Source: Clostridia bacterium (lineage in GTDB: Bacteria; Bacillota; Clostridia; Oscillospirales; Acutalibacteraceae). From it: DNA of 59,734 nucleotides. The notes beneath the pieces were generated by a model. The model saw only the letters and a list, made by a program, of their open reading frames with translations. It made no database searches and had not been told where the DNA came from. This document shows, piece by piece, positions 1-59,734 of this stretch (position 1 is its first letter; each line of letters opens with the position of its first letter). The translations under genes and the position numbers were made by a program. The DNA lies in assembly GCA_017465505.1 (NCBI GenBank), contig JAFTWB010000001.1, positions 1 through 59,734 of the forward strand. Reading direction: 5' to 3'.

Positions 1-136
1 CGTCAGACCGAGGTTTTGCCTCCGACTTCCTTCAGACTCCACCTCACGATGGACGCCCTTGTCTTCAGCTAACAGTTCCTACTGCCAAGCCTGTAGCGGA
101 CTTTCACCGCCAAGTAATAATGCGTGCCGAGCACAC
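1..136 (-). mobile_element. Group II intron, 5' part only (runs off the left edge)
   Basis: On the minus strand this stretch begins with GTGTG, the conserved 5' start of group II introns. It continues with the GGCGGTGAAAGTCCGC, CTTGGCAGTAGGAACTGTTA and GAAGGAAGTCGGAGGCAAAA words that I recognise from domain I of bacterial group II introns common in gut Clostridia. The rest of the ribozyme and its reverse transcriptase lie outside the window. The intron starts 9 nt beyond the stem of a terminator hairpin, which is the insertion habit of bacterial class C introns. The contig probably ends here because the intron is multicopy. Recognition is from memory of the family; no covariance search was run. 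Confidence 0.75.
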
Positions 137-145
137 AAGCAAAAT

Positions 146-175
146 GCCGATAAGCTTATAAAACAGCTTATCGGC
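146..175. terminator. Bidirectional terminator hairpin, target of the intron
   Basis: Perfect 11-bp stem GCCGATAAGCT/AGCTTATCGGC with an 8-nt loop. On the plus strand it is followed by a T run. On the minus strand, the sense of the upstream ars-type operon, it is followed by ATTTTGCTT and then the intron start. Confidence 0.8.
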
Positions 176-179
176 TTTT

Positions 180-548
180 TTATGTGCAGTAAATCTCAAT
201 AGCCGAGCTTATAAACTCTGCTGTACCCGAGCCGTTTTTATCTATGTTTTCTTTGAATCTTTCGTCGGCTACATACATTGCACCTAAACCTTTGAGGATT
301 TCGTCGGCGCAGGTGTAGAAGTTGTTTGTTATGAAGCTTTGGAGCTCTTTGACAAGGGTCTGAGTTTTGTCCGAGTCGGGAGTATTACCCTCTGCTTTGC
401 ACTGAGCAAACTTTTTGAGAATTCTGTTTAAGCCTTCCGAAGAATCTGCAAAATCAGCCTCTGTGTAGTTTGCGGTTTTACACTTATACTCTTTGTAAGG
501 CTCAGTATTGCCGAAACACTCTATTACCTGATTTTTATATTTATCCAT
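180..548 (-). CDS. TipAS-like antibiotic-binding domain protein
   Basis: A 122-residue protein whose last third (GLGAMYVADERF... NIDK...G.AEF...AI.IYC) matches the C-terminal end of the TipAS domain, the ligand-binding half of TipA-type MerR regulators that traps thiopeptide-like drugs. No MerR DNA-binding domain precedes it, so it is a stand-alone sensor or sequestration domain, or a remnant of a full regulator. I chose the ATG at 548 because GAGG lies 8 nt upstream; an in-frame TTG at 572 would overlap the nitroreductase. It is the last gene of the ArsR-led operon and is followed directly by the terminator at 146-175. Function beyond the domain match is not known. Confidence 0.7.
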   Translation of the reverse strand: MDKYKNQVIECFGNTEPYKEYKCKTANYTEADFADSSEGLNRILKKFAQCKAEGNTPDSDKTQTLVKELQSFITNNFYTCADEILKGLGAMYVADERFKENIDKNGSGTAEFISSAIEIYCT

Positions 549-561
549 AATATAAACCTCA

Positions 562-1092
562 TCACTCAACAAAGCTTACAAGCTCTGATAAATTCTTGCA
601 TTTTTTCTCTCGGAGCTTGTCGCCGTTCTGAGCATAACCCAGAGTAATTACCAAACGCACCTGTTCCGAAACGCCACAGATTTCTCGGATTTTTCCGTCA
701 TCAAACCAGCCAAGAATACAGGTAGAAAGCCCCTGAGCAGCAGCTTCTGCTGTAATATAGGCGGAAAGGATTCCGATATCAATTGAGCGGTAGTCGTTGT
801 GCTTAATCTTCGCACCCACTGCGGCGGATTTAACATAAGGCTTCTCTGAGATTACCAGCATTACAGGAGCCTGAGCGGCAAATTTGTTCATCCCCATACC
901 CTGAGTAGCCTTTGCCACCTTCTTGGCACTTTCGCCTTTGCAGACTGTAATGTGATAAGGCTGACCGTTGCAGGCAGAAGGCGAAAGCCTTGCCGACTCC
1001 AAAATAGCCTGAAGCTTCTCCCTCTCAACATCTTTCTCGCTGTTATATGCTCGACAAGACTGCCTGTTTTTTGCAATTTCTGTAAAGTTCAT
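562..1092 (-). CDS. Nitroreductase family protein
   Basis: About 176 residues with the usual short nitroreductase layout: N-terminal NRQSCRAY flavin-contact motif, SPSACNGQPYH, then the helix and loop ending in GLSTCILGWFDD and a C-terminal LVITLGYA. These enzymes bind FMN and use NAD(P)H to reduce nitro, quinone or similar substrates in the cytoplasm. The start is the ATG at 1092 with AAAGGTG upstream; a GTG three codons earlier is possible. It lies in a minus-strand run with arsC and the DUF5714 gene, so it should be co-transcribed under ArsR. The substrate cannot be read from the sequence; a flavoprotein in a metalloid operon may act in redox detoxification, which is inference. Confidence 0.9.
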   Translation of the reverse strand: MNFTEIAKNRQSCRAYNSEKDVEREKLQAILESARLSPSACNGQPYHITVCKGESAKKVAKATQGMGMNKFAAQAPVMLVISEKPYVKSAAVGAKIKHNDYRSIDIGILSAYITAEAAAQGLSTCILGWFDDGKIREICGVSEQVRLVITLGYAQNGDKLREKKCKNLSELVSFVE

Positions 1093-1125
1093 ATAGTTCA
1101 CCTTTTCTGTATTAAGTCGATGAGC

Positions 1126-1509
1126 TTAGCAGGTAAGCGCTTTTATGTTTTCTTCAATCTCTTTTATGACTTTGACAAAGTCCTCATCAGCCTTGCCTGT
1201 GGGGTCTGAAAGACCCCAGTTATAATCAAAATCCCTGCCGATAAAGGGGCAACCCACATCGCAGCCCATTGAAACAACAATGTCGGGAGCAGGAATTTTA
1301 TCAAAGGTTTTGCTAAACTGAGAGGCGTCCATATCAATGCCGTAAAGCTTTTTAACAAGCCTCACTGCGTCACGGTTTATCTGAGGCTTTGTTTCCGTTC
1401 CTGCTGAGTAAAAGTCATAATCACTCCCCCTGAAATGCTTGCCCAAGGCCTCGGCAATCTGGCTTCGGCAGGAGTTGTGAACGCAGATAAATGCAATTTT
1501 CTTTTTCAT
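1126..1509 (-). CDS. arsC: Arsenate reductase, low-molecular-weight phosphatase fold
   Basis: 127 residues. The phosphatase P-loop C9-x5-R15 (CVHNSCR) is at the N terminus. The redox cysteines C83 and C87 lie in MGCDVGC, and the acid D102 is in an SDP motif. This is the thioredoxin-coupled ArsC family, which reduces arsenate to arsenite with cysteines relayed from the P-loop. The ATG at 1509 overlaps the stop of the upstream DUF5714 gene as ATGA, so translation is probably coupled. No arsenite pump (ArsB or Acr3) is visible nearby; in this organism efflux must be encoded elsewhere or the operon serves another thiol or metalloid stress. The family call is firm, the substrate less so. Confidence 0.9.
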   Translation of the reverse strand: MKKKIAFICVHNSCRSQIAEALGKHFRGSDYDFYSAGTETKPQINRDAVRLVKKLYGIDMDASQFSKTFDKIPAPDIVVSMGCDVGCPFIGRDFDYNWGLSDPTGKADEDFVKVIKEIEENIKALTC

Positions 1510-2042
1510 CTGAAAGGACACCTCGCTCCTATACACTGGCTGTTCTGAAGGTAGTGGGTGCACTTGATTTCTGAAAGCTCCATTTCTACACCCAGATTTT
1601 CTTTGGCAAAATTCACCGCCTGAGTTATGGCTATGTAAGAGTTTCGCTTACAGCACCGAGGACCTCCAACCTCACCGATAGCACTAAGAGATGAAGCGGT
1701 CATTAAATTTGAAAGCTTCCACTCCTCATTGGCAAGGGGATTTGAGCCTGTAACAATTGACACAAACATTCCGCTTGAAATGCCTGCACCGCAAGCTCCC
1801 CAATATCCGCAAGCGCCCCCGGGTACCACCACGGCACGGCTTTTAAGCTCAGCAAGAGCCTTCTCAAGCTCAAGCTCTCCACCGGCATTTTTGTAGGCAG
1901 TAAGCAGAGCAGTGCCTACCAGAATATGGTGCACAGGGTTATGCACAGGGCAGTCAAGAGCCTTTGTCAGCTTCAAAAGAATCTCTACGGGATTCTTTGA
2001 TTTTTCCGAAAGGCACAGAGCTATTATGTTTTTATCGTTCAT
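1506..2042 (-). CDS. DUF5714 domain protein
   Basis: 178 residues with the pattern I associate with DUF5714: NPVHHILVGTALLTAYKNAGG, then a glycine/cysteine core VPGGACGYWGACGAGIS, a PRCCKR pair, and a C-terminal SQCIGARCPF. Seven or more cysteines suggest metal or Fe-S binding. The biochemical role is not established. The start is the ATG at 2042 with AGAGGT upstream. The gene lies 13 bp after the C_GCAxxG_C_C gene and overlaps arsC by 4 bp, so it is in the middle of the ArsR-controlled transcript. Its cysteine richness fits a redox or metalloid role, by context only. Confidence 0.8.
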   Translation of the reverse strand: MNDKNIIALCLSEKSKNPVEILLKLTKALDCPVHNPVHHILVGTALLTAYKNAGGELELEKALAELKSRAVVVPGGACGYWGACGAGISSGMFVSIVTGSNPLANEEWKLSNLMTASSLSAIGEVGGPRCCKRNSYIAITQAVNFAKENLGVEMELSEIKCTHYLQNSQCIGARCPFR

Positions 2043-2055
2043 AGTGTTGACCTCT

Positions 2056-2499
2056 TTACTGATAGTCTGTGAAAACATCTTCCAGAATTTCTACGGCACT
2101 TTGAATCATCTTTGGACACACCTGAGCAAAGAGGCATTTCTCCTTGATACAGGCTGCTTCCTCGGGGATTGTCAGGTCGTATCCCAGCAAATCACGGCAG
2201 ACAATAGAGCCGTTTGCCTTTTTGAAACGATTGGTGTAATCCACCGCAATAGCATAGGAACGGGACTTCTGCTCTTTATCCTCAGAAATATGGTGTCCGT
2301 ACTTTAACCCCAAAGCCATAAGTGCACCTGAAACCGCTCCGCATATTTCGGCGTTTCGTGCACCCCCTCCAAAAGATGTGCCAAGCTTTAACGCAAGCTC
2401 CTCATCCAGACCAAAGTCCGGAGCAAAGGCGGCAAGCACCGCCTGAGAGCAGTTGAAATTATTTGCAAACAGCTCAAGAGCTTTTTCTGATTTAGTCAT
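2056..2499 (-). CDS. C_GCAxxG_C_C family protein
   Basis: 147 residues. It carries the family signature: an N-terminal NCSQAVLAAFAPDFGLD, a glycine-rich turn GTSFGGGARN, the EICGAVSGALMALGL motif (C-GAxxG), and later cysteines in CRDLLGYDL, CIKEKC and VCPKMI. The spaced cysteines suggest a redox or cluster-binding protein; members often sit beside redox or metal genes. The ATG at 2499 has GGAAGG upstream and overlaps the 3' end of arsR by 8 bp, so it is second in the operon. No catalytic activity is known to me for the family. Confidence 0.85.
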   Translation of the reverse strand: MTKSEKALELFANNFNCSQAVLAAFAPDFGLDEELALKLGTSFGGGARNAEICGAVSGALMALGLKYGHHISEDKEQKSRSYAIAVDYTNRFKKANGSIVCRDLLGYDLTIPEEAACIKEKCLFAQVCPKMIQSAVEILEDVFTDYQ

Positions 2500-2791
2500 T
2501 TTTATCTTCCTTTCCTGTTTTCTTGAGAGCAACCAGATAAGCCTCAGCTACCTTCAAGCCCTGCATAGAAATTTTGTAGTACATCCATTTACCCTCTTTC
2601 CGAGAGGTAACTATGCCTGAATCGCAAAGAATTTTCATATGGTGAGAAAGTGTAGGCTGGGTAACATTCAGAGCTTCCAGAAGTTTACAGGCACATTTCT
2701 CTCCCGAGGATAAAATATTAAGAATTTTGATTCTGTTTTCGTCGCAAAAGGCCTTGAAAACCAAGGCGGTGTTTTTTTCGTTAGTTTCCAT
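2492..2791 (-). CDS. arsR: ArsR/SmtB family metalloregulatory repressor
   Basis: 99 residues with a winged helix-turn-helix: FCDENRIKILNILSSG, recognition helix TQPTLSHHMKIL, and a beta wing RKEGKWMYYKI. C33-A-C35 lies at the start of the helix equivalent to the As(III)/Sb(III) site of classic ArsR (CxC in alpha 3). It should release DNA when a trivalent metalloid binds. Start: ATG at 2791 with GAGGTG 6 nt upstream; an in-frame GTG four codons earlier lacks this spacing. It leads a six-gene minus-strand operon ending near 180, and two inverted repeats flank its promoter, which fits autoregulation. Confidence 0.92.
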   Translation of the reverse strand: METNEKNTALVFKAFCDENRIKILNILSSGEKCACKLLEALNVTQPTLSHHMKILCDSGIVTSRKEGKWMYYKISMQGLKVAEAYLVALKKTGKEDKND

Positions 2792-2800
2792 TGTGCACCT

Positions 2801-2863
2801 CACATAGAAGTTTATCTATGTGATATTATATCCAACACATAGACGTTTGTCAATATGTTTGTG
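2801..2863 (-). promoter_or_regulatory. ars-type operon promoter with two ArsR operator candidates
   Basis: On the minus strand a consensus promoter TTGACA (2853-2848) is followed after 17 bp by TATAAT (2830-2825). A perfect 8-bp inverted repeat CACATAGA-6-TCTATGTG (2801-2822) covers the start of transcription. An imperfect related repeat (2836-2863) overlaps the -35 box. Their position suggests ArsR blocks RNA polymerase. Confidence 0.8.
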
Positions 2864-2879
2864 AAATTTTCAAAAAAAT

Positions 2880-2912
2880 TTCCGAGGTCGGCACAAAACC
2901 GAATCCTCGGAA
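2880..2912. terminator. Bidirectional terminator after the rhodanese gene
   Basis: Hairpin TTCCGAGGTCGG / CCGAATCCTCGGAA with a 7-nt loop. It has a T7 run on the minus strand just beyond the stem and TTTTTT on the plus side. Confidence 0.8.
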
Positions 2913-2919
2913 GGCTTTT

Positions 2920-3327
2920 TTATTTAACGGTTTCGTAAGGCCAGTCTATGATACCGCCGAACTCCTTGATGTTAGTGTATCCCAGCTTTACAAGCTCCTG
3001 AGAAGCGATTTTGCTTCGTCTTCCGCTTCGGCAATAAACAAGGATAAGAGCGTCTTTGTCGGGAAGCTCCTGCAAAGCTCTGCCTGAGATTTCGTACTCA
3101 GGAATAAGGAGTGCACCCTCAATGTGACCCTCTGCAAACTCCTCGGAAGTTCTTGCGTCAATGAGAATATACTCTGTCGTGCTGTCCATAATCTCCTTGG
3201 CCTTTTGGGCGTTTATCTGCTCATAGCCAAGGTTGTCCGTACTGCTGCCTTCACCATTACAAGCACCTAATCCAAACAAAGAAAGTGAAATCATAAGCAT
3301 AATAATAAATCTCCTTGATTTTTTCAT
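2920..3327 (-). CDS. Rhodanese-like domain lipoprotein
   Basis: 135 residues. An N-terminal signal peptide ends in the lipobox LGAC, so the protein is probably anchored on the outer face of the membrane. A single rhodanese domain follows: LIDARTSEEFAEGHIEGA, then the active-site loop CRSGRRS with the catalytic cysteine, and a GG-DW ending. Rhodaneses carry persulfide sulfur; extracellular single-domain lipoprotein versions have no settled substrate. It has its own promoter (TTGAGA at 3377-3372, 17 bp, TATAAT at 3354-3349, minus strand) and terminator, so it is a separate unit from the neighbouring ars-type operon. Confidence 0.88.
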   Translation of the reverse strand: MKKSRRFIIMLMISLSLFGLGACNGEGSSTDNLGYEQINAQKAKEIMDSTTEYILIDARTSEEFAEGHIEGALLIPEYEISGRALQELPDKDALILVYCRSGRRSKIASQELVKLGYTNIKEFGGIIDWPYETVK

Positions 3328-3409
3328 AGTATTCGCTCCTTTGATTTTATTATAACATCAATATAAAAAAATCTCAATCGGCCATTAAAACTTTCATCCC
3401 CAGGGACAG

Positions 3410-3438
3410 TTGTAAGAGATAAAAAATTGTGATATAAT
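3410..3438 (+). promoter_or_regulatory. Promoter for the HTH gene at 3467
   Basis: TTGTAA (3410-3415), 17-bp spacer, TATAAT (3433-3438). The ribosome binding site GGAGGG precedes the ATG. Confidence 0.6.
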
Positions 3439-3466
3439 AGCAAAAGCAAATTCAGGAGGGATTTTA

Positions 3467-3976
3467 ATGGGCAGAGCTTCTACCAAAAAGAACAAAAATC
3501 CATATCAGATAGCAAGAGAAGAAATGGGGCTTACCCGCGAAGAAGCAAGCGATTTGCTTCTGAGTATTCCTCCCGAGCGTATTGAGCGAATCGAAAACGA
3601 AAAAACGGTGCCACATCCTCAGGATGTACTCATAATGTCCAAGGGCTACAAAATGCCTCATCTTTGCAATTATTATTGCTCCAACGAGTGCCCTATCGGG
3701 CAGGAATACGTACCCGAAATCAAGGCAAAGGCACTTTCTCAGATTGTTCTGGAAACCCTCGCCTCTCTCAACACTATGAAAAAAAGTCAGGAAAGGCTCA
3801 TTGAAATCACCGCCGACGGAGTTATTGACGACACCGAGCTTGAGGATTTCATCTTTATCCAAAAGGAGCTTGAGCGTCTTTCCGTCACCATAGAAACCCT
3901 TCAGCTCTGGGTTGAGCAGACCATTGCCGACGGCAAAATAAATATGAGCAAATACAACGAAATCAATAAGGATTAA
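3467..3976 (+). CDS. Helix-turn-helix (XRE-like) protein with cysteine cluster and coiled coil
   Basis: 169 residues. An HTH of the Cro/CI type occupies roughly residues 12-60 (PYQIAREEMGLTREEASDLL, then RIERIENEK). A cysteine cluster follows (LCNYYCSNECPIG), which could hold a metal. The C-terminal 90 residues are helical and charged (SQIVLETLASLNTMKKSQERL onward), probably a dimerising coiled coil. This architecture is common among small orphan regulators in Clostridia, but I do not know a named role. It has its own promoter and a good Shine-Dalgarno (GGAGGG). The next gene on the same strand, a zinc-ribbon protein, has its own promoter. Confidence 0.75.
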   Translation: MGRASTKKNKNPYQIAREEMGLTREEASDLLLSIPPERIERIENEKTVPHPQDVLIMSKGYKMPHLCNYYCSNECPIGQEYVPEIKAKALSQIVLETLASLNTMKKSQERLIEITADGVIDDTELEDFIFIQKELERLSVTIETLQLWVEQTIADGKINMSKYNEINKD

Positions 3977-3982
3977 CTTTCC

Positions 3983-4011
3983 TTGACATTATCTTTTTGC
4001 GATGTTAATAT
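3983..4011 (+). promoter_or_regulatory. Promoter for the zinc-ribbon gene
   Basis: TTGACA (3983-3988), 17-bp spacer, TAATAT (4006-4011), 39 bp before the ATG. Confidence 0.65.
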
Positions 4012-4050
4012 GAAATCGTAAAGCTTTAAAACGAAAGGTTGTGCTATTAA

Positions 4051-4365
4051 ATGTCATTTCAGCGAGCCACCTGGCACAGCGGTCTTACTTATCAGCAGAC
4101 CTGCCGCACCTGCTACACCACAATTTCTTACAAGGACGATGTCCTTGACTTTCGCCCCTGGTTTGCCGACGGCTTTGTTTACTGTCCCAAGTGCCACACA
4201 CCCTTAAGGCACAACGAAGCTTACGCCATTGACCGCCCTGCAAATGCACCCTGTGTGCAGTTTGCACCTCAGGCTCAGGCTCAGCGAGCCAACTTCTGCC
4301 CCAAATGCGGCAGAGCTTTTGAGGAAAAAGACAACTTCTGCGCCGTCTGCGGCACAAAAAGATAA
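4051..4365 (+). CDS. Double zinc-ribbon protein
   Basis: 104 residues with paired CxxC knuckles. The first ribbon uses CRTC and CPKC (around residues 18-50). The second uses CPKCGRAF and CAVCGTK at the C terminus. An alanine/glutamine-rich linker joins them. The C-terminal half looks like the zinc_ribbon_2/DZR domain seen at the ends of many small clostridial membrane or adaptor proteins, but there is no membrane segment here. No function can be given. A strong terminator follows at 4377-4406. Confidence 0.75.
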   Translation: MSFQRATWHSGLTYQQTCRTCYTTISYKDDVLDFRPWFADGFVYCPKCHTPLRHNEAYAIDRPANAPCVQFAPQAQAQRANFCPKCGRAFEEKDNFCAVCGTKR

Positions 4366-4376
4366 AAAATTATGAG

Positions 4377-4406
4377 CGAAGACTCTTCTTAAAGAAGCGG
4401 TCTTCG
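4377..4406 (+). terminator. Terminator after the zinc-ribbon gene
   Basis: Stem CGAAGAC/GTCTTCG extended by an inner TCTTC/GAAG helix, followed by TTTTTTT. Confidence 0.85.
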
Positions 4407-4421
4407 TTTTTTTATGCAAAA

Positions 4422-4451
4422 AAGACACTTTCCAATTTTGAAAAGTGTCTT
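4422..4451 (-). terminator. Terminator for the lipoprotein gene at 4466
   Basis: Stem AAGACACTTT/AAAGTGTCTT; on the minus strand it runs into TTTTTT. Confidence 0.85.
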
Positions 4452-4465
4452 AGCAAATAACTTTA

Positions 4466-5212
4466 TTATTTATAATCAGAAAAAGGGGTCAGCTCAAGAG
4501 TCACCGCTTTTTCCTGAAAGCTTTTGCGGATATCAGAAAATTCATCTCCGGTAAGCTGGGTTTTCTCAGAATTTTTGGTGTTCCATTTGCCTGTTTTATT
4601 TTTGTAAACATATACTTTTGACACGTCTGTTTCGTCAGGCTCGGTAAAATAAAACTCGTTACAAATAAGAGCCGTACCGCCTTGGGACATTCTGAAATTA
4701 CCTACTCCGTTATAAGCCGCACCGCTTGAGCCTTCGTAAAAGAATGTTCCGTCATCAAGAAGCTTGTAGCTGCTTCTTGCACGGCCTGCTACAACAGGAA
4801 AAGGTGTGCCGTTAACCATACCGTAAACAGCAAAGATTTCAGAAGATTTATACCACGATTCCTCACTGTCTGCCACATCTGCTATAACAAGCTCGCAGAA
4901 TCCGTCCCCTGATAAATCCTTGAAAGTATAACCCACAACACCGAGGGCTTTGTCTGCCTCTATACCTGCAACAGCTTCAGCGATACCTGTTTCTGCCTCT
5001 GAAATTTTGATTCCTGTCTTATCAGAAGTAATCAAAGAGTAGGTGCTATTGAGGATTTCGCCATAAATCTCCTCATAATCCGCCTGCACCTCAGTTACGG
5101 GCACGGTTGTTTCTGTGAAACCCTGAGGGGTTTCGGTTTTTCCTGCCTCACAACCACAAAGTAAGCTTAAACAAAGCACAAAAACAAAAATCAATATCGT
5201 TAGTTTTTTCAT
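4466..5212 (-). CDS. Hypothetical lipoprotein
   Basis: 248 residues. The N terminus is a lipoprotein signal peptide (MKKLTILIFVFVLCLSLLC) with lipobox LLCGC. The mature part is a mixed alpha/beta secreted domain with a Thr/Glu-rich spacer just after the lipid-anchored cysteine. It includes a DLSGDGFCELVIAD segment resembling the DxDGDGxxE calcium-binding loops of FG-GAP/VCBS-like repeats, suggesting a single such motif. I do not recognise the family. It stands alone with its own terminator, and neighbours give no clue to function. Confidence 0.75.
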   Translation of the reverse strand: MKKLTILIFVFVLCLSLLCGCEAGKTETPQGFTETTVPVTEVQADYEEIYGEILNSTYSLITSDKTGIKISEAETGIAEAVAGIEADKALGVVGYTFKDLSGDGFCELVIADVADSEESWYKSSEIFAVYGMVNGTPFPVVAGRARSSYKLLDDGTFFYEGSSGAAYNGVGNFRMSQGGTALICNEFYFTEPDETDVSKVYVYKNKTGKWNTKNSEKTQLTGDEFSDIRKSFQEKAVTLELTPFSDYK

Positions 5213-5292
5213 TTTAATTCCTCCCTGAAGAATAAGCTGCTATAATATTCTAACACAGTCAACTAAGTATTGCAACCGTATTTTATTAGAAA

Positions 5293-6174
5293 TTATTGCC
5301 TTTTCTTTTCAATGAGAGAGTAAAAAAGCACTCCGCCGATTACCAGCACTGCACCGATTATCTGCAGGAGAGTGGGGATTTCCGAGAAAATAAACGCCGC
5401 AATTATTGCCGACACCACAGGCTCGCAAAGCTTTGAGGCGGACACAAAAGCAGGAGAAAAATACCTTAGGCACCAACTGAAGATACTATGCCCCAGAATG
5501 GTGGAAAACAGGGACAAAAGCAAGCCTACAAGGGGTGCACTGAAACCGAAGGCAAAGAGGTTGTGCCTTTGCACCAGACAGGTCACAAGGAGCACAAATG
5601 CACAGGAAAGGTAAACCACATAGGTGTAAACGGTGGTGCTGGTTTTCTCTCTGAGAATACCGCCGATAAGGGTATAAACCGCCACAGCCAGAGCCGCCAG
5701 AAGAGCCAGAATATCTCCGTACAGACCGCTCTGACCAGATGAGTCGGAGTAAGCAATAAGGACACTTCCACCAAGGGTTATAAGGATTGCCAGTATGGCA
5801 AAGGGGCTGAGCCTGCCTTTAAGGACAAAAAGATAGCCCAGAGCCACCCAGATAACCTCGGTGCACACAATGGTGGTGGAGCTGGCTACTGTTGTGTGGC
5901 TGAGAGATTCAAACCAAAGCACAAAATGAAGTGCCAGAAAAGCACCGCTTATTATGCTGAGGACAAGGCTCTTTTTAGGCAGATTTTTAAGCTCCTGTCG
6001 GCTTTCTTTTTTTGAGAAAACCACGGGAGTAAGGATAAGCACTGTCCACAAAAGCCTGTAGGCTGCGGTTACTGCCGAGGGTGCGGTGGAAAACTTTACA
6101 AAAATAGATGAGAGGGAAATTCCCAGCACTCCCACCACAATCATAATTATGGGATTTTTCTCAATAAATTTCAT
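5293..6174 (-). CDS. EamA-family (DMT superfamily) transporter
   Basis: About 293 residues with ten predicted membrane segments in two EamA repeats; the second begins near YGDILALLAALAVAVYTLIGG and the first near IIMIVVGVLGISLSSIFVKFS. These permeases export or import small metabolites in the cytoplasmic membrane. The substrate is unknown. I placed the start at the ATG at 6174, directly after the stop of the upstream ABC transporter gene (6176), rather than 36 nt earlier inside it; the two genes abut, so they are almost certainly one transcript. The ribosome binding site before this ATG is weak, which again points to coupling with the ABC gene. Confidence 0.88.
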   Translation of the reverse strand: MKFIEKNPIIMIVVGVLGISLSSIFVKFSTAPSAVTAAYRLLWTVLILTPVVFSKKESRQELKNLPKKSLVLSIISGAFLALHFVLWFESLSHTTVASSTTIVCTEVIWVALGYLFVLKGRLSPFAILAILITLGGSVLIAYSDSSGQSGLYGDILALLAALAVAVYTLIGGILREKTSTTVYTYVVYLSCAFVLLVTCLVQRHNLFAFGFSAPLVGLLLSLFSTILGHSIFSWCLRYFSPAFVSASKLCEPVVSAIIAAFIFSEIPTLLQIIGAVLVIGGVLFYSLIEKKRQ

Positions 6175-6175
6175 T

Positions 6176-7945
6176 CTAAGACTCTTTTTCTTCGGAAGAT
6201 GTGTAGGCACTGTAAAGCTCTTTGTAAATTCCGCCTTTTTTAAGAAGCTGAGCGTGAGTGCCTTCTTCGGCGATTCCGTTTTGAGTTATAACAAAAATGC
6301 GGTCTGCATTCTTTATAGTTGTAAGTCTGTGTGCAACCGTAACGGTTGTTCTGCCCTTTGAAAGCTTCTCCAAAGACCTCTGAACAATAAGCTCAGACTC
6401 GTTATCAAGGGCAGATGTTGCCTCGTCAAGAAGGAGCACAGGGGGATTTTTCAGAAAAACTCTTGCAATAGAAATCCTCTGCTTCTGGCCGCCTGAAAGC
6501 TTCACGCCTCTCTCTCCCACATAGGTGTCATACCCCTGAGGCAAGCTCATAATAAAGTCGTGAGCACCGGAAAGCTTTGCGGCAGCGATAATCTCGTCAT
6601 CTGTTGCGTCCGTTTTGCCGTAGGCGATATTACTTTTTACAGAGCCGGAGAAAAGGTACACGTCCTGCTGGACAATGCCGATTTTATCTCTCAGGCTCTT
6701 GACGGTAACCTCACGGATACTCTTTTTATCGATGGTGATCTCACCCTCGTCCACCTCGTAAAAACGAGGAATAAGGGAGCAGATTGTGGTTTTGCCACCG
6801 CCTGAAGGGCCAACAAGAGCCACCTTTTCACCGCTTTTAATCTTAAAGGACATATTCAGAAGCACGTCTTCGTTTTCCTGGGAATATCGGAAAGTGACGT
6901 TTTTAAACTCAATCTCGCCTTTAACCTCGCCAAGCTCTGTGGCGTTTTCACAGTCTGTAATTTCGGGGACGGTATCCAGAATTTCATAGAATCTTTCGAT
7001 ACCTGTCATACCACGCTGAAACTGCTCGGCAAACTCCACAATTCGTCTTACGGAAGTGAGAAGTGTGGACACAAAAAGCAGGTAAGCCACGAAATCCGCT
7101 GGGTTTATGTGGCCTTTCATCATAAAGAAAGTGCCTGCCACCACAACGATGATATACATAAAGCCCTCAAAAAATCGGGTTGTCGCCTGATAAAGACCCA
7201 TATATTTGTAGTTTTTCGCCTTTATTTGGAAAAATCTCTTGTTGCCCTCGTCGAACTTTTCCTGCTCAACTGCTTCGTTGGCAAAGGATTTTACAACACG
7301 GATTCCCAGCAAGCTGTCTTCAACCTTAGAGTTAAGCTCGCCGATTTCCACTCTTTGCTTGCGAAAGCCCTCTTTGATTTTGCGGTTGAAAAGGGTAAGA
7401 GCGATAATCATAGGGGGAATCACAAGAAACACCAGAAGTGTGAGAGGCACGTTGAAGGTACAGAGAATCACAAAGGCAGCGATGATTTTAATGCCTGCAA
7501 TGAAAAACTCCTCAGGGCAGTGATGAGCAAACTCCGTAACGTCAAAAAGGTCTCCTGTGATTCTGCTCATAAGGGTGCCCACCTTGGCGTTGTCGTAGTA
7601 ACCCATATGAAGCTTCTGCAAATGGGAAAACAAAGCCTTACGCATATCCGTTTCAATTTTTGTGCCCATAACGTGACCCACGTTTGCCATATAATAATAG
7701 GCAAGGCCGTCTATAAGCCTCATAGCAAGATAAGCCGCACCCACAGTCAGGACAAAACCCACAGTAAGGCTGAGAGGGTCGTTTGAAATCCTGCCGGTAA
7801 TTTCACGCACAAGAAGAGGCAGCATAATCTCGCAGATAGTGGTAAGAGCCGCACAAAGCAGGTCTTTCACCATTGTGCCTCTGTATTTTTTGTAATAAGG
7901 CAAAAACCGCACCAAAGGCGATTTTTTGTTTTTTTCAGCTTTCAT
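6176..7945 (-). CDS. ABC exporter half-transporter (fused permease and ATPase)
   Basis: About 589 residues. Residues 1-320 hold a six-helix type I exporter membrane domain. The ATPase follows: Walker A GPSGGGKTT near 382-390, Q-loop Q430, signature LSGGQ 486-490, Walker B VLLLDE 506-511, and switch H542. This is the lipid/multidrug exporter (MdlB/BmrA-like) class and would work as a homodimer, since no partner half is adjacent. The substrate is unknown. ATG at 7945 has GGTGAGG close upstream; an in-frame GTG at 7954 is the alternative. It heads a two-gene unit with the EamA permease and is divergent from hipB. Confidence 0.92.
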   Translation of the reverse strand: MKAEKNKKSPLVRFLPYYKKYRGTMVKDLLCAALTTICEIMLPLLVREITGRISNDPLSLTVGFVLTVGAAYLAMRLIDGLAYYYMANVGHVMGTKIETDMRKALFSHLQKLHMGYYDNAKVGTLMSRITGDLFDVTEFAHHCPEEFFIAGIKIIAAFVILCTFNVPLTLLVFLVIPPMIIALTLFNRKIKEGFRKQRVEIGELNSKVEDSLLGIRVVKSFANEAVEQEKFDEGNKRFFQIKAKNYKYMGLYQATTRFFEGFMYIIVVVAGTFFMMKGHINPADFVAYLLFVSTLLTSVRRIVEFAEQFQRGMTGIERFYEILDTVPEITDCENATELGEVKGEIEFKNVTFRYSQENEDVLLNMSFKIKSGEKVALVGPSGGGKTTICSLIPRFYEVDEGEITIDKKSIREVTVKSLRDKIGIVQQDVYLFSGSVKSNIAYGKTDATDDEIIAAAKLSGAHDFIMSLPQGYDTYVGERGVKLSGGQKQRISIARVFLKNPPVLLLDEATSALDNESELIVQRSLEKLSKGRTTVTVAHRLTTIKNADRIFVITQNGIAEEGTHAQLLKKGGIYKELYSAYTSSEEKES

Positions 7946-8036
7946 TTTCCTCACCGGTTTAAAAATTTATATGTATATGGTACTACAAATTTCCCCATCT
8001 TGCAAGAGTCAGAAACATAGATTCATATTTCAAAAT

Positions 8037-8140
8037 TACACCTTATCGGGTATAATTTGACACCCGTGTGTGCAAAATACACCCTATCGGGTATATTTTG
8101 TCTTGAATATATTGACATTATACCCGATAGGGTGTATTAT
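8037..8140 (+). promoter_or_regulatory. hipBST promoter with three phased operators
   Basis: Three near-identical 18-bp sites lie at 8037-8054, 8078-8095 and 8119-8136. The first two read TACACC[T/C]TATCGGGTATA; the third is the same site on the opposite strand (TATACCCGATAGGGTGTA). Site centres are exactly 41 bp apart. The third site fills the spacer between TTGACA (8112-8117) and TATTAT (8135-8140). The likely ligand is the HipB protein encoded just downstream, giving autorepression. Confidence 0.85.
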
Positions 8141-8146
8141 ACTGTT

Positions 8147-8347
8147 ATGAATACCATAGCTGAATTTATTAAAGAAAAAAGAAAAGAAGCAGGTCTTACT
8201 CAGGAGGAGTTTGCTATCCGCTCAGGTCTGGGACTTCGTTTTGTCCGTGAGCTTGAGCAAGGCAAAGAAACCGTGCGTATGGATAAGGTTAATCAAGCCC
8301 TTGCAATGTTTGATATGAAAGCTGTTCCCGGAAGGATTGATGACTGA
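8147..8347 (+). CDS. hipB: HipB-type HTH antitoxin/repressor
   Basis: 66 residues, an XRE-family HTH: EFIKEKRKEAGLTQEEFAIRSGLGLRF, then RELEQGK and a short C-terminal strand MFDMKAVPG typical of HipB. It should dimerise, bind the operators upstream and, in known hip systems, form a complex with the kinase and the HipS partner. The ATG at 8147 lies only 6 nt after the -10 hexamer, so the transcript probably begins at or next to the start codon and would be leaderless; there is no Shine-Dalgarno. Its stop shares one base with the hipS start. First gene of the hipB-hipS-hipT operon. Confidence 0.85.
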   Translation: MNTIAEFIKEKRKEAGLTQEEFAIRSGLGLRFVRELEQGKETVRMDKVNQALAMFDMKAVPGRIDD

Positions 8348-8676
8348 TGAACGCATACAGAACAGCCTATGTATATGTACGAAACACCTTTGCAGGACTA
8401 CTTAAAGAAACGGACACGGGATATTCCTTTGCCTATGACAAAGAGTATCTTATCAGTGCGAATCCCTCTGCCGTAAGCCTTACCTTGCCTTTACAGGAAA
8501 AAGAGTATTTGTCAAGAACCCTGTTCCCTTTTTTTGACGGACTCATCCCCGAAGGTTGGTTGCTGAATATTGTCAGTAAAAATTGGAAAATAAGCACTAA
8601 AGACCGTTTTGGCATACTGCTTGTTGCCTGTAAGGACCCCATAGGAAATGTGAGAATTGAGGAGGAGCTTGTATGA
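8347..8676 (+). CDS. hipS: HipS: stand-alone HipA N-terminal subdomain
   Basis: 109 residues matching only the N-terminal (HipA N1, couple_hipA) part of HipA: a beta-rich start ending in SAVSLTLPLQEKEY, then FFDGLIPEGWLL and the DRFGILLVACKDPIGNVRI segment. In HipA these lie at the front of one polypeptide; here they form a separate gene, as in the tripartite HipBST system described in enteropathogenic E. coli, where HipS is the antitoxin for the HipT kinase. The gene starts on the stop codon of hipB and its stop overlaps hipT as ATGA, so the three are translationally coupled. Confidence 0.85.
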   Translation: MNAYRTAYVYVRNTFAGLLKETDTGYSFAYDKEYLISANPSAVSLTLPLQEKEYLSRTLFPFFDGLIPEGWLLNIVSKNWKISTKDRFGILLVACKDPIGNVRIEEELV

Positions 8677-9620
8677 ACAGATGTCTTTGTTGCGGCAAAG
8701 TACTCAACACCTCTGCCGCTCATAGTTGGCACAACGCCTGCATAAAGAGTTTTTTCGGTACGGCTCAATTTCCCCACATCGACATCAACGATGAAATCAT
8801 CAACCAATATGCCATAGACAGCACTCATAAAGGCTACACCGTTACCGGTGTGCAGAAAAAGCTTTCTTTGCATTTATCTGCCGAAGCAATTCCACGATTG
8901 ACCCTTGTAAATTATCCTACGGGCTATATTTTAAAACCTCAGACCGAGGAATACAGAGCCTTACCCGAAATGGAATATCTTGTTATGCAAATGGCAAAGG
9001 CAAGCTCCATAAAAACTGTGCCTTTTGCTTTGCTCAGACTTACGTCAAATGAAAACAAGTTTGCATACATAACCAAGCGAATTGACCGCAAAAACAGTAT
9101 GCTGCTTGCTATGGAGGATTTTTGTCAGCTGGGAGGCAGACTTACCGAGGATAAATACCGCGGCTCTTATGAGCGTTGCGGTAAAATCATTACTGAATTT
9201 TCCTCGTCAAAAGGTATGGATATGGCAGAGTTTTTTCTCCGTGTTGTGTTCTCCTTTATAGTCGGAAATTCTGATATGCACCTTAAGAATTTTTCACTTA
9301 CTGAAACTTTCGAAGGAAGCGGCAAATACAGCTTATCCGACGCTTACGATTTGCTCTCCACCAACGTTATAATTCCAGAGGACAAGGAGCAGCTTGCTCT
9401 GACAATCAACGGCAAAAAACACAACATCCGCCAAAAGGACTTTTTTGTTCTTGCCGAAAACATCGGATTAAACAAAAGGTCCGCCGAAAAAATGATAGCA
9501 AAAATTCTTAAGCTTAAGGAAACCTACATTAAAATGTGTATGGAGTCCTTCTTGCCTGAGGATATGAAGACAGCTTTGGCAGAGCTTATTCAAAACAGAT
9601 GTTCAGTTTTTGAGTGTTAA
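8673..9620 (+). CDS. hipT: HipT-type Ser/Thr kinase toxin
   Basis: 315 residues corresponding to the kinase part of HipA. Visible motifs: a glycine-rich loop TGVQKKLS near residues 58-65, the nucleotide lysine K88 in ILKPQ, the catalytic GNSDMHLKN (D201, N206), and the metal-binding DAYD (D223, D226). A CxxC...H...C cluster near residues 4-23 could be a small zinc knuckle. HipT toxins phosphorylate a tRNA synthetase and stop translation; the target here is unknown. Lack of the N-terminal subdomain, supplied by hipS, marks this as the split HipBST type rather than HipBA. A small ribbon-helix-helix gene follows 27 bp later. Confidence 0.87.
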   Translation: MNRCLCCGKVLNTSAAHSWHNACIKSFFGTAQFPHIDINDEIINQYAIDSTHKGYTVTGVQKKLSLHLSAEAIPRLTLVNYPTGYILKPQTEEYRALPEMEYLVMQMAKASSIKTVPFALLRLTSNENKFAYITKRIDRKNSMLLAMEDFCQLGGRLTEDKYRGSYERCGKIITEFSSSKGMDMAEFFLRVVFSFIVGNSDMHLKNFSLTETFEGSGKYSLSDAYDLLSTNVIIPEDKEQLALTINGKKHNIRQKDFFVLAENIGLNKRSAEKMIAKILKLKETYIKMCMESFLPEDMKTALAELIQNRCSVFEC

Positions 9621-9647
9621 TCTTGAAATTAGATTTACGGTGATATT

Positions 9648-9827
9648 ATGAGAAACAAAAACAACAAGCACCTCGGCATTGAGATTGAGCCTGAGCTTCA
9701 CGCAAAGCTTAAGTACATTGCAAAATACGAAGACAGGTCCATAAACGGACAGATTTTATGCTTAATACGCCAATGCGTACGGGATTTTGAAGCCCAAAAC
9801 GGCACAATTGAAACAGACAAAATTTAA
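9648..9827 (+). CDS. Small ribbon-helix-helix (Arc-like) protein
   Basis: 59 residues: MRNKNNKHLGIEIEPELHAK, then a helix-turn-helix-like LKYIAKYEDRSINGQILCLI. The GIEIEPELHAKLKYIA strand-helix and RSINGQI turn fit the Arc/MetJ ribbon-helix-helix fold, a DNA-binding dimer found as repressor or antitoxin. It has GGTGAT upstream of the ATG and lies 27 bp after hipT, followed by its own terminator, so it may be a fourth member of the hip transcript. Whether it regulates hipBST or pairs with something else cannot be told. Confidence 0.7.
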   Translation: MRNKNNKHLGIEIEPELHAKLKYIAKYEDRSINGQILCLIRQCVRDFEAQNGTIETDKI

Positions 9828-9831
9828 CATT

Positions 9832-9863
9832 AAACGCCTCGATTATAAAAATCGGGGCGTTTT
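9832..9863 (+). terminator. Terminator after the hip operon/RHH gene
   Basis: Stem AAACGCCTCGATT / AATCGGGGCGTTT, short T run. Confidence 0.75.
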
Positions 9864-9886
9864 CCATATATACCTGTTTATGTAAA

Positions 9887-9913
9887 AACGGCGACGGAAA
9901 ATCCGTCGCCGTT
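9887..9913 (-). terminator. Terminator for malQ-glgP
   Basis: Perfect 11-bp stem AACGGCGACGG/CCGTCGCCGTT; followed by T5 on the minus strand. Confidence 0.85.
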
Positions 9914-9931
9914 AATTTTAAAAGTAATGAA

Positions 9932-12286
9932 TTACTTAACGTGCCAGAGCTCTGTTGCGTACTCAAGGATTGTTCTGTCAGAGCTGAACTTGCCTGCGTT
10001 GGCAACGTTCTTGAGGCACTTTGTACCGAATGCGATTCTGTCAGCATACTCTTTGTTGCAGCGAATCTTTGTTTCGATATAATCGGGGAGATCTCTGAGG
10101 ATGAAGTAGTGGTCAGCTGCATGCCAGCTCTTGCCGTCAAGTAAGCCTTCCCAGAGCTCTCTGAAGCTGCCTTCGCCCTGAGCGCCGTCGTCATTGAACA
10201 TACCGTTAACGAGGCAGTCAATAACTCTTCTAACCTCAGCGTTGGTATCATAGATACCTCTGGGCCAGTAGCCGTTAGCCTTGAGAGAGTCAATCTCCTC
10301 AACACGGGCACCGAAGATATACTCGTTCTCTTCGCCTGCCTGCTGAGTAATCTCAACGTTAGCACCGTCGTAAGTACCGAGAGTAACTGCACCGTTGAGC
10401 ATAAACTTCATATTACCTGTACCTGAAGCCTCTGTACCTGCTGTGGAAATCTGCTCGGAAACATCAGCAGCAACAACGATTTTCTCTGCGTAAGAAACGT
10501 TGTAGTTGGAAACGAAGATAACCTGAAGCTTGTCCTTTGTATCGGGGTCGTTGTTAACGAGGTTTGCAATCTCGCCTATGAACTTGATGATAGCCTTAGC
10601 ACGTCTGTAACCGGGAGCAGCCTTAGCACCGAAGATGAATGCTGTGGGGTTCCAGTCTGTTAATGTGCCGTCCTTAATGCGGAAGTAGATAGCAAGGATA
10701 GAGAAAGCGTTTAAGAGCTGACGCTTGTACTCGTGAAGTCTCTTAACCTGAATGTCGAAGATGAAATCGGGGTTAAGGTCGAAGTTGTCCATCTTCTTAA
10801 CATACTGAGCGAGCTGCTTCTTCTTCTTTGCCTTAATCTTGTTGAACTCCTTAACTGCTTTAGCGTCAATCATATCGTTAAGAGCAGAGAGCTTAGAGAG
10901 GTCTTTCTGCCAGCCGTCGCCAACCTTCTCGGTTAAGAAAGCGGAAAGCTCGGGGTTGCAAAGGCCAAGCCATCTTCTCTGAGTGATACCGTTTGTCTTG
11001 TTCTGGAATCTCTCGGGGTAGAGCTTGTACCAGTCGTTGAGAACGTCGTTCTTGAGGATTTCTGTGTGAATCCAAGCAACGCCGTTAACGTAGCTTGTAG
11101 CATAAACACCAAGACGAGCCATATGAATCTGCTCACCCTCGATGATACGCATACGGTTGATCATATCCTCAGGAAGATTTCTGGAGTAAAGGTCAGCAAC
11201 CTCACGGTCGTTGATCTTGCAGATGATGTCGAAAATCTCGGGGATAACCTCACGCATGAGAGAAATGCTCCACTTCTCAAGAGCCTCTGCCATAACTGTG
11301 TGGTTTGTATATGCAAATGTCTTCTGTGCAATCTCAAAAGCCTCGTCAAAGCTTACACCCTCAAGAGAGAGAAGTCTGATAAGCTCGGGAATACAGCAGA
11401 TGGGATGTGTGTCGTTAAGCTGGATAGCGTTTTCCTTAGCAAAGAAGCTGAAGTCGTTGCCGTGCTTTGCCTTGTACTTCTTAAGGATATCCTGTAAGGA
11501 AGCGGAGCAGAAGAAATACTGCTGCTTAAGTCTTAAAACCTTACCCTCACGGGAGTTATCGTTGGGATAGAGAACCTTAGAGATATTCTCTGCGTCGTTC
11601 TTAGCCTTGATAGCAGCGTCGTATCTGCCGTCGTTGAACTGTAAGAAGTCGAACTCCTCAACTGCTTCTGCCTGCCACAGACGAAGTGTGTTGATGTTCT
11701 TTGTGCCGTAGCCGATAATAGCCATATCGTAAGGAACAGCTACAACTGTCTGATCAGCAAACTTAACCTCAACAGCCTCGTCGATTCTTCTGATACACCA
11801 GGGATCACCGAACTTCTGCCAGTCGTCAGCTACCTCTACCTGTCTGCCGTTTTCAATCTTCTGCTTGAAAAGGCCGTACTTGTAGCGGATGCCGTAGCCG
11901 TCAAGGGGAATGTCGTGAGTAGCAGCAGAGTCAAGGAAGCAAGCTGCAAGACGACCAAGACCACCGTTACCAAGAGCTGCATCGTCGATATCCTCAAATG
12001 TGTTGATGTCAATGCCCTTGGACTTAAGCAGGCTCTTAACCTCGTCAAGAGCACCTAAGCAGTAAAGGTTGTTGTAAATCATACGACCCATCAAAAACTC
12101 AGCAGAGAAGTAGTATGCTCTGCGGTTCTTTGCGTGAGTCTTCTTGCTCTTTTCCCAGCGGTCTGCAATCTCAGACATAACAGCCTTGCCGAGTACAAGG
12201 TGAAGCTGCTCAGCGTTGAGCTCCTTGGGCTTCACACAATAAGCACTTTTAGAAATAGTCTCTAAATTCTCAATAATCTTACTCAT
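9932..12286 (-). CDS. glgP: Glycogen/starch/alpha-glucan phosphorylase
   Basis: 784 residues, usual length for the GT35 family. It has the early GNGGLGRLAACFLDS motif, DTHPICCIPEL, and the pyridoxal-phosphate lysine motif EASGTGNMKFMLNGA near the C terminus. The enzyme releases glucose 1-phosphate from the non-reducing ends of alpha-1,4-glucans using phosphate. It sits 4 bp downstream of malQ; together they degrade maltodextrin or glycogen, MalQ rebuilding longer chains for the phosphorylase. The start is the ATG at 12286. It ends at a strong terminator. Confidence 0.97.
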   Translation of the reverse strand: MSKIIENLETISKSAYCVKPKELNAEQLHLVLGKAVMSEIADRWEKSKKTHAKNRRAYYFSAEFLMGRMIYNNLYCLGALDEVKSLLKSKGIDINTFEDIDDAALGNGGLGRLAACFLDSAATHDIPLDGYGIRYKYGLFKQKIENGRQVEVADDWQKFGDPWCIRRIDEAVEVKFADQTVVAVPYDMAIIGYGTKNINTLRLWQAEAVEEFDFLQFNDGRYDAAIKAKNDAENISKVLYPNDNSREGKVLRLKQQYFFCSASLQDILKKYKAKHGNDFSFFAKENAIQLNDTHPICCIPELIRLLSLEGVSFDEAFEIAQKTFAYTNHTVMAEALEKWSISLMREVIPEIFDIICKINDREVADLYSRNLPEDMINRMRIIEGEQIHMARLGVYATSYVNGVAWIHTEILKNDVLNDWYKLYPERFQNKTNGITQRRWLGLCNPELSAFLTEKVGDGWQKDLSKLSALNDMIDAKAVKEFNKIKAKKKKQLAQYVKKMDNFDLNPDFIFDIQVKRLHEYKRQLLNAFSILAIYFRIKDGTLTDWNPTAFIFGAKAAPGYRRAKAIIKFIGEIANLVNNDPDTKDKLQVIFVSNYNVSYAEKIVVAADVSEQISTAGTEASGTGNMKFMLNGAVTLGTYDGANVEITQQAGEENEYIFGARVEEIDSLKANGYWPRGIYDTNAEVRRVIDCLVNGMFNDDGAQGEGSFRELWEGLLDGKSWHAADHYFILRDLPDYIETKIRCNKEYADRIAFGTKCLKNVANAGKFSSDRTILEYATELWHVK

Positions 12287-12290
12287 TGGA

Positions 12291-13784
12291 TTAGTCCTCC
12301 ATTCTACCGGTTCTGGTAGCTAAATCTTTTAATTTTGCGGCGAGCTCCTTAGTAAGAGCTGATGAGTCAATTCTCCACTCCCAGTTGCCGCCAAGAGTTG
12401 AGGGAGTATTTATTCTTGCTTCGGAACCAAGTCCGAGGATATCCTGAATCTGAATAATAGCGTAGTTAGCCTTGCTTTCGTAAGCAGTACGGATGATACC
12501 CCAGTTGAAGCCCTCTTCGGGAGTAATGTGGCAGTAGCTCCATGCGTGAGCCTTGTCACTGTCGGAAGCTGTGTTGTCGTGCCAGCCCATAAGAGTGTCG
12601 TTGTCGTGAGTGCCTGAGTATACTACGCAGTTTTCTGTGTAGTTGTGGGGAAGATAATCGTTCTCCTCTCCTGAGTCAAAAGCAAACTCAAGAACCTTCA
12701 TACCGGGATAGCCGCTGTCCTTAAGAAGCTGGATAACGCCGGGGGTAAGTGTGCCGAGGTCTTCTGCAACGATTTCAATATCGCCGATAGCCTCTTTCAT
12801 TTTATTGAAGAACTCAATTCCGGGGCCCTCAAGCCAGCTGCCGCCGATAGCGTTCTCAGCAGGGAAAGGAATTGCCCAGTAGCTGTCAAAAGCACGGAAA
12901 TGGTCGATTCTTGTAATGTCAAAAAGTGCGTCTGCTGCCTTGATTCTGTCAAACCACCAAGCGTAGTTTGTGCTCTTGAGGTACTCCCAGTTATACAGGG
13001 GGTTGCCCCAAAGCTGACCTGTGGCAGAGAAGTAATCGGGAGGACAACCTGCAACGCAAACAGGCTGACGGTCCTCTGTAAGCCAGAAAACCTCAGGGTT
13101 TGCCCAGGTGTCTGCACTGTCCATAGCAACATAGATGGGCATATCGCCTAAAATCTTAATGCCCTTGGAATTTACATAAGCACGGAATTTCTCCCACTGC
13201 TCGTAGAACTTGTACTGAATCCAGCTCCAGAAGCCGATTTCATCCTTGAACTTTCTTGTGTAACGCTCAACAGCCTTGGGCTCACGAACACGGATGTCTT
13301 CGTCTTCCCACTCTGTCCAGGCCTTCATACCGTTAGCCTTTTTAACTGCCATATAGAGAGCGTAGTTTTTCAGCCACTTGCAGTTCTTTCTCTTAAAGGA
13401 GGTGAAGGGCTTCTGGTCTTCCTGCTCCTTAAAGCGGTCATAAGCGATTCTTAAAACTTCAAATCTTGCGTTGTAGATTTTCTCGTAATCTACATAACCG
13501 GGGTTAGAGCCCCACTCGTACTTCTTAAGCTCTGCCTTTTTAAGCAAGCCCTCAGAAACTAAAGTGTCAAGGTCAATCATATAGGGGTTGCCTGCGTAAG
13601 TAGAGAAAGACTGGTAGGGTGAGTCACCGTAGCTTGTAGGGCCAACGGGGAGAATCTGCCAGATTTTCTGACCTGATTTCTTAAGAAAATCTGCAAACTT
13701 GTAAGCCTCTTTGCCGATAGTACCGATACCATAGGGAGAGGGCAGTGAAGTAATTGGCATAAGAATGCCTGCCTGTCTGGGCAT
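12291..13784 (-). CDS. malQ: 4-alpha-glucanotransferase (amylomaltase, GH77)
   Basis: 497 residues. The GH77 hallmarks are present: ILMPITSLPSPYGIGTIG at the N terminus, TRIDHFRAFDSYWAIP with the nucleophile Asp, VAEDLGTLTPGV with the acid/base Glu, and SGTHDNDTLMGW with the third carboxylate. It transfers maltosyl or longer units between alpha-1,4-glucans in the cytoplasm. The ATG at 13784 has GGAG 8 nt upstream; a longer reading of 19 residues has no support. First gene of malQ-glgP. Confidence 0.96.
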   Translation of the reverse strand: MPRQAGILMPITSLPSPYGIGTIGKEAYKFADFLKKSGQKIWQILPVGPTSYGDSPYQSFSTYAGNPYMIDLDTLVSEGLLKKAELKKYEWGSNPGYVDYEKIYNARFEVLRIAYDRFKEQEDQKPFTSFKRKNCKWLKNYALYMAVKKANGMKAWTEWEDEDIRVREPKAVERYTRKFKDEIGFWSWIQYKFYEQWEKFRAYVNSKGIKILGDMPIYVAMDSADTWANPEVFWLTEDRQPVCVAGCPPDYFSATGQLWGNPLYNWEYLKSTNYAWWFDRIKAADALFDITRIDHFRAFDSYWAIPFPAENAIGGSWLEGPGIEFFNKMKEAIGDIEIVAEDLGTLTPGVIQLLKDSGYPGMKVLEFAFDSGEENDYLPHNYTENCVVYSGTHDNDTLMGWHDNTASDSDKAHAWSYCHITPEEGFNWGIIRTAYESKANYAIIQIQDILGLGSEARINTPSTLGGNWEWRIDSSALTKELAAKLKDLATRTGRMED

Positions 13785-13911
13785 AAAATCAACTCCTGTA
13801 AATAATTTTGAAAAAAATCCTTGGCTGAGTGAACCGTACACTCAAAAATATATATTCCGTGCATTATAAGACAATTATGTGAGTAAATTGTATCACAAAT
13901 TTTAGAAAATA

Positions 13912-14451
13912 TCAATAGTTTTCGGCTTTTGCTTCTTTAAATCCACAATAAATGGCAAGAAACGCCGCCGATTGGCGAATATTATCCCTCGTGGCGTTTT
14001 TTGTCATAAGATTTGCCAGCAAATAATAATTTTTGGCTACTGTAGAAACGCCGATAAAAACTGTCCCCACGGGCTTTTCCTCGCTTCCCCCTGTGGGGCC
14101 TGCAATCCCTGTGGTAGAGATACCAATGTCAGCCCCCGAGAGCTCTCTCACGCCCTGAGCCATCTGCATTGCCACTTCCTTACTCACTGCACCAAACTCT
14201 CTCAAATCCTCTTCCCTTACACCTAAAACCTTAGCTTTTATTTCGTTGGCGTAAGAGCACACACCGCAGTCAAAAACTTCACTTGCTCCCGACACGTCGG
14301 TTATCATCTTGCTTATAAGTCCGCCTGTGCAGCTTTCTGCCGTGGCGATTTTAAGCTTCTTTTCTCCCAGAGTCTTTACCAGCATTTGGGGCAGACTCTG
14401 TATTTTTATATTATTTTCTTCAAGTTCATTTTTAAATTCTTCAAAAGTCAC
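13912..14451 (-). CDS. pncC: CinA C-terminal domain / nicotinamide-nucleotide amidase
   Basis: About 179 residues, only the C-terminal half of classical CinA. Motifs: IATAESCTGGLIS, SYANEIKAKVLGV, and GIAGPTGGSEEKPVGTVFIG. The stand-alone domain deamidates nicotinamide mononucleotide in pyridine nucleotide recycling. The likely start is a GTG at 14451 with GGGGTGG upstream; a GTG at 14460 is also in frame. Its promoter shares the -35 hexamer with the divergent rsmE gene, so the leader is very short. No CinA N-terminal (molybdopterin-like) domain is encoded nearby. Confidence 0.9.
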   Translation of the reverse strand: MTFEEFKNELEENNIKIQSLPQMLVKTLGEKKLKIATAESCTGGLISKMITDVSGASEVFDCGVCSYANEIKAKVLGVREEDLREFGAVSKEVAMQMAQGVRELSGADIGISTTGIAGPTGGSEEKPVGTVFIGVSTVAKNYYLLANLMTKNATRDNIRQSAAFLAIYCGFKEAKAENY

Positions 14452-14472
14452 TGAAACCACCCCATTATAATT

Positions 14473-14524
14473 ATAATATCATTTTAACTTATTTATTGCA
14501 ATATTGCCCGAGATTTGATATATT
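14473..14524. promoter_or_regulatory. Divergent pncC/rsmE promoters sharing one -35 box
   Basis: The palindromic hexamer TTGCAA (14496-14501) serves both strands. Exactly 17 bp to the right is TATATT (14519-14524, plus). Exactly 17 bp to the left is TATTAT (14478-14473, minus). Confidence 0.65.
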
Positions 14525-14552
14525 TTAAGAAACAGCTTTCAAGGAGAATTTT

Positions 14553-15275
14553 ATGGCTTGGTTTTTTACTGACGAATGTTTCGGCAATAAATATATTATT
14601 CAGGGCGAGGACGCTTTGCACATCAGAAAATCCCTGAGGATGAAAGAAGGCGAGCAGCTCACCCTTATCTCTCCCCAAGGCACAGAAAACCTTTGCGAAA
14701 TTACAGACCTCAGCGATGGAGTTGAGGTAAAAGTCCTGTCTTCAAAACCCTGCGAGCAGGAGCCCACAGTGAAGGTTACTCTTTATCAGGGGCTTACCAA
14801 AGGAGATAAAATGGATTTTATCGTCCAGAAGGCAGTGGAGCTGGGAGTGAGCGAAATCGTCCCTGTGCTCACAGAGCGGTGTATCTCCCGACCTGATGAA
14901 AAATCCATCCGCAAGAAAGTGGAGCGTTGGCAGAAAATCGCCCTTGGTGCGGCTCAGCAGTCAAGACGAGGAACAGTTCCTCAGGTTAAGCCCTTAATTA
15001 CTTTAAAAGAGGCAAGTGAAAGGGCCAAGGCGGATGAGGTTTCCATTGTATTTTTTGAAGGCGGCGGCGAGCCTATACCAAAGCTTCTGAAAGAAAACCC
15101 AAAAACAGTGAGCATTTTCATAGGCAGCGAAGGCGGCTTTGAAGAAAGAGAAATCCAAATGCTTAAAGAGGCAGGCACGAGCTCAGCCACTCTGGGCAAA
15201 AGAATCCTCAGAGCAGAAACCGCGCCTCTTGCCGCTCTTACGGCAATTATGTTTTATACCGACAATATGAATTAA
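14553..15275 (+). CDS. rsmE: 16S rRNA m3U1498 methyltransferase
   Basis: 240 residues with an N-terminal PUA-like part (DALHIRKSLRMKEGEQ) and a C-terminal SPOUT knot: KGDKMDFIVQKAVELGV, ERCISRP, IGSEGGFEEREIQM and LGKRILRAETAPLAAL. It methylates uridine 1498 of 16S rRNA using SAM. AAGGAG lies before the ATG. mtnN follows after 17 bp; the pairing makes sense because MtnN removes S-adenosylhomocysteine, the product of SAM-dependent methylation. Confidence 0.96.
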   Translation: MAWFFTDECFGNKYIIQGEDALHIRKSLRMKEGEQLTLISPQGTENLCEITDLSDGVEVKVLSSKPCEQEPTVKVTLYQGLTKGDKMDFIVQKAVELGVSEIVPVLTERCISRPDEKSIRKKVERWQKIALGAAQQSRRGTVPQVKPLITLKEASERAKADEVSIVFFEGGGEPIPKLLKENPKTVSIFIGSEGGFEEREIQMLKEAGTSSATLGKRILRAETAPLAALTAIMFYTDNMN

Positions 15276-15292
15276 GAATAAAGGAGCAGAAT

Positions 15293-15988
15293 ATGTTAGG
15301 AATTATCTGTGCAATGGAGGTTGAAGTTGAGGGTGTACTCAACCTTATGGAAAACAAGGAAGAAATCGAAAAAGCAGGTGCCACCTTCACCAAGGGCACT
15401 TTAAACGGTAAAGAGGCAGTGGTTACGGAGTGCGGTATCGGCAAGGTAAATGCCGCCGTCACCGCTCAGGTTATGATTGATACTTTCAGCCCTGATTTTA
15501 TTATAAACAGCGGCGTGGCAGGTGCACTCTCCGACAAACTGAGAGTTGGCGACGTGGTAATCAGCGTTGACGCAGTTGAGCACGACTACGACACCACCGC
15601 TTTCGGCGACCCCAAGGGTCTTATTTGTTTTGCAAATGAGCAGAGGGTGGACATCCCTGCAAACCCCGAGCTTTGCCAAAAGCTTATGAAAGCCTGCGAA
15701 GCTCTTAAAGACACCACCGTGCTTCAGGGAAGAATCGCCACAGGTGACCAGTTTATAAGCGACACGGAAAAACGCCTTGCTCTGGGCAAAGAGTTCTCAT
15801 CCCTTGCCTGCGAAATGGAAGGCGGAGCAGTGGGACACGCCTGCTACCGCAACAATGTGCCCTTTGCCATTTTGCGTTGTATCTCAGACGACCTGACAAA
15901 CTCCACCTCTATGGATTACGAAGCCTTCAAGGCTTTCGCCGCCGCAAAAACTACTGCCGTTCTGGACAGATTCTCTCAGCAAATATAA
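15293..15988 (+). CDS. mtnN: 5'-methylthioadenosine/S-adenosylhomocysteine nucleosidase
   Basis: 231 residues. Family motifs: MLGIICAMEVEVEG at the start, GIGKVNAAVTAQ, INSGVAGAL, the substrate-binding CEMEGGAVGHAC, and the catalytic Asp in RCISDDLT. It splits adenine from MTA and SAH in the cytoplasm. Good Shine-Dalgarno (AAAGGAG). Second gene after rsmE, ended by a terminator at 16008-16043. Confidence 0.96.
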   Translation: MLGIICAMEVEVEGVLNLMENKEEIEKAGATFTKGTLNGKEAVVTECGIGKVNAAVTAQVMIDTFSPDFIINSGVAGALSDKLRVGDVVISVDAVEHDYDTTAFGDPKGLICFANEQRVDIPANPELCQKLMKACEALKDTTVLQGRIATGDQFISDTEKRLALGKEFSSLACEMEGGAVGHACYRNNVPFAILRCISDDLTNSTSMDYEAFKAFAAAKTTAVLDRFSQQI

Positions 15989-16007
15989 ATTTTAAACAGT
16001 AACAAAA

Positions 16008-16043
16008 AACGAGTAACGAACGATTAAACGCTCATTACTCGTT
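16008..16043 (+). terminator. Terminator after rsmE-mtnN
   Basis: Stem AACGAGTAA/TTACTCGTT, then TTATTTTT. Confidence 0.8.
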
Positions 16044-16065
16044 TTATTTTTGTTAAAGGAAAACA

Positions 16066-16097
16066 GTGCTACCTTACTCAAATTAGTAAGGTAGCAC
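16066..16097. terminator. Hairpin between convergent mtnN and the 16115 gene
   Basis: Perfect 13-bp stem GTGCTACCTTACT/AGTAAGGTAGCAC with a 6-nt loop. TTTTT lies on the plus side and TGTTTT on the minus side, so it could work both ways. Confidence 0.75.
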
Positions 16098-16114
16098 CTT
16101 TTTATTACTTTTAT

Positions 16115-16480
16115 TCAGAACAATAAAATAGCAAATATAATAAAAGCAACGACTATATTTAGGGTTATGACAACCATAGTTCCGGAAGAAACAAGCATTG
16201 TGACATTAAGCTTTTTTACCTCTTGTTTTTTTAGGGCTAAGCCGCCAAAAACACCGCCGAGGCTTCCGAATACAAGCACCCATAACGTCAACCAACCTGC
16301 GGTTAAAATCATACCAAAAGCGATAAGCGCCGAGGTCAGTCCTTGTCCGAGAGTCAATGTATAAACGGTAACCAAAGTTAAAAGCAAAAATCCAACGAAA
16401 GCTATTGCCGTAAATATGACAGATAATATCGAAAAGCTCTTTTTCTTTTTCGATATATCAATCCCTTTCGAACCGGCCAT
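16115..16480 (-). CDS. Small polytopic membrane protein, unknown
   Basis: About 121 residues. After a lysine-rich start (DISKKKKSFS) come three hydrophobic segments: around residues 17-45, 50-80 (glycine-rich, FGSLGGVFGGLAL) and 92-118. No family recognised. ATG at 16480 has AGAGGTG upstream. It is the last of three small membrane-protein genes downstream of the YidC-transferase fusion gene on the same strand, so they may form one transcript and assist in the same membrane process; this is context only. Confidence 0.6.
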   Translation of the reverse strand: MAGSKGIDISKKKKSFSILSVIFTAIAFVGFLLLTLVTVYTLTLGQGLTSALIAFGMILTAGWLTLWVLVFGSLGGVFGGLALKKQEVKKLNVTMLVSSGTMVVITLNIVVAFIIFAILLF

Positions 16481-16509
16481 AACTAACACCTCTTATATTT
16501 GCAAGCTAT

Positions 16510-16659
16510 TTATTTTCTGATACGAAGTGCTCTTTCTGCGGTTTTTCTTGCACTTCTTGCGCTTGAAGTAGCAATCAACACCACAACTATGGGAGCTACT
16601 ACAAAAACCAGCGCCAGAACTACCACAAGAGCAATAACAACAACTGCGAGATTTGACAT
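16510..16659 (-). CDS. Very small single-pass membrane protein
   Basis: 49 residues: a valine-rich membrane helix (LAVVVIALVVVLALVFVVAP, continuing IVVVLIA) followed by a basic tail SSARSARKTAERALRIRK. GAGGG lies 9 nt before the ATG. It lies between two other small membrane-protein genes with short gaps, all on the minus strand. Unknown function; coding status is supported by the RBS, the positional context and a sensible protein. Confidence 0.55.
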   Translation of the reverse strand: MSNLAVVVIALVVVLALVFVVAPIVVVLIATSSARSARKTAERALRIRK

Positions 16660-16678
16660 ATACGGTTTCCCTCAGAAA

Positions 16679-16882
16679 TCAATCGCCGAAAGAACCTGTT
16701 ACGTCCTCTTCTACTTCCTTCTTAGCGTTCTCATCGATACCCAGCTTGTCGTTTACCTTCTTCTTGATTCTGTGATAGTAAACTGCAACTGCTGCACCGA
16801 TTGTAACTGCAACGCCTGCAATAGCGGAGAAAGCGATTGTAATAACGGAGGGGTCGAGGTATGCTGTATTGATAATAATCAT
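16679..16882 (-). CDS. Small membrane protein with basic juxtamembrane region
   Basis: 67 residues: one membrane helix (ITIAFSAIAGVAVTIGAAVAVYY), then a basic stretch HRIKKKVNDK and an acidic C terminus EEVEEDVTGSFGD. Perfect AAGGAG before the ATG. Located 69 bp downstream of the YidC-transferase fusion. Unknown function; it may be an accessory subunit of that protein. Confidence 0.65.
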   Translation of the reverse strand: MIIINTAYLDPSVITIAFSAIAGVAVTIGAAVAVYYHRIKKKVNDKLGIDENAKKEVEEDVTGSFGD

Positions 16883-16951
16883 TTTAAAAACTCCTTTTTA
16901 ATTTACTTTCATATTTATTATAAGCAATGAAACTTAAAAAGTCAAATTGCC

Positions 16952-19075
16952 TTATTTCTTCTTGTTGTTCTGACGAGCTGCAATCTGCTTGTAGATGTAT
17001 TTTGCACCTGCAAGACCGCTTTCGCCGATATTGAAGATGTTGTTCTGAAGAGCCTGACAGATTTTATCTCTGTACTTGTCGGGGTTGCCCAGAAGCTCAG
17101 AAACCGTTGCCTCAACCTTACCAAGCTCATTCATCTCAAGGGACACACCAACCTGATCCTTCCAAGCGATTTCAGCAGGAACGGTAGAGTACTTGCCGTA
17201 GTTGGGGTTAAGCACCTTGGGAGTTGTGTTAATAAACATAGAGGGCTTCTTGGTAGCATAGGAGAACTCGTAAGCGATACCTGACCAGTCAGTAACAAGC
17301 AGGTCAGACTCCCAGATAGTTCTGTTAGATGAGAAGTCCATCTCGATAATAAAGTCCTCGCCGTCCTTACCCTGCCATTTCTCAAGAATTGCGTCCATCT
17401 TGGGACGGAATCTCTTGATAAACTCGGGGTGGGGTCTTAAGATAACCTTGTTACCCTTGCCTAAGAACTGGGGAAGAATCTCATCTAAACAAGACTCCAG
17501 GATGTTATCTTCCTGCCAAGAGGGAGCAATAAGAATCTGCTTCTGAGCGCCCTCGGGCTTTTTCTCCATTTCCTTATATTTTTCAATAAGGTTATCAATT
17601 ACGCCAAAGCCAACGGGCACGAGGTTTTTCTCGGGAAGGTTATACATCTTAACCATTTCGTTAAGCTCTGTCACCTGATGAGGGCCAACGCAGAAGATTG
17701 TATCAAAGGCGTCATAAGCACCCTCTTTAACGCACATTGTTGTGCTGGTGGGGCCGTGGAATGTGTAGATATACTCAATGTCCTTTCTTACATAAGAACG
17801 CTTGAGGTGATATTTGTCAAGGTCAGGAGTTGTCATAAGAACGATATCGGCGTCCATTTTCATCATAAATGTGATGATTTTCTTAGGTCCGATATAGTAA
17901 GCCTTAATCTTGGGCTGATTCTTTGCAATCTCAAAAATCTGATCCTCGGGGTCGTTGGTTACATAGTGAATTGTAAGGCTGGTGTTCTCAAGGAGAGCAT
18001 TGAGGATGTTCTCAAAATACTTGTAGAAGCCGCTCTTCTCAGAGTAAACAACAAGCTTTTTGTTTGCCACAGAGAAGAAACGCTTGTAGTCAGCCTTCTC
18101 ACGCTTTGCGTTGGGGTCTTTGTAGAAAAGGCCCTTTTTCTCGCCGCCAAGTGCGTTAAGAGCTGCAAGCTCCTTACGGCTTGCCTCAAGCTCCTCGTAG
18201 TCAACGTACTTTTTGGGAGGAATAATGGCGTTCATAAGCACAACCTGTAAAACAGCAAAGATGTTACTTGCTACCCAGTAAAGTGCTACACCTGCAGGCA
18301 CGAAGAAACCAAGGTAGAGAGAAAGTGCAACAGAGAAAATCATTGTGCCGTACTTATTGCCCTTGCCCTGCTCGGACTGAAGAACATTGATTTTGTTCTG
18401 CATATGACACAAAAACCAAGAAGAAAGGCCTGCAATAATGGGAGCAATAAGCACAATCCAGTTTTCGCTGATTTCCTTAGAAGGGTTGAGAGAAAGGTCA
18501 AAGCCGAAGAAGTTAAGGTCAAAATCCTTTGCAGACTCAATAGCCTTCTTGCCCTCTTCGCCCATAGCTTCAACAGAAGCGAAAGCCTCGGGGTTTTCCT
18601 TAATAGCCTGAATTGCACCGATTTCCACGTAGTTGGATTCACCGTCAACCTCAAACTCTTCAACAGCAATTGTGGTGATTTCGTCCATAACTGCGTCGGG
18701 AGTATGAAAAACATACTGGAAGGGGTGGTAAATTACTGCCACAACGCCTAAAAGCAGGATAATCTGAATTGCCAGAGGCACAAGGGAAGCCATAGGGCGG
18801 TATTTCTGCTCTTTGAAAAGCTTGGACTGCTCCTCGGCGATTCTTTCGCTGTCGCCGAAAAACTTAGCCTTTACTCTGTTGATGGCAGGCTGAATCTTAA
18901 CCATTTTAATGGAGTTTTTGTGTACCCATACACCGATAGGCAGGATGATTATCTTTGTAAAAAGGGTAAAAAGGATAATCGCCAGACCGTAGTCGGAGAG
19001 AAGATAGTGACAAAACTGCATTACATAGCCAAGAGGCACGCCGAGAATATCGGTTACGTAATCAAAAATATTCAT
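16952..19075 (-). CDS. YidC/Oxa1-like insertase fused to a CDP-glycerol glycerophosphotransferase
   Basis: 707 residues with two domains usually found in separate proteins. Residues 1-290 are YidC/Oxa1-like: membrane helices near 28-50, 97-115, 206-224, 243-262 and 264-282, with a 75-residue external loop (about 125-205) and an HMQNKIN segment. A charged linker (290-335) leads to a TagF-like domain (336-700): YTFHG with H440, RPHP 547-550 and DLLVTDWSGIAYEF 591-604, the CDP-binding/catalytic elements of teichoic-acid polyol-phosphate transferases. K41 stands where the insertase groove usually has Arg. ATG at 19075 has AAGGAAGG upstream. The insertase may anchor the transferase or assist glycopolymer assembly (inference). 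Confidence 0.88.
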   Translation of the reverse strand: MNIFDYVTDILGVPLGYVMQFCHYLLSDYGLAIILFTLFTKIIILPIGVWVHKNSIKMVKIQPAINRVKAKFFGDSERIAEEQSKLFKEQKYRPMASLVPLAIQIILLLGVVAVIYHPFQYVFHTPDAVMDEITTIAVEEFEVDGESNYVEIGAIQAIKENPEAFASVEAMGEEGKKAIESAKDFDLNFFGFDLSLNPSKEISENWIVLIAPIIAGLSSWFLCHMQNKINVLQSEQGKGNKYGTMIFSVALSLYLGFFVPAGVALYWVASNIFAVLQVVLMNAIIPPKKYVDYEELEASRKELAALNALGGEKKGLFYKDPNAKREKADYKRFFSVANKKLVVYSEKSGFYKYFENILNALLENTSLTIHYVTNDPEDQIFEIAKNQPKIKAYYIGPKKIITFMMKMDADIVLMTTPDLDKYHLKRSYVRKDIEYIYTFHGPTSTTMCVKEGAYDAFDTIFCVGPHQVTELNEMVKMYNLPEKNLVPVGFGVIDNLIEKYKEMEKKPEGAQKQILIAPSWQEDNILESCLDEILPQFLGKGNKVILRPHPEFIKRFRPKMDAILEKWQGKDGEDFIIEMDFSSNRTIWESDLLVTDWSGIAYEFSYATKKPSMFINTTPKVLNPNYGKYSTVPAEIAWKDQVGVSLEMNELGKVEATVSELLGNPDKYRDKICQALQNNIFNIGESGLAGAKYIYKQIAARQNNKKK

Positions 19076-19231
19076 TGTCGTTCCTTCCTTTACAAATATT
19101 TTTTCACATAAAATTTCATTATACATTTTACACCCTTAGTCAAGATAAAGTCAATTGGTATAATTATGTAAAATGGTGTCAAATACCCCGGGATTATTGG
19201 CACTTATGTTTCTTTTGTAACCTTTATGTTG

Positions 19232-19260
19232 TTGAATGATAAAAAATTTTATGATATAAA
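19232..19260 (+). promoter_or_regulatory. capA promoter
   Basis: TTGAAT (19232-19237), 17 bp, TATAAA (19255-19260), 18 bp before the start. Confidence 0.6.
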
Positions 19261-19278
19261 GAGGTAAAGGTGATATTT

Positions 19279-20613
19279 ATGAAGATTAACAAGAAAATAA
19301 TTATTCCCGTTGCTTCCGCATTTCTGGCGGTGATTATTGTTTTTCTCACTCTTACCCTTGTGGGTAAAGAGGACAAAAGGCCTGTTTCTGCCACCACCCC
19401 TTCCCAACAGACAACAGAGCAGGCTAAAGTTCCCACAACCGCTCCAAAAAAGCAAGACCCCACCCTTAAGCTTTCCTTAATCGGCGACTGTGTGCTGGGC
19501 GGCGACCCTGTGGACTACGGGTACGAGTCCTTTATATGGTTTTCCGAGAATAAGCCTGCCTCTTACTTTTTTGAGAATGTGAAGAGTGTACTTGAGAAAG
19601 ACGACTTTACCCTTGCAAATATGGAAACTGTTCTTTCCGACAATATGAGTCTTCGACCCAGCGAGAAAGAAGGCGAGCGTACCTTCTGGTTTATGGCAAA
19701 GACCAAAAACGCAGAGATTCTCACCGAAGGCTCGGTAGAGGTTGCAGGAGTTGTTAATAATCACACCTACGACTTCGGCGACGAAGGCTATAACGACACC
19801 GTTGACGCCCTTGAAAAAGCAGGGCTTCTTGTGGGTGAAGACTGTATACCCCTTTACTTTGAGAAAAACGGCATAAAGGTAGGCGTAGTTTATGCAAACC
19901 TCTGGGCTTACTATCAGGTAAACGATATTATTGACGCTCTTGAAGATATGCAGGGAAACTGCGATTATAAAATCGTATTCTTCCACGGCGGCGAAGAGGG
20001 TCAGCACGAGCCCGACAACTTTAAAATCGACGCCTGCCGTGACCTGGCAAACTCGGGACTGTGCGACCTTATTGTAGGTGCTCATCCCCACGTGCTTCAG
20101 CCCTTTGAAACTATCAACGGCGTGCCTATCCTTTATTCTCTGGGTAATTTCTGTTTTGCAGGAAATAACTATCCTGAGAATATGACAGTGATTATGGGCG
20201 TAAATCTTACAAAGGGTGAGGACGGAAAAATCAAGGCGGAAACAGAGTTTACCCCCTGCTACGTTTACACAGGAGAATACAACACCTTCCAGCCTGCGGT
20301 TATGAAGGACAAAGAGGATATGAGAGAGGTTTTTGATTTGCTCTCTACCCCTGTTGACTATATAAAGGAAACCCAGCCTGCAACAACCACCGCACCCCCT
20401 ACTCAGGCTCAGCCCGAAACAGAAGAAGAGTACGTTGAAGAAGAATATCCCGAACAAGAGTATTATCCCGAGGAAGATTATTCTGAAGAAGAGTATCCGG
20501 AAGAAGAATATTATCCTCAGGGAACAGAGTATATAGAAGAAACTCAGGAGTATTTCCCCGAGGAAGAAGAATACTATACAGAAGAAATCGAAACCGCAAT
20601 TTCCTACTATTGA
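19279..20613 (+). CDS. capA: CapA-family (PgsA-like) metallophosphatase with acidic Tyr/Glu tail
   Basis: 444 residues. An N-terminal membrane anchor (KIIIPVASAFLAVIIVFLTL) is followed by a Thr/Pro-rich spacer and a CapA domain near 65-345: LIGDCVLGG, ANMETVLS, VNNHTYDFGDEGY, FFHGGEEGQHEP, GAHPHVLQPFE and YSLGNFCF, the metal-binding blocks of the calcineurin-like fold. The family takes part in poly-gamma-glutamate capsule synthesis or cell-surface hydrolysis. Unusually, the last 65 residues are a low-complexity tail made almost only of Glu and Tyr (EEYPEEEYYP type units). No capB/capC genes are adjacent, so capsule synthesis is not implied. ATG at 19279 preceded by AAAGGTGAT. Confidence 0.88.
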   Translation: MKINKKIIIPVASAFLAVIIVFLTLTLVGKEDKRPVSATTPSQQTTEQAKVPTTAPKKQDPTLKLSLIGDCVLGGDPVDYGYESFIWFSENKPASYFFENVKSVLEKDDFTLANMETVLSDNMSLRPSEKEGERTFWFMAKTKNAEILTEGSVEVAGVVNNHTYDFGDEGYNDTVDALEKAGLLVGEDCIPLYFEKNGIKVGVVYANLWAYYQVNDIIDALEDMQGNCDYKIVFFHGGEEGQHEPDNFKIDACRDLANSGLCDLIVGAHPHVLQPFETINGVPILYSLGNFCFAGNNYPENMTVIMGVNLTKGEDGKIKAETEFTPCYVYTGEYNTFQPAVMKDKEDMREVFDLLSTPVDYIKETQPATTTAPPTQAQPETEEEYVEEEYPEQEYYPEEDYSEEEYPEEEYYPQGTEYIEETQEYFPEEEEYYTEEIETAISYY

Positions 20614-20656
20614 TTAAATTCTGAAATACATATATAATATAATCAGAGGTGATATT

Positions 20657-20857
20657 ATGGCAGTGAGACTTAACGAAAACAAAGAAATCGTTGCAAAAAT
20701 CAAAGAAGGCTTAAAGGCAAAAGGCGGCTATTGCCCCTGCCGTTTAGCCAGAACCGAAGAAAACAAGTGTATCTGCAAAGAATTCAAGGAGCAGATAGCA
20801 GACCCCGACTTTGAGGGCTACTGCCATTGTATGCTCTATTATAAATCTAAAGATTAA
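20657..20857 (+). CDS. Ferredoxin-thioredoxin reductase catalytic-like protein
   Basis: 66 residues with three cysteine pairs: C26-P-C28, C38-I-C40 and C56-H-C58, ending GYCHCMLYY. The same set of pairs binds the 4Fe-4S cluster and forms the disulfide in FTR catalytic subunits, but spacing here is 9 and 15 residues between pairs rather than the plant-type 16 and 8, so it is a shortened clostridial variant. It lies 12 bp upstream of a thioredoxin gene, making an Fe-S electron route from ferredoxin to this thioredoxin likely. No variable (alpha) subunit is seen. Confidence 0.82.
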   Translation: MAVRLNENKEIVAKIKEGLKAKGGYCPCRLARTEENKCICKEFKEQIADPDFEGYCHCMLYYKSKD

Positions 20858-20869
20858 AGGAGAATTTTT

Positions 20870-21184
20870 ATGGCACTTATTCATATTACAAAGGAAAATT
20901 TCAGCAAAGAGGTTATGGAAACCGAAAAGGTTGTGCTTCTGGATTTCTGGGCTACCTGGTGCGGTCCTTGTCAGATGATTGCTCCCATTTTAGAGGAAGT
21001 GGCTCAGGAGTGCCCCGATGTAACAATCGGCAAAATCGACGTAGATAAGGAGCAGGAGCTTGCAATGAGCTTTAACATTTCCAGTATCCCCACACTTATT
21101 GTTATCAAAAACGGCAAAGCCGTGGACAAAGCAGTGGGACTGAGAGCCAAAAACCAGATTATTGAAATGATTGATAACGCATAA
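20870..21184 (+). CDS. trxA: Thioredoxin
   Basis: 104 residues, canonical length. Active site W-C31-G-P-C34 in FWATWCGPCQM, cis-proline in SIPTL. Reduces protein disulfides in the cytoplasm. AAAGGAG before the ATG. It follows the FTR-like gene by 12 bp, suggesting it is the substrate of that reductase; no thioredoxin reductase (TrxB) gene is nearby. Confidence 0.95.
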   Translation: MALIHITKENFSKEVMETEKVVLLDFWATWCGPCQMIAPILEEVAQECPDVTIGKIDVDKEQELAMSFNISSIPTLIVIKNGKAVDKAVGLRAKNQIIEMIDNA

Positions 21185-21185
21185 A

Positions 21186-21215
21186 TTCGGCACAGCCATA
21201 CCATACTGTGCCGAA
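21186..21215 (+). terminator. Hairpin after trxA
   Basis: Perfect 10-bp stem TTCGGCACAG/CTGTGCCGAA but no strong T run; it leads straight into the hairpin array. Confidence 0.5.
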
Positions 21216-21219
21216 ACTA

Positions 21220-21390
21220 AGTTTGCCAAAGGGCAAGTGAAGTTGCTCTGCAAGCAATGAAGTTACTTCGTAGTGAAGTTTGCTTCGCAAGTGTTTTTAT
21301 AGCAAACTTAACTTCACATTTGCCGAACAGGCAAACACTTCACTGTAATCTTTTACAACTTCACTTCAGACCGTAGGTTTGAAACTTCAC
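21220..21390. repeat. Hairpin array A (linker GTGAAG / CTTCAC)
   Basis: A 170-bp string of tiny stem-loops (TTGCC/GGCAA, TTGCT/AGCAA, TAC/GTA, TTTGC/GCAAg, TTTGCC/GGCAAA, TGTAA/TTACA) separated by a constant linker. In the left half the linker reads (A/G)TGAAGTT; in the right half it appears as its reverse complement AACTTCA(C), so the whole array is a large inverted duplication around 21295. It sits in the intergenic space after trxA. See the related arrays at 26619 and 52381. Confidence 0.75.
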
Positions 21391-21399
21391 AAAAAGATA

Positions 21400-21434
21400 C
21401 CACCCGAAAAAGAATTCTGCTCTTTTTCGGGTGG
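21400..21434 (+). terminator. Strong terminator after array A
   Basis: Perfect 14-bp stem CCACCCGAAAAAGA/TCTTTTTCGGGTGG with TTTTGT following. Confidence 0.85.
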
Positions 21435-21501
21435 TTTTGTCTTATACAGTAACAATCAAGGGATTTATATAGCCGTGCAATATATTGAAGATATTACACA
21501 C

Positions 21502-21662
21502 TTATTTTGTCTTTGCTTCAATAACATCGGCGGCGTTTTCGAAATAATCGCCAACGAAAAGCTCCATAGAGCCTGTATCGGTGCAAAGTGCAAAGCTCTG
21601 GTCAATGGGAAGCTTTGCAATAACCTCAGTGTTATACTTCTTTGCAACCTCGTCGATGTTGC
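21502..21662 (-). pseudogene. Duplicated 3' end of mrp
   Basis: 161 bp identical at 160 positions, without gaps, to 22881-23041, the last 53 codons and stop of the intact mrp gene. The copy has no start and no ATPase domain. The single difference changes a leucine codon to phenylalanine. Together with the intact copy it flanks the serine hydrolase gene in direct orientation. Nothing indicates that it is translated. Confidence 0.9.
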
Positions 21663-21671
21663 ATTTATTTT

Positions 21672-22766
21672 TTATCCTTCGCTTATTGCAGACATTACAA
21701 CAGAGGGCACATTGCACACTCTCTCGTCTACATTAAAGCCTACTGCGTAAATGTTATAATCTCCTGTAGAGCTCATAAAATTCACCGAACCGTAGTTGCC
21801 GATTCTGCCTGTATGACCCACGCCCATAAACATACTCTCCAAGCCGTAGCCGTACTTTCTGGCGTAGTCGGGAGAATGGTCTGTTTTCATCTCTTCAAAG
21901 CTTTGCTGAGAAACCACCTTGCCGCTTTTCAGTGCAGTCATCCATTTGTCCATATCCTTAGCAGTGCTTACAATGTCACCTGCTCCCTTTACCGCACCCT
22001 TTGCGTCCTCTGAAACAGTAAAAGAGTCGTAGGAAAGGCTCTTTGAAAAAGCAGCGTTTTCCTCAACCTCGCTTACAAAGCCGGAGTCTTTCATTTCAAG
22101 GGGCTCAAAAATATTTTCACGGATATAGCTCTCGTAATGCTGACCTGTTACCTGCTCAATGATATTGCCCAGCAAAAAGTAGTTGGTGTTGGAATATTCA
22201 AGCTTTGTGCCTGTTTCAAAGTCAAGAGGCTGACTGAAAATCCAATTAAGCATAGCAGAAACATTTTCTTCTTCCTCTTTATCCTTGTCAAAAACCTCTG
22301 CACTTGCCTCCAAGTAATCGTGGATACCCGAACGCATACAAAGAAGATTGTGTATGCTTATTCCTTTGCCTGCTTCGTATTCAGGGAAGAATTTGTCCAG
22401 TGTGTCCTCTTTGCTCAGCTTTCCCTCTTCAATAAGCTTCATAACGGAAGCTGCACAAAACTGCTTTGACAAAGAGCCGATATACATAGGCGTAGAAAGA
22501 GTCAGCTCATTCCCCTTTTCGTCCTTGCCGTTGGTCTGGGTATAGATATCCTCTGAGTTGCTTGTAACGTAAACCAAGCCTTCAAAACCAAGAGCGTCTA
22601 TTCTCTTTTCAATTTTCTCGGAATAATCAACGGCAGTTGTCTGAGGCTGAGTTTCAGCCGCGGTTGTGGTGTTAACTGTTTCGTCACTGTTACCGTTACC
22701 CCCTGTGCAGGCGGCAAAAGACATCAAAAGCACAAAACATAAAGTTAAGGCAATAAATCTTTTCAT
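21672..22766 (-). CDS. Serine hydrolase (class C beta-lactamase-like) lipoprotein
   Basis: About 364 residues. Signal peptide with lipobox SFAAC, then a Thr-rich spacer and a beta-lactamase/transpeptidase-like domain: catalytic SLSK (GSLSKQFCAAS), YSNTNY as the YxN element, and VGHTGRIG as the third-strand HTG. This is the PBP4*/EstB/AmpH-like group acting on peptidoglycan peptides or esters outside the membrane; resistance cannot be concluded. Start is the ATG at 22766 (AAAGGAG upstream). The coding end lies 9 bp from the truncated mrp copy, so this gene and about 120 bp around it are bracketed by the 161-bp repeats. Confidence 0.87.
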   Translation of the reverse strand: MKRFIALTLCFVLLMSFAACTGGNGNSDETVNTTTAAETQPQTTAVDYSEKIEKRIDALGFEGLVYVTSNSEDIYTQTNGKDEKGNELTLSTPMYIGSLSKQFCAASVMKLIEEGKLSKEDTLDKFFPEYEAGKGISIHNLLCMRSGIHDYLEASAEVFDKDKEEEENVSAMLNWIFSQPLDFETGTKLEYSNTNYFLLGNIIEQVTGQHYESYIRENIFEPLEMKDSGFVSEVEENAAFSKSLSYDSFTVSEDAKGAVKGAGDIVSTAKDMDKWMTALKSGKVVSQQSFEEMKTDHSPDYARKYGYGLESMFMGVGHTGRIGNYGSVNFMSSTGDYNIYAVGFNVDERVCNVPSVVMSAISEG

Positions 22767-22836
22767 AATATAATCTCCTTTCCCAATACAGTGCATTATA
22801 TCACCATTGATAAGTTTCAGCAAGCAAAAATAAAAA

Positions 22837-22862
22837 CCTCTGCGACTTTTACTTCGCAGAGG
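22837..22862 (-). terminator. Terminator after mrp
   Basis: Stem CCTCTGCGA/TCGCAGAGG; TTTTTATTTTT follows on the minus strand. Confidence 0.85.
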
Positions 22863-22880
22863 CGTATTTTTTACTTTGAA

Positions 22881-23708
22881 TTATTTTGTCTTTGCTTCAA
22901 TAACATCGGCGGCGTTTTCGAAATAATCGCCAACGAAAAGCTCCATAGAGCCTGTATCGGTGCAAAGTGCAAGGCTCTGGTCAATGGGAAGCTTTGCAAT
23001 AACCTCAGTGTTATACTTCTTTGCAACCTCGTCGATGTTGCTCTCGCCATAGATTTTGTGCTCTTTACCGCACTCATCACATCTGAAGTAGCTCATATTC
23101 TCCACAACGCCAAGAATGGGAACCTGCATAAGCTCAGCCATTTTTGCAGCCTTTTCAACAATCATTGAAACAAGCTCCTGAGGAGATGTAACAACCACAA
23201 TGCCGTCAAGGGGCAAGCTCTGGAAAACTGTAAGGGGAACATCACCTGTTCCGGGAGGCATATCGATAAACATATAGTCTTCATTTCGCCAAACAACCTC
23301 TGTCCAGAACTGCTTTACAGTACCTGCGATAATAGGACCTCGCCAAACAACGGGGTCGGTGTCGTTCTCTAAAAGCAGGTTAATGGAAACAACGTCGATA
23401 CCTGTCTTTGTTGTAACAGGAAGAATACCAAACTCAGAACCCATACACTTGTCCTTAAGACCGAAAGCCTTGGGAATGGAAGGGCCTGTGATGTCTGCGT
23501 CAAGAATTGCAGTCTTGTAGCCGCGGCGGTTCATAGTAACTGCCAGAGCAGAGGTAACAAGGCTTTTGCCAACGCCACCCTTACCGGAAACAACGCCGAT
23601 TACTTTTTTAACGGAGCTCTGATTGTTAAGAGCTTCTTTTTTGATTTCGTTTTCTTTTGCGGAGTTACAGTTGGAGCTGCAAGTTTCGCAATTATGTGTA
23701 CAACCCAT
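22881..23708 (-). CDS. mrp: Mrp/NBP35-family Fe-S cluster carrier ATPase
   Basis: 275 residues. Deviant Walker A GKGGVGKS (residues 42-49), ILDADITGPS, and DMPPGTGD as the Walker B/switch region; the C-terminal half has the CxxC pair RCDEC used for the bridging 4Fe-4S cluster. The N terminus has four more cysteines (C3, C7, C10, C14) in the Nbp35-type arrangement, so the protein may carry a second cluster. It should assemble and hand on Fe-S clusters in the cytoplasm. Its last 161 bp are duplicated at 21502. Confidence 0.94.
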   Translation of the reverse strand: MGCTHNCETCSSNCNSAKENEIKKEALNNQSSVKKVIGVVSGKGGVGKSLVTSALAVTMNRRGYKTAILDADITGPSIPKAFGLKDKCMGSEFGILPVTTKTGIDVVSINLLLENDTDPVVWRGPIIAGTVKQFWTEVVWRNEDYMFIDMPPGTGDVPLTVFQSLPLDGIVVVTSPQELVSMIVEKAAKMAELMQVPILGVVENMSYFRCDECGKEHKIYGESNIDEVAKKYNTEVIAKLPIDQSLALCTDTGSMELFVGDYFENAADVIEAKTK

Positions 23709-23745
23709 TTTATTTTCCTCTTTTACATATAGTGCTTTTTAAATA

Positions 23746-24456
23746 TTATTCCTCAGTTGCCTCGGGCTTTTCCTCGGAAGTTTCTTCCTCAATGTCAATC
23801 TCGGCACAGTCTGTTTCAACCAGCTTTACAAAGCTGCCCACAGGAGCAACGCCATCTAAGGTAACTGCATACATCTGGCGGATTTCTTTATCTTCATCAA
23901 GCTCGGGGTCGAGGTCGTCCACTACCAAGAGTGCACCTTCCTCGTCCTTTTCGCAAACTGCAAAGATAACAGGCTCACCCTCTGCCTCGAAAGCTTCAAG
24001 TGCCTTATCAAGCACTGCAAGAGCCTCTGCGTCCTCTTCGCTCTGCTCTTCAAAACCGCTTAAGAATGTGTAAGGGATACCGTAACCCAGAGCAATACAA
24101 GCTAAAATAAGTATAGGGCTGTACTGCAAAGGAGTAGTAGAGCCTAAATTTGCGATAAAATTATGTAAGGGCATATTGGGCAAGAAGCCTGCAAGAATTA
24201 CATAAAGAGCAGGAAGATCAAGAATAAGAAGAGTAGCTAAGCTGAAACGCTTTACCTGCTTGCCGTCGCCGATTCTGGTTGCATAGAAAACAACAAGACC
24301 AAAAATAAGGAACACAAGAACCTGAACATAAGGCTCAAGAGCAGGTGCGGCTGAAGCTGAAATTGTCAGAAAGAAGTATGTGCAGACAATGTAGCCTAAA
24401 ATAAGGAATGCGGACAAAACTAAATTAAGATGATCTCTTTTTGTGGGCTTTTTCAT
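23746..24456 (-). CDS. Membrane protein with acidic C-terminal domain, unknown
   Basis: About 236 residues. Four hydrophobic segments within the first 135 residues (ILGYIVCTYFFLTISASA; VQVLVFLIFGLVVFYA; ATLLILDLPALYVILAGFL; SPILILACIALGYGIPYTF). A cytoplasmic or external C-terminal part is rich in Glu and Asp (EEQSEEDAEA, DDLDPELDEDKE, EEETSEEKPEATEE). I recognise no family. The ATG at 24456 is preceded by GGAGG. It lies 62 bp after prmA on the same strand and may be read from the heat-shock transcript. Confidence 0.65.
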   Translation of the reverse strand: MKKPTKRDHLNLVLSAFLILGYIVCTYFFLTISASAAPALEPYVQVLVFLIFGLVVFYATRIGDGKQVKRFSLATLLILDLPALYVILAGFLPNMPLHNFIANLGSTTPLQYSPILILACIALGYGIPYTFLSGFEEQSEEDAEALAVLDKALEAFEAEGEPVIFAVCEKDEEGALLVVDDLDPELDEDKEIRQMYAVTLDGVAPVGSFVKLVETDCAEIDIEEETSEEKPEATEE

Positions 24457-24518
24457 TTTAATCAACCTCCGAAAATTTATACAGGTAATTCTAAACCGCC
24501 AATGTGACAGTTATTTGA

Positions 24519-25439
24519 TTATCTGCTTTTTGCAACCAGGCAAACCCAACCGTTCTCGGGTTTACGCTCTATAATGTCAAAACCATTCTTATCAAGAGCC
24601 TTGAGCACATCCTCTTCACGGGTATCTATAATACCGCTCATAACAAAGGTAGCGTCCTCAGCCATATAGTTTTTAACATTATCTGTAAGATTGATTATAA
24701 CATCTGCTACGATATTTGCAAGTACCAGATTATATTTTCCTTTGGCGTGCTGGGTTAAATCACCACATTTTGCCGTAAACTTGCCCACTACACCGTTAAG
24801 CTCTGCGTTTTCGTTGGCAATTCTTACGGCGGTTTCGTCAATATCCGCACCAAAAGCCTCTTCTGCCCCCAAAAGCACGGAAGCAATACCTAAGATACCG
24901 CTGCCGCAGCCGATATCCAGCACACGCATACCTTTTTCGGTATACTTTTCCACCGCCTCAAGACAAAGGCGTGTGGATTCGTGATTGCCTGTACCAAAGG
25001 CAAGTCCGGGCTCGATTTTAATCACTGTTCTCTCAGTTTCTTTAACCTCATCTCTGAAAACAGGCTGAATCAGAAGATTCTCACCCACCTCAATAGGCTG
25101 ATAATACTGACGCCAGTTGTTGAGCCACTCGTCCTCTTCCTTCAAAACAAGGTCTGTTTCGTGCTCAACGCCAGCTGAACCAAGCCTTTCGTCAAGAAAC
25201 GCCTTAACCTCCACGGGGTTTGCCTCGGGCTTGATATAAATGTGAATAAGAACGCTGTCCTTGTCCTTCTGAAGAAGCTCGTCGTCAATCATTCCCCAGG
25301 GGATGACCTCATAAACATCATCCTCAAGACAGGAGTAGTCCTCAACGTAGATTCCGCCTTCTGCCGCAAAGCTGACAATGTCACAGGCTACGTCACAATC
25401 TTTATGGTTAACCTTTACGGTAAGCTCTGTCCACTGCAT
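24519..25439 (-). CDS. prmA: Ribosomal protein L11 methyltransferase
   Basis: 306 residues. N-terminal substrate domain and C-terminal Rossmann SAM domain: FGTGNHESTRLCLE, VLDIGCGSGILGIA, GADIDETAVRIANENAELN, and LVLANIVADVI, all standard for PrmA. It trimethylates ribosomal protein L11. It lies 8 bp after dnaJ, the usual position in Clostridia, and so is part of the HrcA-controlled operon. Confidence 0.96.
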   Translation of the reverse strand: MQWTELTVKVNHKDCDVACDIVSFAAEGGIYVEDYSCLEDDVYEVIPWGMIDDELLQKDKDSVLIHIYIKPEANPVEVKAFLDERLGSAGVEHETDLVLKEEDEWLNNWRQYYQPIEVGENLLIQPVFRDEVKETERTVIKIEPGLAFGTGNHESTRLCLEAVEKYTEKGMRVLDIGCGSGILGIASVLLGAEEAFGADIDETAVRIANENAELNGVVGKFTAKCGDLTQHAKGKYNLVLANIVADVIINLTDNVKNYMAEDATFVMSGIIDTREEDVLKALDKNGFDIIERKPENGWVCLVAKSR

Positions 25440-25447
25440 AATTTACC

Positions 25448-26593
25448 TCAATCAAAAAGCTTCTTTATAACGTCAAAGAAGCCTTTGCGTTTTGCGTAAT
25501 TTTTGTCCGTAGTTGCACCCTCAAACTGCTTGAGGATTTCCTTTTGCCTGGAGTTAAGATTTTTGGGAACTTCAATAGTCACCTTAACGTACTGGTCTCC
25601 CCTGCCTCTGCCGTTTATGTGGGGTATTCCCTTGCCCTTAAGCTTGAAAACATCTCCGGGCTGAGTACCCTCGTGAACGTTGTATGAAACCTTACCGTCA
25701 ATGGTAGGCACAACAACCTCGGCACCCATAGCCGCCTGAGCAAAAGTAATGGGGAGCTCGCACCATACGTCATCCCCTCGTCTGTCAAAAATCTGGTGAG
25801 GACGAACGTTTACATATACGTGAACATCACCTGCAGGGCCACCGTTAATGCCACTTGAGCCCTGACCACTTACGTTGAGCATTTGCTCGTCGTTAATTCC
25901 TGCGGGGATGTTGATTTCGATTTTGCGGTTTTTCTTGACTCTGCCGTTACCATTACAAGCCTTACAGGGATTTTCAATCACCTTGCCTGTACCCTTACAG
26001 GCGTCGCAGACCCGAGCTGTCTGAACCACGCCGAAAGGAGTACGCTGGTTAACGGTAACCTGACCTCTGCCGCCGCAGACAGAACAGGTCTTGGGAGAAG
26101 TGCCCTTCTGAGCACCGCTTCCTGAGCACTCTGAGCAGGTAACAACTGCATTGTAGGAAATCTCCTTCTTACAGCCCTTGGCCGCCTCGTCAAAGCTGAT
26201 GGTAACAGAGGTTTCAACGTCAGCACCTCGACGGGGTGCGTTGGGGTTTGAGTTTCTTCTGCCGCCAAAGCCGCCGAAACCGCCGAAAACACTGGAGAAA
26301 ATGTCGCCGAAGTCCATATCAACGCCGAAAGGACTGCCGCCGCCTGCACCTGCACCGAAGTTGGGGTCAACTCCTGCGTGACCAAACTGGTCGTACCTTG
26401 CTCGTTTATCTTTATCTGAAAGCACCTCGTAGGCTTCGTTTACCTCTTTGAACTTTGCCTCAGCCTCTTTGTTGTCGGGGTTAAGGTCGGGGTGGTATTT
26501 TTTAGCCGCCTGTCGGTAGGCTTTCTTTAATTCGTCGTCACTTACACCCTTGGCAACACCAAGGACCTCGTAGTAATCTCTTTTATTTGCCAA
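25448..26593 (-). CDS. dnaJ: Chaperone DnaJ
   Basis: 381 residues. J domain with HPD in KKYHPDLNP, a Gly/Phe-rich stretch ([21 protein letters not shown]), four CxxCxGxG-type zinc motifs ([32 protein letters not shown]) and two C-terminal substrate domains. Type I Hsp40 that stimulates DnaK. It is separated from dnaK by an unusually long 286-bp gap containing hairpin array B. Confidence 0.97.
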
Positions 26594-26618
26594 AATTATC
26601 CCTCATTTCACTTAGGAT

Positions 26619-26814
26619 TCAATTTGTAGGGAACGCATTTATGCACTCCGCCTCGGAATGGATAAATCCATTTCCCACTATAAATTGCGTCGCAGAGCCT
26701 TAATGTTTGCCAAGGGCAAACACATCATTTTGCGTAAGCAAAACATCATTAGCGAAGCGACATCATTTCGCCAAGGGCGAAACATCATTACAATATTGCC
26801 CACGGCAATGTTGT
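26619..26814. repeat. Hairpin array B (linker ACATCAT) inside the dnaK-dnaJ gap
   Basis: After a lead-in with the imperfect inverted pair AATTTGTAGGGAA / TTCCCACTATAAATT, five stem-loops follow: GTTTGCC/GGCAAAC, TTTGC/GCAAA, AGC/GCG, TTCGCC/GGCGAA and a longer ACAATATTGCC/GGCAATGTTGT. Each is separated by ACATCATT (or CATCATT). Because dnaK and dnaJ are both on the minus strand, the array should be transcribed within the heat-shock operon mRNA. Confidence 0.8.
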
Positions 26815-26829
26815 ATAAACAGGGGAAAT

Positions 26830-26854
26830 GCTGCCCCGAAAAAATCGAGGCAGC
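26830..26854. terminator. Hairpin after dnaK
   Basis: Stem GCTGCCCCGA/TCGAGGCAGC; no clear T run on the minus strand, so perhaps a processing or partial termination site. Confidence 0.45.
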
Positions 26855-26879
26855 TTATTTATTACGCTAATTACTTTAA

Positions 26880-28727
26880 TTAGTTAACATCTGTAAAATC
26901 TGCGTCGTATACGTTACCGTCGTTGCCCTGAGCAGGACCTGCGTTACCCATATCGGGGTTAAAGCCGCCCATATCGGGAGCAGCGCCAGCTGCCTGTGCA
27001 GACTGATAAAGCTTTGTGCCAATGTCGCTGAGAGTCTTCTGTAAATCGTCCTTAGCAGCAGTGATAACGTCCTTGTCGTCCTTTGTGAGAGCGTCCTTAA
27101 CAGCGGCTACCTTTGTTGTGATAGCGTTCTTGTCGTCCTCTGAGAGCTTATCGCCGTTTTCATTAACCAGCTTTTCTGCCTGATAAGAAAGGTTTTCAGC
27201 CTCGTTCTTTGCGTCAACTGTTTCTCTTCTCTTCTTATCCTCAGCGGCAAACTGCTCAGCTTCCTTAACAGCCTTGTCGATATCGTCCTTGGACATATTT
27301 GTGGAAGAAGAAATGGTAATCTTCTGCTCTGCACCCGTACCAAGGTCCTTGGCACTTACGTTAACAATACCGTTAGCGTCGATGTCAAAAGTAACCTCAA
27401 TCTGGGGAATACCACGGGGAGCAGGAGCAATGCCTGTGAGAGCAAAGAGGCCAAGCTGCTTGTTATCTCTTGCAAACTCTCTTTCACCCTGAAGAACGTT
27501 GATTTCAACCTGAGTCTGATTGTCAGCAGCAGTAGAGAAAATCTGGCTCTTCTTTGTGGGGATGGTTGTGTTTCTGTCGATAATCTTTGTCATAACGCCG
27601 CCCATTGTCTCAACACCGAGAGAAAGGGGTGTAACGTCAAGAAGAAGAAGACCGTCAACCTCGCCGCCGAGAACACCTGCCTGAATAGCAGCGCCGATAG
27701 CAACGCACTCGTCGGGGTTAATGCCCTTGAAGGGGTCTTTGCCGATAAGAGTCTTTACTGCTTCCTGAACAGCAGGAATTCTGGAAGAACCACCAACCAT
27801 AAGAACCTTGTCAATCTCGCCAATGGAAAGACCACTGTCCTTAAGTGCCTGCTTAACGGGGATAATTGTCTTTTCAACAAGGTCAGCAGTGAGCTCATTG
27901 AACTTTGCTCTTGTTAAAGTCATATCAAGGTGCTTGGGACCTGTTGCGTCAGCAGTGATGTAAGGAAGGTTAATCTGTGTGGAAGTAACGCCTGAAAGCT
28001 CAATCTTAGCCTTCTCAGCAGCTTCCTTAAGTCTTTGCATAGCCATAGTGTCTGAGCTTAAATCAACACCTGACTCTGTCTTGTAAGAAGTTACAATCCA
28101 GTTGATGATTCTCTGGTCGAAGTCGTCGCCGCCAAGACGGTTGTTACCTGCTGTTGCAAGAACTTCCTGAACACCGTCGCCCATCTCGATGATGGAAACG
28201 TCGAAAGTACCGCCGCCCAGGTCATAAACAAGAACCTTCTGGTCTGTTTCCTTATCAATACCGTAAGAAAGAGCAGCAGCTGTAGGCTCGTTGATGATTC
28301 TCTTAACATCAAGACCTGCAATCTTACCTGCGTCCTTTGTAGCCTGACGCTGAGCGTCTGTAAAGTATGCAGGAACTGTAATAACAGCAGAAGTTACTGT
28401 TTCGCCAAGATAAGCCTCAGCGTCAGCCTTAAGCTTCTGAAGAATCATTGCGGAAATTTCCTGGGGTGTGTAGCTCTTACCGCCTATGTTTACCTTATAA
28501 TCGGTACCCATCTCTCTTTTGATAGAAGCAACTGTGCCCTTGGGGTTTGTAATAGCCTGACGCTTAGCAACCTGACCAACAAGTCTTTCGCCGTTCTGTG
28601 CAAAAGCTACTACTGAGGGAGTTGTTCTTGCACCCTCTGCGTTAGCAATAACTACGGGCTCGCCGCCTTCGATAACTGCTACGCAGGAGTTAGTTGTACC
28701 TAAGTCAATACCAATTGTTTTTGCCAT
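26880..28727 (-). CDS. dnaK: Chaperone DnaK (Hsp70)
   Basis: 615 residues, normal length. Family signatures: [14 protein letters not shown] at the N terminus, [27 protein letters not shown], then the substrate domain and a helical lid ending in a Gly/Ala-rich tail and [11 protein letters not shown]-driven folding chaperone working with DnaJ and GrpE. Third gene of the hrcA operon, 74 bp after grpE. Confidence 0.98.
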
Positions 28728-28801
28728 TTTAAATTACCTCCAAAATAAATCAAATAAGTCAAATTTTATAAAATGTGTTTTCTCAGATTATCAGTTGTTT
28801 A

Positions 28802-29344
28802 TCAGTTGCAGTTGGCAACCACTACCATAGCAGGACGAATTACCTTGTCGCCGATTTTAAAGCCCTTCTGGAAAACCGCCGCAAGAGTATTTTTGCCCAG
28901 CTCAGGATTTTCTGTCATAGAAACTGCGTTGTGGAACTCAGGGTTGAACTCGTCACCAATTTCACCAAAAGCCTTAACGTTAAGCTTCTCAAGACAAGTG
29001 AAGAACTGATTGGAAACCAGCTCAATGCCCTTGGCGTCAGCCTCAGAGGCCTGAGTGTTCATTGCCGCTACAAGGCTGTCTGCAAGAGGCAGAAGCTCCT
29101 CAACCGCCTTTGCGGTGGCGTCTGCGTAGATGTTAAGCTTCTCCTGACTTGTACGCTTGCGGTAGTTGTCGTACTCAGCTCTGAGTCTAAGGTACATATC
29201 CTTCTGAGCTTCAAGCTCCTTTGCAAGCTTTTCCTCAGCGGATTCTTCCTTAACTTTCTCAACAACTTCCTCAGCAACCTCCTGAGTTTCTTCTTCCTCA
29301 AGGATTTCTTCGGTGTTGTCCTTTTTGGTTTTTTCCTTGCTCAT
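28802..29344 (-). CDS. grpE: Nucleotide exchange factor GrpE
   Basis: About 180 residues. A long charged N-terminal coiled coil (EEILEEEETQEVAEEVVEKV) leads to the GrpE core RLRAEYDNYRKRTSQEK and a C-terminal beta domain with GDKVIRPAMVVVA. The ATG at 29344 has GGAAGGAG upstream, better than the upstream in-frame codon. It swaps ADP for ATP on DnaK. Confidence 0.96.
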   Translation of the reverse strand: MSKEKTKKDNTEEILEEEETQEVAEEVVEKVKEESAEEKLAKELEAQKDMYLRLRAEYDNYRKRTSQEKLNIYADATAKAVEELLPLADSLVAAMNTQASEADAKGIELVSNQFFTCLEKLNVKAFGEIGDEFNPEFHNAVSMTENPELGKNTLAAVFQKGFKIGDKVIRPAMVVVANCN

Positions 29345-29388
29345 ATCTTTCTCCTTCCTAATCAAACTGATTAAAGGTTATTATACTA

Positions 29389-30411
29389 TTATATATCAAC
29401 AAGCTCATCAATTAAGCTTGAGACAATCTCTGATGTATATTTAATAAGGGAAATAAGCCGGGCGTAGTCTGCCCTTAAAGGGGTAAATAACGCCAGAGTT
29501 CCTGCGGGAGTACCACCTATGGTGTATCTCAGGGTAATTGCAGAAACACCGGAAAGCTCCGCAAAGCCGCTTTCGGCTCCCATATATATGCGGTTTTCCT
29601 TGGATTTACCCAGAAGTCTTGCTACATTTTTAGTGTCTGTCAGAAAGCTTATTGCTCCCCTTGAAGAAACAGGGTCAAGCTCAGGCATAAAGAGAAGCTT
29701 GGCAGTACCGCTTACACAAAGCTCTGTCACCTGTGCCCTCTCGGCAATTTCCATTATAACAATGAGCACCTCGGGCAAAAACAAAGCAAGCTCCGAAAAG
29801 GACGCCGCCAGAGTCTGCATAAAGCCTTTGGTAATCTCAGAAAGAGGAACGCCGCCGAGAGCTCTGTTAAGAGTAAGGTCGAACATTTCTGTGATTTCCT
29901 CAGTCACCACAAAGCTTGTGCGGAAAAGGCTGCTTTTCACATCGCCCGTGGTTGTCACCACAATTGCCATAGCCGTGTGTCTGCCTATACCTACGATACG
30001 GATTCGGTGGATTCTTGCGTTCTCCGCAGGAGGAGTGGTTGTAACCGCCGCCATACCGCTCACTTCCGAAAGCACCGAGGCAGCTTCCCGTAAAATCTTC
30101 TCGGGAGTGTCCCCTGCTCTCATAAGCCTGAAGTCAATGTAATCTCTCAGCCTTGGGTTTATGGGAACGTAAGGCATAAGGTTATCTATATAATACCTGC
30201 AACCCTTTACCGTAGGAATACGACCTGCGGAAGTATGAGGCTGAGTTAGATAACCCTGAGCCGTCAAGTCCGCCATATCGTTTCTTATGGTTGCCGAAGA
30301 GCAGTTAAGCCCCTCAATGCTCATAAGTGCCTTTGAGCCCACAGGCTCGCCTGTACTTAAAAAGCTTTCAACAATAGCAGAAAGTATTTTCTTTTTTCTG
30401 TCAGCAAGCAC
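29389..30411 (-). CDS. hrcA: Heat-inducible transcription repressor HrcA
   Basis: About 340 residues. Starts LADRKKKILSAIVESFLSTG like other HrcA proteins, with a winged-helix DNA-binding part (SSATIRNDMADLTAQGYLTQPHTSAGRIPT) and a C-terminal regulatory domain. It represses the dnaK operon at CIRCE. I prefer the GTG at 30411 (AGGTG 6 nt upstream; fits the M-L-A-D-R start of relatives) over GTG 30420. First gene of hrcA-grpE-dnaK-dnaJ-prmA. Confidence 0.96.
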   Translation of the reverse strand: MLADRKKKILSAIVESFLSTGEPVGSKALMSIEGLNCSSATIRNDMADLTAQGYLTQPHTSAGRIPTVKGCRYYIDNLMPYVPINPRLRDYIDFRLMRAGDTPEKILREAASVLSEVSGMAAVTTTPPAENARIHRIRIVGIGRHTAMAIVVTTTGDVKSSLFRTSFVVTEEITEMFDLTLNRALGGVPLSEITKGFMQTLAASFSELALFLPEVLIVIMEIAERAQVTELCVSGTAKLLFMPELDPVSSRGAISFLTDTKNVARLLGKSKENRIYMGAESGFAELSGVSAITLRYTIGGTPAGTLALFTPLRADYARLISLIKYTSEIVSSLIDELVDI

Positions 30412-30435
30412 CTTGGTCACCTGCCTTTCGAAAGA

Positions 30436-30462
30436 TTAGCACTCTACACCCGAGAGTGCTAA
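30436..30462. promoter_or_regulatory. CIRCE operator
   Basis: Perfect consensus TTAGCACTC-N9-GAGTGCTAA, just downstream of the hrcA -10 box. Confidence 0.97.
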
Positions 30463-30472
30463 CTCTGTATAT

Positions 30473-30501
30473 AGATTACACCCGAAACGCCTTTTTGTCA
30501 A
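30473..30501 (-). promoter_or_regulatory. hrcA operon promoter
   Basis: Minus strand TTGACA (30501-30496), 17 bp, TAATCT (30478-30473). CIRCE lies immediately downstream. Confidence 0.88.
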
Positions 30502-30645
30502 GAGAAATTTGTCACCGAACTGTTAAAATTATGTAAACACAGCCTCACTCTTGTGGCAAACGAACAAACCTCCAACTATATATAGTGGTAAATACCGTTA
30601 AAAGAAAAAAATTAAAAATTTTTCGCTATAAATTCAACAAAAAGC

Positions 30646-30674
30646 TTGATTTTTTCAGAAAATAATGTTATGAT
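30646..30674 (+). promoter_or_regulatory. rpsT promoter
   Basis: TTGATT (30646-30651), 17 bp, TATGAT (30669-30674). Confidence 0.65.
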
Positions 30675-30731
30675 AACCAATGCATAATTGCGTAAACAGT
30701 GCATATCCGCATATAATAAGGAGGTGAGACA

Positions 30732-30992
30732 ATGCCAAACATTAAATCAGCAAAGAAGCGCGTTAAGGTTATCGCAACCAAAACTGCTCAGAACAAGGCT
30801 CTTAAGTCTGCTCTCAGAACCGCAGTTAAGAAAGCTTACAACGCTATCGACACCAATGCCGACAACAAAGCTGAGGCAGTTCGTCTTGCTGTTAAGAAAA
30901 TTGACCAGGCTGTTACAAAGGGTATCCTTCACAAGAACACAGCAGCCAGAAGCAAGTCTAATCTCGTAAAGCGTCTCAACGCCTCTGCTTGA
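30732..30992 (+). CDS. rpsT: 30S ribosomal protein S20
   Basis: 86 residues, very basic, with the S20 pattern: NIKSAKKRVK, KALKSALRTAVKKAYNAID, and the C-terminal HKNTAARSKSNLVKRLN. Binds 16S rRNA early in assembly of the small subunit. AGGAGGTGA before the ATG; monocistronic, ended by the terminator at 31017-31040. Divergent from the hrcA operon. Confidence 0.97.
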   Translation: MPNIKSAKKRVKVIATKTAQNKALKSALRTAVKKAYNAIDTNADNKAEAVRLAVKKIDQAVTKGILHKNTAARSKSNLVKRLNASA

Positions 30993-31016
30993 TTATATTT
31001 TCTTAATACCGACCTT

Positions 31017-31040
31017 AAAAGCAGAGCCTTCTCTGCTTTT
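31017..31040 (+). terminator. rpsT terminator
   Basis: Stem AAAAGCAGAG/CTCTGCTTTT with a CCTT loop, then more T. Confidence 0.9.
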
Positions 31041-31067
31041 TTTGTTGCCATTTTTTACAAATTTCAG

Positions 31068-31096
31068 TTGACAAGAAGCCGCTCAACTGTTATTAT
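31068..31096 (+). promoter_or_regulatory. Promoter for the small membrane protein at 31148
   Basis: TTGACA (31068-31073), 17 bp, TATTAT (31091-31096): near-consensus, so probably strong. Confidence 0.8.
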
Positions 31097-31147
31097 TTAT
31101 CTATAAAGAGAATGACAACAAGTTCTCACAAAACGGAGGTATGCAAA

Positions 31148-31300
31148 ATGAAAAAGAACAGCTCTTTAGGATGGGTAATCGCTTTGGTTTCCGCTATCGT
31201 TGCAGTTTCTGCCGCTCTCACAACACTTTACCTTTTCAAAAAGAAAAAGGACAAGGACAACGCAGAGCTGGAAGAATATCTCGATAACGCAATCATGTAA
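31148..31300 (+). CDS. Small single-pass membrane protein
   Basis: 50 residues from the ATG at 31148 (GGAGG 8 nt upstream): KKNSSLGWVIALVSAIVAVS as the membrane helix, then a basic KKKKDKDN and an acidic EELEEYLDNA-like end. No family recognised. Its near-consensus promoter and perfect terminator suggest high expression. Confidence 0.7.
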   Translation: MKKNSSLGWVIALVSAIVAVSAALTTLYLFKKKKDKDNAELEEYLDNAIM

Positions 31301-31321
31301 TCCTCTTCTTAATAAGTAACC

Positions 31322-31350
31322 AACAGGGCATAGCCGAGCTATGCCCTGTT
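31322..31350 (+). terminator. Terminator after the 31148 gene
   Basis: Perfect 12-bp stem AACAGGGCATAG/CTATGCCCTGTT, then TTGTT. Confidence 0.85.
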
Positions 31351-31363
31351 TTGTTAACCGAAA

Positions 31364-31402
31364 ATATACACCCCAAAAGTATATGACTTTTGGGGTGTAT
31401 AT
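31364..31402 (-). terminator. Long hairpin ending the 31418 gene
   Basis: Perfect 17-bp stem (ATATACACCCCAAAAGT and its complement) with a 5-nt loop, TTT on the minus side. Confidence 0.8.
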
Positions 31403-31417
31403 CACTTCACGCTCTTT

Positions 31418-32137
31418 TTAACTCGCTTGGTTTTTGATACCCTTTTTAAAATACCATAAAACGCGGCACAAAACAAAACAGAAAAACACTACAAAAATAC
31501 TGATATTACCAATTACTTGTCTGAGCTGAAAAGCACTGACATCATAAATAATCTTTTCTGCACCTGTTTGGTCAGTAACAACCAACTGAGAATAAGAGGA
31601 AGCAAAAATATTAAAAATACCCAAATTATTCTTAATTTTATATTCTTTATCTGCAACTATTCGTTTGTTGGCATTAACGGTGTTATTCCAGTATGAATTG
31701 TTTTCTATTGTATTTTCGATTTCTGCAAGCTCCACAATCTTTCCCGCAGGGTCAAGTGCCGTAGCTATAGCACTGCGAACAAAATATATAAGTAAAATAT
31801 CGTCTTCAAGCTCGACACCGTAACTTCCCATAGTATCAAAGCTATACCCTCTCTTATAAATTCCCTCGCTTGAATATATGTATACCTTTTTGTCATTACC
31901 ACTGCTGCAACCAATAGCTATATCTCCGTTTTCGGCTACATCAAAACAAACTATCGCCCATTCCTGCTGCTCTTCTTCCAACACAGAAAATGACATATTT
32001 TTTCGGAAATTCTCTTCATCCTCTTTTGATAAATCAACTGTTGAAAAACCTGTATTCATAGCAAGCACGGCTACCGATTCACTAAGCAGAAATACAAATA
32101 AAAGAATAACCGCTAACAGACATCGTACAATCTTCAT
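31418..32137 (-). CDS. Bitopic membrane protein with external domain, unknown
   Basis: About 239 residues. N-terminal signal/anchor (VRCLLAVILLFVFLLSESVA), an external mostly beta domain (IAIGCSSGNDKKVYIYSSEG style, resembling one or two beta-propeller-like strands), and a C-terminal membrane helix GNISIFVVFFCFVLCRVLWY with a basic tail. I recognise no family. ATG at 32137 has AAAGGAG upstream. Stands alone between terminators. Confidence 0.7.
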   Translation of the reverse strand: MKIVRCLLAVILLFVFLLSESVAVLAMNTGFSTVDLSKEDEENFRKNMSFSVLEEEQQEWAIVCFDVAENGDIAIGCSSGNDKKVYIYSSEGIYKRGYSFDTMGSYGVELEDDILLIYFVRSAIATALDPAGKIVELAEIENTIENNSYWNNTVNANKRIVADKEYKIKNNLGIFNIFASSYSQLVVTDQTGAEKIIYDVSAFQLRQVIGNISIFVVFFCFVLCRVLWYFKKGIKNQAS

Positions 32138-32253
32138 CTTTACCACTCCTTTACTTTATAAGTATATATGAGATAATTTTTTCCGTCAACAAAATCAGCC
32201 AAACACCCCATTACTATTTTTCAATAAAATTTTATATATACCCTAAAAAACAC

Positions 32254-32282
32254 TTGCTTATTGTAAAAAAAAGTCATATAAT
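32254..32282 (+). promoter_or_regulatory. Promoter of the IscU-like/GGGtGRT operon
   Basis: TTGCTT (32254-32259), 17 bp, TATAAT (32277-32282). Confidence 0.75.
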
Positions 32283-32336
32283 TAAGGTGTATGAGTACAC
32301 CTCAAATTTAATTACCGAAAGGAGTAGCAACACATA

Positions 32337-33029
32337 ATGAATTATTCTCATGAAGTACAGAAAATGTGCGTAGTTGCAAAGGGACCCCACCACGGCCCCG
32401 CACCTATTCCCGAAGAGGGCAAATGGGTAAAATCTTATCAGATCAGTGATATTTCCGGTCTTTCTCACGGTATCGGCTGGTGTGCACCTCAGCAGGGTAC
32501 ATGTAAGCTGACACTCAACGTTAAGGACGGTATTGTTGAAGAGGCTCTCGTTGAGACTCTCGGATGCTCCGGTATGACTCACTCCGCCGCTATGGCAGCT
32601 GAGATTCTTCCCGGCAAAACACTCTTAGAGTGCCTTAACACAGACTTGGTTTGTGACGCTATCAACACAGCTATGAGAAACATCTTTGAGCAGCTTGCTT
32701 ACGGCAGAACTCAGACAGCTTTCTCCGAGGACGGTCTTCCCATCGGCGCAGGTCTTGAGGACCTTGGCAAGGGCCTTCGTTCTCAGGTTGGTACAATGTT
32801 CTCCACAAAGGACAAGGGCGTTCGTTACATGGAAATGGCAGAAGGCTATGTTCTTAAGACAGCATTAGATGAGAACAACGAGGTTATCGGCTATCAGTTC
32901 GTTAAGCTCGGCAAGATGATGGAGGATATCCGTCACGGTATGAGCCCTGATGAGGCTTATAAGAACAACATCGGTCAGTACGGTCGCTTTGACGGCGCTG
33001 CTAAGTACATTGACCCCCGTGAAGAATAA
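32337..33029 (+). CDS. IscU-like iron-sulfur cluster assembly scaffold protein
   Basis: 230 residues. The N-terminal half resembles IscU/NifU-N: GWCAPQQGTCKLTLNVKDGIVEEALVE in pieces, GCSGMTHSAAMAAEIL and GKTLLECLNTDLVC, giving cysteines at about 49, 77 and 106 as possible cluster ligands. The C-terminal half is specific to this subfamily. It is always expected beside a GGGtGRT protein, and is here, 18 bp upstream of it. That pair is widespread in Clostridia but its cellular target is not established. No IscS or SufB gene is adjacent. Confidence 0.85.
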   Translation: MNYSHEVQKMCVVAKGPHHGPAPIPEEGKWVKSYQISDISGLSHGIGWCAPQQGTCKLTLNVKDGIVEEALVETLGCSGMTHSAAMAAEILPGKTLLECLNTDLVCDAINTAMRNIFEQLAYGRTQTAFSEDGLPIGAGLEDLGKGLRSQVGTMFSTKDKGVRYMEMAEGYVLKTALDENNEVIGYQFVKLGKMMEDIRHGMSPDEAYKNNIGQYGRFDGAAKYIDPREE

Positions 33030-33047
33030 GCAAGGAGGATTTTAGAA

Positions 33048-34049
33048 ATGGCAGTAACATTTGAAAGTATGGACAGAAGAATGCCTAAAATCAACAAATG
33101 CCTTGCTGAGTACGGTATTGCAGATTTAGAGGCAGCACGCAAGCTTTGTCTTGATAACGGCTTTGACCCCGACGAAATCGTTAAGGGTGTTCAGCCCATC
33201 GCATTTGAGAACGCTTCCTGGGCATATACACTGGGTTGCGCAGTTGCTCTTAAGAAGGGCACAAAAACAGCAGCAGAGGCTGCTGAGGCTATCGGTATCG
33301 GCCTCGAGGCTTTCTGTATTCCCGGCTCTGTTGCAGAGCAGAGAAACGTTGGTCTTGGCCACGGTAACCTCGGTGCAATGCTTTTAAGAGATGAGACAAA
33401 GTGCTTCGCTTTCTTAGCAGGTCACGAGTCCTTCGCAGCTGCTGAGGGTGCTATCGGTATCGCAAGAAACGCTAACAAGGCAAGAAAGGAACCCCTCAGA
33501 GTTATCCTTAACGGTCTTGGCAAAGACGCAGCTTACATCATCTCCAGAATCAACGGCTTTACTTATGTAAAGACAGAGTTCGACTACTTCACAGGCGAGC
33601 TTAAGATCGTTGAGGAGAGAGCTTTCTCCGACGGCGAGAGAGCAGCAGTTCGTTGCTACGGTGCAGACGACGTTCGCGAAGGCGTAGCAATTATGCAGTT
33701 TGAAAACGTTGGCGTTTCCATCACAGGTAACTCCACTAACCCCACAAGATTCCAGCACCCCGTTGCAGGTACTTACAAGAAGTGGGCTATCGAGAACGGC
33801 GTTAAGTACTTCTCCGTAGCAAGCGGCGGCGGCACAGGCAGAACACTTCACCCCGATAACATGGCAGCTGGTCCTGCTTCCTACGGTCTTACAGACACAA
33901 TGGGCCGTATGCACGGCGACGCTCAGTTTGCAGGTTCTTCTTCCGTTCCTGCTCACGTTGAGATGATGGGCCTTATCGGTATGGGTAACAACCCAATGGT
34001 TGGTGCTACAGTTGCTTGCGCAGTTGCAGTATATAATGCAATGAAATAA
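33048..34049 (+). CDS. GGGtGRT protein
   Basis: 333 residues, carrying the name-giving motif GGGTGRT at residues 260-266, with GHGNLGAML, ILNGLGKDAAYI and HGDAQFAGSSSVPAHVEMMG around it. Conserved family of unknown biochemistry, linked by context to Fe-S cluster handling through the scaffold-like partner upstream. GGAGG before the ATG. The last 64 bp are repeated at 51420-51483: the mobile element inserted here and rebuilt the gene end, replacing the original ...ATGAATAAGTAA with ...ATGAAATAA, so the protein probably lost or changed one or two terminal residues only. Confidence 0.9.
   Translation: MAVTFESMDRRMPKINKCLAEYGIADLEAARKLCLDNGFDPDEIVKGVQPIAFENASWAYTLGCAVALKKGTKTAAEAAEAIGIGLEAFCIPGSVAEQRNVGLGHGNLGAMLLRDETKCFAFLAGHESFAAAEGAIGIARNANKARKEPLRVILNGLGKDAAYIISRINGFTYVKTEFDYFTGELKIVEERAFSDGERAAVRCYGADDVREGVAIMQFENVGVSITGNSTNPTRFQHPVAGTYKKWAIENGVKYFSVASGGGTGRTLHPDNMAAGPASYGLTDTMGRMHGDAQFAGSSSVPAHVEMMGLIGMGNNPMVGATVACAVAVYNAMK
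33982..34045 (+). repeat. attL: 64-bp direct repeat, left end of mobile element
   Basis: Matches 51420-51483 at 62 of 64 positions without gaps; it encodes the end of the GGGtGRT protein. The integrase gene lies 290 bp inward, as expected for att/int layout. Confidence 0.93.
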
Positions 34050-34096
34050 TCCGAAAAACCGCATAAAATAGAGGTTTTTTGAATATTTAAAGAATT

Positions 34097-34130
34097 ACAG
34101 GGTTTGAAGTCAAACGGCTTTAAACCCTGT
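34097..34130 (+). terminator. Terminator supplied by the element just inside attL
   Basis: Stem ACAGGGTTT/AAACCCTGT with inner pairs, followed by TTTTTT. It now ends the GGGtGRT transcript. Confidence 0.85.
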
Positions 34131-34230
34131 TTTTTATTTTCAACATTGCAAATTTTCTACATTTTTTCAACATTTATTCCAAAAGCCTTTGGAAATAGGC
34201 CATTTTTTGAAAATAGATATGCTGAAAAAA

Positions 34231-34278
34231 TTACCTCATATCAGATATTTTGATATGCAGAAACTTCTTCCTCATAAC
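34231..34278 (+). promoter_or_regulatory. Candidate integrase arm-binding sites, left end
   Basis: Two related words, TTACCTCATATC (34231-34242) and TTCTTCCTCATAAC (34265-34278), recur in inverted orientation near attR (51366-51399). Confidence 0.45.
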
Positions 34279-34298
34279 ATAATTTTAAAATATATAAA

Positions 34299-34328
34299 AT
34301 AACCGAAAAGGAAATCCTTCTCGGTTAT
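34299..34328 (-). terminator. Integrase gene terminator
   Basis: Stem ATAACCGAAAAGG/CCTTCTCGGTTAT directly after the int stop on the minus strand, then a T-rich tail. Confidence 0.8.
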
Positions 34329-34332
34329 CTGT

Positions 34333-35814
34333 CTAAGCTGTTTTCAGTTTTTCTGAAAGTTCTTTTATTTCTTCCGATGTTAGCGATTTTAGAATATCAT
34401 CTACTTTCCTTTTGGAATTTAGTTTCTCAACAACTTGGTTAAACACAGCTTCTTCCAAGTGCATATACATTTGAGTGATGGTTGATTGCTCTTTATGACC
34501 CATCAAGCTTGTGATGATATACTCTTCAAATCCCAAAGACCTCAGTCTGGAAGCATAAGTATGTCTTAGGGAGTGAAAATTAAAGGTTGCCGAAATAAGG
34601 TCATTACCTTCAAATCCGTGGATTTTTCTGGTTACATAATCCATATTGCCAGAGTTAAAATATTCTCCGTTGTGACGTCGGAAAACGAAGTCCAATTCAT
34701 AACCAATTCCAGATTGATTAAGAATTCCGTTCTCGTAATCGTCTGTCGCTGTTCTTGTAGTTCGTGAGTTAAAAGAAGTAAAATCAGTAAAATGAACCGG
34801 AGAGGTTCTGCGAGTATAGAAATACCTCTTGAACTTGTCTCCATATTTTTTACGGTTTGCTTTTTGACAGTCAAGCTCATCTTTTAGTAACTGTTCAACT
34901 TCTGCTGTTAAAGGCACTGCTCTTTTGCTTTCGTATTTCGGGTTTGACACATAATACTTAAAATCAGATAGTACAGGATGTTCGTTTAGTTGTTTTTGCT
35001 CCCATTCGTTTGGAGTGTAGCTCTTAGTTCTTCTCTGAACCTGTCTTAAAACAAACATTGTGTGAGTTTCAAAGGAAATGTCATTCCAAGTAAGTCCAAA
35101 AACTTCTGCTAATCGCAGACCACAGTTTTCCATCAGCTTGATAGCTAAGTTTTGCTGACAGCCAGCAGGGTATAGTTCGTAAATCTGTTGCAGGACTTCT
35201 GTGGTAATAGCATTTCTGAATTGACCTGATTTTACTTTATTTGGTTGTTTGCGAGTGTTATGTAGTGTTGCTGATAAAACGGGGTTTTTAGCAATATATT
35301 CACTTTTGACAGCATAATTAAAAGACTGTCTTAATAGAGCTCTGACATTTTGCAGAGTACAGTTTGATATAGTGGAATTCATATAGATGTCATCATTTAA
35401 GAAAACCTCTATCTCTGTTGTTGATATATCTGCTAACGCACGATTGCCAAACTTAGGGAATATTAAGTTTTTGAACAACTTTTCATACCCATACATCGTG
35501 CTTTCCTTAACCAAAGAACGTTTATACGGAATCCATAGGTCTTCTATGTAATCAGAAAATCGCATACGAGAGATTTTGCTGTCTGTTTTAGTTGTAGGGG
35601 TAAAACCTTTATAGAGTTCATCGAAGTATTGTTCGCCTGCTTTGAGGGCAGATTTTTTACTTAAAAAGCCACTTTTAGTAGCGAATTCTCTTTTGCCGTC
35701 CTTAGTGCGATAAGGCATTTCAAAGCGGTAAGACCAGGATGTGCTACCATCCTTTTTTCTGTATTTGGATTTGAACACATGAACTATTCTGTTAGTTTCT
35801 TTTGCTGTACTCAT
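34333..35814 (-). CDS. int: Tyrosine site-specific integrase
   Basis: 493 residues. N-terminal arm-binding domain (about 1-75), SAM-like core-binding domain (about 85-185, ending in RALLRQSFNYAVKSEYIAKNP), and a catalytic domain with R234 (CGLRLAEVFGLTW), H414-x2-R417 (FHSLRHTYASRL), H440 (MGHKEQS) and nucleophile Y450 (TQMYMHL). All catalytic residues are present, so it should be active. It would recombine the GGGtGRT-gene site. ATG at 35814 has GGAGGGTGA upstream and lies 13 bp after xis. Confidence 0.95.
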   Translation of the reverse strand: MSTAKETNRIVHVFKSKYRKKDGSTSWSYRFEMPYRTKDGKREFATKSGFLSKKSALKAGEQYFDELYKGFTPTTKTDSKISRMRFSDYIEDLWIPYKRSLVKESTMYGYEKLFKNLIFPKFGNRALADISTTEIEVFLNDDIYMNSTISNCTLQNVRALLRQSFNYAVKSEYIAKNPVLSATLHNTRKQPNKVKSGQFRNAITTEVLQQIYELYPAGCQQNLAIKLMENCGLRLAEVFGLTWNDISFETHTMFVLRQVQRRTKSYTPNEWEQKQLNEHPVLSDFKYYVSNPKYESKRAVPLTAEVEQLLKDELDCQKANRKKYGDKFKRYFYTRRTSPVHFTDFTSFNSRTTRTATDDYENGILNQSGIGYELDFVFRRHNGEYFNSGNMDYVTRKIHGFEGNDLISATFNFHSLRHTYASRLRSLGFEEYIITSLMGHKEQSTITQMYMHLEEAVFNQVVEKLNSKRKVDDILKSLTSEEIKELSEKLKTA

Positions 35815-35827
35815 AAAATCACCCTCC

Positions 35828-36070
35828 TTAGGCAGATAGAACATAATGGTTCTGAGGATTGTTAAAGTCAATAACTTGTCCTTCTGTTTCTTTTAAGAAA
35901 TCAGCAAGTGCTTCATGTCTTACTTTTAGACCGCCGATGTTTAATGCTGGAAGACGGTTAGAATGGATAAGTATATATACTCTGTCCTTGCTAATAGATA
36001 ACAACTCTGCTACTTCCTTAACTGTATATAGTTTAATATCGTTTTGAATGATAGTATCTGTGTCTCTCAT
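35828..36070 (-). CDS. xis: Excisionase-type HTH protein
   Basis: 80 residues. A MerR-like winged helix of the excisionase family: LYTVKEVAELLSISKDRVYILIHSNRLPALNIGGLKVR. In relatives of Tn916 and similar elements such proteins bend att DNA and direct excision. Placed 13 bp before int and co-transcribed with it. Confidence 0.9.
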   Translation of the reverse strand: MRDTDTIIQNDIKLYTVKEVAELLSISKDRVYILIHSNRLPALNIGGLKVRHEALADFLKETEGQVIDFNNPQNHYVLSA

Positions 36071-36310
36071 AAAGTTTTCCTTTCTAAAAATTCGATATAG
36101 TTTGAAGTGTATTTTCTGATGATATATTACTTTACTAAATGTACCGCGTCAAACGCTGTAAGTGATGTTGATTTATACTGATTTGTACATAGCGCACAAT
36201 GAATTTTCTGTATTATTTTTATCTTTCAAAAAAGTCTTTATATATTGTGTCTTTTGAAGATATTTATTTAAAAAATTCGGCATTACGCTGAATCTGTGAT
36301 TTGTCAAAAT

Positions 36311-36346
36311 AGTAATTAACGGAGCGATTACACCCCGTTAATTACT
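36311..36346. repeat. 12-bp inverted repeat hairpin upstream of xis
   Basis: AGTAATTAACGG (36311-36322) and its perfect complement (36335-36346). The 300-bp stretch 36071-36371 holds no gene I can support; this hairpin may end the 36372 gene or be a regulator site for xis-int. Confidence 0.5.
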
Positions 36347-36371
36347 GAATCTTAGATAACGAGAGGGTACG

Positions 36372-36554
36372 TTAATTTTCTTTTACACGAAGTGGAAGTG
36401 ATGTAGCTTCAAGTATAAGATTAAGCATATTTTCTTTGCTAAACACTTCATCAAGCGTTGCGTTTTCTCTAAAAACACTACCATCTTGATTATGCACTGT
36501 AAATGTTGGTTGAGATATACCACTCTTCATATTTTCTTTGTATCTACACTTCAT
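36372..36554 (-). CDS. Small element protein, unknown
   Basis: 60 residues from the ATG at 36554 (AAAGGAG upstream): basic N terminus KCRYKENMKSG, a short beta stretch PTFTVHNQDGSVFREN and a helical C terminus. The layout TVHNQDG...A(T/S)LDEVF resembles short element-borne proteins of unknown role. No function assigned. Confidence 0.5.
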   Translation of the reverse strand: MKCRYKENMKSGISQPTFTVHNQDGSVFRENATLDEVFSKENMLNLILEATSLPLRVKEN

Positions 36555-36577
36555 TTGACTTTCTCCTTTCTTTATTT

Positions 36578-37120
36578 TTATTTTATGTACATCCGTGATG
36601 GTACAAAGTTCTTGTTTGTATTGTTGTGTTGCAAATGTACAAACCTTAGTTTTTCCGGTAACATCTTGTTGCAAAAATAGGAAGTGTTAAAACTAGCTGT
36701 TTTGCCATCAAAACTTACCTTTTTATCAACGATGAGTAATTCAAGATTCTTCTCTAAAAAGAAGTTTCCTATCTCTTGATAATTTAGACATTCAAGATTA
36801 AGTAACATTGCAAATGGCTTGTTAAGGGTGTATAGTCATTCCAACACATTTAGTTTGCAACTAAATGGTGGGTTGCTGACGATGTAGTCATAATGTTCTT
36901 TTGGTTCATACTTAAAAAAGTCTTGACCGGTATTTATATGTGAATAAATCACTTTACAACCGTGTTCTTTAAGCGCAATTACGAACTCGCTGTTTTCCAA
37001 ATCAAACGGACACCACACGGTTGAACCTTTTGGGATATACTCTAAAATTGGTTTAACCAAAATAGCAGGGGTATATCTTTCGTCGTTTTTAGTTTTTTTA
37101 CCAATAAAATTATTTTCCAT
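36578..37120 (-). pseudogene. Adenine-specific DNA methyltransferase-like gene with an in-frame stop
   Basis: An ATG-led frame of 180 codons is interrupted after codon 94 by TGA at 36836-36838 and then continues in the same frame to 36578. The first part has the DNA/RNA N6-adenine methyltransferase motif NPPF (DYIVSNPPFS) and a preceding VIYSHINTGQDFF segment. The second part (PFAMLLNLECLNYQEIGNF) is the expected continuation. The stop replaces what would be an arginine codon (CGA to TGA is one transition). Protein of this length is typical of small phage/ICE methylases without a target-recognition domain. Either a real nonsense mutation or a sequencing error. Confidence 0.75.
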
Positions 37121-37147
37121 ATTTATTTTCTCCTTTTATTTTATTAA

Positions 37148-37213
37148 GGAGAAATAATCTGCTATTGGATGACGTTATTCTATTTTAGGGATGGAGAAAA
37201 TGATTATTTCTCC
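37148..37213. repeat. Inverted repeat upstream of the methyltransferase pseudogene
   Basis: Perfect 12-bp arms GGAGAAATAATC (37148-37159) and GATTATTTCTCC (37202-37213). The left arm overlaps the region where ribosome binding would be controlled. Confidence 0.5.
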
Positions 37214-37257
37214 TGTGTTAATAATAATTGTATAGTTTGGTGTATTTGTACTTACTA

Positions 37258-37440
37258 TCAATCACGAACTGGATTACCATTACAATCGTGAAAATAATGG
37301 GTTAAAGAACAACACTGGCAATTGCGAAGTTCAGGTTCTATCTTGTAGGCACAATATTCAAGCAAGTTATAGCATTCAGGTTTAAATCTGAATGCAGACA
37401 TATCAACCTCTTTTAATACAGGATTTTGATTATCTTTCAT
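37258..37440 (-). CDS. Small cysteine-containing element protein
   Basis: 60 residues from the ATG at 37440 (GGAGG upstream), with cysteines in PECYNLLEYCAYK and RNCQCCSLTHYFHDC, possibly a metal knuckle. No family recognised. Confidence 0.5.
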   Translation of the reverse strand: MKDNQNPVLKEVDMSAFRFKPECYNLLEYCAYKIEPELRNCQCCSLTHYFHDCNGNPVRD

Positions 37441-37459
37441 TAGATTCCTCCTTTCTGTG

Positions 37460-37705
37460 TTAGTCCATATAGACATCCTGGTAGATGTCTATATGGTTCT
37501 CTATGTTGCTTGCGATTAAATCACGGAGTTCCCATTCGCTTTTAATAGAGTTCGTGAGAACACCAAACATAAGTGATTTAATTCCATAGTTCTTATGGTA
37601 AAGATAAAGTTCTGTTGTGTCTTTTACTTCGTGTGCTTCCACACAGAAGCCATCAAAAATTCCTGCAAAGTCATAAACTTTGATTTCCTTTGTATTAAAT
37701 TTCAT
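37460..37705 (-). CDS. Small element protein, unknown
   Basis: 81 residues, acidic: starts KFNTKEIKVYDFAGIFDGFC, followed by a helical C-terminal part ending NIENHIDIYQDVYMD. AAGGAG before the ATG. No family recognised; read in the same direction as the surrounding small genes. Confidence 0.5.
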   Translation of the reverse strand: MKFNTKEIKVYDFAGIFDGFCVEAHEVKDTTELYLYHKNYGIKSLMFGVLTNSIKSEWELRDLIASNIENHIDIYQDVYMD

Positions 37706-37792
37706 AATAAAGTCTCCTTTAAGTTAATTGTTGATGTTGTGGCAGAAGAACTGATAAATCAGTTCTTCTGCTGTAATATTTCGGGGTGTTGC

Positions 37793-38155
37793 TTAAATAA
37801 ATGCTTTAAACCTAGTCGGTTTAGGAATATTTTCCAAATCAAGAAGAGCGTCGCATACGATAAAAGCATCAAACTGCTTATATCTCTTCGTGATATGCTC
37901 CTTAATTTTTGCATCCAATTCATCAATGTTGCCCGAGTAATGAACGTCAGCTCTACGAAGCTCAAGAGGGAACTTGTTGCTGTAACGGTCAAAACTAAAT
38001 GCTTCCAGACCATAGTCACATTGATGATATGCATTGATATACTTAATGCCTTTACCATCTTTGAGTTCTACATAGGTGAAAACATATTCACCGTCTTTTA
38101 GCTTCTGGCAAACATCATCAACTGATGTGCATTGATATAGTAATTTATCAATCAT
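37793..38155 (-). CDS. Element protein, unknown (120 aa)
   Basis: 120 residues from the ATG at 38155, which has a strong AAAGGAGGA; the longer open frame upstream overlaps the next gene and is unlikely. Alternating strands and helices (VFTYVELKDGKGIKYINAY, KRYKQFDAFIVCDALLDLEN). Overlaps the upstream 38148 gene by 8 bp, so coupled translation is likely. No family recognised. Confidence 0.55.
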   Translation of the reverse strand: MIDKLLYQCTSVDDVCQKLKDGEYVFTYVELKDGKGIKYINAYHQCDYGLEAFSFDRYSNKFPLELRRADVHYSGNIDELDAKIKEHITKRYKQFDAFIVCDALLDLENIPKPTRFKAFI

Positions 38156-38438
38156 ACAGTCGTCCTCCTTTCCTAATTGGTGATACTTGTGACGTTTTAT
38201 AGAAGTTTGCCTTGACAGGTATAGTCTTGCAAACCTTGATACATTTACCATCCTCGTCATACACGTTGTGTGGTGCATAGATGTGAATGATAAGCTTAGT
38301 GATAGGTGTTTCATCCTTATTCACTTTGCTACCTCTCTTTCGCCAAACATTTTTGGTGAGAAGTTCGTCTGTCTCGGCGAGAAGTCCAGATTTGACTAAT
38401 CTTTCTTTCTCCTTACTGATGATTTTTTGGTTATTCAT
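38148..38438 (-). CDS. Element protein, unknown (96 aa)
   Basis: 96 residues, basic N-terminal helix (KIISKEKERLVKSGLLAETD) and a beta-rich C-terminal part (LIIHIYAPHNVYDEDGK). GGAGG before the ATG. Divergent from the HTH gene at 38680 and possibly repressed by it. Confidence 0.55.
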   Translation of the reverse strand: MNNQKIISKEKERLVKSGLLAETDELLTKNVWRKRGSKVNKDETPITKLIIHIYAPHNVYDEDGKCIKVCKTIPVKANFYKTSQVSPIRKGGRLYD

Positions 38439-38593
38439 TGAATAACCTCCTTTCTATGTAATGAAGCATTTAATCATAACGATTGTTCAAGTTGATTTCT
38501 TGCTTTGGTTGTATATTACCTCCGAAATGCAACAAAATCAAGAAAATACGATGCAACATAATTTGAAATATAGTTATATGCAACATTTCGTGC

Positions 38594-38622
38594 TTGACGA
38601 GCTAAATATAGTAGTATATAAT
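38594..38622 (+). promoter_or_regulatory. Promoter of the 38680 regulator
   Basis: TTGACG (38594-38599), 17 bp, TATAAT (38617-38622). Confidence 0.7.
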
Positions 38623-38679
38623 AGTTTTATAGACACAAAATTATACTGACAATCATTACTTAAATCGGAGGGAATCCTG

Positions 38680-39273
38680 ATGAATACTAGTAAAAAAGGA
38701 TTTTTAGAACGAGTAAAGACCAAGGAACGAGATTACTCTAAATCAGAAAAAAAGATATGCAGTGAAAAATTAAAAGCTTTTTATGACCTGTGTAATACAG
38801 CTAAGGGTATAGAAAACAACATATTAGGTAGCCGAATTAAGTTTATTCGCAAATCAAAAAACGTAAAAATTACTACACTTGCTGATAAATGCTACGTCGA
38901 TAGAAGCACGATATATCGAATAGAAAACGGGGAAAATAAAACTTTGCCTTGGTTTGATACAATTTCAAAAATTGTTTTTGCTTTGGACTATGATATAGAT
39001 AGTTTTGTTATGTTTCCCGATGATAATGAAAAGTGGAAGAGAATTCTGCGAGCAAGTAATCCAGTTTCAGATAGCTTTATTGAAGAAGTGCAATTACCAA
39101 CAGAATGCGAACTTAACAATATAAAAGCGGAAATATTCAAGAAGCTTGATGCCGATTATGTCTATTACGAAGAAAACGGAAAGAAAATAATTATTTCTGA
39201 TAAAAATATAGAATTGTTAAGGATAAACATTTACAATGCGTTTGAAACATTAGAATACATTTTGAAAAAATAA
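38680..39273 (+). CDS. XRE-family transcriptional regulator
   Basis: 197 residues. A lysine-rich N terminus, then the HTH near residues 50-105 (LGSRIKFIRKSKNVKITTLADKC, VDRSTIYRIENGENK) and a C-terminal domain of about 90 residues without recognised motifs. It is divergent from the block of small minus-strand genes, a common place for the element's control protein. GGAGGG before the ATG; ended by a perfect terminator. Confidence 0.8.
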   Translation: MNTSKKGFLERVKTKERDYSKSEKKICSEKLKAFYDLCNTAKGIENNILGSRIKFIRKSKNVKITTLADKCYVDRSTIYRIENGENKTLPWFDTISKIVFALDYDIDSFVMFPDDNEKWKRILRASNPVSDSFIEEVQLPTECELNNIKAEIFKKLDADYVYYEENGKKIIISDKNIELLRINIYNAFETLEYILKK

Positions 39274-39284
39274 ACGAGCATAAG

Positions 39285-39316
39285 AAAAAACCGTAGCAAA
39301 TTTGCTACGGTTTTTT
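39285..39316 (+). terminator. Terminator of the 38680 regulator
   Basis: Perfect 16-bp palindrome AAAAAACCGTAGC.../...GCTACGGTTTTTT; symmetrical, so active in both directions. Confidence 0.9.
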
Positions 39317-39321
39317 CTCTG

Positions 39322-39483
39322 TCAATCTGCGTTTAATACATCATCAGCTACTCCTGTGTAGTCTATATTATTATTTTCGTCTGGCGTTTTAGTTGTATCA
39401 CGAATTGGAATAACTTTGTCTTTTATTTCTTCAAATATATTTCTGTTTCTGAGTTTTTGTAGGTTCTCTGATTTGGTAATCAT
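39322..39483 (-). CDS. Small acidic protein coupled to the ArdC-like gene
   Basis: 53 residues (MITKSENLQKLRNRNIFEEI at the start, acidic tail DDVLNAD). The ATG overlaps the stop of the upstream ardC-like gene as ATGA, with GGAGGA 6 nt upstream. Unknown; the coupling suggests a partner of the ArdC-like protein. Confidence 0.6.
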   Translation of the reverse strand: MITKSENLQKLRNRNIFEEIKDKVIPIRDTTKTPDENNNIDYTGVADDVLNAD

Positions 39484-40475
39484 CTGCATTCCTCCTGACT
39501 TATGTATTCATTTACTTGTTCTTTTTCTAATTCTCTTAAACATTCCAAAATTAACTCACAAGCCTTTTCTGCTTTTGCAGAGGCAGAGATAATCTCGGAT
39601 GGTCTATCTTTCAGATATGAAGACCAACTATGAATGTAGGCAACACTATTATCAGGTGTTTCTTCATCATCTGGTATATGAAGCTCTGAACATAATATCT
39701 CTGCTGAAATCTCTGCTATCAATTCCTCTTTACTGTAATTTTGCATTGCTTCTTTAACATCTGAAACACTGTCTTTTTCAAATCTTCCTAAAAACATTCC
39801 TGTGCTGTGTGCCATTTCGTGAGCAATAGTATGTATATAGTTGTATATTGAAATAAAATTAGATATATCAGGTACTCTGATTTTCATATCGTGAGAAAAA
39901 TATGCTTGTGTGCCATCTTTAATAATCTCGATTTCAATTCCGTATTTTTTGCAATAGTAGTTAAATAAACGGTTAAACTTATCTAAACTCAGGCGCATTT
40001 GTTCTGTTGCTTCTTCGTGAGTATAGTGTTTAAACTCAAACCGTGAGGGAAGATTTTCTCCATTGTCTTTTCTGACAACATCTTCACGACTATAAACGTG
40101 GTAGTATTTCAAAAACCCTTTTTTAATTTCGTTGCCGTTCTTGTCTAATTTTGGTTCGCCTGTTTCTTCATCAAGAACCGACCTAGTGTTGTAATAGCAA
40201 ACTATATTACCCTTTGCACCTTTTCTAATTTGGTATTCGGTAGCACCCTTTTTTTGGTTCATTTCCTGAACCATATTAAATGTTAGGTACTCGTTATTTT
40301 CTAATAATATGCGGTTAATTCCCCTGTAAGGAAGTTGTGTATCATAACTGTATGCTCTGTCGGGAGCGCCCTCTGCAAAAGGCTTAACCCACCTGAAAAC
40401 TTCCCCTGCTTTTTCTGCTTCGTCCATTCTTTTCATAATGGTATCTGTGATTATTTTTGCTACGCTTATTTTCAT
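39480..40475 (-). CDS. ArdC-like antirestriction protein (ssDNA-binding plus zincin domain)
   Basis: 331 residues. Residues 1-130 match the ArdC N-terminal ssDNA-binding domain (PYRGINRILLE, KKGATEYQIRKGAKG). Residues 165-300 hold a zincin-like metallopeptidase domain with HEMAH (H219, E220, H223) and E255 as probable third ligand, in AHEMAHSTG and EELIAEISAE. ArdC proteins are carried by conjugative plasmids and elements and protect incoming single-stranded DNA; RP4-type ArdC blocks some restriction enzymes. A helper of transfer here. Own start at 40475. Confidence 0.88.
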   Translation of the reverse strand: MKISVAKIITDTIMKRMDEAEKAGEVFRWVKPFAEGAPDRAYSYDTQLPYRGINRILLENNEYLTFNMVQEMNQKKGATEYQIRKGAKGNIVCYYNTRSVLDEETGEPKLDKNGNEIKKGFLKYYHVYSREDVVRKDNGENLPSRFEFKHYTHEEATEQMRLSLDKFNRLFNYYCKKYGIEIEIIKDGTQAYFSHDMKIRVPDISNFISIYNYIHTIAHEMAHSTGMFLGRFEKDSVSDVKEAMQNYSKEELIAEISAEILCSELHIPDDEETPDNSVAYIHSWSSYLKDRPSEIISASAKAEKACELILECLRELEKEQVNEYISQEECR

Positions 40476-40491
40476 AATTCATTCTCCTTTG

Positions 40492-40698
40492 CTATTTCAT
40501 TATATTTTCGGCTGTAATTATTGCTGAATATGCATCTTTTAACGCTACATAGGTATCTCCGTATTCTGAAATTGCATTGTTTTTCTCAATGATACCGATG
40601 ACATATTCCAATTCTTTTTTACTCCAAGTATTTCTGCTTTCAAGGTCTGTTGCAAATGCTTCATTGGCTTTCTTATTGATTTCTACTGATAAAATCAT
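40492..40698 (-). CDS. Small element protein, unknown (68 aa)
   Basis: 68 residues from the ATG at 40698 (GGAG upstream), helical: KKANEAFATDLESRNTWSKK, YVIGIIEKNNAISEYGDTYV. No family recognised. Preceded by the first complete copy of the terminator/leader module. Confidence 0.55.
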   Translation of the reverse strand: MILSVEINKKANEAFATDLESRNTWSKKELEYVIGIIEKNNAISEYGDTYVALKDAYSAIITAENIMK

Positions 40699-40713
40699 AA
40701 CTTTTTCTCCTTC

Positions 40714-40874
40714 TCGCACTCAGGGATTTTAGAGTTTAAATAGTATAGATTACCCAAGCGATTTCGCTGTTAAGCAATATAAGAATGACAGATGAAAAAC
40801 AAAAAGATTTTCCCTCATAACTTTTTTGCAAAAAAATAAACCGTAGCTCTAAAATAGAACTACGGTTTTTGAAT
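40714..40874 (-). repeat. Terminator/leader module, copy 1
   Basis: 161 bp about 95% identical to 41142-41303. Read on the minus strand it holds a hairpin terminator (CCGTAG/CTACGG) with a T run, a middle stretch with GTCATTCTTATATTGC, the palindrome AGCGAAATCGCT, and the leader of the next gene. Confidence 0.85.
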
Positions 40875-40885
40875 AGTGGAGTAGT

Positions 40886-41125
40886 TTAGCAAAGGCAATA
40901 CCAGGCAATCCAGTTTTCTAACGAACACACTATGTCTAAATAGAAATCTTTTGTGTCTGTATTGTTTTTTTGCTTTTCTATTTTTTCTTTTTCAAAGCGA
41001 TACAAATCTGCTTCACACTCTTCTTTAAAGTCTTCGTTATAATGAAATTCTCCTTTTATTTCCGCTATATCTTTGTTCAATAAAATTATTAGTTCATCTT
41101 TTTCCATTTCAAATACGCTCTTCAT
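40886..41125 (-). CDS. Small acidic element protein, unknown (79 aa)
   Basis: 79 residues from the ATG at 41125 (AAGGAG upstream): helical and charged (EMEKDELIILLNKDIAEIKG, EDFKEECEADLYRFEKEKIE). No family recognised. Its leader is module copy 2, and it ends at module copy 1. Confidence 0.55.
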   Translation of the reverse strand: MKSVFEMEKDELIILLNKDIAEIKGEFHYNEDFKEECEADLYRFEKEKIEKQKNNTDTKDFYLDIVCSLENWIAWYCLC

Positions 41126-41141
41126 AGCGATAACTCCTTTT

Positions 41142-41303
41142 TCGCACTCAGGGATTTTAGAGCTTAAATAGTATAGATTACCCAAGCGATTTCGCCGTTA
41201 AGCAATATAAGAATGTCAGATGAAAAACAAAAAAGATTTTCCCTCATAACTTTTTTGCAAAAAATAAACCGTAGCTCTAAAAATAGAACTACGATTTTTG
41301 AAT
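41142..41303 (-). repeat. Terminator/leader module, copy 2
   Basis: Direct repeat of 40714-40874, a few substitutions and single-base indels. Precedes the 41125 gene in the same way as copy 1 precedes the 40698 gene. Confidence 0.85.
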
Positions 41304-41352
41304 GATAGGGAAATGTTTCGGAACCTCTCTCATTCATATTAAGTATGATGTT

Positions 41353-41636
41353 TTATGTATCAGAATTGAATTCGCTATAAAGCATCTCTGCCAATGCAAC
41401 CATCATCGCCTTATACTTGCTCTTGTTCTGGAAGAGTGAAGCATAGGGTCTGAGTTGCAAGTGTTCTCAAATCTTTTCCATTCTTTCGATTTTGTCCTAT
41501 GAATGAAATTCATAAAAGTGCCAACATACAAACCATATTCGGGACTATATGTATCCGTGGTTTTGGTATAACCACCTTTGGCAGATACCAAAGAAGCTTC
41601 AATATCTTCTTCAAATCGTCTTTCGTTTGTAATTAT
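41353..41636 (-). pseudogene. Remnant: HsdR-like start joined to another gene's end
   Basis: On the minus strand, behind a good ribosome binding site, codons from 41636 read I-I-T-N-E-R-R-F-E-E-D-I-E-A-S-L and on to a FIHRTKSKEWKRFE segment, the typical beginning of a type I restriction subunit HsdR. The usual ATG is ATA here. After about 55 codons the similarity stops, and a different frame takes over (RPYASLFQNKSKYKAMMVAL, ending EFNSDT and TAA at 41353), which looks like the C-terminal end of an unrelated gene. This is what a deletion between two genes leaves behind. Confidence 0.6.
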
Positions 41637-42243
41637 ATTGTTTTCTCCTTCGTTTGCTTGCTATGTTTTTGCTGCAATCAATGAGATTAAATGATATGCC
41701 TTTATGTTTATATTTATCTAACTTTTTAGCAGTATTATTATAATCCTTAATTTCAAAAAACACTTTATATTCGTACAAATTAAAGTTTTTGTCAAAAAGT
41801 CCAATAGAAATATTTTCAATAGAACTATATATAAATGTAGAAAAAGGTGCTCCTTTTATTTCACACAAATCCCCCGCTTTAATTGGTACATTTTCCAAAG
41901 CATCATATTCTGTATCGTTAATTTTTATATACCCAATCATACAAACAGATTCACTTTCGTTTGACAGGTAAAGTGTATCTAAGTGAAATACGATTTGCCC
42001 TTCCTGGTCTGCGTTTGAATAATCGTCATCAATCCATATACTCTTTCGGGGTCTCTCTGTGTCCAAAGTAACAAGTGGTTCAACAATAAAGAATGGTCTG
42101 ATTTTTTCTAGATATTCTTTCTTTGATTTTTTGTTTTCAGCTTTAATTGTCCAAATAACACCAAGTAGTGTTAATCCGCCTCCGATTATAGCGGATATTA
42201 AAGGAACAAAAACATCAATCCAAAATGAATAACATTCAGTCAC
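41611..42243 (-). CDS. Single-pass membrane protein with beta-rich domain, unknown
   Basis: 210 residues. N-terminal membrane helix (FVPLISAIIGGGLTLLGVIW), a basic segment, then a beta-sandwich-like domain (IVFHLDTLYLSNESESVCMI, VFFEIKDYNNTAK) and a very basic C terminus (ASKRRRKQYNYKRK). The GTG start at 42243 has GAGGTG upstream and overlaps the previous stop (GTGA). Family not recognised. Together with the small gene upstream it may be a cargo pair; membrane anchoring plus a globular domain is common in effector or sensor proteins of mobile elements. Confidence 0.6.
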   Translation of the reverse strand: MTECYSFWIDVFVPLISAIIGGGLTLLGVIWTIKAENKKSKKEYLEKIRPFFIVEPLVTLDTERPRKSIWIDDDYSNADQEGQIVFHLDTLYLSNESESVCMIGYIKINDTEYDALENVPIKAGDLCEIKGAPFSTFIYSSIENISIGLFDKNFNLYEYKVFFEIKDYNNTAKKLDKYKHKGISFNLIDCSKNIASKRRRKQYNYKRKTI

Positions 42244-42476
42244 AGGCTCACCTCGTTTATATATGCCTCAATTTCGTGTGCTTCTTCTTGGCACAACTCG
42301 TCCCACACGTCACCTAATTCAGCGTCAGAAATGTTATGCTCATCTTGAAAAGCTTTATGTCTAAGTAGCCAATACTTTTCTCTGATTTTTCGTAAGCCAT
42401 CATCTTTTATTCGGCTTATCTCCTCTTGGTTTAATATTTTCTTATATTGCTCTTCCTCTGAAAGATAATTTATCAT
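42240..42476 (-). CDS. Small acidic element protein, unknown (78 aa)
   Basis: 78 residues, mostly helical and acidic (KILNQEEISRIKDDGLRKIR, ISDAELGDVWDELCQEE). GAGGTAAAG before the ATG. Overlaps the start of the membrane protein at 42243, so the two are coupled. No family recognised. Confidence 0.55.
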   Translation of the reverse strand: MINYLSEEEQYKKILNQEEISRIKDDGLRKIREKYWLLRHKAFQDEHNISDAELGDVWDELCQEEAHEIEAYINEVSL

Positions 42477-42487
42477 ACTTTACCTCG

Positions 42488-42650
42488 TTAAATGATATTA
42501 TGCTTTTTCATATAGTCAATTAAAACTAAATAGTATTCATCTGATGCTATTTGTCGGTAAGGAGCTTCAATTTTATCAACACTATCCAAAAAACTTTTAA
42601 CGCTTTGACACTTTGTTGAACTTCGTAAATGTTCTTAAAATGTTCTTCTC
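42488..42650 (-). pseudogene. Decayed small gene with a frameshift
   Basis: On the minus strand one frame reads E-E-H-F-K-N-I-Y-E-V-Q-Q-S-V-K-A-L-K and, after an A/T run near 42595, a second frame continues K-S-F-L-D-S-V-D-K-I-E-A-P-Y-R-Q-I-A-S-D and ends DYMKKHNII. The join looks like a 1-nt indel in a homopolymer. A GGAG sits upstream but no ATG. Low-confidence remnant. Confidence 0.35.
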
Positions 42651-42796
42651 CTTTGCTTTTTTGTTGAATGTATTGCTTGTTAATTTTTTCATATACAACT
42701 ATACAAAATAATTATACAATTTGGACAAGGAAGTTTCAATATATATCAAAATATTTTTTGTTTATTGTAGTAATAAAATAATGTTTTATTATTGCG

Positions 42797-43062
42797 ACTG
42801 GACTGAACCAGTCGGTCGTTCCACTGTAATGCCTTGTGCGGCATTTTCGTTCCACTGGCGGTAAGCGTGCAACTGTCAGAAAGTTTCCGATAACCTGACA
42901 CTCCAAGTGTCATCAATAACCGCCCCAAGAAGTCTTTTTTCTGGGACTGGTTAATGCTGATGTGCATATACATCTTTAAGCGATATTTATAATAAAATGT
43001 GCTAATCGAACCCCTAAATTAACCTATGTAAAATTAAAAGCGACTGGTTAAGTCCAGTCGCC
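42797..43062. other. Highly structured non-coding block
   Basis: Two similar hairpins bracket the block: CGACTGG/CCAGTCG (42797-42816) and GCGACTGG/CCAGTCGC (43041-43062). Inside are AATGCC/GGCATT, TGACACT/AGTGTCA and a longer-range GGCGGT/ACCGCC pairing, plus the direct repeat CGTTCCACTG. The right hairpin, read on the minus strand, is followed by TTTTAATTTT and can end the DUF6291 transcript. The rest could be an RNA or a single-strand DNA signal. The 75-codon frame across it (42746-42973) is not supported as a gene. Confidence 0.55.
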
Positions 43063-43270
43063 TTATAACTTTGAATGCTTAGAGTTTTCTTTACCACATA
43101 TACAATTACTCCACCTTAAAGACCCTGCTGTGATTGTCAATGAAAAATGTCTATGTTCTTGCCAATGGTAATGTGTATGTAAATGTCTTTGTATATGATA
43201 TTGTCAATGTATATGGGGGAGTGTCTCTTGTATTGCATTCTATAAAATGCAATGCAATGTATAAATAGCA

Positions 43271-43768
43271 TTACATTGTATCTTCATAAGATGAGTGCAT
43301 TTCTTCCAGAGTTGCTTCCCATTTATAGTAATTGCAGTAGTCTATCAACTTTCGAAGTTCTTCATAATTTGCAATTCTGGTTCTTGTTTTAAGTTCTTCA
43401 TAATCTTTTGGCATATTGTTTATATTGCCTGTCATAACAAGCACACTGTCGCCTGGCATTTCTATTGTTCGTGTGTCCAGATTTTTTTCTTTGTCCCACC
43501 TTTTACGAGCTGCGTTTCGTCTTCTCTCTTTGCTCTCGTCCCACTTTTTGTTATTCCTATCAATTACATCAACTATTGCTCTGAACGAAATTCTCATTGC
43601 TCTATCATTTTCAAGTGCCTCAAAGTTCATTATGCCATCCTTTACATACTTAAAGATACAGTCAATCAGAATTCCTTTTTCGTGAAAATCAAGTTCTGAG
43701 AAGTATAATTCATCAAAAGAGGAATACAAAAGAAAGCTTTCCTTTTCATCTAAATCTTTAATACTCAT
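43271..43768 (-). CDS. DUF6291 domain protein (possibly truncated)
   Basis: 165 residues. N-terminal 90 residues match the DUF6291 pattern seen in phages and elements of Clostridia: FLLYSSFDELYFSELDFHEKG, IFKYVKDG, a conserved ALENDRAMRISFRAIVDVID, then a basic hinge ERRRNAARKRWDKEK. Such proteins are thought to be replication-related by location. After its stop, another frame continues with repetitive Ile/Asp codons (IDNIIYKDIYIHI), so the C-terminal half may have been cut off by a frameshift. AAGGAG before the ATG. Confidence 0.75.
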   Translation of the reverse strand: MSIKDLDEKESFLLYSSFDELYFSELDFHEKGILIDCIFKYVKDGIMNFEALENDRAMRISFRAIVDVIDRNNKKWDESKERRRNAARKRWDKEKNLDTRTIEMPGDSVLVMTGNINNMPKDYEELKTRTRIANYEELRKLIDYCNYYKWEATLEEMHSSYEDTM

Positions 43769-43800
43769 AATTTTCTCCTTTTTATTTATTATTGCTTTTC

Positions 43801-43910
43801 AGCTGTTTCGCTGTTTTGCGATATAAGTATGTAAGAAGTGATTTAGATTTAAGTTTTAGCTCATAGCTTTTTTGCAAAAAAAACATCCGTAGTTTTTACT
43901 ACGGACTTTT
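43801..43910 (-). repeat. Terminator/leader module, diverged copy 3
   Basis: Shares with copies 1 and 2 the CCGTAG/CTACGG hairpin, the stretch around GCTTTTTTGCAAAAAA, a TATAAGTATG word and GTTTCGCTG; sits between the 43913 and 43271 genes. Confidence 0.65.
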
Positions 43911-43912
43911 TC

Positions 43913-44245
43913 TTAGCAATGTTTTCTTTTTAAATCAAGGTAATCAGTTAATCGTTTATAGGTTTCTCTATCTATGTGTTTTAACTTGAAGCACAAATGA
44001 ACCATTGCCTCTGCATAATAGCACAATCTTTTTGTATAGTCAGAACAATAATGATTTTCGCCACAGCGTGTAACTGCATTATACATTTCATATAATGCAA
44101 TACTATTCTGTTTGTCTTTCTCCATTTTTATTCTTTCCAATTCAAGTTTAAATTTAGATTTTTCGTCTTTGCTAACCTTTTCTTTTTCCTCGGATTCAAG
44201 CCATTCAATATTGTTAATCGTTCCTTCACGATTTGTTTTGCTCAT
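43913..44245 (-). CDS. Small charged element protein, unknown (110 aa)
   Basis: 110 residues from the ATG at 44245 (GGAGGAAAATG upstream, overlapping the previous gene by 20 bp). A long charged helix (EEKEKVSKDEKSKFKLELER) and a C-terminal helical bundle with RLTDYLDLKRKHC. Could be an accessory protein of the relaxase module because it is coupled to the RHH-like gene next to it; unproven. Confidence 0.55.
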   Translation of the reverse strand: MSKTNREGTINNIEWLESEEKEKVSKDEKSKFKLELERIKMEKDKQNSIALYEMYNAVTRCGENHYCSDYTKRLCYYAEAMVHLCFKLKHIDRETYKRLTDYLDLKRKHC

Positions 44246-44510
44246 AACATTTTCCTCCTTCCAATAATTTCTTAATTTCATTTCTGCGAGTTTTCAGCGC
44301 TTGTCTTTCTTCTGCTGACATTTTACTTCCGTTTTTTGCAAGGGTGTTATTGATAGTTTCAATCTCTTTTTGCAGATTGGTAGTTGCTTCCGGAATTGTT
44401 TTGCTGATAATTTCTAAAAGCAATTCACTGATAGTTATTCCTTTGCTGACTGCCAACATTTTTATTTGTTTCTTATAATCTTCTGAACAATAAATTCTCA
44501 CATCTGTCAT
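44226..44510 (-). CDS. Ribbon-helix-helix-like relaxosome accessory candidate
   Basis: 94 residues: an N-terminal strand and helix VRIYCSEDYKKQIKMLAVSK, then GITISELLLEIISKT as the second helix (RHH pattern), followed by a coiled coil with basic residues. RHH proteins divergent from a relaxase often bind oriT and repress the mob genes. AAAGGAG before the ATG. Its leader (44521-44580) shares the ATAAGTATGACAGAT word with the other modules. Confidence 0.7.
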   Translation of the reverse strand: MTDVRIYCSEDYKKQIKMLAVSKGITISELLLEIISKTIPEATTNLQKEIETINNTLAKNGSKMSAEERQALKTRRNEIKKLLEGGKCYEQNKS

Positions 44511-44579
44511 CTTAAAAACTCCTTTCTGCGATTTTGCTTTTTCGCTTAATATAAGTATGACAGATAGATATAATAATCA

Positions 44580-44745
44580 AAAAATGTACTGCGCGAAAGT
44601 AAGAGAGAACCCTCGGAGAGCCCAAATGAATGACTGGAATTTATTACGGTTTATTCATAATATTGGGTAATTTATATTGTACGATACCGTCAATATAAAT
44701 GTAAAAAATCATCCTTTATATAAAGATAGAAAGGAGATTTTTTGT
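44580..44745 (+). other. Candidate oriT/control region before the relaxase
   Basis: Between the divergent RHH-like and mobV genes. Contains the inverted repeat ATTTATATTG (44670-44679) / CAATATAAAT (44691-44700) with an 11-bp loop, just ahead of the relaxase ribosome binding site, and a GC-richer block GAGAACCCTCGGAGAGCCC at about 44609-44627. MobV relaxases nick within oriT next to their gene, but no known nic sequence is evident to me. Confidence 0.4.
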
Positions 44746-46191
44746 ATGTATGATTTAACGTGTAGTTTTCATAAAGGCACATGTGCTTCCTCACATATTG
44801 GGCACAACAATAGAAGCATATTTGTTCCACACGCTGACCCTAAAAGAAAACATCTTAATGTTTGTTATATAGATATGACAGTAGAAGAAGCATATCACTA
44901 CCTGTTTGATGATGCTCTGGCAGAGTACAACAAAGGTAAAAAACCTTGTCGCCAAATCAAAGACTATTATCAACATATAATGGGACAGTATTTAAAAGGG
45001 GAAGCAAAACTTCAAGAAGCAATTTCATCAGGAGCTTCAAAAGCTGAACAGAGAAGAATAAAATCTAAATACCCTAAACCCTATTATGAGGTTATAATCA
45101 CAGTTGGAAATTGTGATACATACGATGGAATTTTTAAATGTGGTCAAGATAAAGAACAACTAGTTGTTGATGTGCTTGATGAATATATGTCAGACTTTCA
45201 AAAACGAAATTCTCACTTGTTTGTGTTTTCTGCCCATTTGCATAGAGATGAGGTTGGGAATGGAACTACAAGTAAAGGTGGAGTGCCACATATTCATCTG
45301 TGCTACATACCTTGGACAGATTTAGAGGGTAGAGGATTGCCAGTGAGAGTATCCGAAAATGGTGCTTTTAAACAACAGGGACTAACCTCTGGAAAACTTG
45401 GAGATATGGGGACAATTCATTTTCAGGAACAGGAACGAGAAGCTATAAAAGAAATTGCAAACGAGTATGGTATCAATATTGTTGATGGCAAACACTCCAA
45501 AAAGCATCTATCAAAAGAAGAATATATACTTCGTCAAGAGCAGGAAAAATCAAAAGCAAGTGCAGAACTTGTAGAACAAGAAGCAGGGGAGTTGTTGCAA
45601 CAACAAGATAATTTTATAGAATTCGTGCAGAACAGCAATTCAGCAGTTGCTTATTTAGAACATCGTGAAAATGCAGAGTTGAGAAAAACAGTTTCTGAGT
45701 ATGAAAAAATAAAACAGAGAAGCGAAATAGTGTTATCAGAAGTCTGGCAAGAATTCAATTCTGCTACATCTGAGTACTTTGAGCAATATCGTAGAAAAAA
45801 GAAATTGCTCTTTGATGAAATACAAAGAGCAAGAAAAGACGCAAACCACAGTAGGAAACGATTAAAAAGAATTTTGAATAACATTACATATAGTAATGAT
45901 TTCTTCATTATAAAGATGTTTAAATTAGTGTTTGCATTATTCATAGCGATAGAAACAAAATCATTAGAACAAGATGTTCAGGAATTGCAAAAGAAAAATC
46001 AAGAAATAAAAATACAAGCAAAACAAATAATCACTGATGGTCAAACAATCGGAGATAAACTACGAAATAAAGATTTAGATATGATAGAACAATCCTTGAT
46101 TGAATACGAAAAGCAATTAGAAAAGTCAATACAACAGATAAATGAAATCACCATATATAAAACTCATTCTAATGATACTCCCGAGCGATAA
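44746..46191 (+). CDS. mobV: MobV-family relaxase (plasmid recombination/mobilization)
   Basis: 481 residues. N-terminal motif I region with HIGHNNR (residues 17-23), then the metal-binding relaxase motif: SAHLHRDEVG (H164, H166, E169) and GGVPHIHLCYIPW (H182, H184), the HxDE...PHxH pattern of MobV/Pre enzymes. Residues 265-455 form a long coiled coil, as in MobM. It should nick oriT and lead single-stranded DNA into a helper's secretion system. The start is the ATG at 44746 (AAAGGAG), not the TTG at 44677. Confidence 0.88.
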   Translation: MYDLTCSFHKGTCASSHIGHNNRSIFVPHADPKRKHLNVCYIDMTVEEAYHYLFDDALAEYNKGKKPCRQIKDYYQHIMGQYLKGEAKLQEAISSGASKAEQRRIKSKYPKPYYEVIITVGNCDTYDGIFKCGQDKEQLVVDVLDEYMSDFQKRNSHLFVFSAHLHRDEVGNGTTSKGGVPHIHLCYIPWTDLEGRGLPVRVSENGAFKQQGLTSGKLGDMGTIHFQEQEREAIKEIANEYGINIVDGKHSKKHLSKEEYILRQEQEKSKASAELVEQEAGELLQQQDNFIEFVQNSNSAVAYLEHRENAELRKTVSEYEKIKQRSEIVLSEVWQEFNSATSEYFEQYRRKKKLLFDEIQRARKDANHSRKRLKRILNNITYSNDFFIIKMFKLVFALFIAIETKSLEQDVQELQKKNQEIKIQAKQIITDGQTIGDKLRNKDLDMIEQSLIEYEKQLEKSIQQINEITIYKTHSNDTPER

Positions 46192-46202
46192 GGACAAAGA
46201 AA

Positions 46203-46239
46203 AAACAGGACAAAATGCCGTAGGCAAAATGTCCTGTTT
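46203..46239. terminator. Bidirectional terminator, mobV / 46243 gene
   Basis: Stem AAACAGGACA/TGTCCTGTTT with an inner TGCC/GGCA helix between convergent genes. Confidence 0.8.
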
Positions 46240-46242
46240 AAT

Positions 46243-47412
46243 TTATTGATATTCTAAAATTACGCCACCCACATCAAATGTATAGGTTCTGATTTCATTT
46301 TCAGTAAGTGAAAATTCACACTCTACCTCAGAAAATGTTTGACTTACAAAATTATCACAAGTTAAAGGAGTATCCAAAATCAAAGTGAGATTTGCAACTA
46401 CTTCCGTTTCCTGTGTTACAGGGTCAAGTACTTGTGTTTCTAACTCTCCCATTTCAATAGTAAAATCCGAATGGTCATCAGTAGTTCCTTCAAGATAAAC
46501 GCTGAGCGAGCCCGTGCCACCACTTTCAGTCAGATTCTTAATATTGAAAATAAACTCATTGTTAGAAGCAAAGTTTGCAGGATAATATCCAGTGCCTTTC
46601 CAAGTGCCGTTAATGGTATCGACTGCACCTGCCTCTTTGGTTTCGTTTATATCAATAACTTTCCATATATTGTTTAAGTATTCAAACTTAACGGTGTCTG
46701 TGTATGTGAAATTAACAAAGCCTTCTTTGCCTTCATATTCATATACATTTGTGCAGACATAGCCACCTTCTGAGAATTCGCTTGATTTAGGATTGCTTAA
46801 AATGTCATCAGACAATTGCTTTACATCTGTGTTTTCTTCTGAATAAGTGTGATAGCAACTGACAGCGTCAAACTTGTTTTTAACCATAGGTGCCTCTATG
46901 GCTGTTGTGATACCGTGCATTGCAAAGAAAAGTCCAACAGAAACAAGGATGATTGCAATAGCAGAGCCAATCGCTATAAACTCTTTTTTATTATTAACAC
47001 AATAATAACGAATATCTGTAAAGTATGTATAAATAGTAAAGATAGCAGGACATACAATCAGCGCCAAAACTGCACCGAGGATGCCTACTGCTATGGAAAC
47101 GGCAACAGTTACTAAATCAAAAGGAAACGGAAGGAGAAACCAACCGAATATAGCACATCTGGATAATATATTCCAACCAAATTTTAAAAATTTTAATGGT
47201 GAAACCAACAATGCTGATATGATACCTAATACCCACAAAACCCCTGCAAAACCAAGAAAGTGAGTTCTCATTTCGGTCATTACTATAATAGGGGCAAAAG
47301 AAGTAATAATTGCAAAGAAAGCACAGAATGCTCTTATATAGTGCCAGGCACCAGCAGGTTGTTCATCAGAAATCACTTCTGTTTCCATTACTTGTGTTTT
47401 AAGCTCATTCAT
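46243..47412 (-). CDS. Multi-pass membrane protein with external beta domain, unknown
   Basis: 389 residues. Four or five membrane segments in residues 25-170 (FCAFFAIITSFAPIIVM; GFAGVLWVLGIISALLV; DLVTVAVSIAVGILGAVLAL; FIAIGSAIAIILVSVGLFFA), then two globular parts, one with YVCTNVYEYEGKEGFVNFTY and one with TINGTWKGTGYYP leading into a beta-rich lipocalin/Ig-like C terminus. Not recognised. 14 bp downstream of the zinc-ribbon gene at 47427 on the same strand, so a two-gene cargo unit. Function unknown. Confidence 0.65.
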   Translation of the reverse strand: MNELKTQVMETEVISDEQPAGAWHYIRAFCAFFAIITSFAPIIVMTEMRTHFLGFAGVLWVLGIISALLVSPLKFLKFGWNILSRCAIFGWFLLPFPFDLVTVAVSIAVGILGAVLALIVCPAIFTIYTYFTDIRYYCVNNKKEFIAIGSAIAIILVSVGLFFAMHGITTAIEAPMVKNKFDAVSCYHTYSEENTDVKQLSDDILSNPKSSEFSEGGYVCTNVYEYEGKEGFVNFTYTDTVKFEYLNNIWKVIDINETKEAGAVDTINGTWKGTGYYPANFASNNEFIFNIKNLTESGGTGSLSVYLEGTTDDHSDFTIEMGELETQVLDPVTQETEVVANLTLILDTPLTCDNFVSQTFSEVECEFSLTENEIRTYTFDVGGVILEYQ

Positions 47413-47426
47413 TCTGTATATCTCCT

Positions 47427-48137
47427 TTACTTGAACTTCTTAACTTTTGTTATAGGCAAATCAACTCCGACTTTTGTTTTAAATACTTCTAAAAGTCTTC
47501 TCATTTCTTTTTCAGCTGAATGAGCCTGTCGGATACCTTTTCCCCTTATGAAGAAACGTGCAATACAAGGTTTATATGTCATAACCTTTTCATCATTCAG
47601 ACGAACATCATATGTCAGAACTGCTGAAAACAAGCCTGTAACATCTTTCATACCAACTTGACAAAATTCTAATTTTGATACATCACGGGCAGAAAACATA
47701 TGATATTTGTCGTAAGAAAAGATTTTATTCATAGACTTCTCGTATTGCTTGACACTGTATTCTGAATTTGCAGTATGGAATTCAGTCATACTGAAATGAC
47801 CGTCAGGGGTAATGTAACAAAAACTAATCGGGAGTGCTTCCTCTCCTGTATATGTAGGATAGGTTGCCTTTTCTGCTAAGTAAGTGCAAAACATTTTTGC
47901 AATATCCACATCTTTGTATTTTTTCTTTGTTGCAGCTTTTAGATTGGCAACCTTTACTGAAAATCTCTGACCTTCTTGTTTAGCTTCGTTTTCGTATTTA
48001 CGGCTACATTCGCTACAACAACTTAAACTTAGATAAGTCAGGCCATCTCCGAATTGAAGTGTTCCTGCCTCACTTGAACCGAAAAATTTGTCCTGATACT
48101 CCTTGCCGCAAAACGGACATACTTTTGTTTTTGCCAT
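47427..48137 (-). CDS. Zinc-ribbon protein, unknown (236 aa)
   Basis: 236 residues. N-terminal zinc ribbon from CPFCGKEY and CCSECSRKY; the rest is a mixed alpha/beta domain with YKPCIARFFIRGKGIRQAHS near the C terminus. Not recognised. First gene of the pair with the membrane protein at 46243. Divergent from the HTH regulator at 48311, whose operators lie in its promoter region, so probably repressed by it. Confidence 0.65.
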   Translation of the reverse strand: MAKTKVCPFCGKEYQDKFFGSSEAGTLQFGDGLTYLSLSCCSECSRKYENEAKQEGQRFSVKVANLKAATKKKYKDVDIAKMFCTYLAEKATYPTYTGEEALPISFCYITPDGHFSMTEFHTANSEYSVKQYEKSMNKIFSYDKYHMFSARDVSKLEFCQVGMKDVTGLFSAVLTYDVRLNDEKVMTYKPCIARFFIRGKGIRQAHSAEKEMRRLLEVFKTKVGVDLPITKVKKFK

Positions 48138-48207
48138 AGAAACTTCCCTCTTTCTGTTATTTTTGAAAATATTGAGTTTTGAACTCCTATCAAGAAGAAT
48201 TATATCA

Positions 48208-48278
48208 CTTATAGGCGATAAAAGTCAATAAAACTATCGCTATAAGATATAAAATATATCACCTATGGGTAGTATAAT
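48208..48278. promoter_or_regulatory. Operator region between 47427 and 48311 genes
   Basis: Half-sites CTTATAGGCGATA (48208-48220) and TATCGCTATAAG (48235-48246) are near-perfect inverted copies; a third related site ATCACCTATGGGTAG (48259-48272) abuts the -10 TATAAT (48273-48278) of the HTH gene. Probable sites of the HTH protein encoded at 48311. Confidence 0.65.
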
Positions 48279-48310
48279 TTAATTATATTAAACTTTTTTA
48301 GGTGATTGCT

Positions 48311-48637
48311 ATGAGTGAAACTGCATTTCTCAAAGAAATGGGACAAAGAATTATGCTTCGCAGAAAATCTCTCCGTTTAACCCAAGAAGAACTTGCTGAA
48401 AAGATAGATGTTTCTACACAGATGATTTCAAATTTGGAGCTTGGCAAAAAAGCAATTCGCCCAGAAAACTTAGCAAAAGTGTGTGATGTTCTTGATGTTA
48501 GTGCAGATTATGTATTAACAGGGGTAAGTACAAAAAGTAGAGAAGTAAATACTATAACAGAAAAACTTATGGAATTATCAGAAGATGAACTGAAAATTAT
48601 TACCAGTATGGTTGAATATATGACAAACAAAAAGTAA
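48311..48637 (+). CDS. XRE-family (Cro/CI-like) repressor
   Basis: 108 residues. HTH in residues 8-62: MGQRIMLRRKSLRLTQEELA, then AEKIDVSTQMISNLELGKKAIRPENLAKV; C-terminal 45 residues form a short dimerisation helix. ATG at 48311 with AGGTG upstream. It likely controls the divergent 47427/46243 pair, itself, and perhaps the downstream cargo. Confidence 0.85.
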   Translation: MSETAFLKEMGQRIMLRRKSLRLTQEELAEKIDVSTQMISNLELGKKAIRPENLAKVCDVLDVSADYVLTGVSTKSREVNTITEKLMELSEDELKIITSMVEYMTNKK

Positions 48638-48770
48638 AAGGCATCCCTTATTAAGAGATGCCTTTGCTCTAAAAAGACGAGAAAAAAAGAATATAAAATA
48701 TCCACAATTGTTTGTATTGTGGGAATTTGAGAACTATCTATAATATTTATTGATGATAGGAGTGAATAAA

Positions 48771-49778
48771 ATGTCAAAAATCTTAAACTATGAGCGTAAT
48801 GAAACTTTAGCGACAGGGTTTGTTAGACCTAAAGTGACCTCTCTTTTTTTTGATAAAATATGGATACCTGAATCGTTATTAGATTCCTCATATGAATTTT
48901 ATGCCATTCCTAAGGACGTACTAATTGTTGAAAAGGAAGAATTAAAAATAACTAACTCAAGGTTTGAGAAACCGTCAGGCAAACATTTTCGAGAAGCACG
49001 CTATCGTAACATCAGCGATGAACGAGTGGGAGCGTTCTATGATTATATGGTTGGAAGAAATCACCCTTATAGATTAGGTGAATTTTATTTTCATCAAGCA
49101 ATGGCTAATAATGCATATGATCCTCTAGATGACCCCGAATTTATAAAATTCAAATACTCAAAAAATCGAAATCATGCTATTTTAGTTAGTACAGAAAGCT
49201 TTAACAGGAAGTATAAATTACATATTTCTCCAGTCTTTCATGATTTAACAGAATTCGAAAAACAAACTCAATCTTTAGATAATAAAGATATCTATGGAAA
49301 CGACATGTTAAGGTTTAAAATAAGAAAACCAAATACTTTTTTAAACAAAGATGCATTTTCGATATGCATACAAGACTTTCCAAGTATTAAGGAAGATGAA
49401 CTTTCGTGGGAGCAAGTGATGGACATCAGGAGCGATAAGAAAAGGATTCAAAAGTTAAAACGTTTTACTTCGTGGGCTAATAGAACATTTACAAATGAAT
49501 CTCCAGATGAGATAAGAGAACTGCTTGAAACGGAAATAGATGAGTATAAAAGAGTTTTGCGAGAACATGGCGTAAAAACGACAATCGGCTCTTTTTCAAC
49601 GATTGTTTCCAGTGCAAGTTCAATAGCTACCTTGCTAACTAGTCCAAATTTTGTTTTGCTACCGCTATTATCTGTGACATCGTTATCAATTAGTTTTGCA
49701 GTAAATACATATTTTTCTAGCTTAAAAAATCGTAACAATCCAATAGCATACTTATATGATATAACTGAAAACTTTTAA
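48771..49778 (+). CDS. Membrane-associated protein of unknown family (cargo)
   Basis: 335 residues from the ATG at 48771 (GGAGTGAA upstream). The first 270 residues are soluble, with charged helices (EIRELLETEIDEYKRVLREHG). A hydrophobic pair of segments lies near the C terminus (GSFSTIVSSASSIATLLTSP, NFVLLPLLSVTSLSISFAV). The N-terminal phrase with a duplicated LFFDKIWIPESL looks like proteins I associate with uncharacterised element-borne families, but I cannot name it. C-terminal membrane segments behind a globular domain recall membrane effectors of defence systems; that is only a suggestion. Confidence 0.6.
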   Translation: MSKILNYERNETLATGFVRPKVTSLFFDKIWIPESLLDSSYEFYAIPKDVLIVEKEELKITNSRFEKPSGKHFREARYRNISDERVGAFYDYMVGRNHPYRLGEFYFHQAMANNAYDPLDDPEFIKFKYSKNRNHAILVSTESFNRKYKLHISPVFHDLTEFEKQTQSLDNKDIYGNDMLRFKIRKPNTFLNKDAFSICIQDFPSIKEDELSWEQVMDIRSDKKRIQKLKRFTSWANRTFTNESPDEIRELLETEIDEYKRVLREHGVKTTIGSFSTIVSSASSIATLLTSPNFVLLPLLSVTSLSISFAVNTYFSSLKNRNNPIAYLYDITENF

Positions 49779-50216
49779 AGGACCAAGTTTATCAATTTGC
49801 TACAATACGATGCGAACGGAAAAGACAAGTCGTATAGCGATATTTGCTTATAAAGTTGCGGTCAAGCCACAATTAATATTTAAAGTTTTAAGCCATTTTA
49901 CCAATAAAAGTTAATAAATCAGTGAGGGCGTTTGCACTCATTTGACTTTGAGAAAGATACATCATTTTAGGGATTTAGGCCTATTATGTTCTAATATTAA
50001 TCCATTAACTTGTGGAAAATGAGCCCAAATGTATAGAAGTATAAAAATAGTCTTCTCCCTTAAATGAATAGTTACAATATGTTATGGACTTATGAACTAG
50101 AATTGATTTCAAAGAATGTGTATGATAAACTGAAATTGAGAATTTACTCAATATTTTTTATTGGTAAAAAGCTATATTCTATATTTGTATAGAGAATGTA
50201 ATCGAAGGTGATATTG
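49779..50216. other. Intergenic stretch, no gene seen
   Basis: 438 bp, AT-rich, frames short on both strands. Contains a small TTGAG/CTCAA hairpin near 50135-50150 and AT-rich promoter-like sequence before the 50217 gene. I see no conserved motif. Confidence 0.5.
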
Positions 50217-51128
50217 GTGAGCAATAGAAAAAAACAGAATAAAAAAGAAACACAAACTAACCTACAAGATTTTGATAGGGATATTGAAATTTTAAAGCTT
50301 AAAAAATATATTGAGAGAAGTAAAAGGATTACGGGATTAGTTGCTTTAGTGACAGCTATAGTTTCTGTATTTGCAACCGCCACAATTATAAATATAAACA
50401 TAGGTACCGAGAACAGACCATCGACTACTAACGAAGCATTAGTGCAAGCACAGGATTACTATTATTCTGAAAAATATTACGATGCATTAGCTTTATATCA
50501 AGAGTTTGCAAACGATTCAGAAATTGCATCTATAAATCTTGGATATATGTATTCAAAAGGATTAGGATGTACCCGAGATTACGAATTAGCTTGCGATTAT
50601 TACAAAAAAGCATATGTTTTAGGGTCAGATGAAGGATTAGAAAATTATTTGGCAATTAATTTTCTTTCTCCGAATGATATAGAATCGTGTTTAATTGCTC
50701 TAGAATATGGCGTTGAAGAAGGAAACTCTTCAGCTATAAAATATGCAGCTTTTTTACATACGGGAGAGCTTTTCGCAGTAAGCGATGATACAGTAAAAAA
50801 TTATGCTGAACAGTTTTTGGATAATGATGTATATCATCAAAAGGAAATATTAAGCAGTAAGATTGTTGAAACAAGTCAGCAAACACGATTACTTGAGCAA
50901 AATTATGTTCCAAAAAATACTGAATTTGAAGAGTATGTTCTTGTTGGAACAATTGCCAAAAAATATGTGTCACGCTATGTTACGAAGTTAGAACAAATTG
51001 ATGACCATACTTATTTACAAGTAGAAGTTCCCGTATATAGTTTGGTTATTTATGATAATTACACCATAAAAGGATTATCCTTTGAATATTCTGATTTTGT
51101 TTTTTCTGAAAAATATTATAAAATTTGA
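50217..51128 (+). CDS. Membrane-anchored Sel1-like repeat protein
   Basis: 303 residues. A charged N-terminal cytoplasmic stretch, a membrane helix near 40-60 (ITGLVALVTAIVSVFATATI), and then an external TPR/Sel1-like part: YYSEKYYDALALYQEF, IASINLGYMYSKGLGCTRDY and ACDYYKKAYVLGSDEG are two helix-turn-helix units. The C-terminal 90 residues are beta-rich. Start is probably GTG 50217 with GGTGAT upstream; GTG 50208 is an alternative. Last gene before attR; function unknown. Confidence 0.65.
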   Translation: MSNRKKQNKKETQTNLQDFDRDIEILKLKKYIERSKRITGLVALVTAIVSVFATATIININIGTENRPSTTNEALVQAQDYYYSEKYYDALALYQEFANDSEIASINLGYMYSKGLGCTRDYELACDYYKKAYVLGSDEGLENYLAINFLSPNDIESCLIALEYGVEEGNSSAIKYAAFLHTGELFAVSDDTVKNYAEQFLDNDVYHQKEILSSKIVETSQQTRLLEQNYVPKNTEFEEYVLVGTIAKKYVSRYVTKLEQIDDHTYLQVEVPVYSLVIYDNYTIKGLSFEYSDFVFSEKYYKI

Positions 51129-51365
51129 GCACTGATAGTCTAAGGGAAAACAACTGTTGTGTTGTTAGTTGCATATAGTTCTTATAATGAGTTAATATAA
51201 AAACAATAATAAAATATGCAGCAAAAATTCGCTCATATATTTTTTGTTATCTGTAGAAAATAAAATTTTCAACATTTTTTCTACATTAGATAAGGATAGA
51301 TAGGGACAAATAAGGATTTGGGATTTTAAAAACACTCAAAAAACACTGTTTTTTCGGGTAAAAAA

Positions 51366-51399
51366 GGCTATGAGGCAGAAAAAAAGATATGAGGAAGAA
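51366..51399 (-). promoter_or_regulatory. Candidate integrase arm-binding sites, right end
   Basis: GGCTATGAGGCAGAA (51366-51380) and GATATGAGGAAGAA (51386-51399) are the reverse complement of the CCTCATA-type words near attL; they sit 20 bp apart, 20-50 bp from attR. Confidence 0.45.
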
Positions 51400-51419
51400 A
51401 GAACCATGTTTTGAATAAG

Positions 51420-51483
51420 TGGGTAACAACCCCATGGTTGGTGCTACAGTTGCTTGCGCAGTTGCAGTTTATAATGCAATGAA
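51420..51483 (+). repeat. attR: 64-bp direct repeat, right end of mobile element
   Basis: Fragment of the original GGGtGRT gene end; continues ATGAATAAGTAA, which I read as the pre-insertion stop (51488-51490). Two mismatches to attL. Confidence 0.93.
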
Positions 51484-51492
51484 TAAGTAATT

Positions 51493-51625
51493 GTGCGTCC
51501 GAGGTTTGTTGCCTTTCGATTTTTGGGGCTCGAACACAAAATCGGTAAAGCCGATTTATCGGCTGTGCGATTTAGTTGAGAGCACTGAAAACTCGGAAGG
51601 CTAGCAACAAACAACGAGGCGTGAT
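51493..51625 (+). ncRNA. Structured 3' UTR element, copy 1
   Basis: 133 nt starting GTGCG directly after the native stop codon of the GGGtGRT gene. It folds into an outer stem GTTTGTTGC/GCAACAAAC, then GCCTTTCGA-TTTT/GAAAACTCGGAAGGC, an inner CTCGAAC/GTTGAG, AAATCG/CGATTT and a hairpin AGCCGA/TCGGCT. It is followed by the terminator at 51657. About 83% identical to 54342-54473 on the other strand. Insertion of the mobile element separated it from its gene. Confidence 0.65.
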
Positions 51626-51656
51626 ATACTAAACATTTTACCGCAAGGTAATATTT

Positions 51657-51682
51657 ATCCCCTGTCTGAAAAGGCAGGGGAT
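51657..51682 (+). terminator. Terminator behind the 3' UTR element copy 1
   Basis: Stem ATCCCCTGTC/GGCAGGGGAT, then TTTTTGCTTTT. Confidence 0.88.
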
Positions 51683-51702
51683 TTTTGCTTTTAAAACCAT
51701 TA

Positions 51703-51731
51703 TTGCAAAAGTGCAATTAGTATGCTAAAAT
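51703..51731 (+). promoter_or_regulatory. Promoter of the rod-shaped RNA
   Basis: TTGCAA (51703-51708), 17 bp, TAAAAT (51726-51731); the predicted start is about 51738. Confidence 0.65.
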
Positions 51732-51737
51732 AATAGC

Positions 51738-51907
51738 ACCACACTACATTTTAATATCCGATAAGTATTTTATCTGTCAAAGGGAGAAACTACCTTGGTA
51801 AAAGGTGTTCTCTCTATCTCCCTTTGCGGAAATATTTATCGGTTGTAGTGTGGTAACTAAACCGAGGGAAACACTTTTTCGGCACACCCTTCGGGGTGTG
51901 CTTTTTT
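51738..51907 (+). ncRNA. Rod-shaped noncoding RNA candidate
   Basis: About 170 nt with one long interrupted stem: ACCACACTACA (51738) pairs with TGTAGTGTGGT (51844-51854), CCGATAAGTATTT with AAATATTTATCGG, CAAAGGGAGA with TCTCCCTTTG, topped by ACCTT/AAGGT. It starts just after its own promoter and ends in a terminator. The unbranched rod with internal loops recalls 6S RNA, but its largest loop is small for that; it could also be a leader of the 51921 gene. Confidence 0.6.
51882..51901 (+). terminator. Terminator of the rod-shaped RNA
   Basis: GCACACCC-TTCG-GGGTGTGC followed by T6. Confidence 0.92.
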
Positions 51908-51920
51908 ATTTGGTGATTTT

Positions 51921-52235
51921 ATGAGATATGATATCCTTGATTTGATAACAGACAGTTTGAAATGGTTATTAGCTGACAAGGAAAAAAGAACCTTTATGTC
52001 AATGCCGTATAATTGTCAATATTGTGAATTGTTAGGAATATGCAGAGACGAAGAAAACAACTGGAAGTGTAGAAATGGTTGTATGATACTGAACCACCAA
52101 CGAAAAGAAAAAGGCATACTGCCACCCAGATGTAAAACTTGTGATTATTTAAGTGCCTGTAGAGATAAAGAAAACAAGTGGAAGTGCAAAAACGGTTGTA
52201 TCATAATAAACGAACAAAAAGCACTAGATACCTGA
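51921..52235 (+). CDS. Protein with two tandem cysteine knuckles, unknown
   Basis: 104 residues. The motif C-x2-C-x5-C-R-D-(K/E)-E-N-x-W-K-C-x3-C occurs twice, at about residues 32-54 (CQYCELLGICRDEENNWKC) and 71-93 (CKTCDYLSACRDKENKWKC), each with five cysteines, clearly an internal duplication and probably metal-binding. N-terminal 30 residues are helical. GGTGAT before the ATG, 10 bp after the T run of the RNA terminator. Family not recognised. Confidence 0.65.
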   Translation: MRYDILDLITDSLKWLLADKEKRTFMSMPYNCQYCELLGICRDEENNWKCRNGCMILNHQRKEKGILPPRCKTCDYLSACRDKENKWKCKNGCIIINEQKALDT

Positions 52236-52380
52236 TTTTATATATAAAAGGGTTCCGATTTTTTGGAACTCTTTTATTTTTATGCTATAATAAATTTCTG
52301 TAACATTTTAATATTCAGGCTGTTATATATATGAAAGCTTTCGGTAAGGAAAATTTTCCTACCAATAAACTTACTATAAA

Positions 52381-52514
52381 TTCGGAGCGTAGCGACCCGA
52401 AACATTTGCAACAGCAAATATATCACTTTGCTTAAGCAAAATATCACTCGCCGCAAGGCGAATATCACATCTGCACAGCAGATATATCACTGCAATATCG
52501 TCTTGCGATATTGC
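52381..52514 (+). repeat. Hairpin array C (linker ATATCAC) upstream of sigma gene
   Basis: Begins TTCGG-AGCGTAGCGAC-CCGAA, then ATTTGC/GCAAAT, TTTGC/GCAAA, TCGCC/GGCGA, ATCTGC/GCAGAT and the longest TGCAATATCG/CGATATTGCA; the last five are separated by ATATCAC. The order and the final CAATAT-type hairpin parallel array B, and both begin after ACTATAAATT. It would lie in the 5' leader of the sigma factor mRNA, its final stem ending 7 nt before the Shine-Dalgarno. Confidence 0.8.
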
Positions 52515-52531
52515 ATGAAAGGGGGAGTAAA

Positions 52532-53029
52532 ATGGACAAAAAGCTGCTTAAGGAGCTTTACTCAAAATACTACAAAGAGCTGTATCTGTATATTTACTCT
52601 CTCTCGAAAAATCGGGAAATCACCGAGGATTTGGTGCAGGAAACCTTTCTGAAGGCTCTGCTTTCTCTCTCTGACAGCCACACAAATATGCGCGCGTGGC
52701 TGTATATGGTGGGGAGAAACCTTTACTTCAACCTTGCCAAGAAGGAAAAAGGCAAGGAAAGCCTTGATAAAGCTACTTCAACCCCTGCAAATGAGCCATC
52801 TATGATAGAACGCATTATTGAAAACGAAAGCAGGCGGTTGTGCTTTGAGGCGTTGCAAAGTCTTCAGGGAGTGAAAAAGGAAGTTCTGATTTTGCAGTAT
52901 TTCGGTGGGCTTTCTCAAAAAGAAATCGCCGCCACCTTACACATAACTCCCGAAAATGTGCGTGTGCTCAGCTTCAGGGCCAAAAAAGAACTGAGAAAAT
53001 TTATGGAGGAGAATGGATATGAAATATAG
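52532..53029 (+). CDS. ECF-type RNA polymerase sigma factor
   Basis: 165 residues. Region 2 has REITEDLVQETFLKALLS, and region 4 has LQYFGGLSQKEIAATLHITP, ENVRVLSFRAKKEL. No region 3, so group IV (ECF). ATG at 52532 with GGGGGAG upstream. Its anti-sigma gene overlaps its 3' end. The hairpin array directly upstream may affect translation. Confidence 0.92.
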   Translation: MDKKLLKELYSKYYKELYLYIYSLSKNREITEDLVQETFLKALLSLSDSHTNMRAWLYMVGRNLYFNLAKKEKGKESLDKATSTPANEPSMIERIIENESRRLCFEALQSLQGVKKEVLILQYFGGLSQKEIAATLHITPENVRVLSFRAKKELRKFMEENGYEI

Positions 53030-54224
53030 AGAACTTTTGGATTTATACAAAAAGGGCGAGCTCCCTGAGGATGAGAAAACAAGGGTTGCCGAGGACATTG
53101 AAAGACAAGAAGCCATCAGCGAATTTTTATTTGAAAACGACGATATTCCCGAGCTGATAGAGGCGAGCCTTGAGGCGGAGATTCCTAACGACAACAGTGA
53201 TTTCGACGAAAAGAAATTTCAGAAAATGATTAAAAAGTCAATCCACAAGGCATTTTTAAAGCTTGGTGTAGCGGTGGGTGTTATTGTGCTGGCACTTGTG
53301 CTTGTGGCAAACACCGCTCTGCCTCACATAGTTGACTTTATGTATTATGACCCTGCAAAAATCGTGGGCAGAACCGAAAACGGCGTTGAAACCAATCGGA
53401 TTTCTCTGGACACTTCCGTATATTCCGAGCTTTTCACCCCGGGCTTTTACCGCACCAATGTTTTCACACACAGAGATGGCTACGGCGATTATGACATTCA
53501 GATTTTACAGAATTTCAGCGAAAGCGGTCAGTTTACCGATGTTTTTGGGAAAATCGAAAAAGGCAAAATGACAATTTACACTGACAACGCTTTCCAGCTT
53601 CCCACTCAGAACGCCTTTGTTCCTGAGGAGATTCCTAATCTCAGCGGTCACGCAGGTACCGGTGCGGCAGGCACTGTGGAAAATTCTTTCAGAAAGCTAA
53701 ATGAGCTGGACGAAAGCGATTACTACCTTACCTACGTTACTCTGGACAAGGTTATGACCTACGACCAACTGGTGGCTTGGAGCAACAAAACGGGAATTGT
53801 TCCCACCTGGTGTGCTCTTTGCAAAGAGCTCACTGAGGGGCCTTACGATTATTCGGTTAATGATATTGTGGGCTTTAATTTCCTTTCAAGCTGTGGCGAA
53901 ATGGGATACGATAACGAAAAGTACCCCTACCTCAATTACTTTGATATGCTCAGCACCATTGAGGATTTCCCCGAGGACAATTTCTCAAATGAAGTTATGA
54001 CACAGCACGTTCTCAGCCTGCTCCGATACTCTCTGGATAATCCCGAGTTCAGAGAAATGGCAGGGTGCATTGTAAACGATATGGAGCTGCGAAATCTTAT
54101 GGAGAACATCGAGGAACACGGCCTGAACATTTACGGCTTTGCCGTAGTTGCTCAGAAAGAACAGATTTTGAAAATCAGCCAGACAGAAAACGTTAAATAC
54201 ATCTACACAACCCCTCAGGCATAA
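53019..54224 (+). CDS. Membrane anti-sigma factor
   Basis: 401 residues. N-terminal cytoplasmic domain about 85 residues that should hold the sigma factor (RELLDLYKKGELPEDEKTRV, EKKFQKMIKKSIHK), a membrane helix near 88-108 (LGVAVGVIVLALVLVANTAL), and an external domain resembling the Sigma_reg_N/C pair found in such regulators (Sigma_reg_N around residues 110-180; C-terminal half 200-400). Starts at ATG 53019 (GGAG upstream), overlapping the sigma gene by 11 bp. It likely releases the sigma factor on an envelope signal. Confidence 0.82.
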   Translation: MKYRELLDLYKKGELPEDEKTRVAEDIERQEAISEFLFENDDIPELIEASLEAEIPNDNSDFDEKKFQKMIKKSIHKAFLKLGVAVGVIVLALVLVANTALPHIVDFMYYDPAKIVGRTENGVETNRISLDTSVYSELFTPGFYRTNVFTHRDGYGDYDIQILQNFSESGQFTDVFGKIEKGKMTIYTDNAFQLPTQNAFVPEEIPNLSGHAGTGAAGTVENSFRKLNELDESDYYLTYVTLDKVMTYDQLVAWSNKTGIVPTWCALCKELTEGPYDYSVNDIVGFNFLSSCGEMGYDNEKYPYLNYFDMLSTIEDFPEDNFSNEVMTQHVLSLLRYSLDNPEFREMAGCIVNDMELRNLMENIEEHGLNIYGFAVVAQKEQILKISQTENVKYIYTTPQA

Positions 54225-54260
54225 AATTAAAGACTTCCGGGAACACTTTATATAGCAAAA

Positions 54261-54292
54261 ACACCCCTGTACCTTTTCGGGTACAGGGGTGT
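54261..54292. terminator. Bidirectional terminator between anti-sigma and DegV genes
   Basis: Perfect 13-bp stem ACACCCCTGTACC/GGTACAGGGGTGT; TTTTGC on the minus side. Similar to the one behind the 3' UTR copy 1 (CCCCTGT/ACAGGGG core). Confidence 0.85.
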
Positions 54293-54317
54293 TGTGCGTT
54301 TTATTTTAAAACTCAGT

Positions 54318-54340
54318 GCACCAAGCCTCAGCGCACTCTT
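54318..54340 (-). repeat. 23-bp direct repeat flanking element copy 2
   Basis: Identical to 54455-54477, which encodes the last residues and stop of degV. It marks the far boundary of the 137-bp unit. Confidence 0.8.
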
Positions 54341-54341
54341 A

Positions 54342-54473
54342 ATCACGCTTCGCCGCTTGTTGCTGGTCTTTCGAGTTTTCCACGCTCTCAACTAAATCGC
54401 ACAGCCGATAAAATCGGCTTTACCGCTTTCGTGTTCGAGCTTGAAAATCGAAAGGCACCAAGCCTCAGCGCAC
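54342..54473 (-). ncRNA. Structured 3' UTR element, copy 2
   Basis: On the minus strand it begins GTGCGC, 3 nt before the degV stop codon (54467-54465), and continues with the same architecture as 51493-51625: outer stem GCTTGGTGC/GCAACAAGC, CTTTCGA-TTTTC/GAAAACTCGAAAG, then AAGCTCGAAC/GTTGAG, and AGCCGA/TCGGCT hairpin. The 23-bp word at 54455-54477 recurs at 54318-54340, bracketing the copy with an exact 137-bp offset. Followed by the terminator at 54261. Confidence 0.65.
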
Positions 54474-55352
54474 TCTTTCGTCGCCCCAGAAGAAGAGAGC
54501 TACTGTACCGGGACCTGTGTGAGAGCCGATGGTTGTGCCGATGTCGAAAATCTCAACCTTGCCCTTGAGCTTGGGGAAAGCCTCCTCAACAAGCTCTGCA
54601 ACCATTTCTGCGTCCTCAAAACAAGCAGAACAGCTGATAAAACATCTGTCGCTATAATCAAGGCCGCCCTGAGCGTGCTGCTTCATCATCTCAACAATCT
54701 CGGGGATAACTCTCTTTTTGCCGCGGATTTTTTCTCTGGCAATAAGCTTACCCTCGTCGTTAACGTTGAGCAAGGGGCAAATGCCCAGAACGCCGCCGAT
54801 AAAGCCCGAAGCCTTGGAAACTCTGCCGCCCTTTACAAAATATGTAAGGTCGGTGGTGAAAAACCAGTGGTGGAGCTTATTTTTGTTAGCCTCGGCAAAA
54901 TCACGAAGCTCCTCAATGCTCTTGCCCTCAGCCTTGAGCTCGGAGAGCTTTGCCATCATAAGTCCGTAGCCTGCGGAAGCACCGAGAGAGTCCACAAGGT
55001 AAAGCTTTCTCTCAGGAAACTCTTCTCTCATTGCCTCTGCAGCAAGACGTGCAGAGTTATATGTGCCTGAAAGACCTGTGGAAAGGCTGACGTGAAGAAT
55101 ATCCTTACCGCTTTTGAGAATCTCACGGAAATAATCCTTGAACTCGTCCTGGTTAATCTGGCTTGTGGATGTTTCTGCTCCATCCTCCATTGCCTTATAA
55201 AAATCCTTGTAGGAAACAGTTTTGCCTAAATCATCGGGGTAAGTTTTGCCGTTAAGTCTGAAGCTGGAAAAAATATAGCTTACATCAAGAGCAGCAAGCT
55301 TTTCTGCACTAAGGTCTGCTGTGGAACAACAACTGATAACAAATTCGCTCAT
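54465..55352 (-). CDS. DegV family fatty-acid-binding protein
   Basis: 295 residues. DegV fold: SEFVISCCSTADLS at the start, TSQINQDEF, HVSLSTGLSGTYNSA, the VDSLGASAGYGLMM motif and KGGRVSKASGFIGG. DegV proteins hold one fatty acid, and some (FakB) deliver fatty acids to the FakA kinase for phospholipid synthesis; no fakA is nearby. Its last codons and stop lie in the start of the repeat element. GGAGGA before the ATG. Confidence 0.92.
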   Translation of the reverse strand: MSEFVISCCSTADLSAEKLAALDVSYIFSSFRLNGKTYPDDLGKTVSYKDFYKAMEDGAETSTSQINQDEFKDYFREILKSGKDILHVSLSTGLSGTYNSARLAAEAMREEFPERKLYLVDSLGASAGYGLMMAKLSELKAEGKSIEELRDFAEANKNKLHHWFFTTDLTYFVKGGRVSKASGFIGGVLGICPLLNVNDEGKLIAREKIRGKKRVIPEIVEMMKQHAQGGLDYSDRCFISCSACFEDAEMVAELVEEAFPKLKGKVEIFDIGTTIGSHTGPGTVALFFWGDERVR

Positions 55353-55559
55353 TAGTAAATCCTCCGAAGTTTATTTTTAAAAATTCCATCGTACATTATA
55401 CATTATAGATGTTGATAACTCAACCTACTGTCAAAAAACCAATTCCACTGAAAATTTCACTTAGTAGAATTTGGATTTCTTAACTCTACTCACAGTAGAA
55501 GTCCAGTGTTTATGCGGCTTCTCAGACTTTTTCGGCTCGTCCTTTGTAATCTCGGCATA

Positions 55560-55588
55560 TTGAACACTTAAAGGATTTGTGGTATGAT
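55560..55588 (+). promoter_or_regulatory. MFS transporter promoter
   Basis: TTGAAC (55560-55565), 17 bp, TATGAT (55583-55588); the 265-bp gap 55353-55617 holds no other clear feature. Confidence 0.65.
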
Positions 55589-55617
55589 ATGAGTATAAAA
55601 TTTTTCAGGGGTCGGCT

Positions 55618-57000
55618 ATGAAAACCAAGATAAAAGAAAAAGCTCCAAGGCTCTGGAGCAAAAACTTCACAATTCTCACTTTAGGCTCCTTTGTTTCTAT
55701 GCTGGGCAACTCGGTGTCGGGCTATATCATAAGCCTTATGATTTTTGATATGACAGGCTCGGTCTTTCTCTTCTCTGTCTTCACCGTTTCTTTTTATCTG
55801 CCCAAAATGCTCTTCTCTATGTTTGCAGGTGCATATATGGACAGGTTCTCCCGTAAAAAGGTAATTTATACTCTGGACTTTATCTCTGCCTTTCTTTACT
55901 CAGTTGTTTTTCTTATTCTCCTTTTTGAGCTTAATTTCTACTGGCTTTTCCTTATTCTGGTTCTGATTGTGGGAAGTATCAACGGAATTTACGAGGTTGC
56001 CTTCAACTCTCTCTTCCCCAACACTATTTCCAAAGACGTTTACTCCCGAGCTTATGCCGTTTCTTCAATGATTCAGCCCTTGGCACTATGTATGATTCCC
56101 GTCGCCTCCTTGGTTTATTACAACGCAGGCTCGGCAGCACCGCTTTTTGTGTTCAACGCCATTGCCTTTCTCACTGCGGCGATTTTTGAAACCAGAATGG
56201 ACTGTGTGGAAAATCACATTCAAAGTAAAGAAAACCACCTGACCTTCAAAGCCTACAAAAAAGACATTAAAGAAGGCTTCACCTACACTGCCTCTGACAA
56301 GGGGCTTATGGCAATCACCCTTTACTTCTGCATTATGAACTTTGCCTCGGGTGCTTACGGCACACTTGCTCTGCCCTTCTTTAAAAGCAGCCCTGAACAT
56401 TTTGCAAACGCACAGGTTCAGTTTCCTCTTCTCTTCCCTGTTCTGGGCGAAAAACTTCAAGGGATTCTTGAATATCTCTGCAACGACACCGCCACCCTCT
56501 ACACTTTTGTAATGGCTTTCGGCGTGGCAGGCAGACTTATAGGCGGACTTTTCCAGTACAGGCTCAAATACAGTCATAAGGCTCGCTTCACTGTTTCGGT
56601 GCTTTGTTGTCTTATTATTGCCTTGCTTGATATGCTTATGCTTTATCTTCCTGCCCGATTTATTATGCTTTGCTGCCTTATGACAGGGCTCCTCTCCATT
56701 GCGGTTTACAACATCCGTCTTTCCACAACTCAGGCCTATGTCAGCGACGAAAAACGAGCAAGGTTTGTCAGCTTTTTTGAGATGATGTTTGCCTGCGGTA
56801 ACATTCTGGGCCAGATTCTCTCGGGTGTGCTGGGTGAGTTTATCCACGGCAGATACATCATCTCTGCTTTTAATATTATTAACCTTATTGCACTCTTTGC
56901 CGTTATTGTGGCAAATGCAAAGTCTGTCAAGAAAATCTACAACATCGAAATCAAAGAGGATAATCCCAAAAACAAAACGACAAAAAGCTCCCCTGCATAA
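55618..57000 (+). CDS. MFS transporter
   Basis: 460 residues with 12 predicted membrane helices in two halves; the A-loop motif appears as MDRFSRKKV near residue 78. Most like the drug or macrolide-efflux-type MFS (MFS_3 subset), but the substrate is not known. GGGG upstream of the ATG. The final codons overlap a terminator used by the gene on the other strand. Confidence 0.9.
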   Translation: MKTKIKEKAPRLWSKNFTILTLGSFVSMLGNSVSGYIISLMIFDMTGSVFLFSVFTVSFYLPKMLFSMFAGAYMDRFSRKKVIYTLDFISAFLYSVVFLILLFELNFYWLFLILVLIVGSINGIYEVAFNSLFPNTISKDVYSRAYAVSSMIQPLALCMIPVASLVYYNAGSAAPLFVFNAIAFLTAAIFETRMDCVENHIQSKENHLTFKAYKKDIKEGFTYTASDKGLMAITLYFCIMNFASGAYGTLALPFFKSSPEHFANAQVQFPLLFPVLGEKLQGILEYLCNDTATLYTFVMAFGVAGRLIGGLFQYRLKYSHKARFTVSVLCCLIIALLDMLMLYLPARFIMLCCLMTGLLSIAVYNIRLSTTQAYVSDEKRARFVSFFEMMFACGNILGQILSGVLGEFIHGRYIISAFNIINLIALFAVIVANAKSVKKIYNIEIKEDNPKNKTTKSSPA

Positions 57001-57011
57001 GCAGAGGAGCT
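56986..57011 (-). terminator. Terminator of the HAD gene, partly inside the MFS coding end
   Basis: Stem AGCTCCCCTGC/GCAGAGGAGCT; on the minus strand followed by TTTTTGTCG, which lies inside the last MFS codons. Confidence 0.8.
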
Positions 57012-57016
57012 AAGGT

Positions 57017-57745
57017 TTATCTTAAAATTTTGGATTTGATTTTTCTGAAATCGCCGTCCATAATTGCCCAGTCGCTTAAAAGCTCGCCTGTAATTGGAGA
57101 GGAAATCTCCTGGTGAATGTAAAGGCTGCGGATTCCGAAATTGTAAGCACCGCTGATATCTGAAATGAAGTCGTTGCCAATCATAACAGACTCAATTTTC
57201 TTAAGCTTGTACTTTTTGAAAAGAATATCAAAAAACTCAACGTCAGGCTTAGAAACCTGATGGTCGGAGCTGATAAGAATACCGTCGAAGTAATCGTAAA
57301 GGCCCATCATCTTAAGCTCTGGCACGGTGAAGCTTCTCTGGGCATTTGAAAGCAGATATATCTTCTTGCCCTTCTTCTTGAGAGCCTCAAGAAAATCAAT
57401 TACGCCGTCATAAAGCTTGATAAACTCTGTGGAAACACAGCGGAAAAAGCTGGCGGTAAGGTTAACCTCTTCATCTGTGGGAGTGTAGCCCTTGTTCTCG
57501 TAAAGCTCACGGAAAACAAGCGTAAGGTCAATATCAACATACTTTCTCTCAGGAAACTCTGCTCTTACCTTGGCCTTCTCACGAGCACAAAGCTCCTTGT
57601 AGAGCCTGCGGATTTCAAAGATAGAATAATGGCAATTCTTATAGCCGTAAATCATCACAAGCTTTTGCCAGAGTTCGTCGCTCTCCTCGTCTGTTCGGAT
57701 GTCGATAAGAGTGCCGTATAAATCAAAAATATAATTCTTAAACAT
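57017..57745 (-). CDS. HAD family hydrolase (YjjG-like)
   Basis: 242 residues. Motif I FDLYGTL with the nucleophile and acid aspartates, motif II LLSNA, motif III lysine near SKPDVEFF, and motif IV IGNDFISD. A helical cap sits between. Probably a nucleotide or small-phosphate phosphatase. ATG at 57745 with GGAGG 9 nt upstream. Confidence 0.93.
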   Translation of the reverse strand: MFKNYIFDLYGTLIDIRTDEESDELWQKLVMIYGYKNCHYSIFEIRRLYKELCAREKAKVRAEFPERKYVDIDLTLVFRELYENKGYTPTDEEVNLTASFFRCVSTEFIKLYDGVIDFLEALKKKGKKIYLLSNAQRSFTVPELKMMGLYDYFDGILISSDHQVSKPDVEFFDILFKKYKLKKIESVMIGNDFISDISGAYNFGIRSLYIHQEISSPITGELLSDWAIMDGDFRKIKSKILR

Positions 57746-57899
57746 TTGCACATTCCTCCATTACCGATTTTATGAAAAAAGTATAGCATACATTTATAGA
57801 ATAATATAGTGGTTATTTTTTATATATATGGCTAATTTTTATCTTTATTAAAAAATATCAAAAAATAATAAAAAGAAACAGGAAGAAGAAGGATAAAAT

Positions 57900-58526
57900 A
57901 TGACATCTCAGAAAATTGCAGAAAAAGCCATTGAGGCTCTTAAAATAAAATATCCCGACGCTATCTGCTCCCTGGTTTACTCCGACCCCTTTGAGCTTTT
58001 GGTGGCTACACGCCTGTCGGCCCAGTGTACCGACGCAAGGGTAAATATGGTAACCCCTGCTCTCTTTGAAAGATTCAAAGGTGTTGACGCCTTTGCCGAC
58101 GCCGATGTGGAAGAAGTAGGCGAATACATCAAAAGCTGCGGACTTTACAAAACCAAGGCAAGGGACCTTGTAAATATGGCACGTCAGCTGAGAGAAAACT
58201 ATAATTCCCAAGTCCCCGACTCTATTGAGGAGCTGACAAAGCTCAGCGGTGTTGGCAGAAAAACCGCCAACCTTATAGTTGGCGATGTTTTCTCAAAGCC
58301 TGCCGTTGTGGTGGACACCCACTGTATAAGAATTACCCGAAGACTGGGACTTCACTGTGAAAAAGACGCAGTAAAAATCGAAAAAATCCTTAAAGGGATT
58401 CTTCCTCCTGAAGAAAGCAATGATTTTTGTCACCGTCTGGTTCTTTTTGGCAGAGAAATCTGCACCGCCCGAAGCCCAAAATGCGAAACCTGCCCATTGG
58501 CTGATTTTTGCCCAAAATGCCCTTGA
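57900..58526 (+). CDS. nth: Endonuclease III
   Basis: 208 residues. HhH motif LSGVGRKTANLIVGD with catalytic K121, D139 in VVDTHCIRI, and a C-terminal Fe-S loop C188-x6-C195-x2-C198-x5-C204. It removes oxidised pyrimidines by glycosylase/lyase action. GGAAGAAGG before the ATG; followed 12 bp later by the CPBP gene. Confidence 0.97.
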   Translation: MTSQKIAEKAIEALKIKYPDAICSLVYSDPFELLVATRLSAQCTDARVNMVTPALFERFKGVDAFADADVEEVGEYIKSCGLYKTKARDLVNMARQLRENYNSQVPDSIEELTKLSGVGRKTANLIVGDVFSKPAVVVDTHCIRITRRLGLHCEKDAVKIEKILKGILPPEESNDFCHRLVLFGREICTARSPKCETCPLADFCPKCP

Positions 58527-58538
58527 AAGGAAAATTCT

Positions 58539-59588
58539 ATGGAAAATTTAAAAGAAACGACAAAACAAATCCGAAAAATCTCAAACCGCACCACCCTGCC
58601 TCTACTTGTTTATGTGGTGCTTTACATTCTCTTCACGGCTTTTGTGCCTGAGCTGATTACAGACCTGCTGAGAAGCTTCGACGTTAGCCTGAACACCTCT
58701 GCCGAAACCCTTATGAGGTACATATTCATTTATCTGATTATTCTGCCTCTGGCAATGTTTACATTCAGGCTGACAAGCGGTAAAAGCGGTGTAAGGATTA
58801 AATCGGGCCTGAGAAAGCCTGAAAAGTCCTTTGGCTGGTGTGCCAAGTGGACCATTATGGCAATTGGTGCTTCCACTATACTGGGTGCAGTCCCTGCCCT
58901 GATTTCTATGGGCTTGCAGATGATTTTCGGCACTTCCGCCTCACCCAGCGACAGTCTTTTTGCTACTCAGAGTATGACCGTCATCGCCCTGCCAAAAGCT
59001 CTTGGGGTGCTTATCCCCACCCTTATTTTTGCTCCCATATTTGAAGAGAGCCTTTTCAGAGGTCAGATTTTCAAAAACAACCTACCCCTGGGCGAGCTTT
59101 TCGCAATTATTGTTTCAGGTGCATTCTTCGGATTATGGCACCAGAATCTGCCACAAACCTGCACCACCGCCTTTTTCGGAATGTTTGCCTGCTTTATTTA
59201 TCTCAGGACAAAATCCATCTTTCCACCTGTTCTGGCTCATTTTTTCAATAATCTTGTAGTTATCCTCCGTGACATTATCGCCTCAAATATTGATATGTCA
59301 AACTTTAAATTTGACCCCATTAACACAACCCTTGAAAATCTCCCCTTTATTCTTCTCTTTATGTTCTACGCCACAGCTCTTACCGGGCTGATTGTTACAG
59401 GCGTTGTGTTCTTTATTATGGAAATCGTCAAACGCAAGGAGCTTAAATTCGAGAAAAGCACTCTGGAAATTTCAAACAAAAGAAAGCTTCTGGCTTTCTT
59501 CACTGCTCCCATTACCCTGATAATGACAATTTACTTTATAGTAATCTCTGTGCTGAACACAATTTTCGGCTACTTCTGGTTTCTTTAA
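58539..59588 (+). CDS. CPBP family intramembrane glutamic endopeptidase
   Basis: 349 residues, multi-pass. Active-site motifs: EE169-170 with R174 (FEESLFRGQIF), H201 in FFGLWHQNL and H234 in LAHFFNN (CAAX protease/Abi motifs 1-3). These act on prenylated or other membrane substrates; some give bacteriocin self-immunity. The cluster with nth is by proximity only. AAAGGAAA before the ATG. Confidence 0.92.
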   Translation: MENLKETTKQIRKISNRTTLPLLVYVVLYILFTAFVPELITDLLRSFDVSLNTSAETLMRYIFIYLIILPLAMFTFRLTSGKSGVRIKSGLRKPEKSFGWCAKWTIMAIGASTILGAVPALISMGLQMIFGTSASPSDSLFATQSMTVIALPKALGVLIPTLIFAPIFEESLFRGQIFKNNLPLGELFAIIVSGAFFGLWHQNLPQTCTTAFFGMFACFIYLRTKSIFPPVLAHFFNNLVVILRDIIASNIDMSNFKFDPINTTLENLPFILLFMFYATALTGLIVTGVVFFIMEIVKRKELKFEKSTLEISNKRKLLAFFTAPITLIMTIYFIVISVLNTIFGYFWFL

Positions 59589-59625
59589 ATAATAAAGGGG
59601 CTGTAAAAAAACAGCCCGAAATTAA

Positions 59626-59657
59626 AACCGAGGTTCACGAAAAGGTGGACCTCGGTT
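59626..59657 (+). terminator. Terminator after nth-CPBP
   Basis: Stem AACCGAGGT/ACCTCGGTT with inner pairs, then GATTTTTT. A weaker GGGCTGT/ACAGCCC hairpin (59598-59617) precedes it. Beyond it, to the end of the window, I see only short direct repeats (ATAGTTGAAAA). Confidence 0.88.
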
Positions 59658-59734
59658 GATTTTTTAGAAAAAATTATAAATAGTTGAAAAATAGTTGAAA
59701 AATGTTGAGTTTAGAGTAAGCTCACGCTGACCGA

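Follow-up and report, generated by a model that had tools for sequence, protein, structure and literature searches.

The window (the whole 59,734-nt stretch of DNA analysed here) is contig C7 of a 1.9 Mb genome in 30 contigs, about 84% complete, and it contains two copies of a hairpin-forming element. Copy 1 (51493..51625, + strand; matched at 51492-51628 by covariance model R1, described below) starts 2 nt after the stop codon of a duplicated 3′ tail of a GGGtGRT gene. This tail with its stop occupies 51420..51490 (+), directly before copy 1, the duplicate itself being 64 nt long (51420-51483); the complete GGGtGRT gene lies far away at 33048-34049. The sequence-only reading had placed copy 1 after the native stop of the gene: a stop is indeed directly upstream, but only the last codons of the gene accompany it. 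Gene and tail are separated by ~17.4 kb (34050-51420), an interval that includes genes for a tyrosine integrase (34333-35871, −) and an ArdC-type protein (39480-40475, −) and that has the look of an integrated mobile element whose attachment site is the GGGtGRT 3′ end. At the contig edge, positions 1-53 (−) carry a truncated group II intron match (group-II-D1D4-3), of which only the beginning is present.

Copy 2 (54339..54474, −) follows degV (54465..55352, −), and its foot shares sequence with the final two codons and the stop of that gene. It had been proposed that the element supplies degV's last codons. The overlap is there, but the degV ortholog of a relative (G026) ends in the same ERVR residues with no intact element behind it; copy 2 therefore overlaps the native degV end and adds no protein. 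Directly behind copy 2, at 54318..54340 (−), lies a 23-nt segment that repeats its start (54455-54477) in direct orientation. On its sequence, and because tandem arrays of the element were found elsewhere, we read this repeat as the probable remnant of a second, tandem copy.

The two copies are 84% identical over query positions 1-133 (E 1.5e-33; match 54342-54473, −), so the claimed ~83% identical second copy of a 133-nt element is real. The structural observations of that reading also stood: both copies fold as the same kind of nested hairpin; a pair of the outer stem is T-A in copy 1 and C-G in copy 2, whose outer stem also has one mismatch; and terminator-like hairpins follow both copies, at 51657..51682 (+) and 54260..54293 (−). 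Against 200 shuffles the fold z-score is −6.8 for copy 1 and only −2.3 for copy 2, for which four of the 200 shuffles fold equally well; a third copy, on contig C28 of the same genome, scores −4.7 against its shuffles. Six copies are found in this genome (model R2, E up to 0.01), those outside C7 being on C28, on C23 and in a tandem pair on C11. Directly behind two of its own copies sits a repeat of another type, with TTAGCC...GGTGGGCAATTCCG units (L002, 1630-1700; L004, 1430-1500).

Structure and range of the family

The element is one long hairpin of ~130-152 nt with near-fixed ends: TAA, GAA or TGT precedes a GCGCC-type foot, and GGCGTGAYA forms the other end. The foot has about five pairs, GCGCC with GGCGU, co-changed in some copies to GAGCC/GGCUU or GCGCU/AGCGU. 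Above it are a conserved CGAG/CGAG internal loop, which in our structural model we read as tandem G-A pairs, and a two-nucleotide bulge. Next along the hairpin come a helix of 4-5 pairs, a GNA/GGA-type loop and a GC/GC step whose 3′ arm bears a 4-nt bulge; a longer helix and then further small loops lead up to the tip. The internal loops are conserved, the tip is very variable, and the bulges sit mostly on one arm.

Among 32 copies of one subfamily, 24 of the 30 pairs are doubly compensated, which bears out the earlier proposal of a structured, covarying element. The covariation score of these 32 copies reached 0.538, whereas shuffling gave 0.184 (sd 0.012) and sliding no more than 0.095; as the copies are kin, neither this score nor the G-U and A-C counts that follow are probabilities. 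On this pattern of compensation the hairpin is strongly supported. When 90 copies were folded with G-U and A-C scored alike, 192 G-U pairs were obtained versus 82 A-C mismatches, and copy by copy G-U was in excess in 56, A-C in nine, and the two were equal in 25. Since G-U exceeds A-C, the constrained strand is the one with its 5′ foot beside the gene end, and these counts argue that the conserved strand is constrained as RNA or as single-stranded DNA.

Pairing was also followed among copies at orthologous sites. The GGGtGRT site gave four doubly changed pairs and four with a broken cell, a symporter-gene site three and none, the rpoA site four and one, and one set of rplW copies 12 and five; a second rplW pair of copies had no change in any pair.

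Model R1 was built from five copies and R2, the better model, from 32. With R1, 44 of 150 genus genomes gave a match (E up to 0.05), but five of nine genomes that it had not reported matched R2; R1 thus underestimates, and its count is superseded by the 88 of 161 genus genomes matched by R2 at E up to 0.001. The other 73 of the 161 lack an R2 match, so the element is dispensable. In an order-wide sample R2 matched three of 345 genomes, all in this genus (one of 162 genera): the repeat family is genus-specific. Deeper scoring of 24 chosen genomes (up to 140 candidates scored in each) found matches in 20, the richest carrying 28 copies.

In the named sequence collection, 55 stretches fitted an exact pattern for both ends. 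Of these, 47 lay in contigs whose titles read Ruminococcus, Clostridia, Clostridiales, Oscillospiraceae, Eubacteriales or simply bacterium, ruminants being the source of many; the other eight were in unrelated high-GC contigs and serve as a chance background. R1 matched all 47 of the former and none (0/8) of the latter. Chance duplication of the element is ruled out by family size, covariation and specificity; further covarying copies, expected of a real element, were found, and the suggestion of a mobile repeat is supported as regards dispersal. Viral contigs gave no match to the two-ended pattern (a single exact pattern), leaving carriage by phages unsupported. Neither the elements of the window nor those in 22 scanned loci were matched by any Rfam 15 model, and no description of the family was found among titles and the starts of abstracts, a coverage outside which many subscription papers lie.

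Placement at gene ends and spread

Placement was assessed on 104 R1 matches, of which five were dropped (four reverse-strand matches to the palindrome and one cut by a contig end); the remaining 99 represent 90 distinct copies, with at least one place still counted twice (L037/L101). A stop within 40 nt upstream was accepted if its frame ran to 90 codons or more, the minimum being 35 for frames cut by the contig. Such a stop precedes 38 of the 90 copies, and 37 of the 38 start within 5 nt of it, in keeping with the 3′-end preference that had been suggested; the one that does not lies behind a truncated copy. L056, also among the 38, is probably behind a repeated tRNA tail, not a gene end: a tRNA-Thr tail precedes the element there, away from the tRNA gene. 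The distance from the stop to the first letters of the element varies from −5 to +3 nt.

An automatic sort of the 82 distinct left flanks gave 35 stops, 13 tandem copies, four terminators and 30 others, the last including by eye gene tails too short to pass the frame test, several terminators, two tRNA ends and some outside all of these groups. ARAGORN calls confirm tRNA-Thr genes ending 4 nt upstream of the element in L087 and L093. A tRNA-Ala/tRNA-Ile pair stops 4 nt short of it in two G183 loci, the gap being ~92 nt in a G187 locus; the four such loci read in each of these two genomes look alike. A tRNA-Ala/tRNA-Ile pair is typical of rRNA spacers. At L093 (3207-3810) the tRNA-Thr 3′ end is repeated together with the element, in two identical copies. 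The C11 tandem pair of the source genome occupies an antisense position between two genes.

Random positions, which the sequence-only reading took as a sign of chance duplication, were checked for and are not the pattern seen. Placement between a stop codon and a terminator, which that reading saw for both copies, held in part: many are behind stops, but others are behind a terminator, a tRNA or another copy, or are antisense. Its suggestion of a regulator target common to the two genes of the window was not supported, the upstream genes of the family being mixed, many of them housekeeping, with tRNAs in addition. Matches among 19 scanned upstream proteins include GroEL, ProRS, RpoA, EF-P, DnaJ, fructose-bisphosphate aldolase, glutamate dehydrogenase, Era, ValRS, GrpE and L23, and a match to PEP carboxykinase that is below its cut-off. 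The element lies directly behind rplW in 10 of 30 rplW loci, in some cases cut or shortened; two more show apparent shorter remnants, and at many others the position is taken by small hairpins unrelated to it. Whether or not the element intervenes, rplB stays the operon neighbour of rplW.

The closest kin of a copy is often in its own genome: this was so for 33 of 71 copies, a number that includes tandem neighbours and one doubly counted place, versus a mean of 2.1 and a maximum of 10 with shuffled labels. One tandem array has 3.1 copies of a 147-nt unit with 97% matches. At proS, degV, DUF4340, pheA and grpE, copies of different species are only 42-63% alike, each having 75-96% kin at other genes. 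Because distant subfamilies thus occur at the same gene ends in different species, some ends were probably reached independently more than once, or the element was replaced there. Copies that share the GGGtGRT, symporter-gene or rpoA site, and most of those at rplW, are 87-100% alike, as would fit inheritance; rplW copy L042 is an exception at 63%. The letter three before the foot co-varies with the letter after GTGA (TAA...T in 32 and GAA...C in 29 of 77 copies), a co-change that marks two main subfamilies.

The left flank is A/T-rich. Among 44 flank pairs there was no consistent target-site duplication, and no word recurred at a fixed offset in more than six. Five-letter words common to both flanks numbered 24, versus a permuted mean of 6.6 and maximum of 18, and for four-letter words one offset reached six of the 44, versus a permuted maximum of four. 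By eye these words, which passed the filter, mostly belong to the beginning of a following or decayed tandem copy (e.g. AGAA), so the excess is not read as target-site duplication. The one comparison of filled and empty sites, at GGGtGRT, is compatible with a TAAT duplication, though it does not prove one.

At <200 bp the element is too short for a transposase and has no autonomous transposase gene inside. A crude pattern for the Y1 motif found none in ~1.0 Mb of element loci (overlaps included), and in G020, where two 5′-end motifs lie 1.3 kb apart, the interval has ordinary-looking frames and copies of the element, with no transposase by eye. Lone ends numbered 29 of 112 five-prime and four of 86 three-prime, but many of the 29 are by eye full copies whose 3′ end was missed, and six loci among them had been fetched by the 5′ motif; about eight lone five-prime ends versus one three-prime end are left after correction, and we build nothing on the excess. 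Arrays ending in a 5′-only copy were seen at L030, L061, L062, L090, L194, L200, L217 and L242; 3′-only copies seem rarer in this partly biased sampling.

Comparison with known repeats and RNAs

The nearest likeness is to REP sequences, multi-copy palindromes that lie for the most part downstream of coding regions and are plausibly transcribed, according to the sections of that account used here (PMC3733652). For REPs, ribosome stalling has been reported where they lie within 15 nt of a stop codon, and so has a barrier to exoribonucleases, in the part of the source consulted (PMC12306157). The present element shares the palindromic form, the copy number, the gene-end location and the closeness to stop codons. 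It differs in length (~130-152 nt, versus 20-40 bp for REP) and in its ends, which are [TG]AA or TGT plus a GCGCC-type foot and GTGAYA in place of the GTAG or CGTC tag of REP (PMC3733652, same sections); CGTC occurs only in the GCGTCC-type feet of some copies. Another difference from REP is that the arms of the element vary from subfamily to subfamily yet still pair.

In size, non-autonomy and long stem-loop form the element is like ERIC, Correia/NEMIS, RUP and YPAL, which are ~100-200 bp, non-autonomous, and transcribed into long stem-loops (PMC2229807, in part). Most such elements have a terminal TA and target-site duplications, which are not consistent here, and tight placement at stop codons or tRNA ends, as in our element, is not described in the portion of that paper drawn on. 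The foot of the element, checked as a terminal inverted repeat, pairs over only ~5 bp and changes between copies. The element thus misses defining features of both groups, the size and tag of REP and the target duplication of ERIC.

Gut-1 RNA (RF01706) is present in the window (52415-52492, −) as a row of short hairpins with GTGATAT behind each one, a motif that also ends many copies of the element, and a sub-threshold Gut-1 match adjoins an element in L022. The Gut-1 model, however, is 77 nt with short hairpins, and RF01706 matches no element in the window or the 22 loci. The link through the GTGATAT tail is not a general one: in 47 genus contigs, hairpins before GTGATAT are no commoner (2/81) than before permuted words (24/883). 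Among 3161 candidate RNAs of the human microbiome, 250 are palindromic and are suggested by the authors to be terminators or REPs (PMC8040213); the palindromic examples named in the text of that paper, on which the comparison was made with the candidate tables aside, are mostly or wholly from Bacteroidetes, and overlap is possible. An intrinsic terminator was rejected: the conserved 3′ end is GTGAYA with no T run, separate terminators follow both window copies, and the element sits between rplW and rplB within an operon.

Origin and possible role

We favour, at a little better than even odds (roughly 0.55), the interpretation that these are genus-specific palindromic repeats, non-autonomous and of the broad REP/ERIC kind, kept as structured 3′-end RNA. 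The copies have spread both within and between genomes and are located chiefly at gene 3′ ends. Structure, strand, placement and spread stand on observation; beyond these we infer that the element would be transcribed with the upstream gene, its RNA folding directly behind the stop codon as REP sequences do. By parallel with REP, the folded RNA would most likely block 3′ exonucleases, touch the terminating ribosome, or both, altering the level of the upstream message, and genomes would tolerate, and perhaps profit from, the element as a mobile 3′ end. Where a copy begins just past a terminator, as several do, the upstream mRNA should already have ended, which counts against a role in mRNA; such copies and the antisense pair on C11 speak against a purely mRNA-level role.

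These last copies fit the main rival, which places the signal in DNA: the hairpin would be the single-stranded DNA signal of a non-autonomous transposon of the IS200/IS605 or RAYT kind, with Y1 supplied in trans and structure kept for moving. One folded strand would be inserted behind a short A/T-rich target, hence no target-site duplication. The conservation of one strand, the near-fixed ends, the tandem copies, and an A/T-rich left flank mostly ending in TAA or GAA with its co-changing letter after GTGA all agree with this, as does the lack of a consistent duplication. Yet pairing is mended also among copies at one orthologous site, which a transposon signal leaves unexplained unless the restored pairs were made by gene conversion; the Y1 motif is absent, by the crude pattern, from the ~1.0 Mb of element loci; and a fixed target word does not explain the variable distance to the stop codon. 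We consider this account doubtful as a replacement for the RNA reading, and it can hold alongside an RNA role. Gene conversion between copies could likewise keep the arms complementary, and what looks like repeated arrival at a gene could instead be one copy replacing another. A rather improbable proposal is an addressed mobile element that homes in on the ends of transcribed genes, whether stop codon, tRNA 3′ end or terminator. It would sense where RNA or translation ends, arrive with no target-site duplication and reside there as structured RNA, different subfamilies having reached the same gene ends independently in different species.

A classical inverted-repeat MITE (ERIC-like), with a DDE transposase, a TA target duplication, and placement and structure as by-products, would account for the size, palindromic form and intergenic spread, and for the TA on both sides of many TAA-type copies; it is a poor candidate, however, given GAA-type copies (29 of 77) without flanking TA, the failure of any word to recur at a fixed offset in more than six of 44 flank pairs, and an A/C versus G/U asymmetry not expected of a double-strand signal. 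The conserved internal loops and strong covariation would suit a cis-regulatory RNA controlling functionally linked genes, which is nevertheless very unlikely: the copies are behind genes and not before them, their presence at a given gene varies between species with no conserved regulon seen, and the upstream genes span L23, RpoA, GroEL, transporters, unknown proteins and tRNAs. Placement directly behind stops, similar length, a kept structure with a variable tip, and bulges mostly on one arm recall attC recombination sites, whose end boxes are GTTRRRY and RYYYAAC. These boxes are absent from the conserved ends of the element, and the rplW-rplB neighbourhood is kept with or without it, which makes an attC-like site extremely improbable.

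Returning to the palindromic-repeat interpretation, we regard the structure as well supported and the family, judged from its copies, as a REP/ERIC-type repeat that matches neither definition. It is a large, strongly covarying RNA-like family without a match in Rfam 15, in a genus seen mostly in ruminant-gut assemblies. The element is far longer than REP yet equally near to stop codons, and it has probably reached the same genes several times over. Comparing natural genome pairs in which only one partner carries it at a given gene makes it testable why palindromic repeats gather behind stops, and the family as a whole offers a natural test of what gene-end hairpins do.
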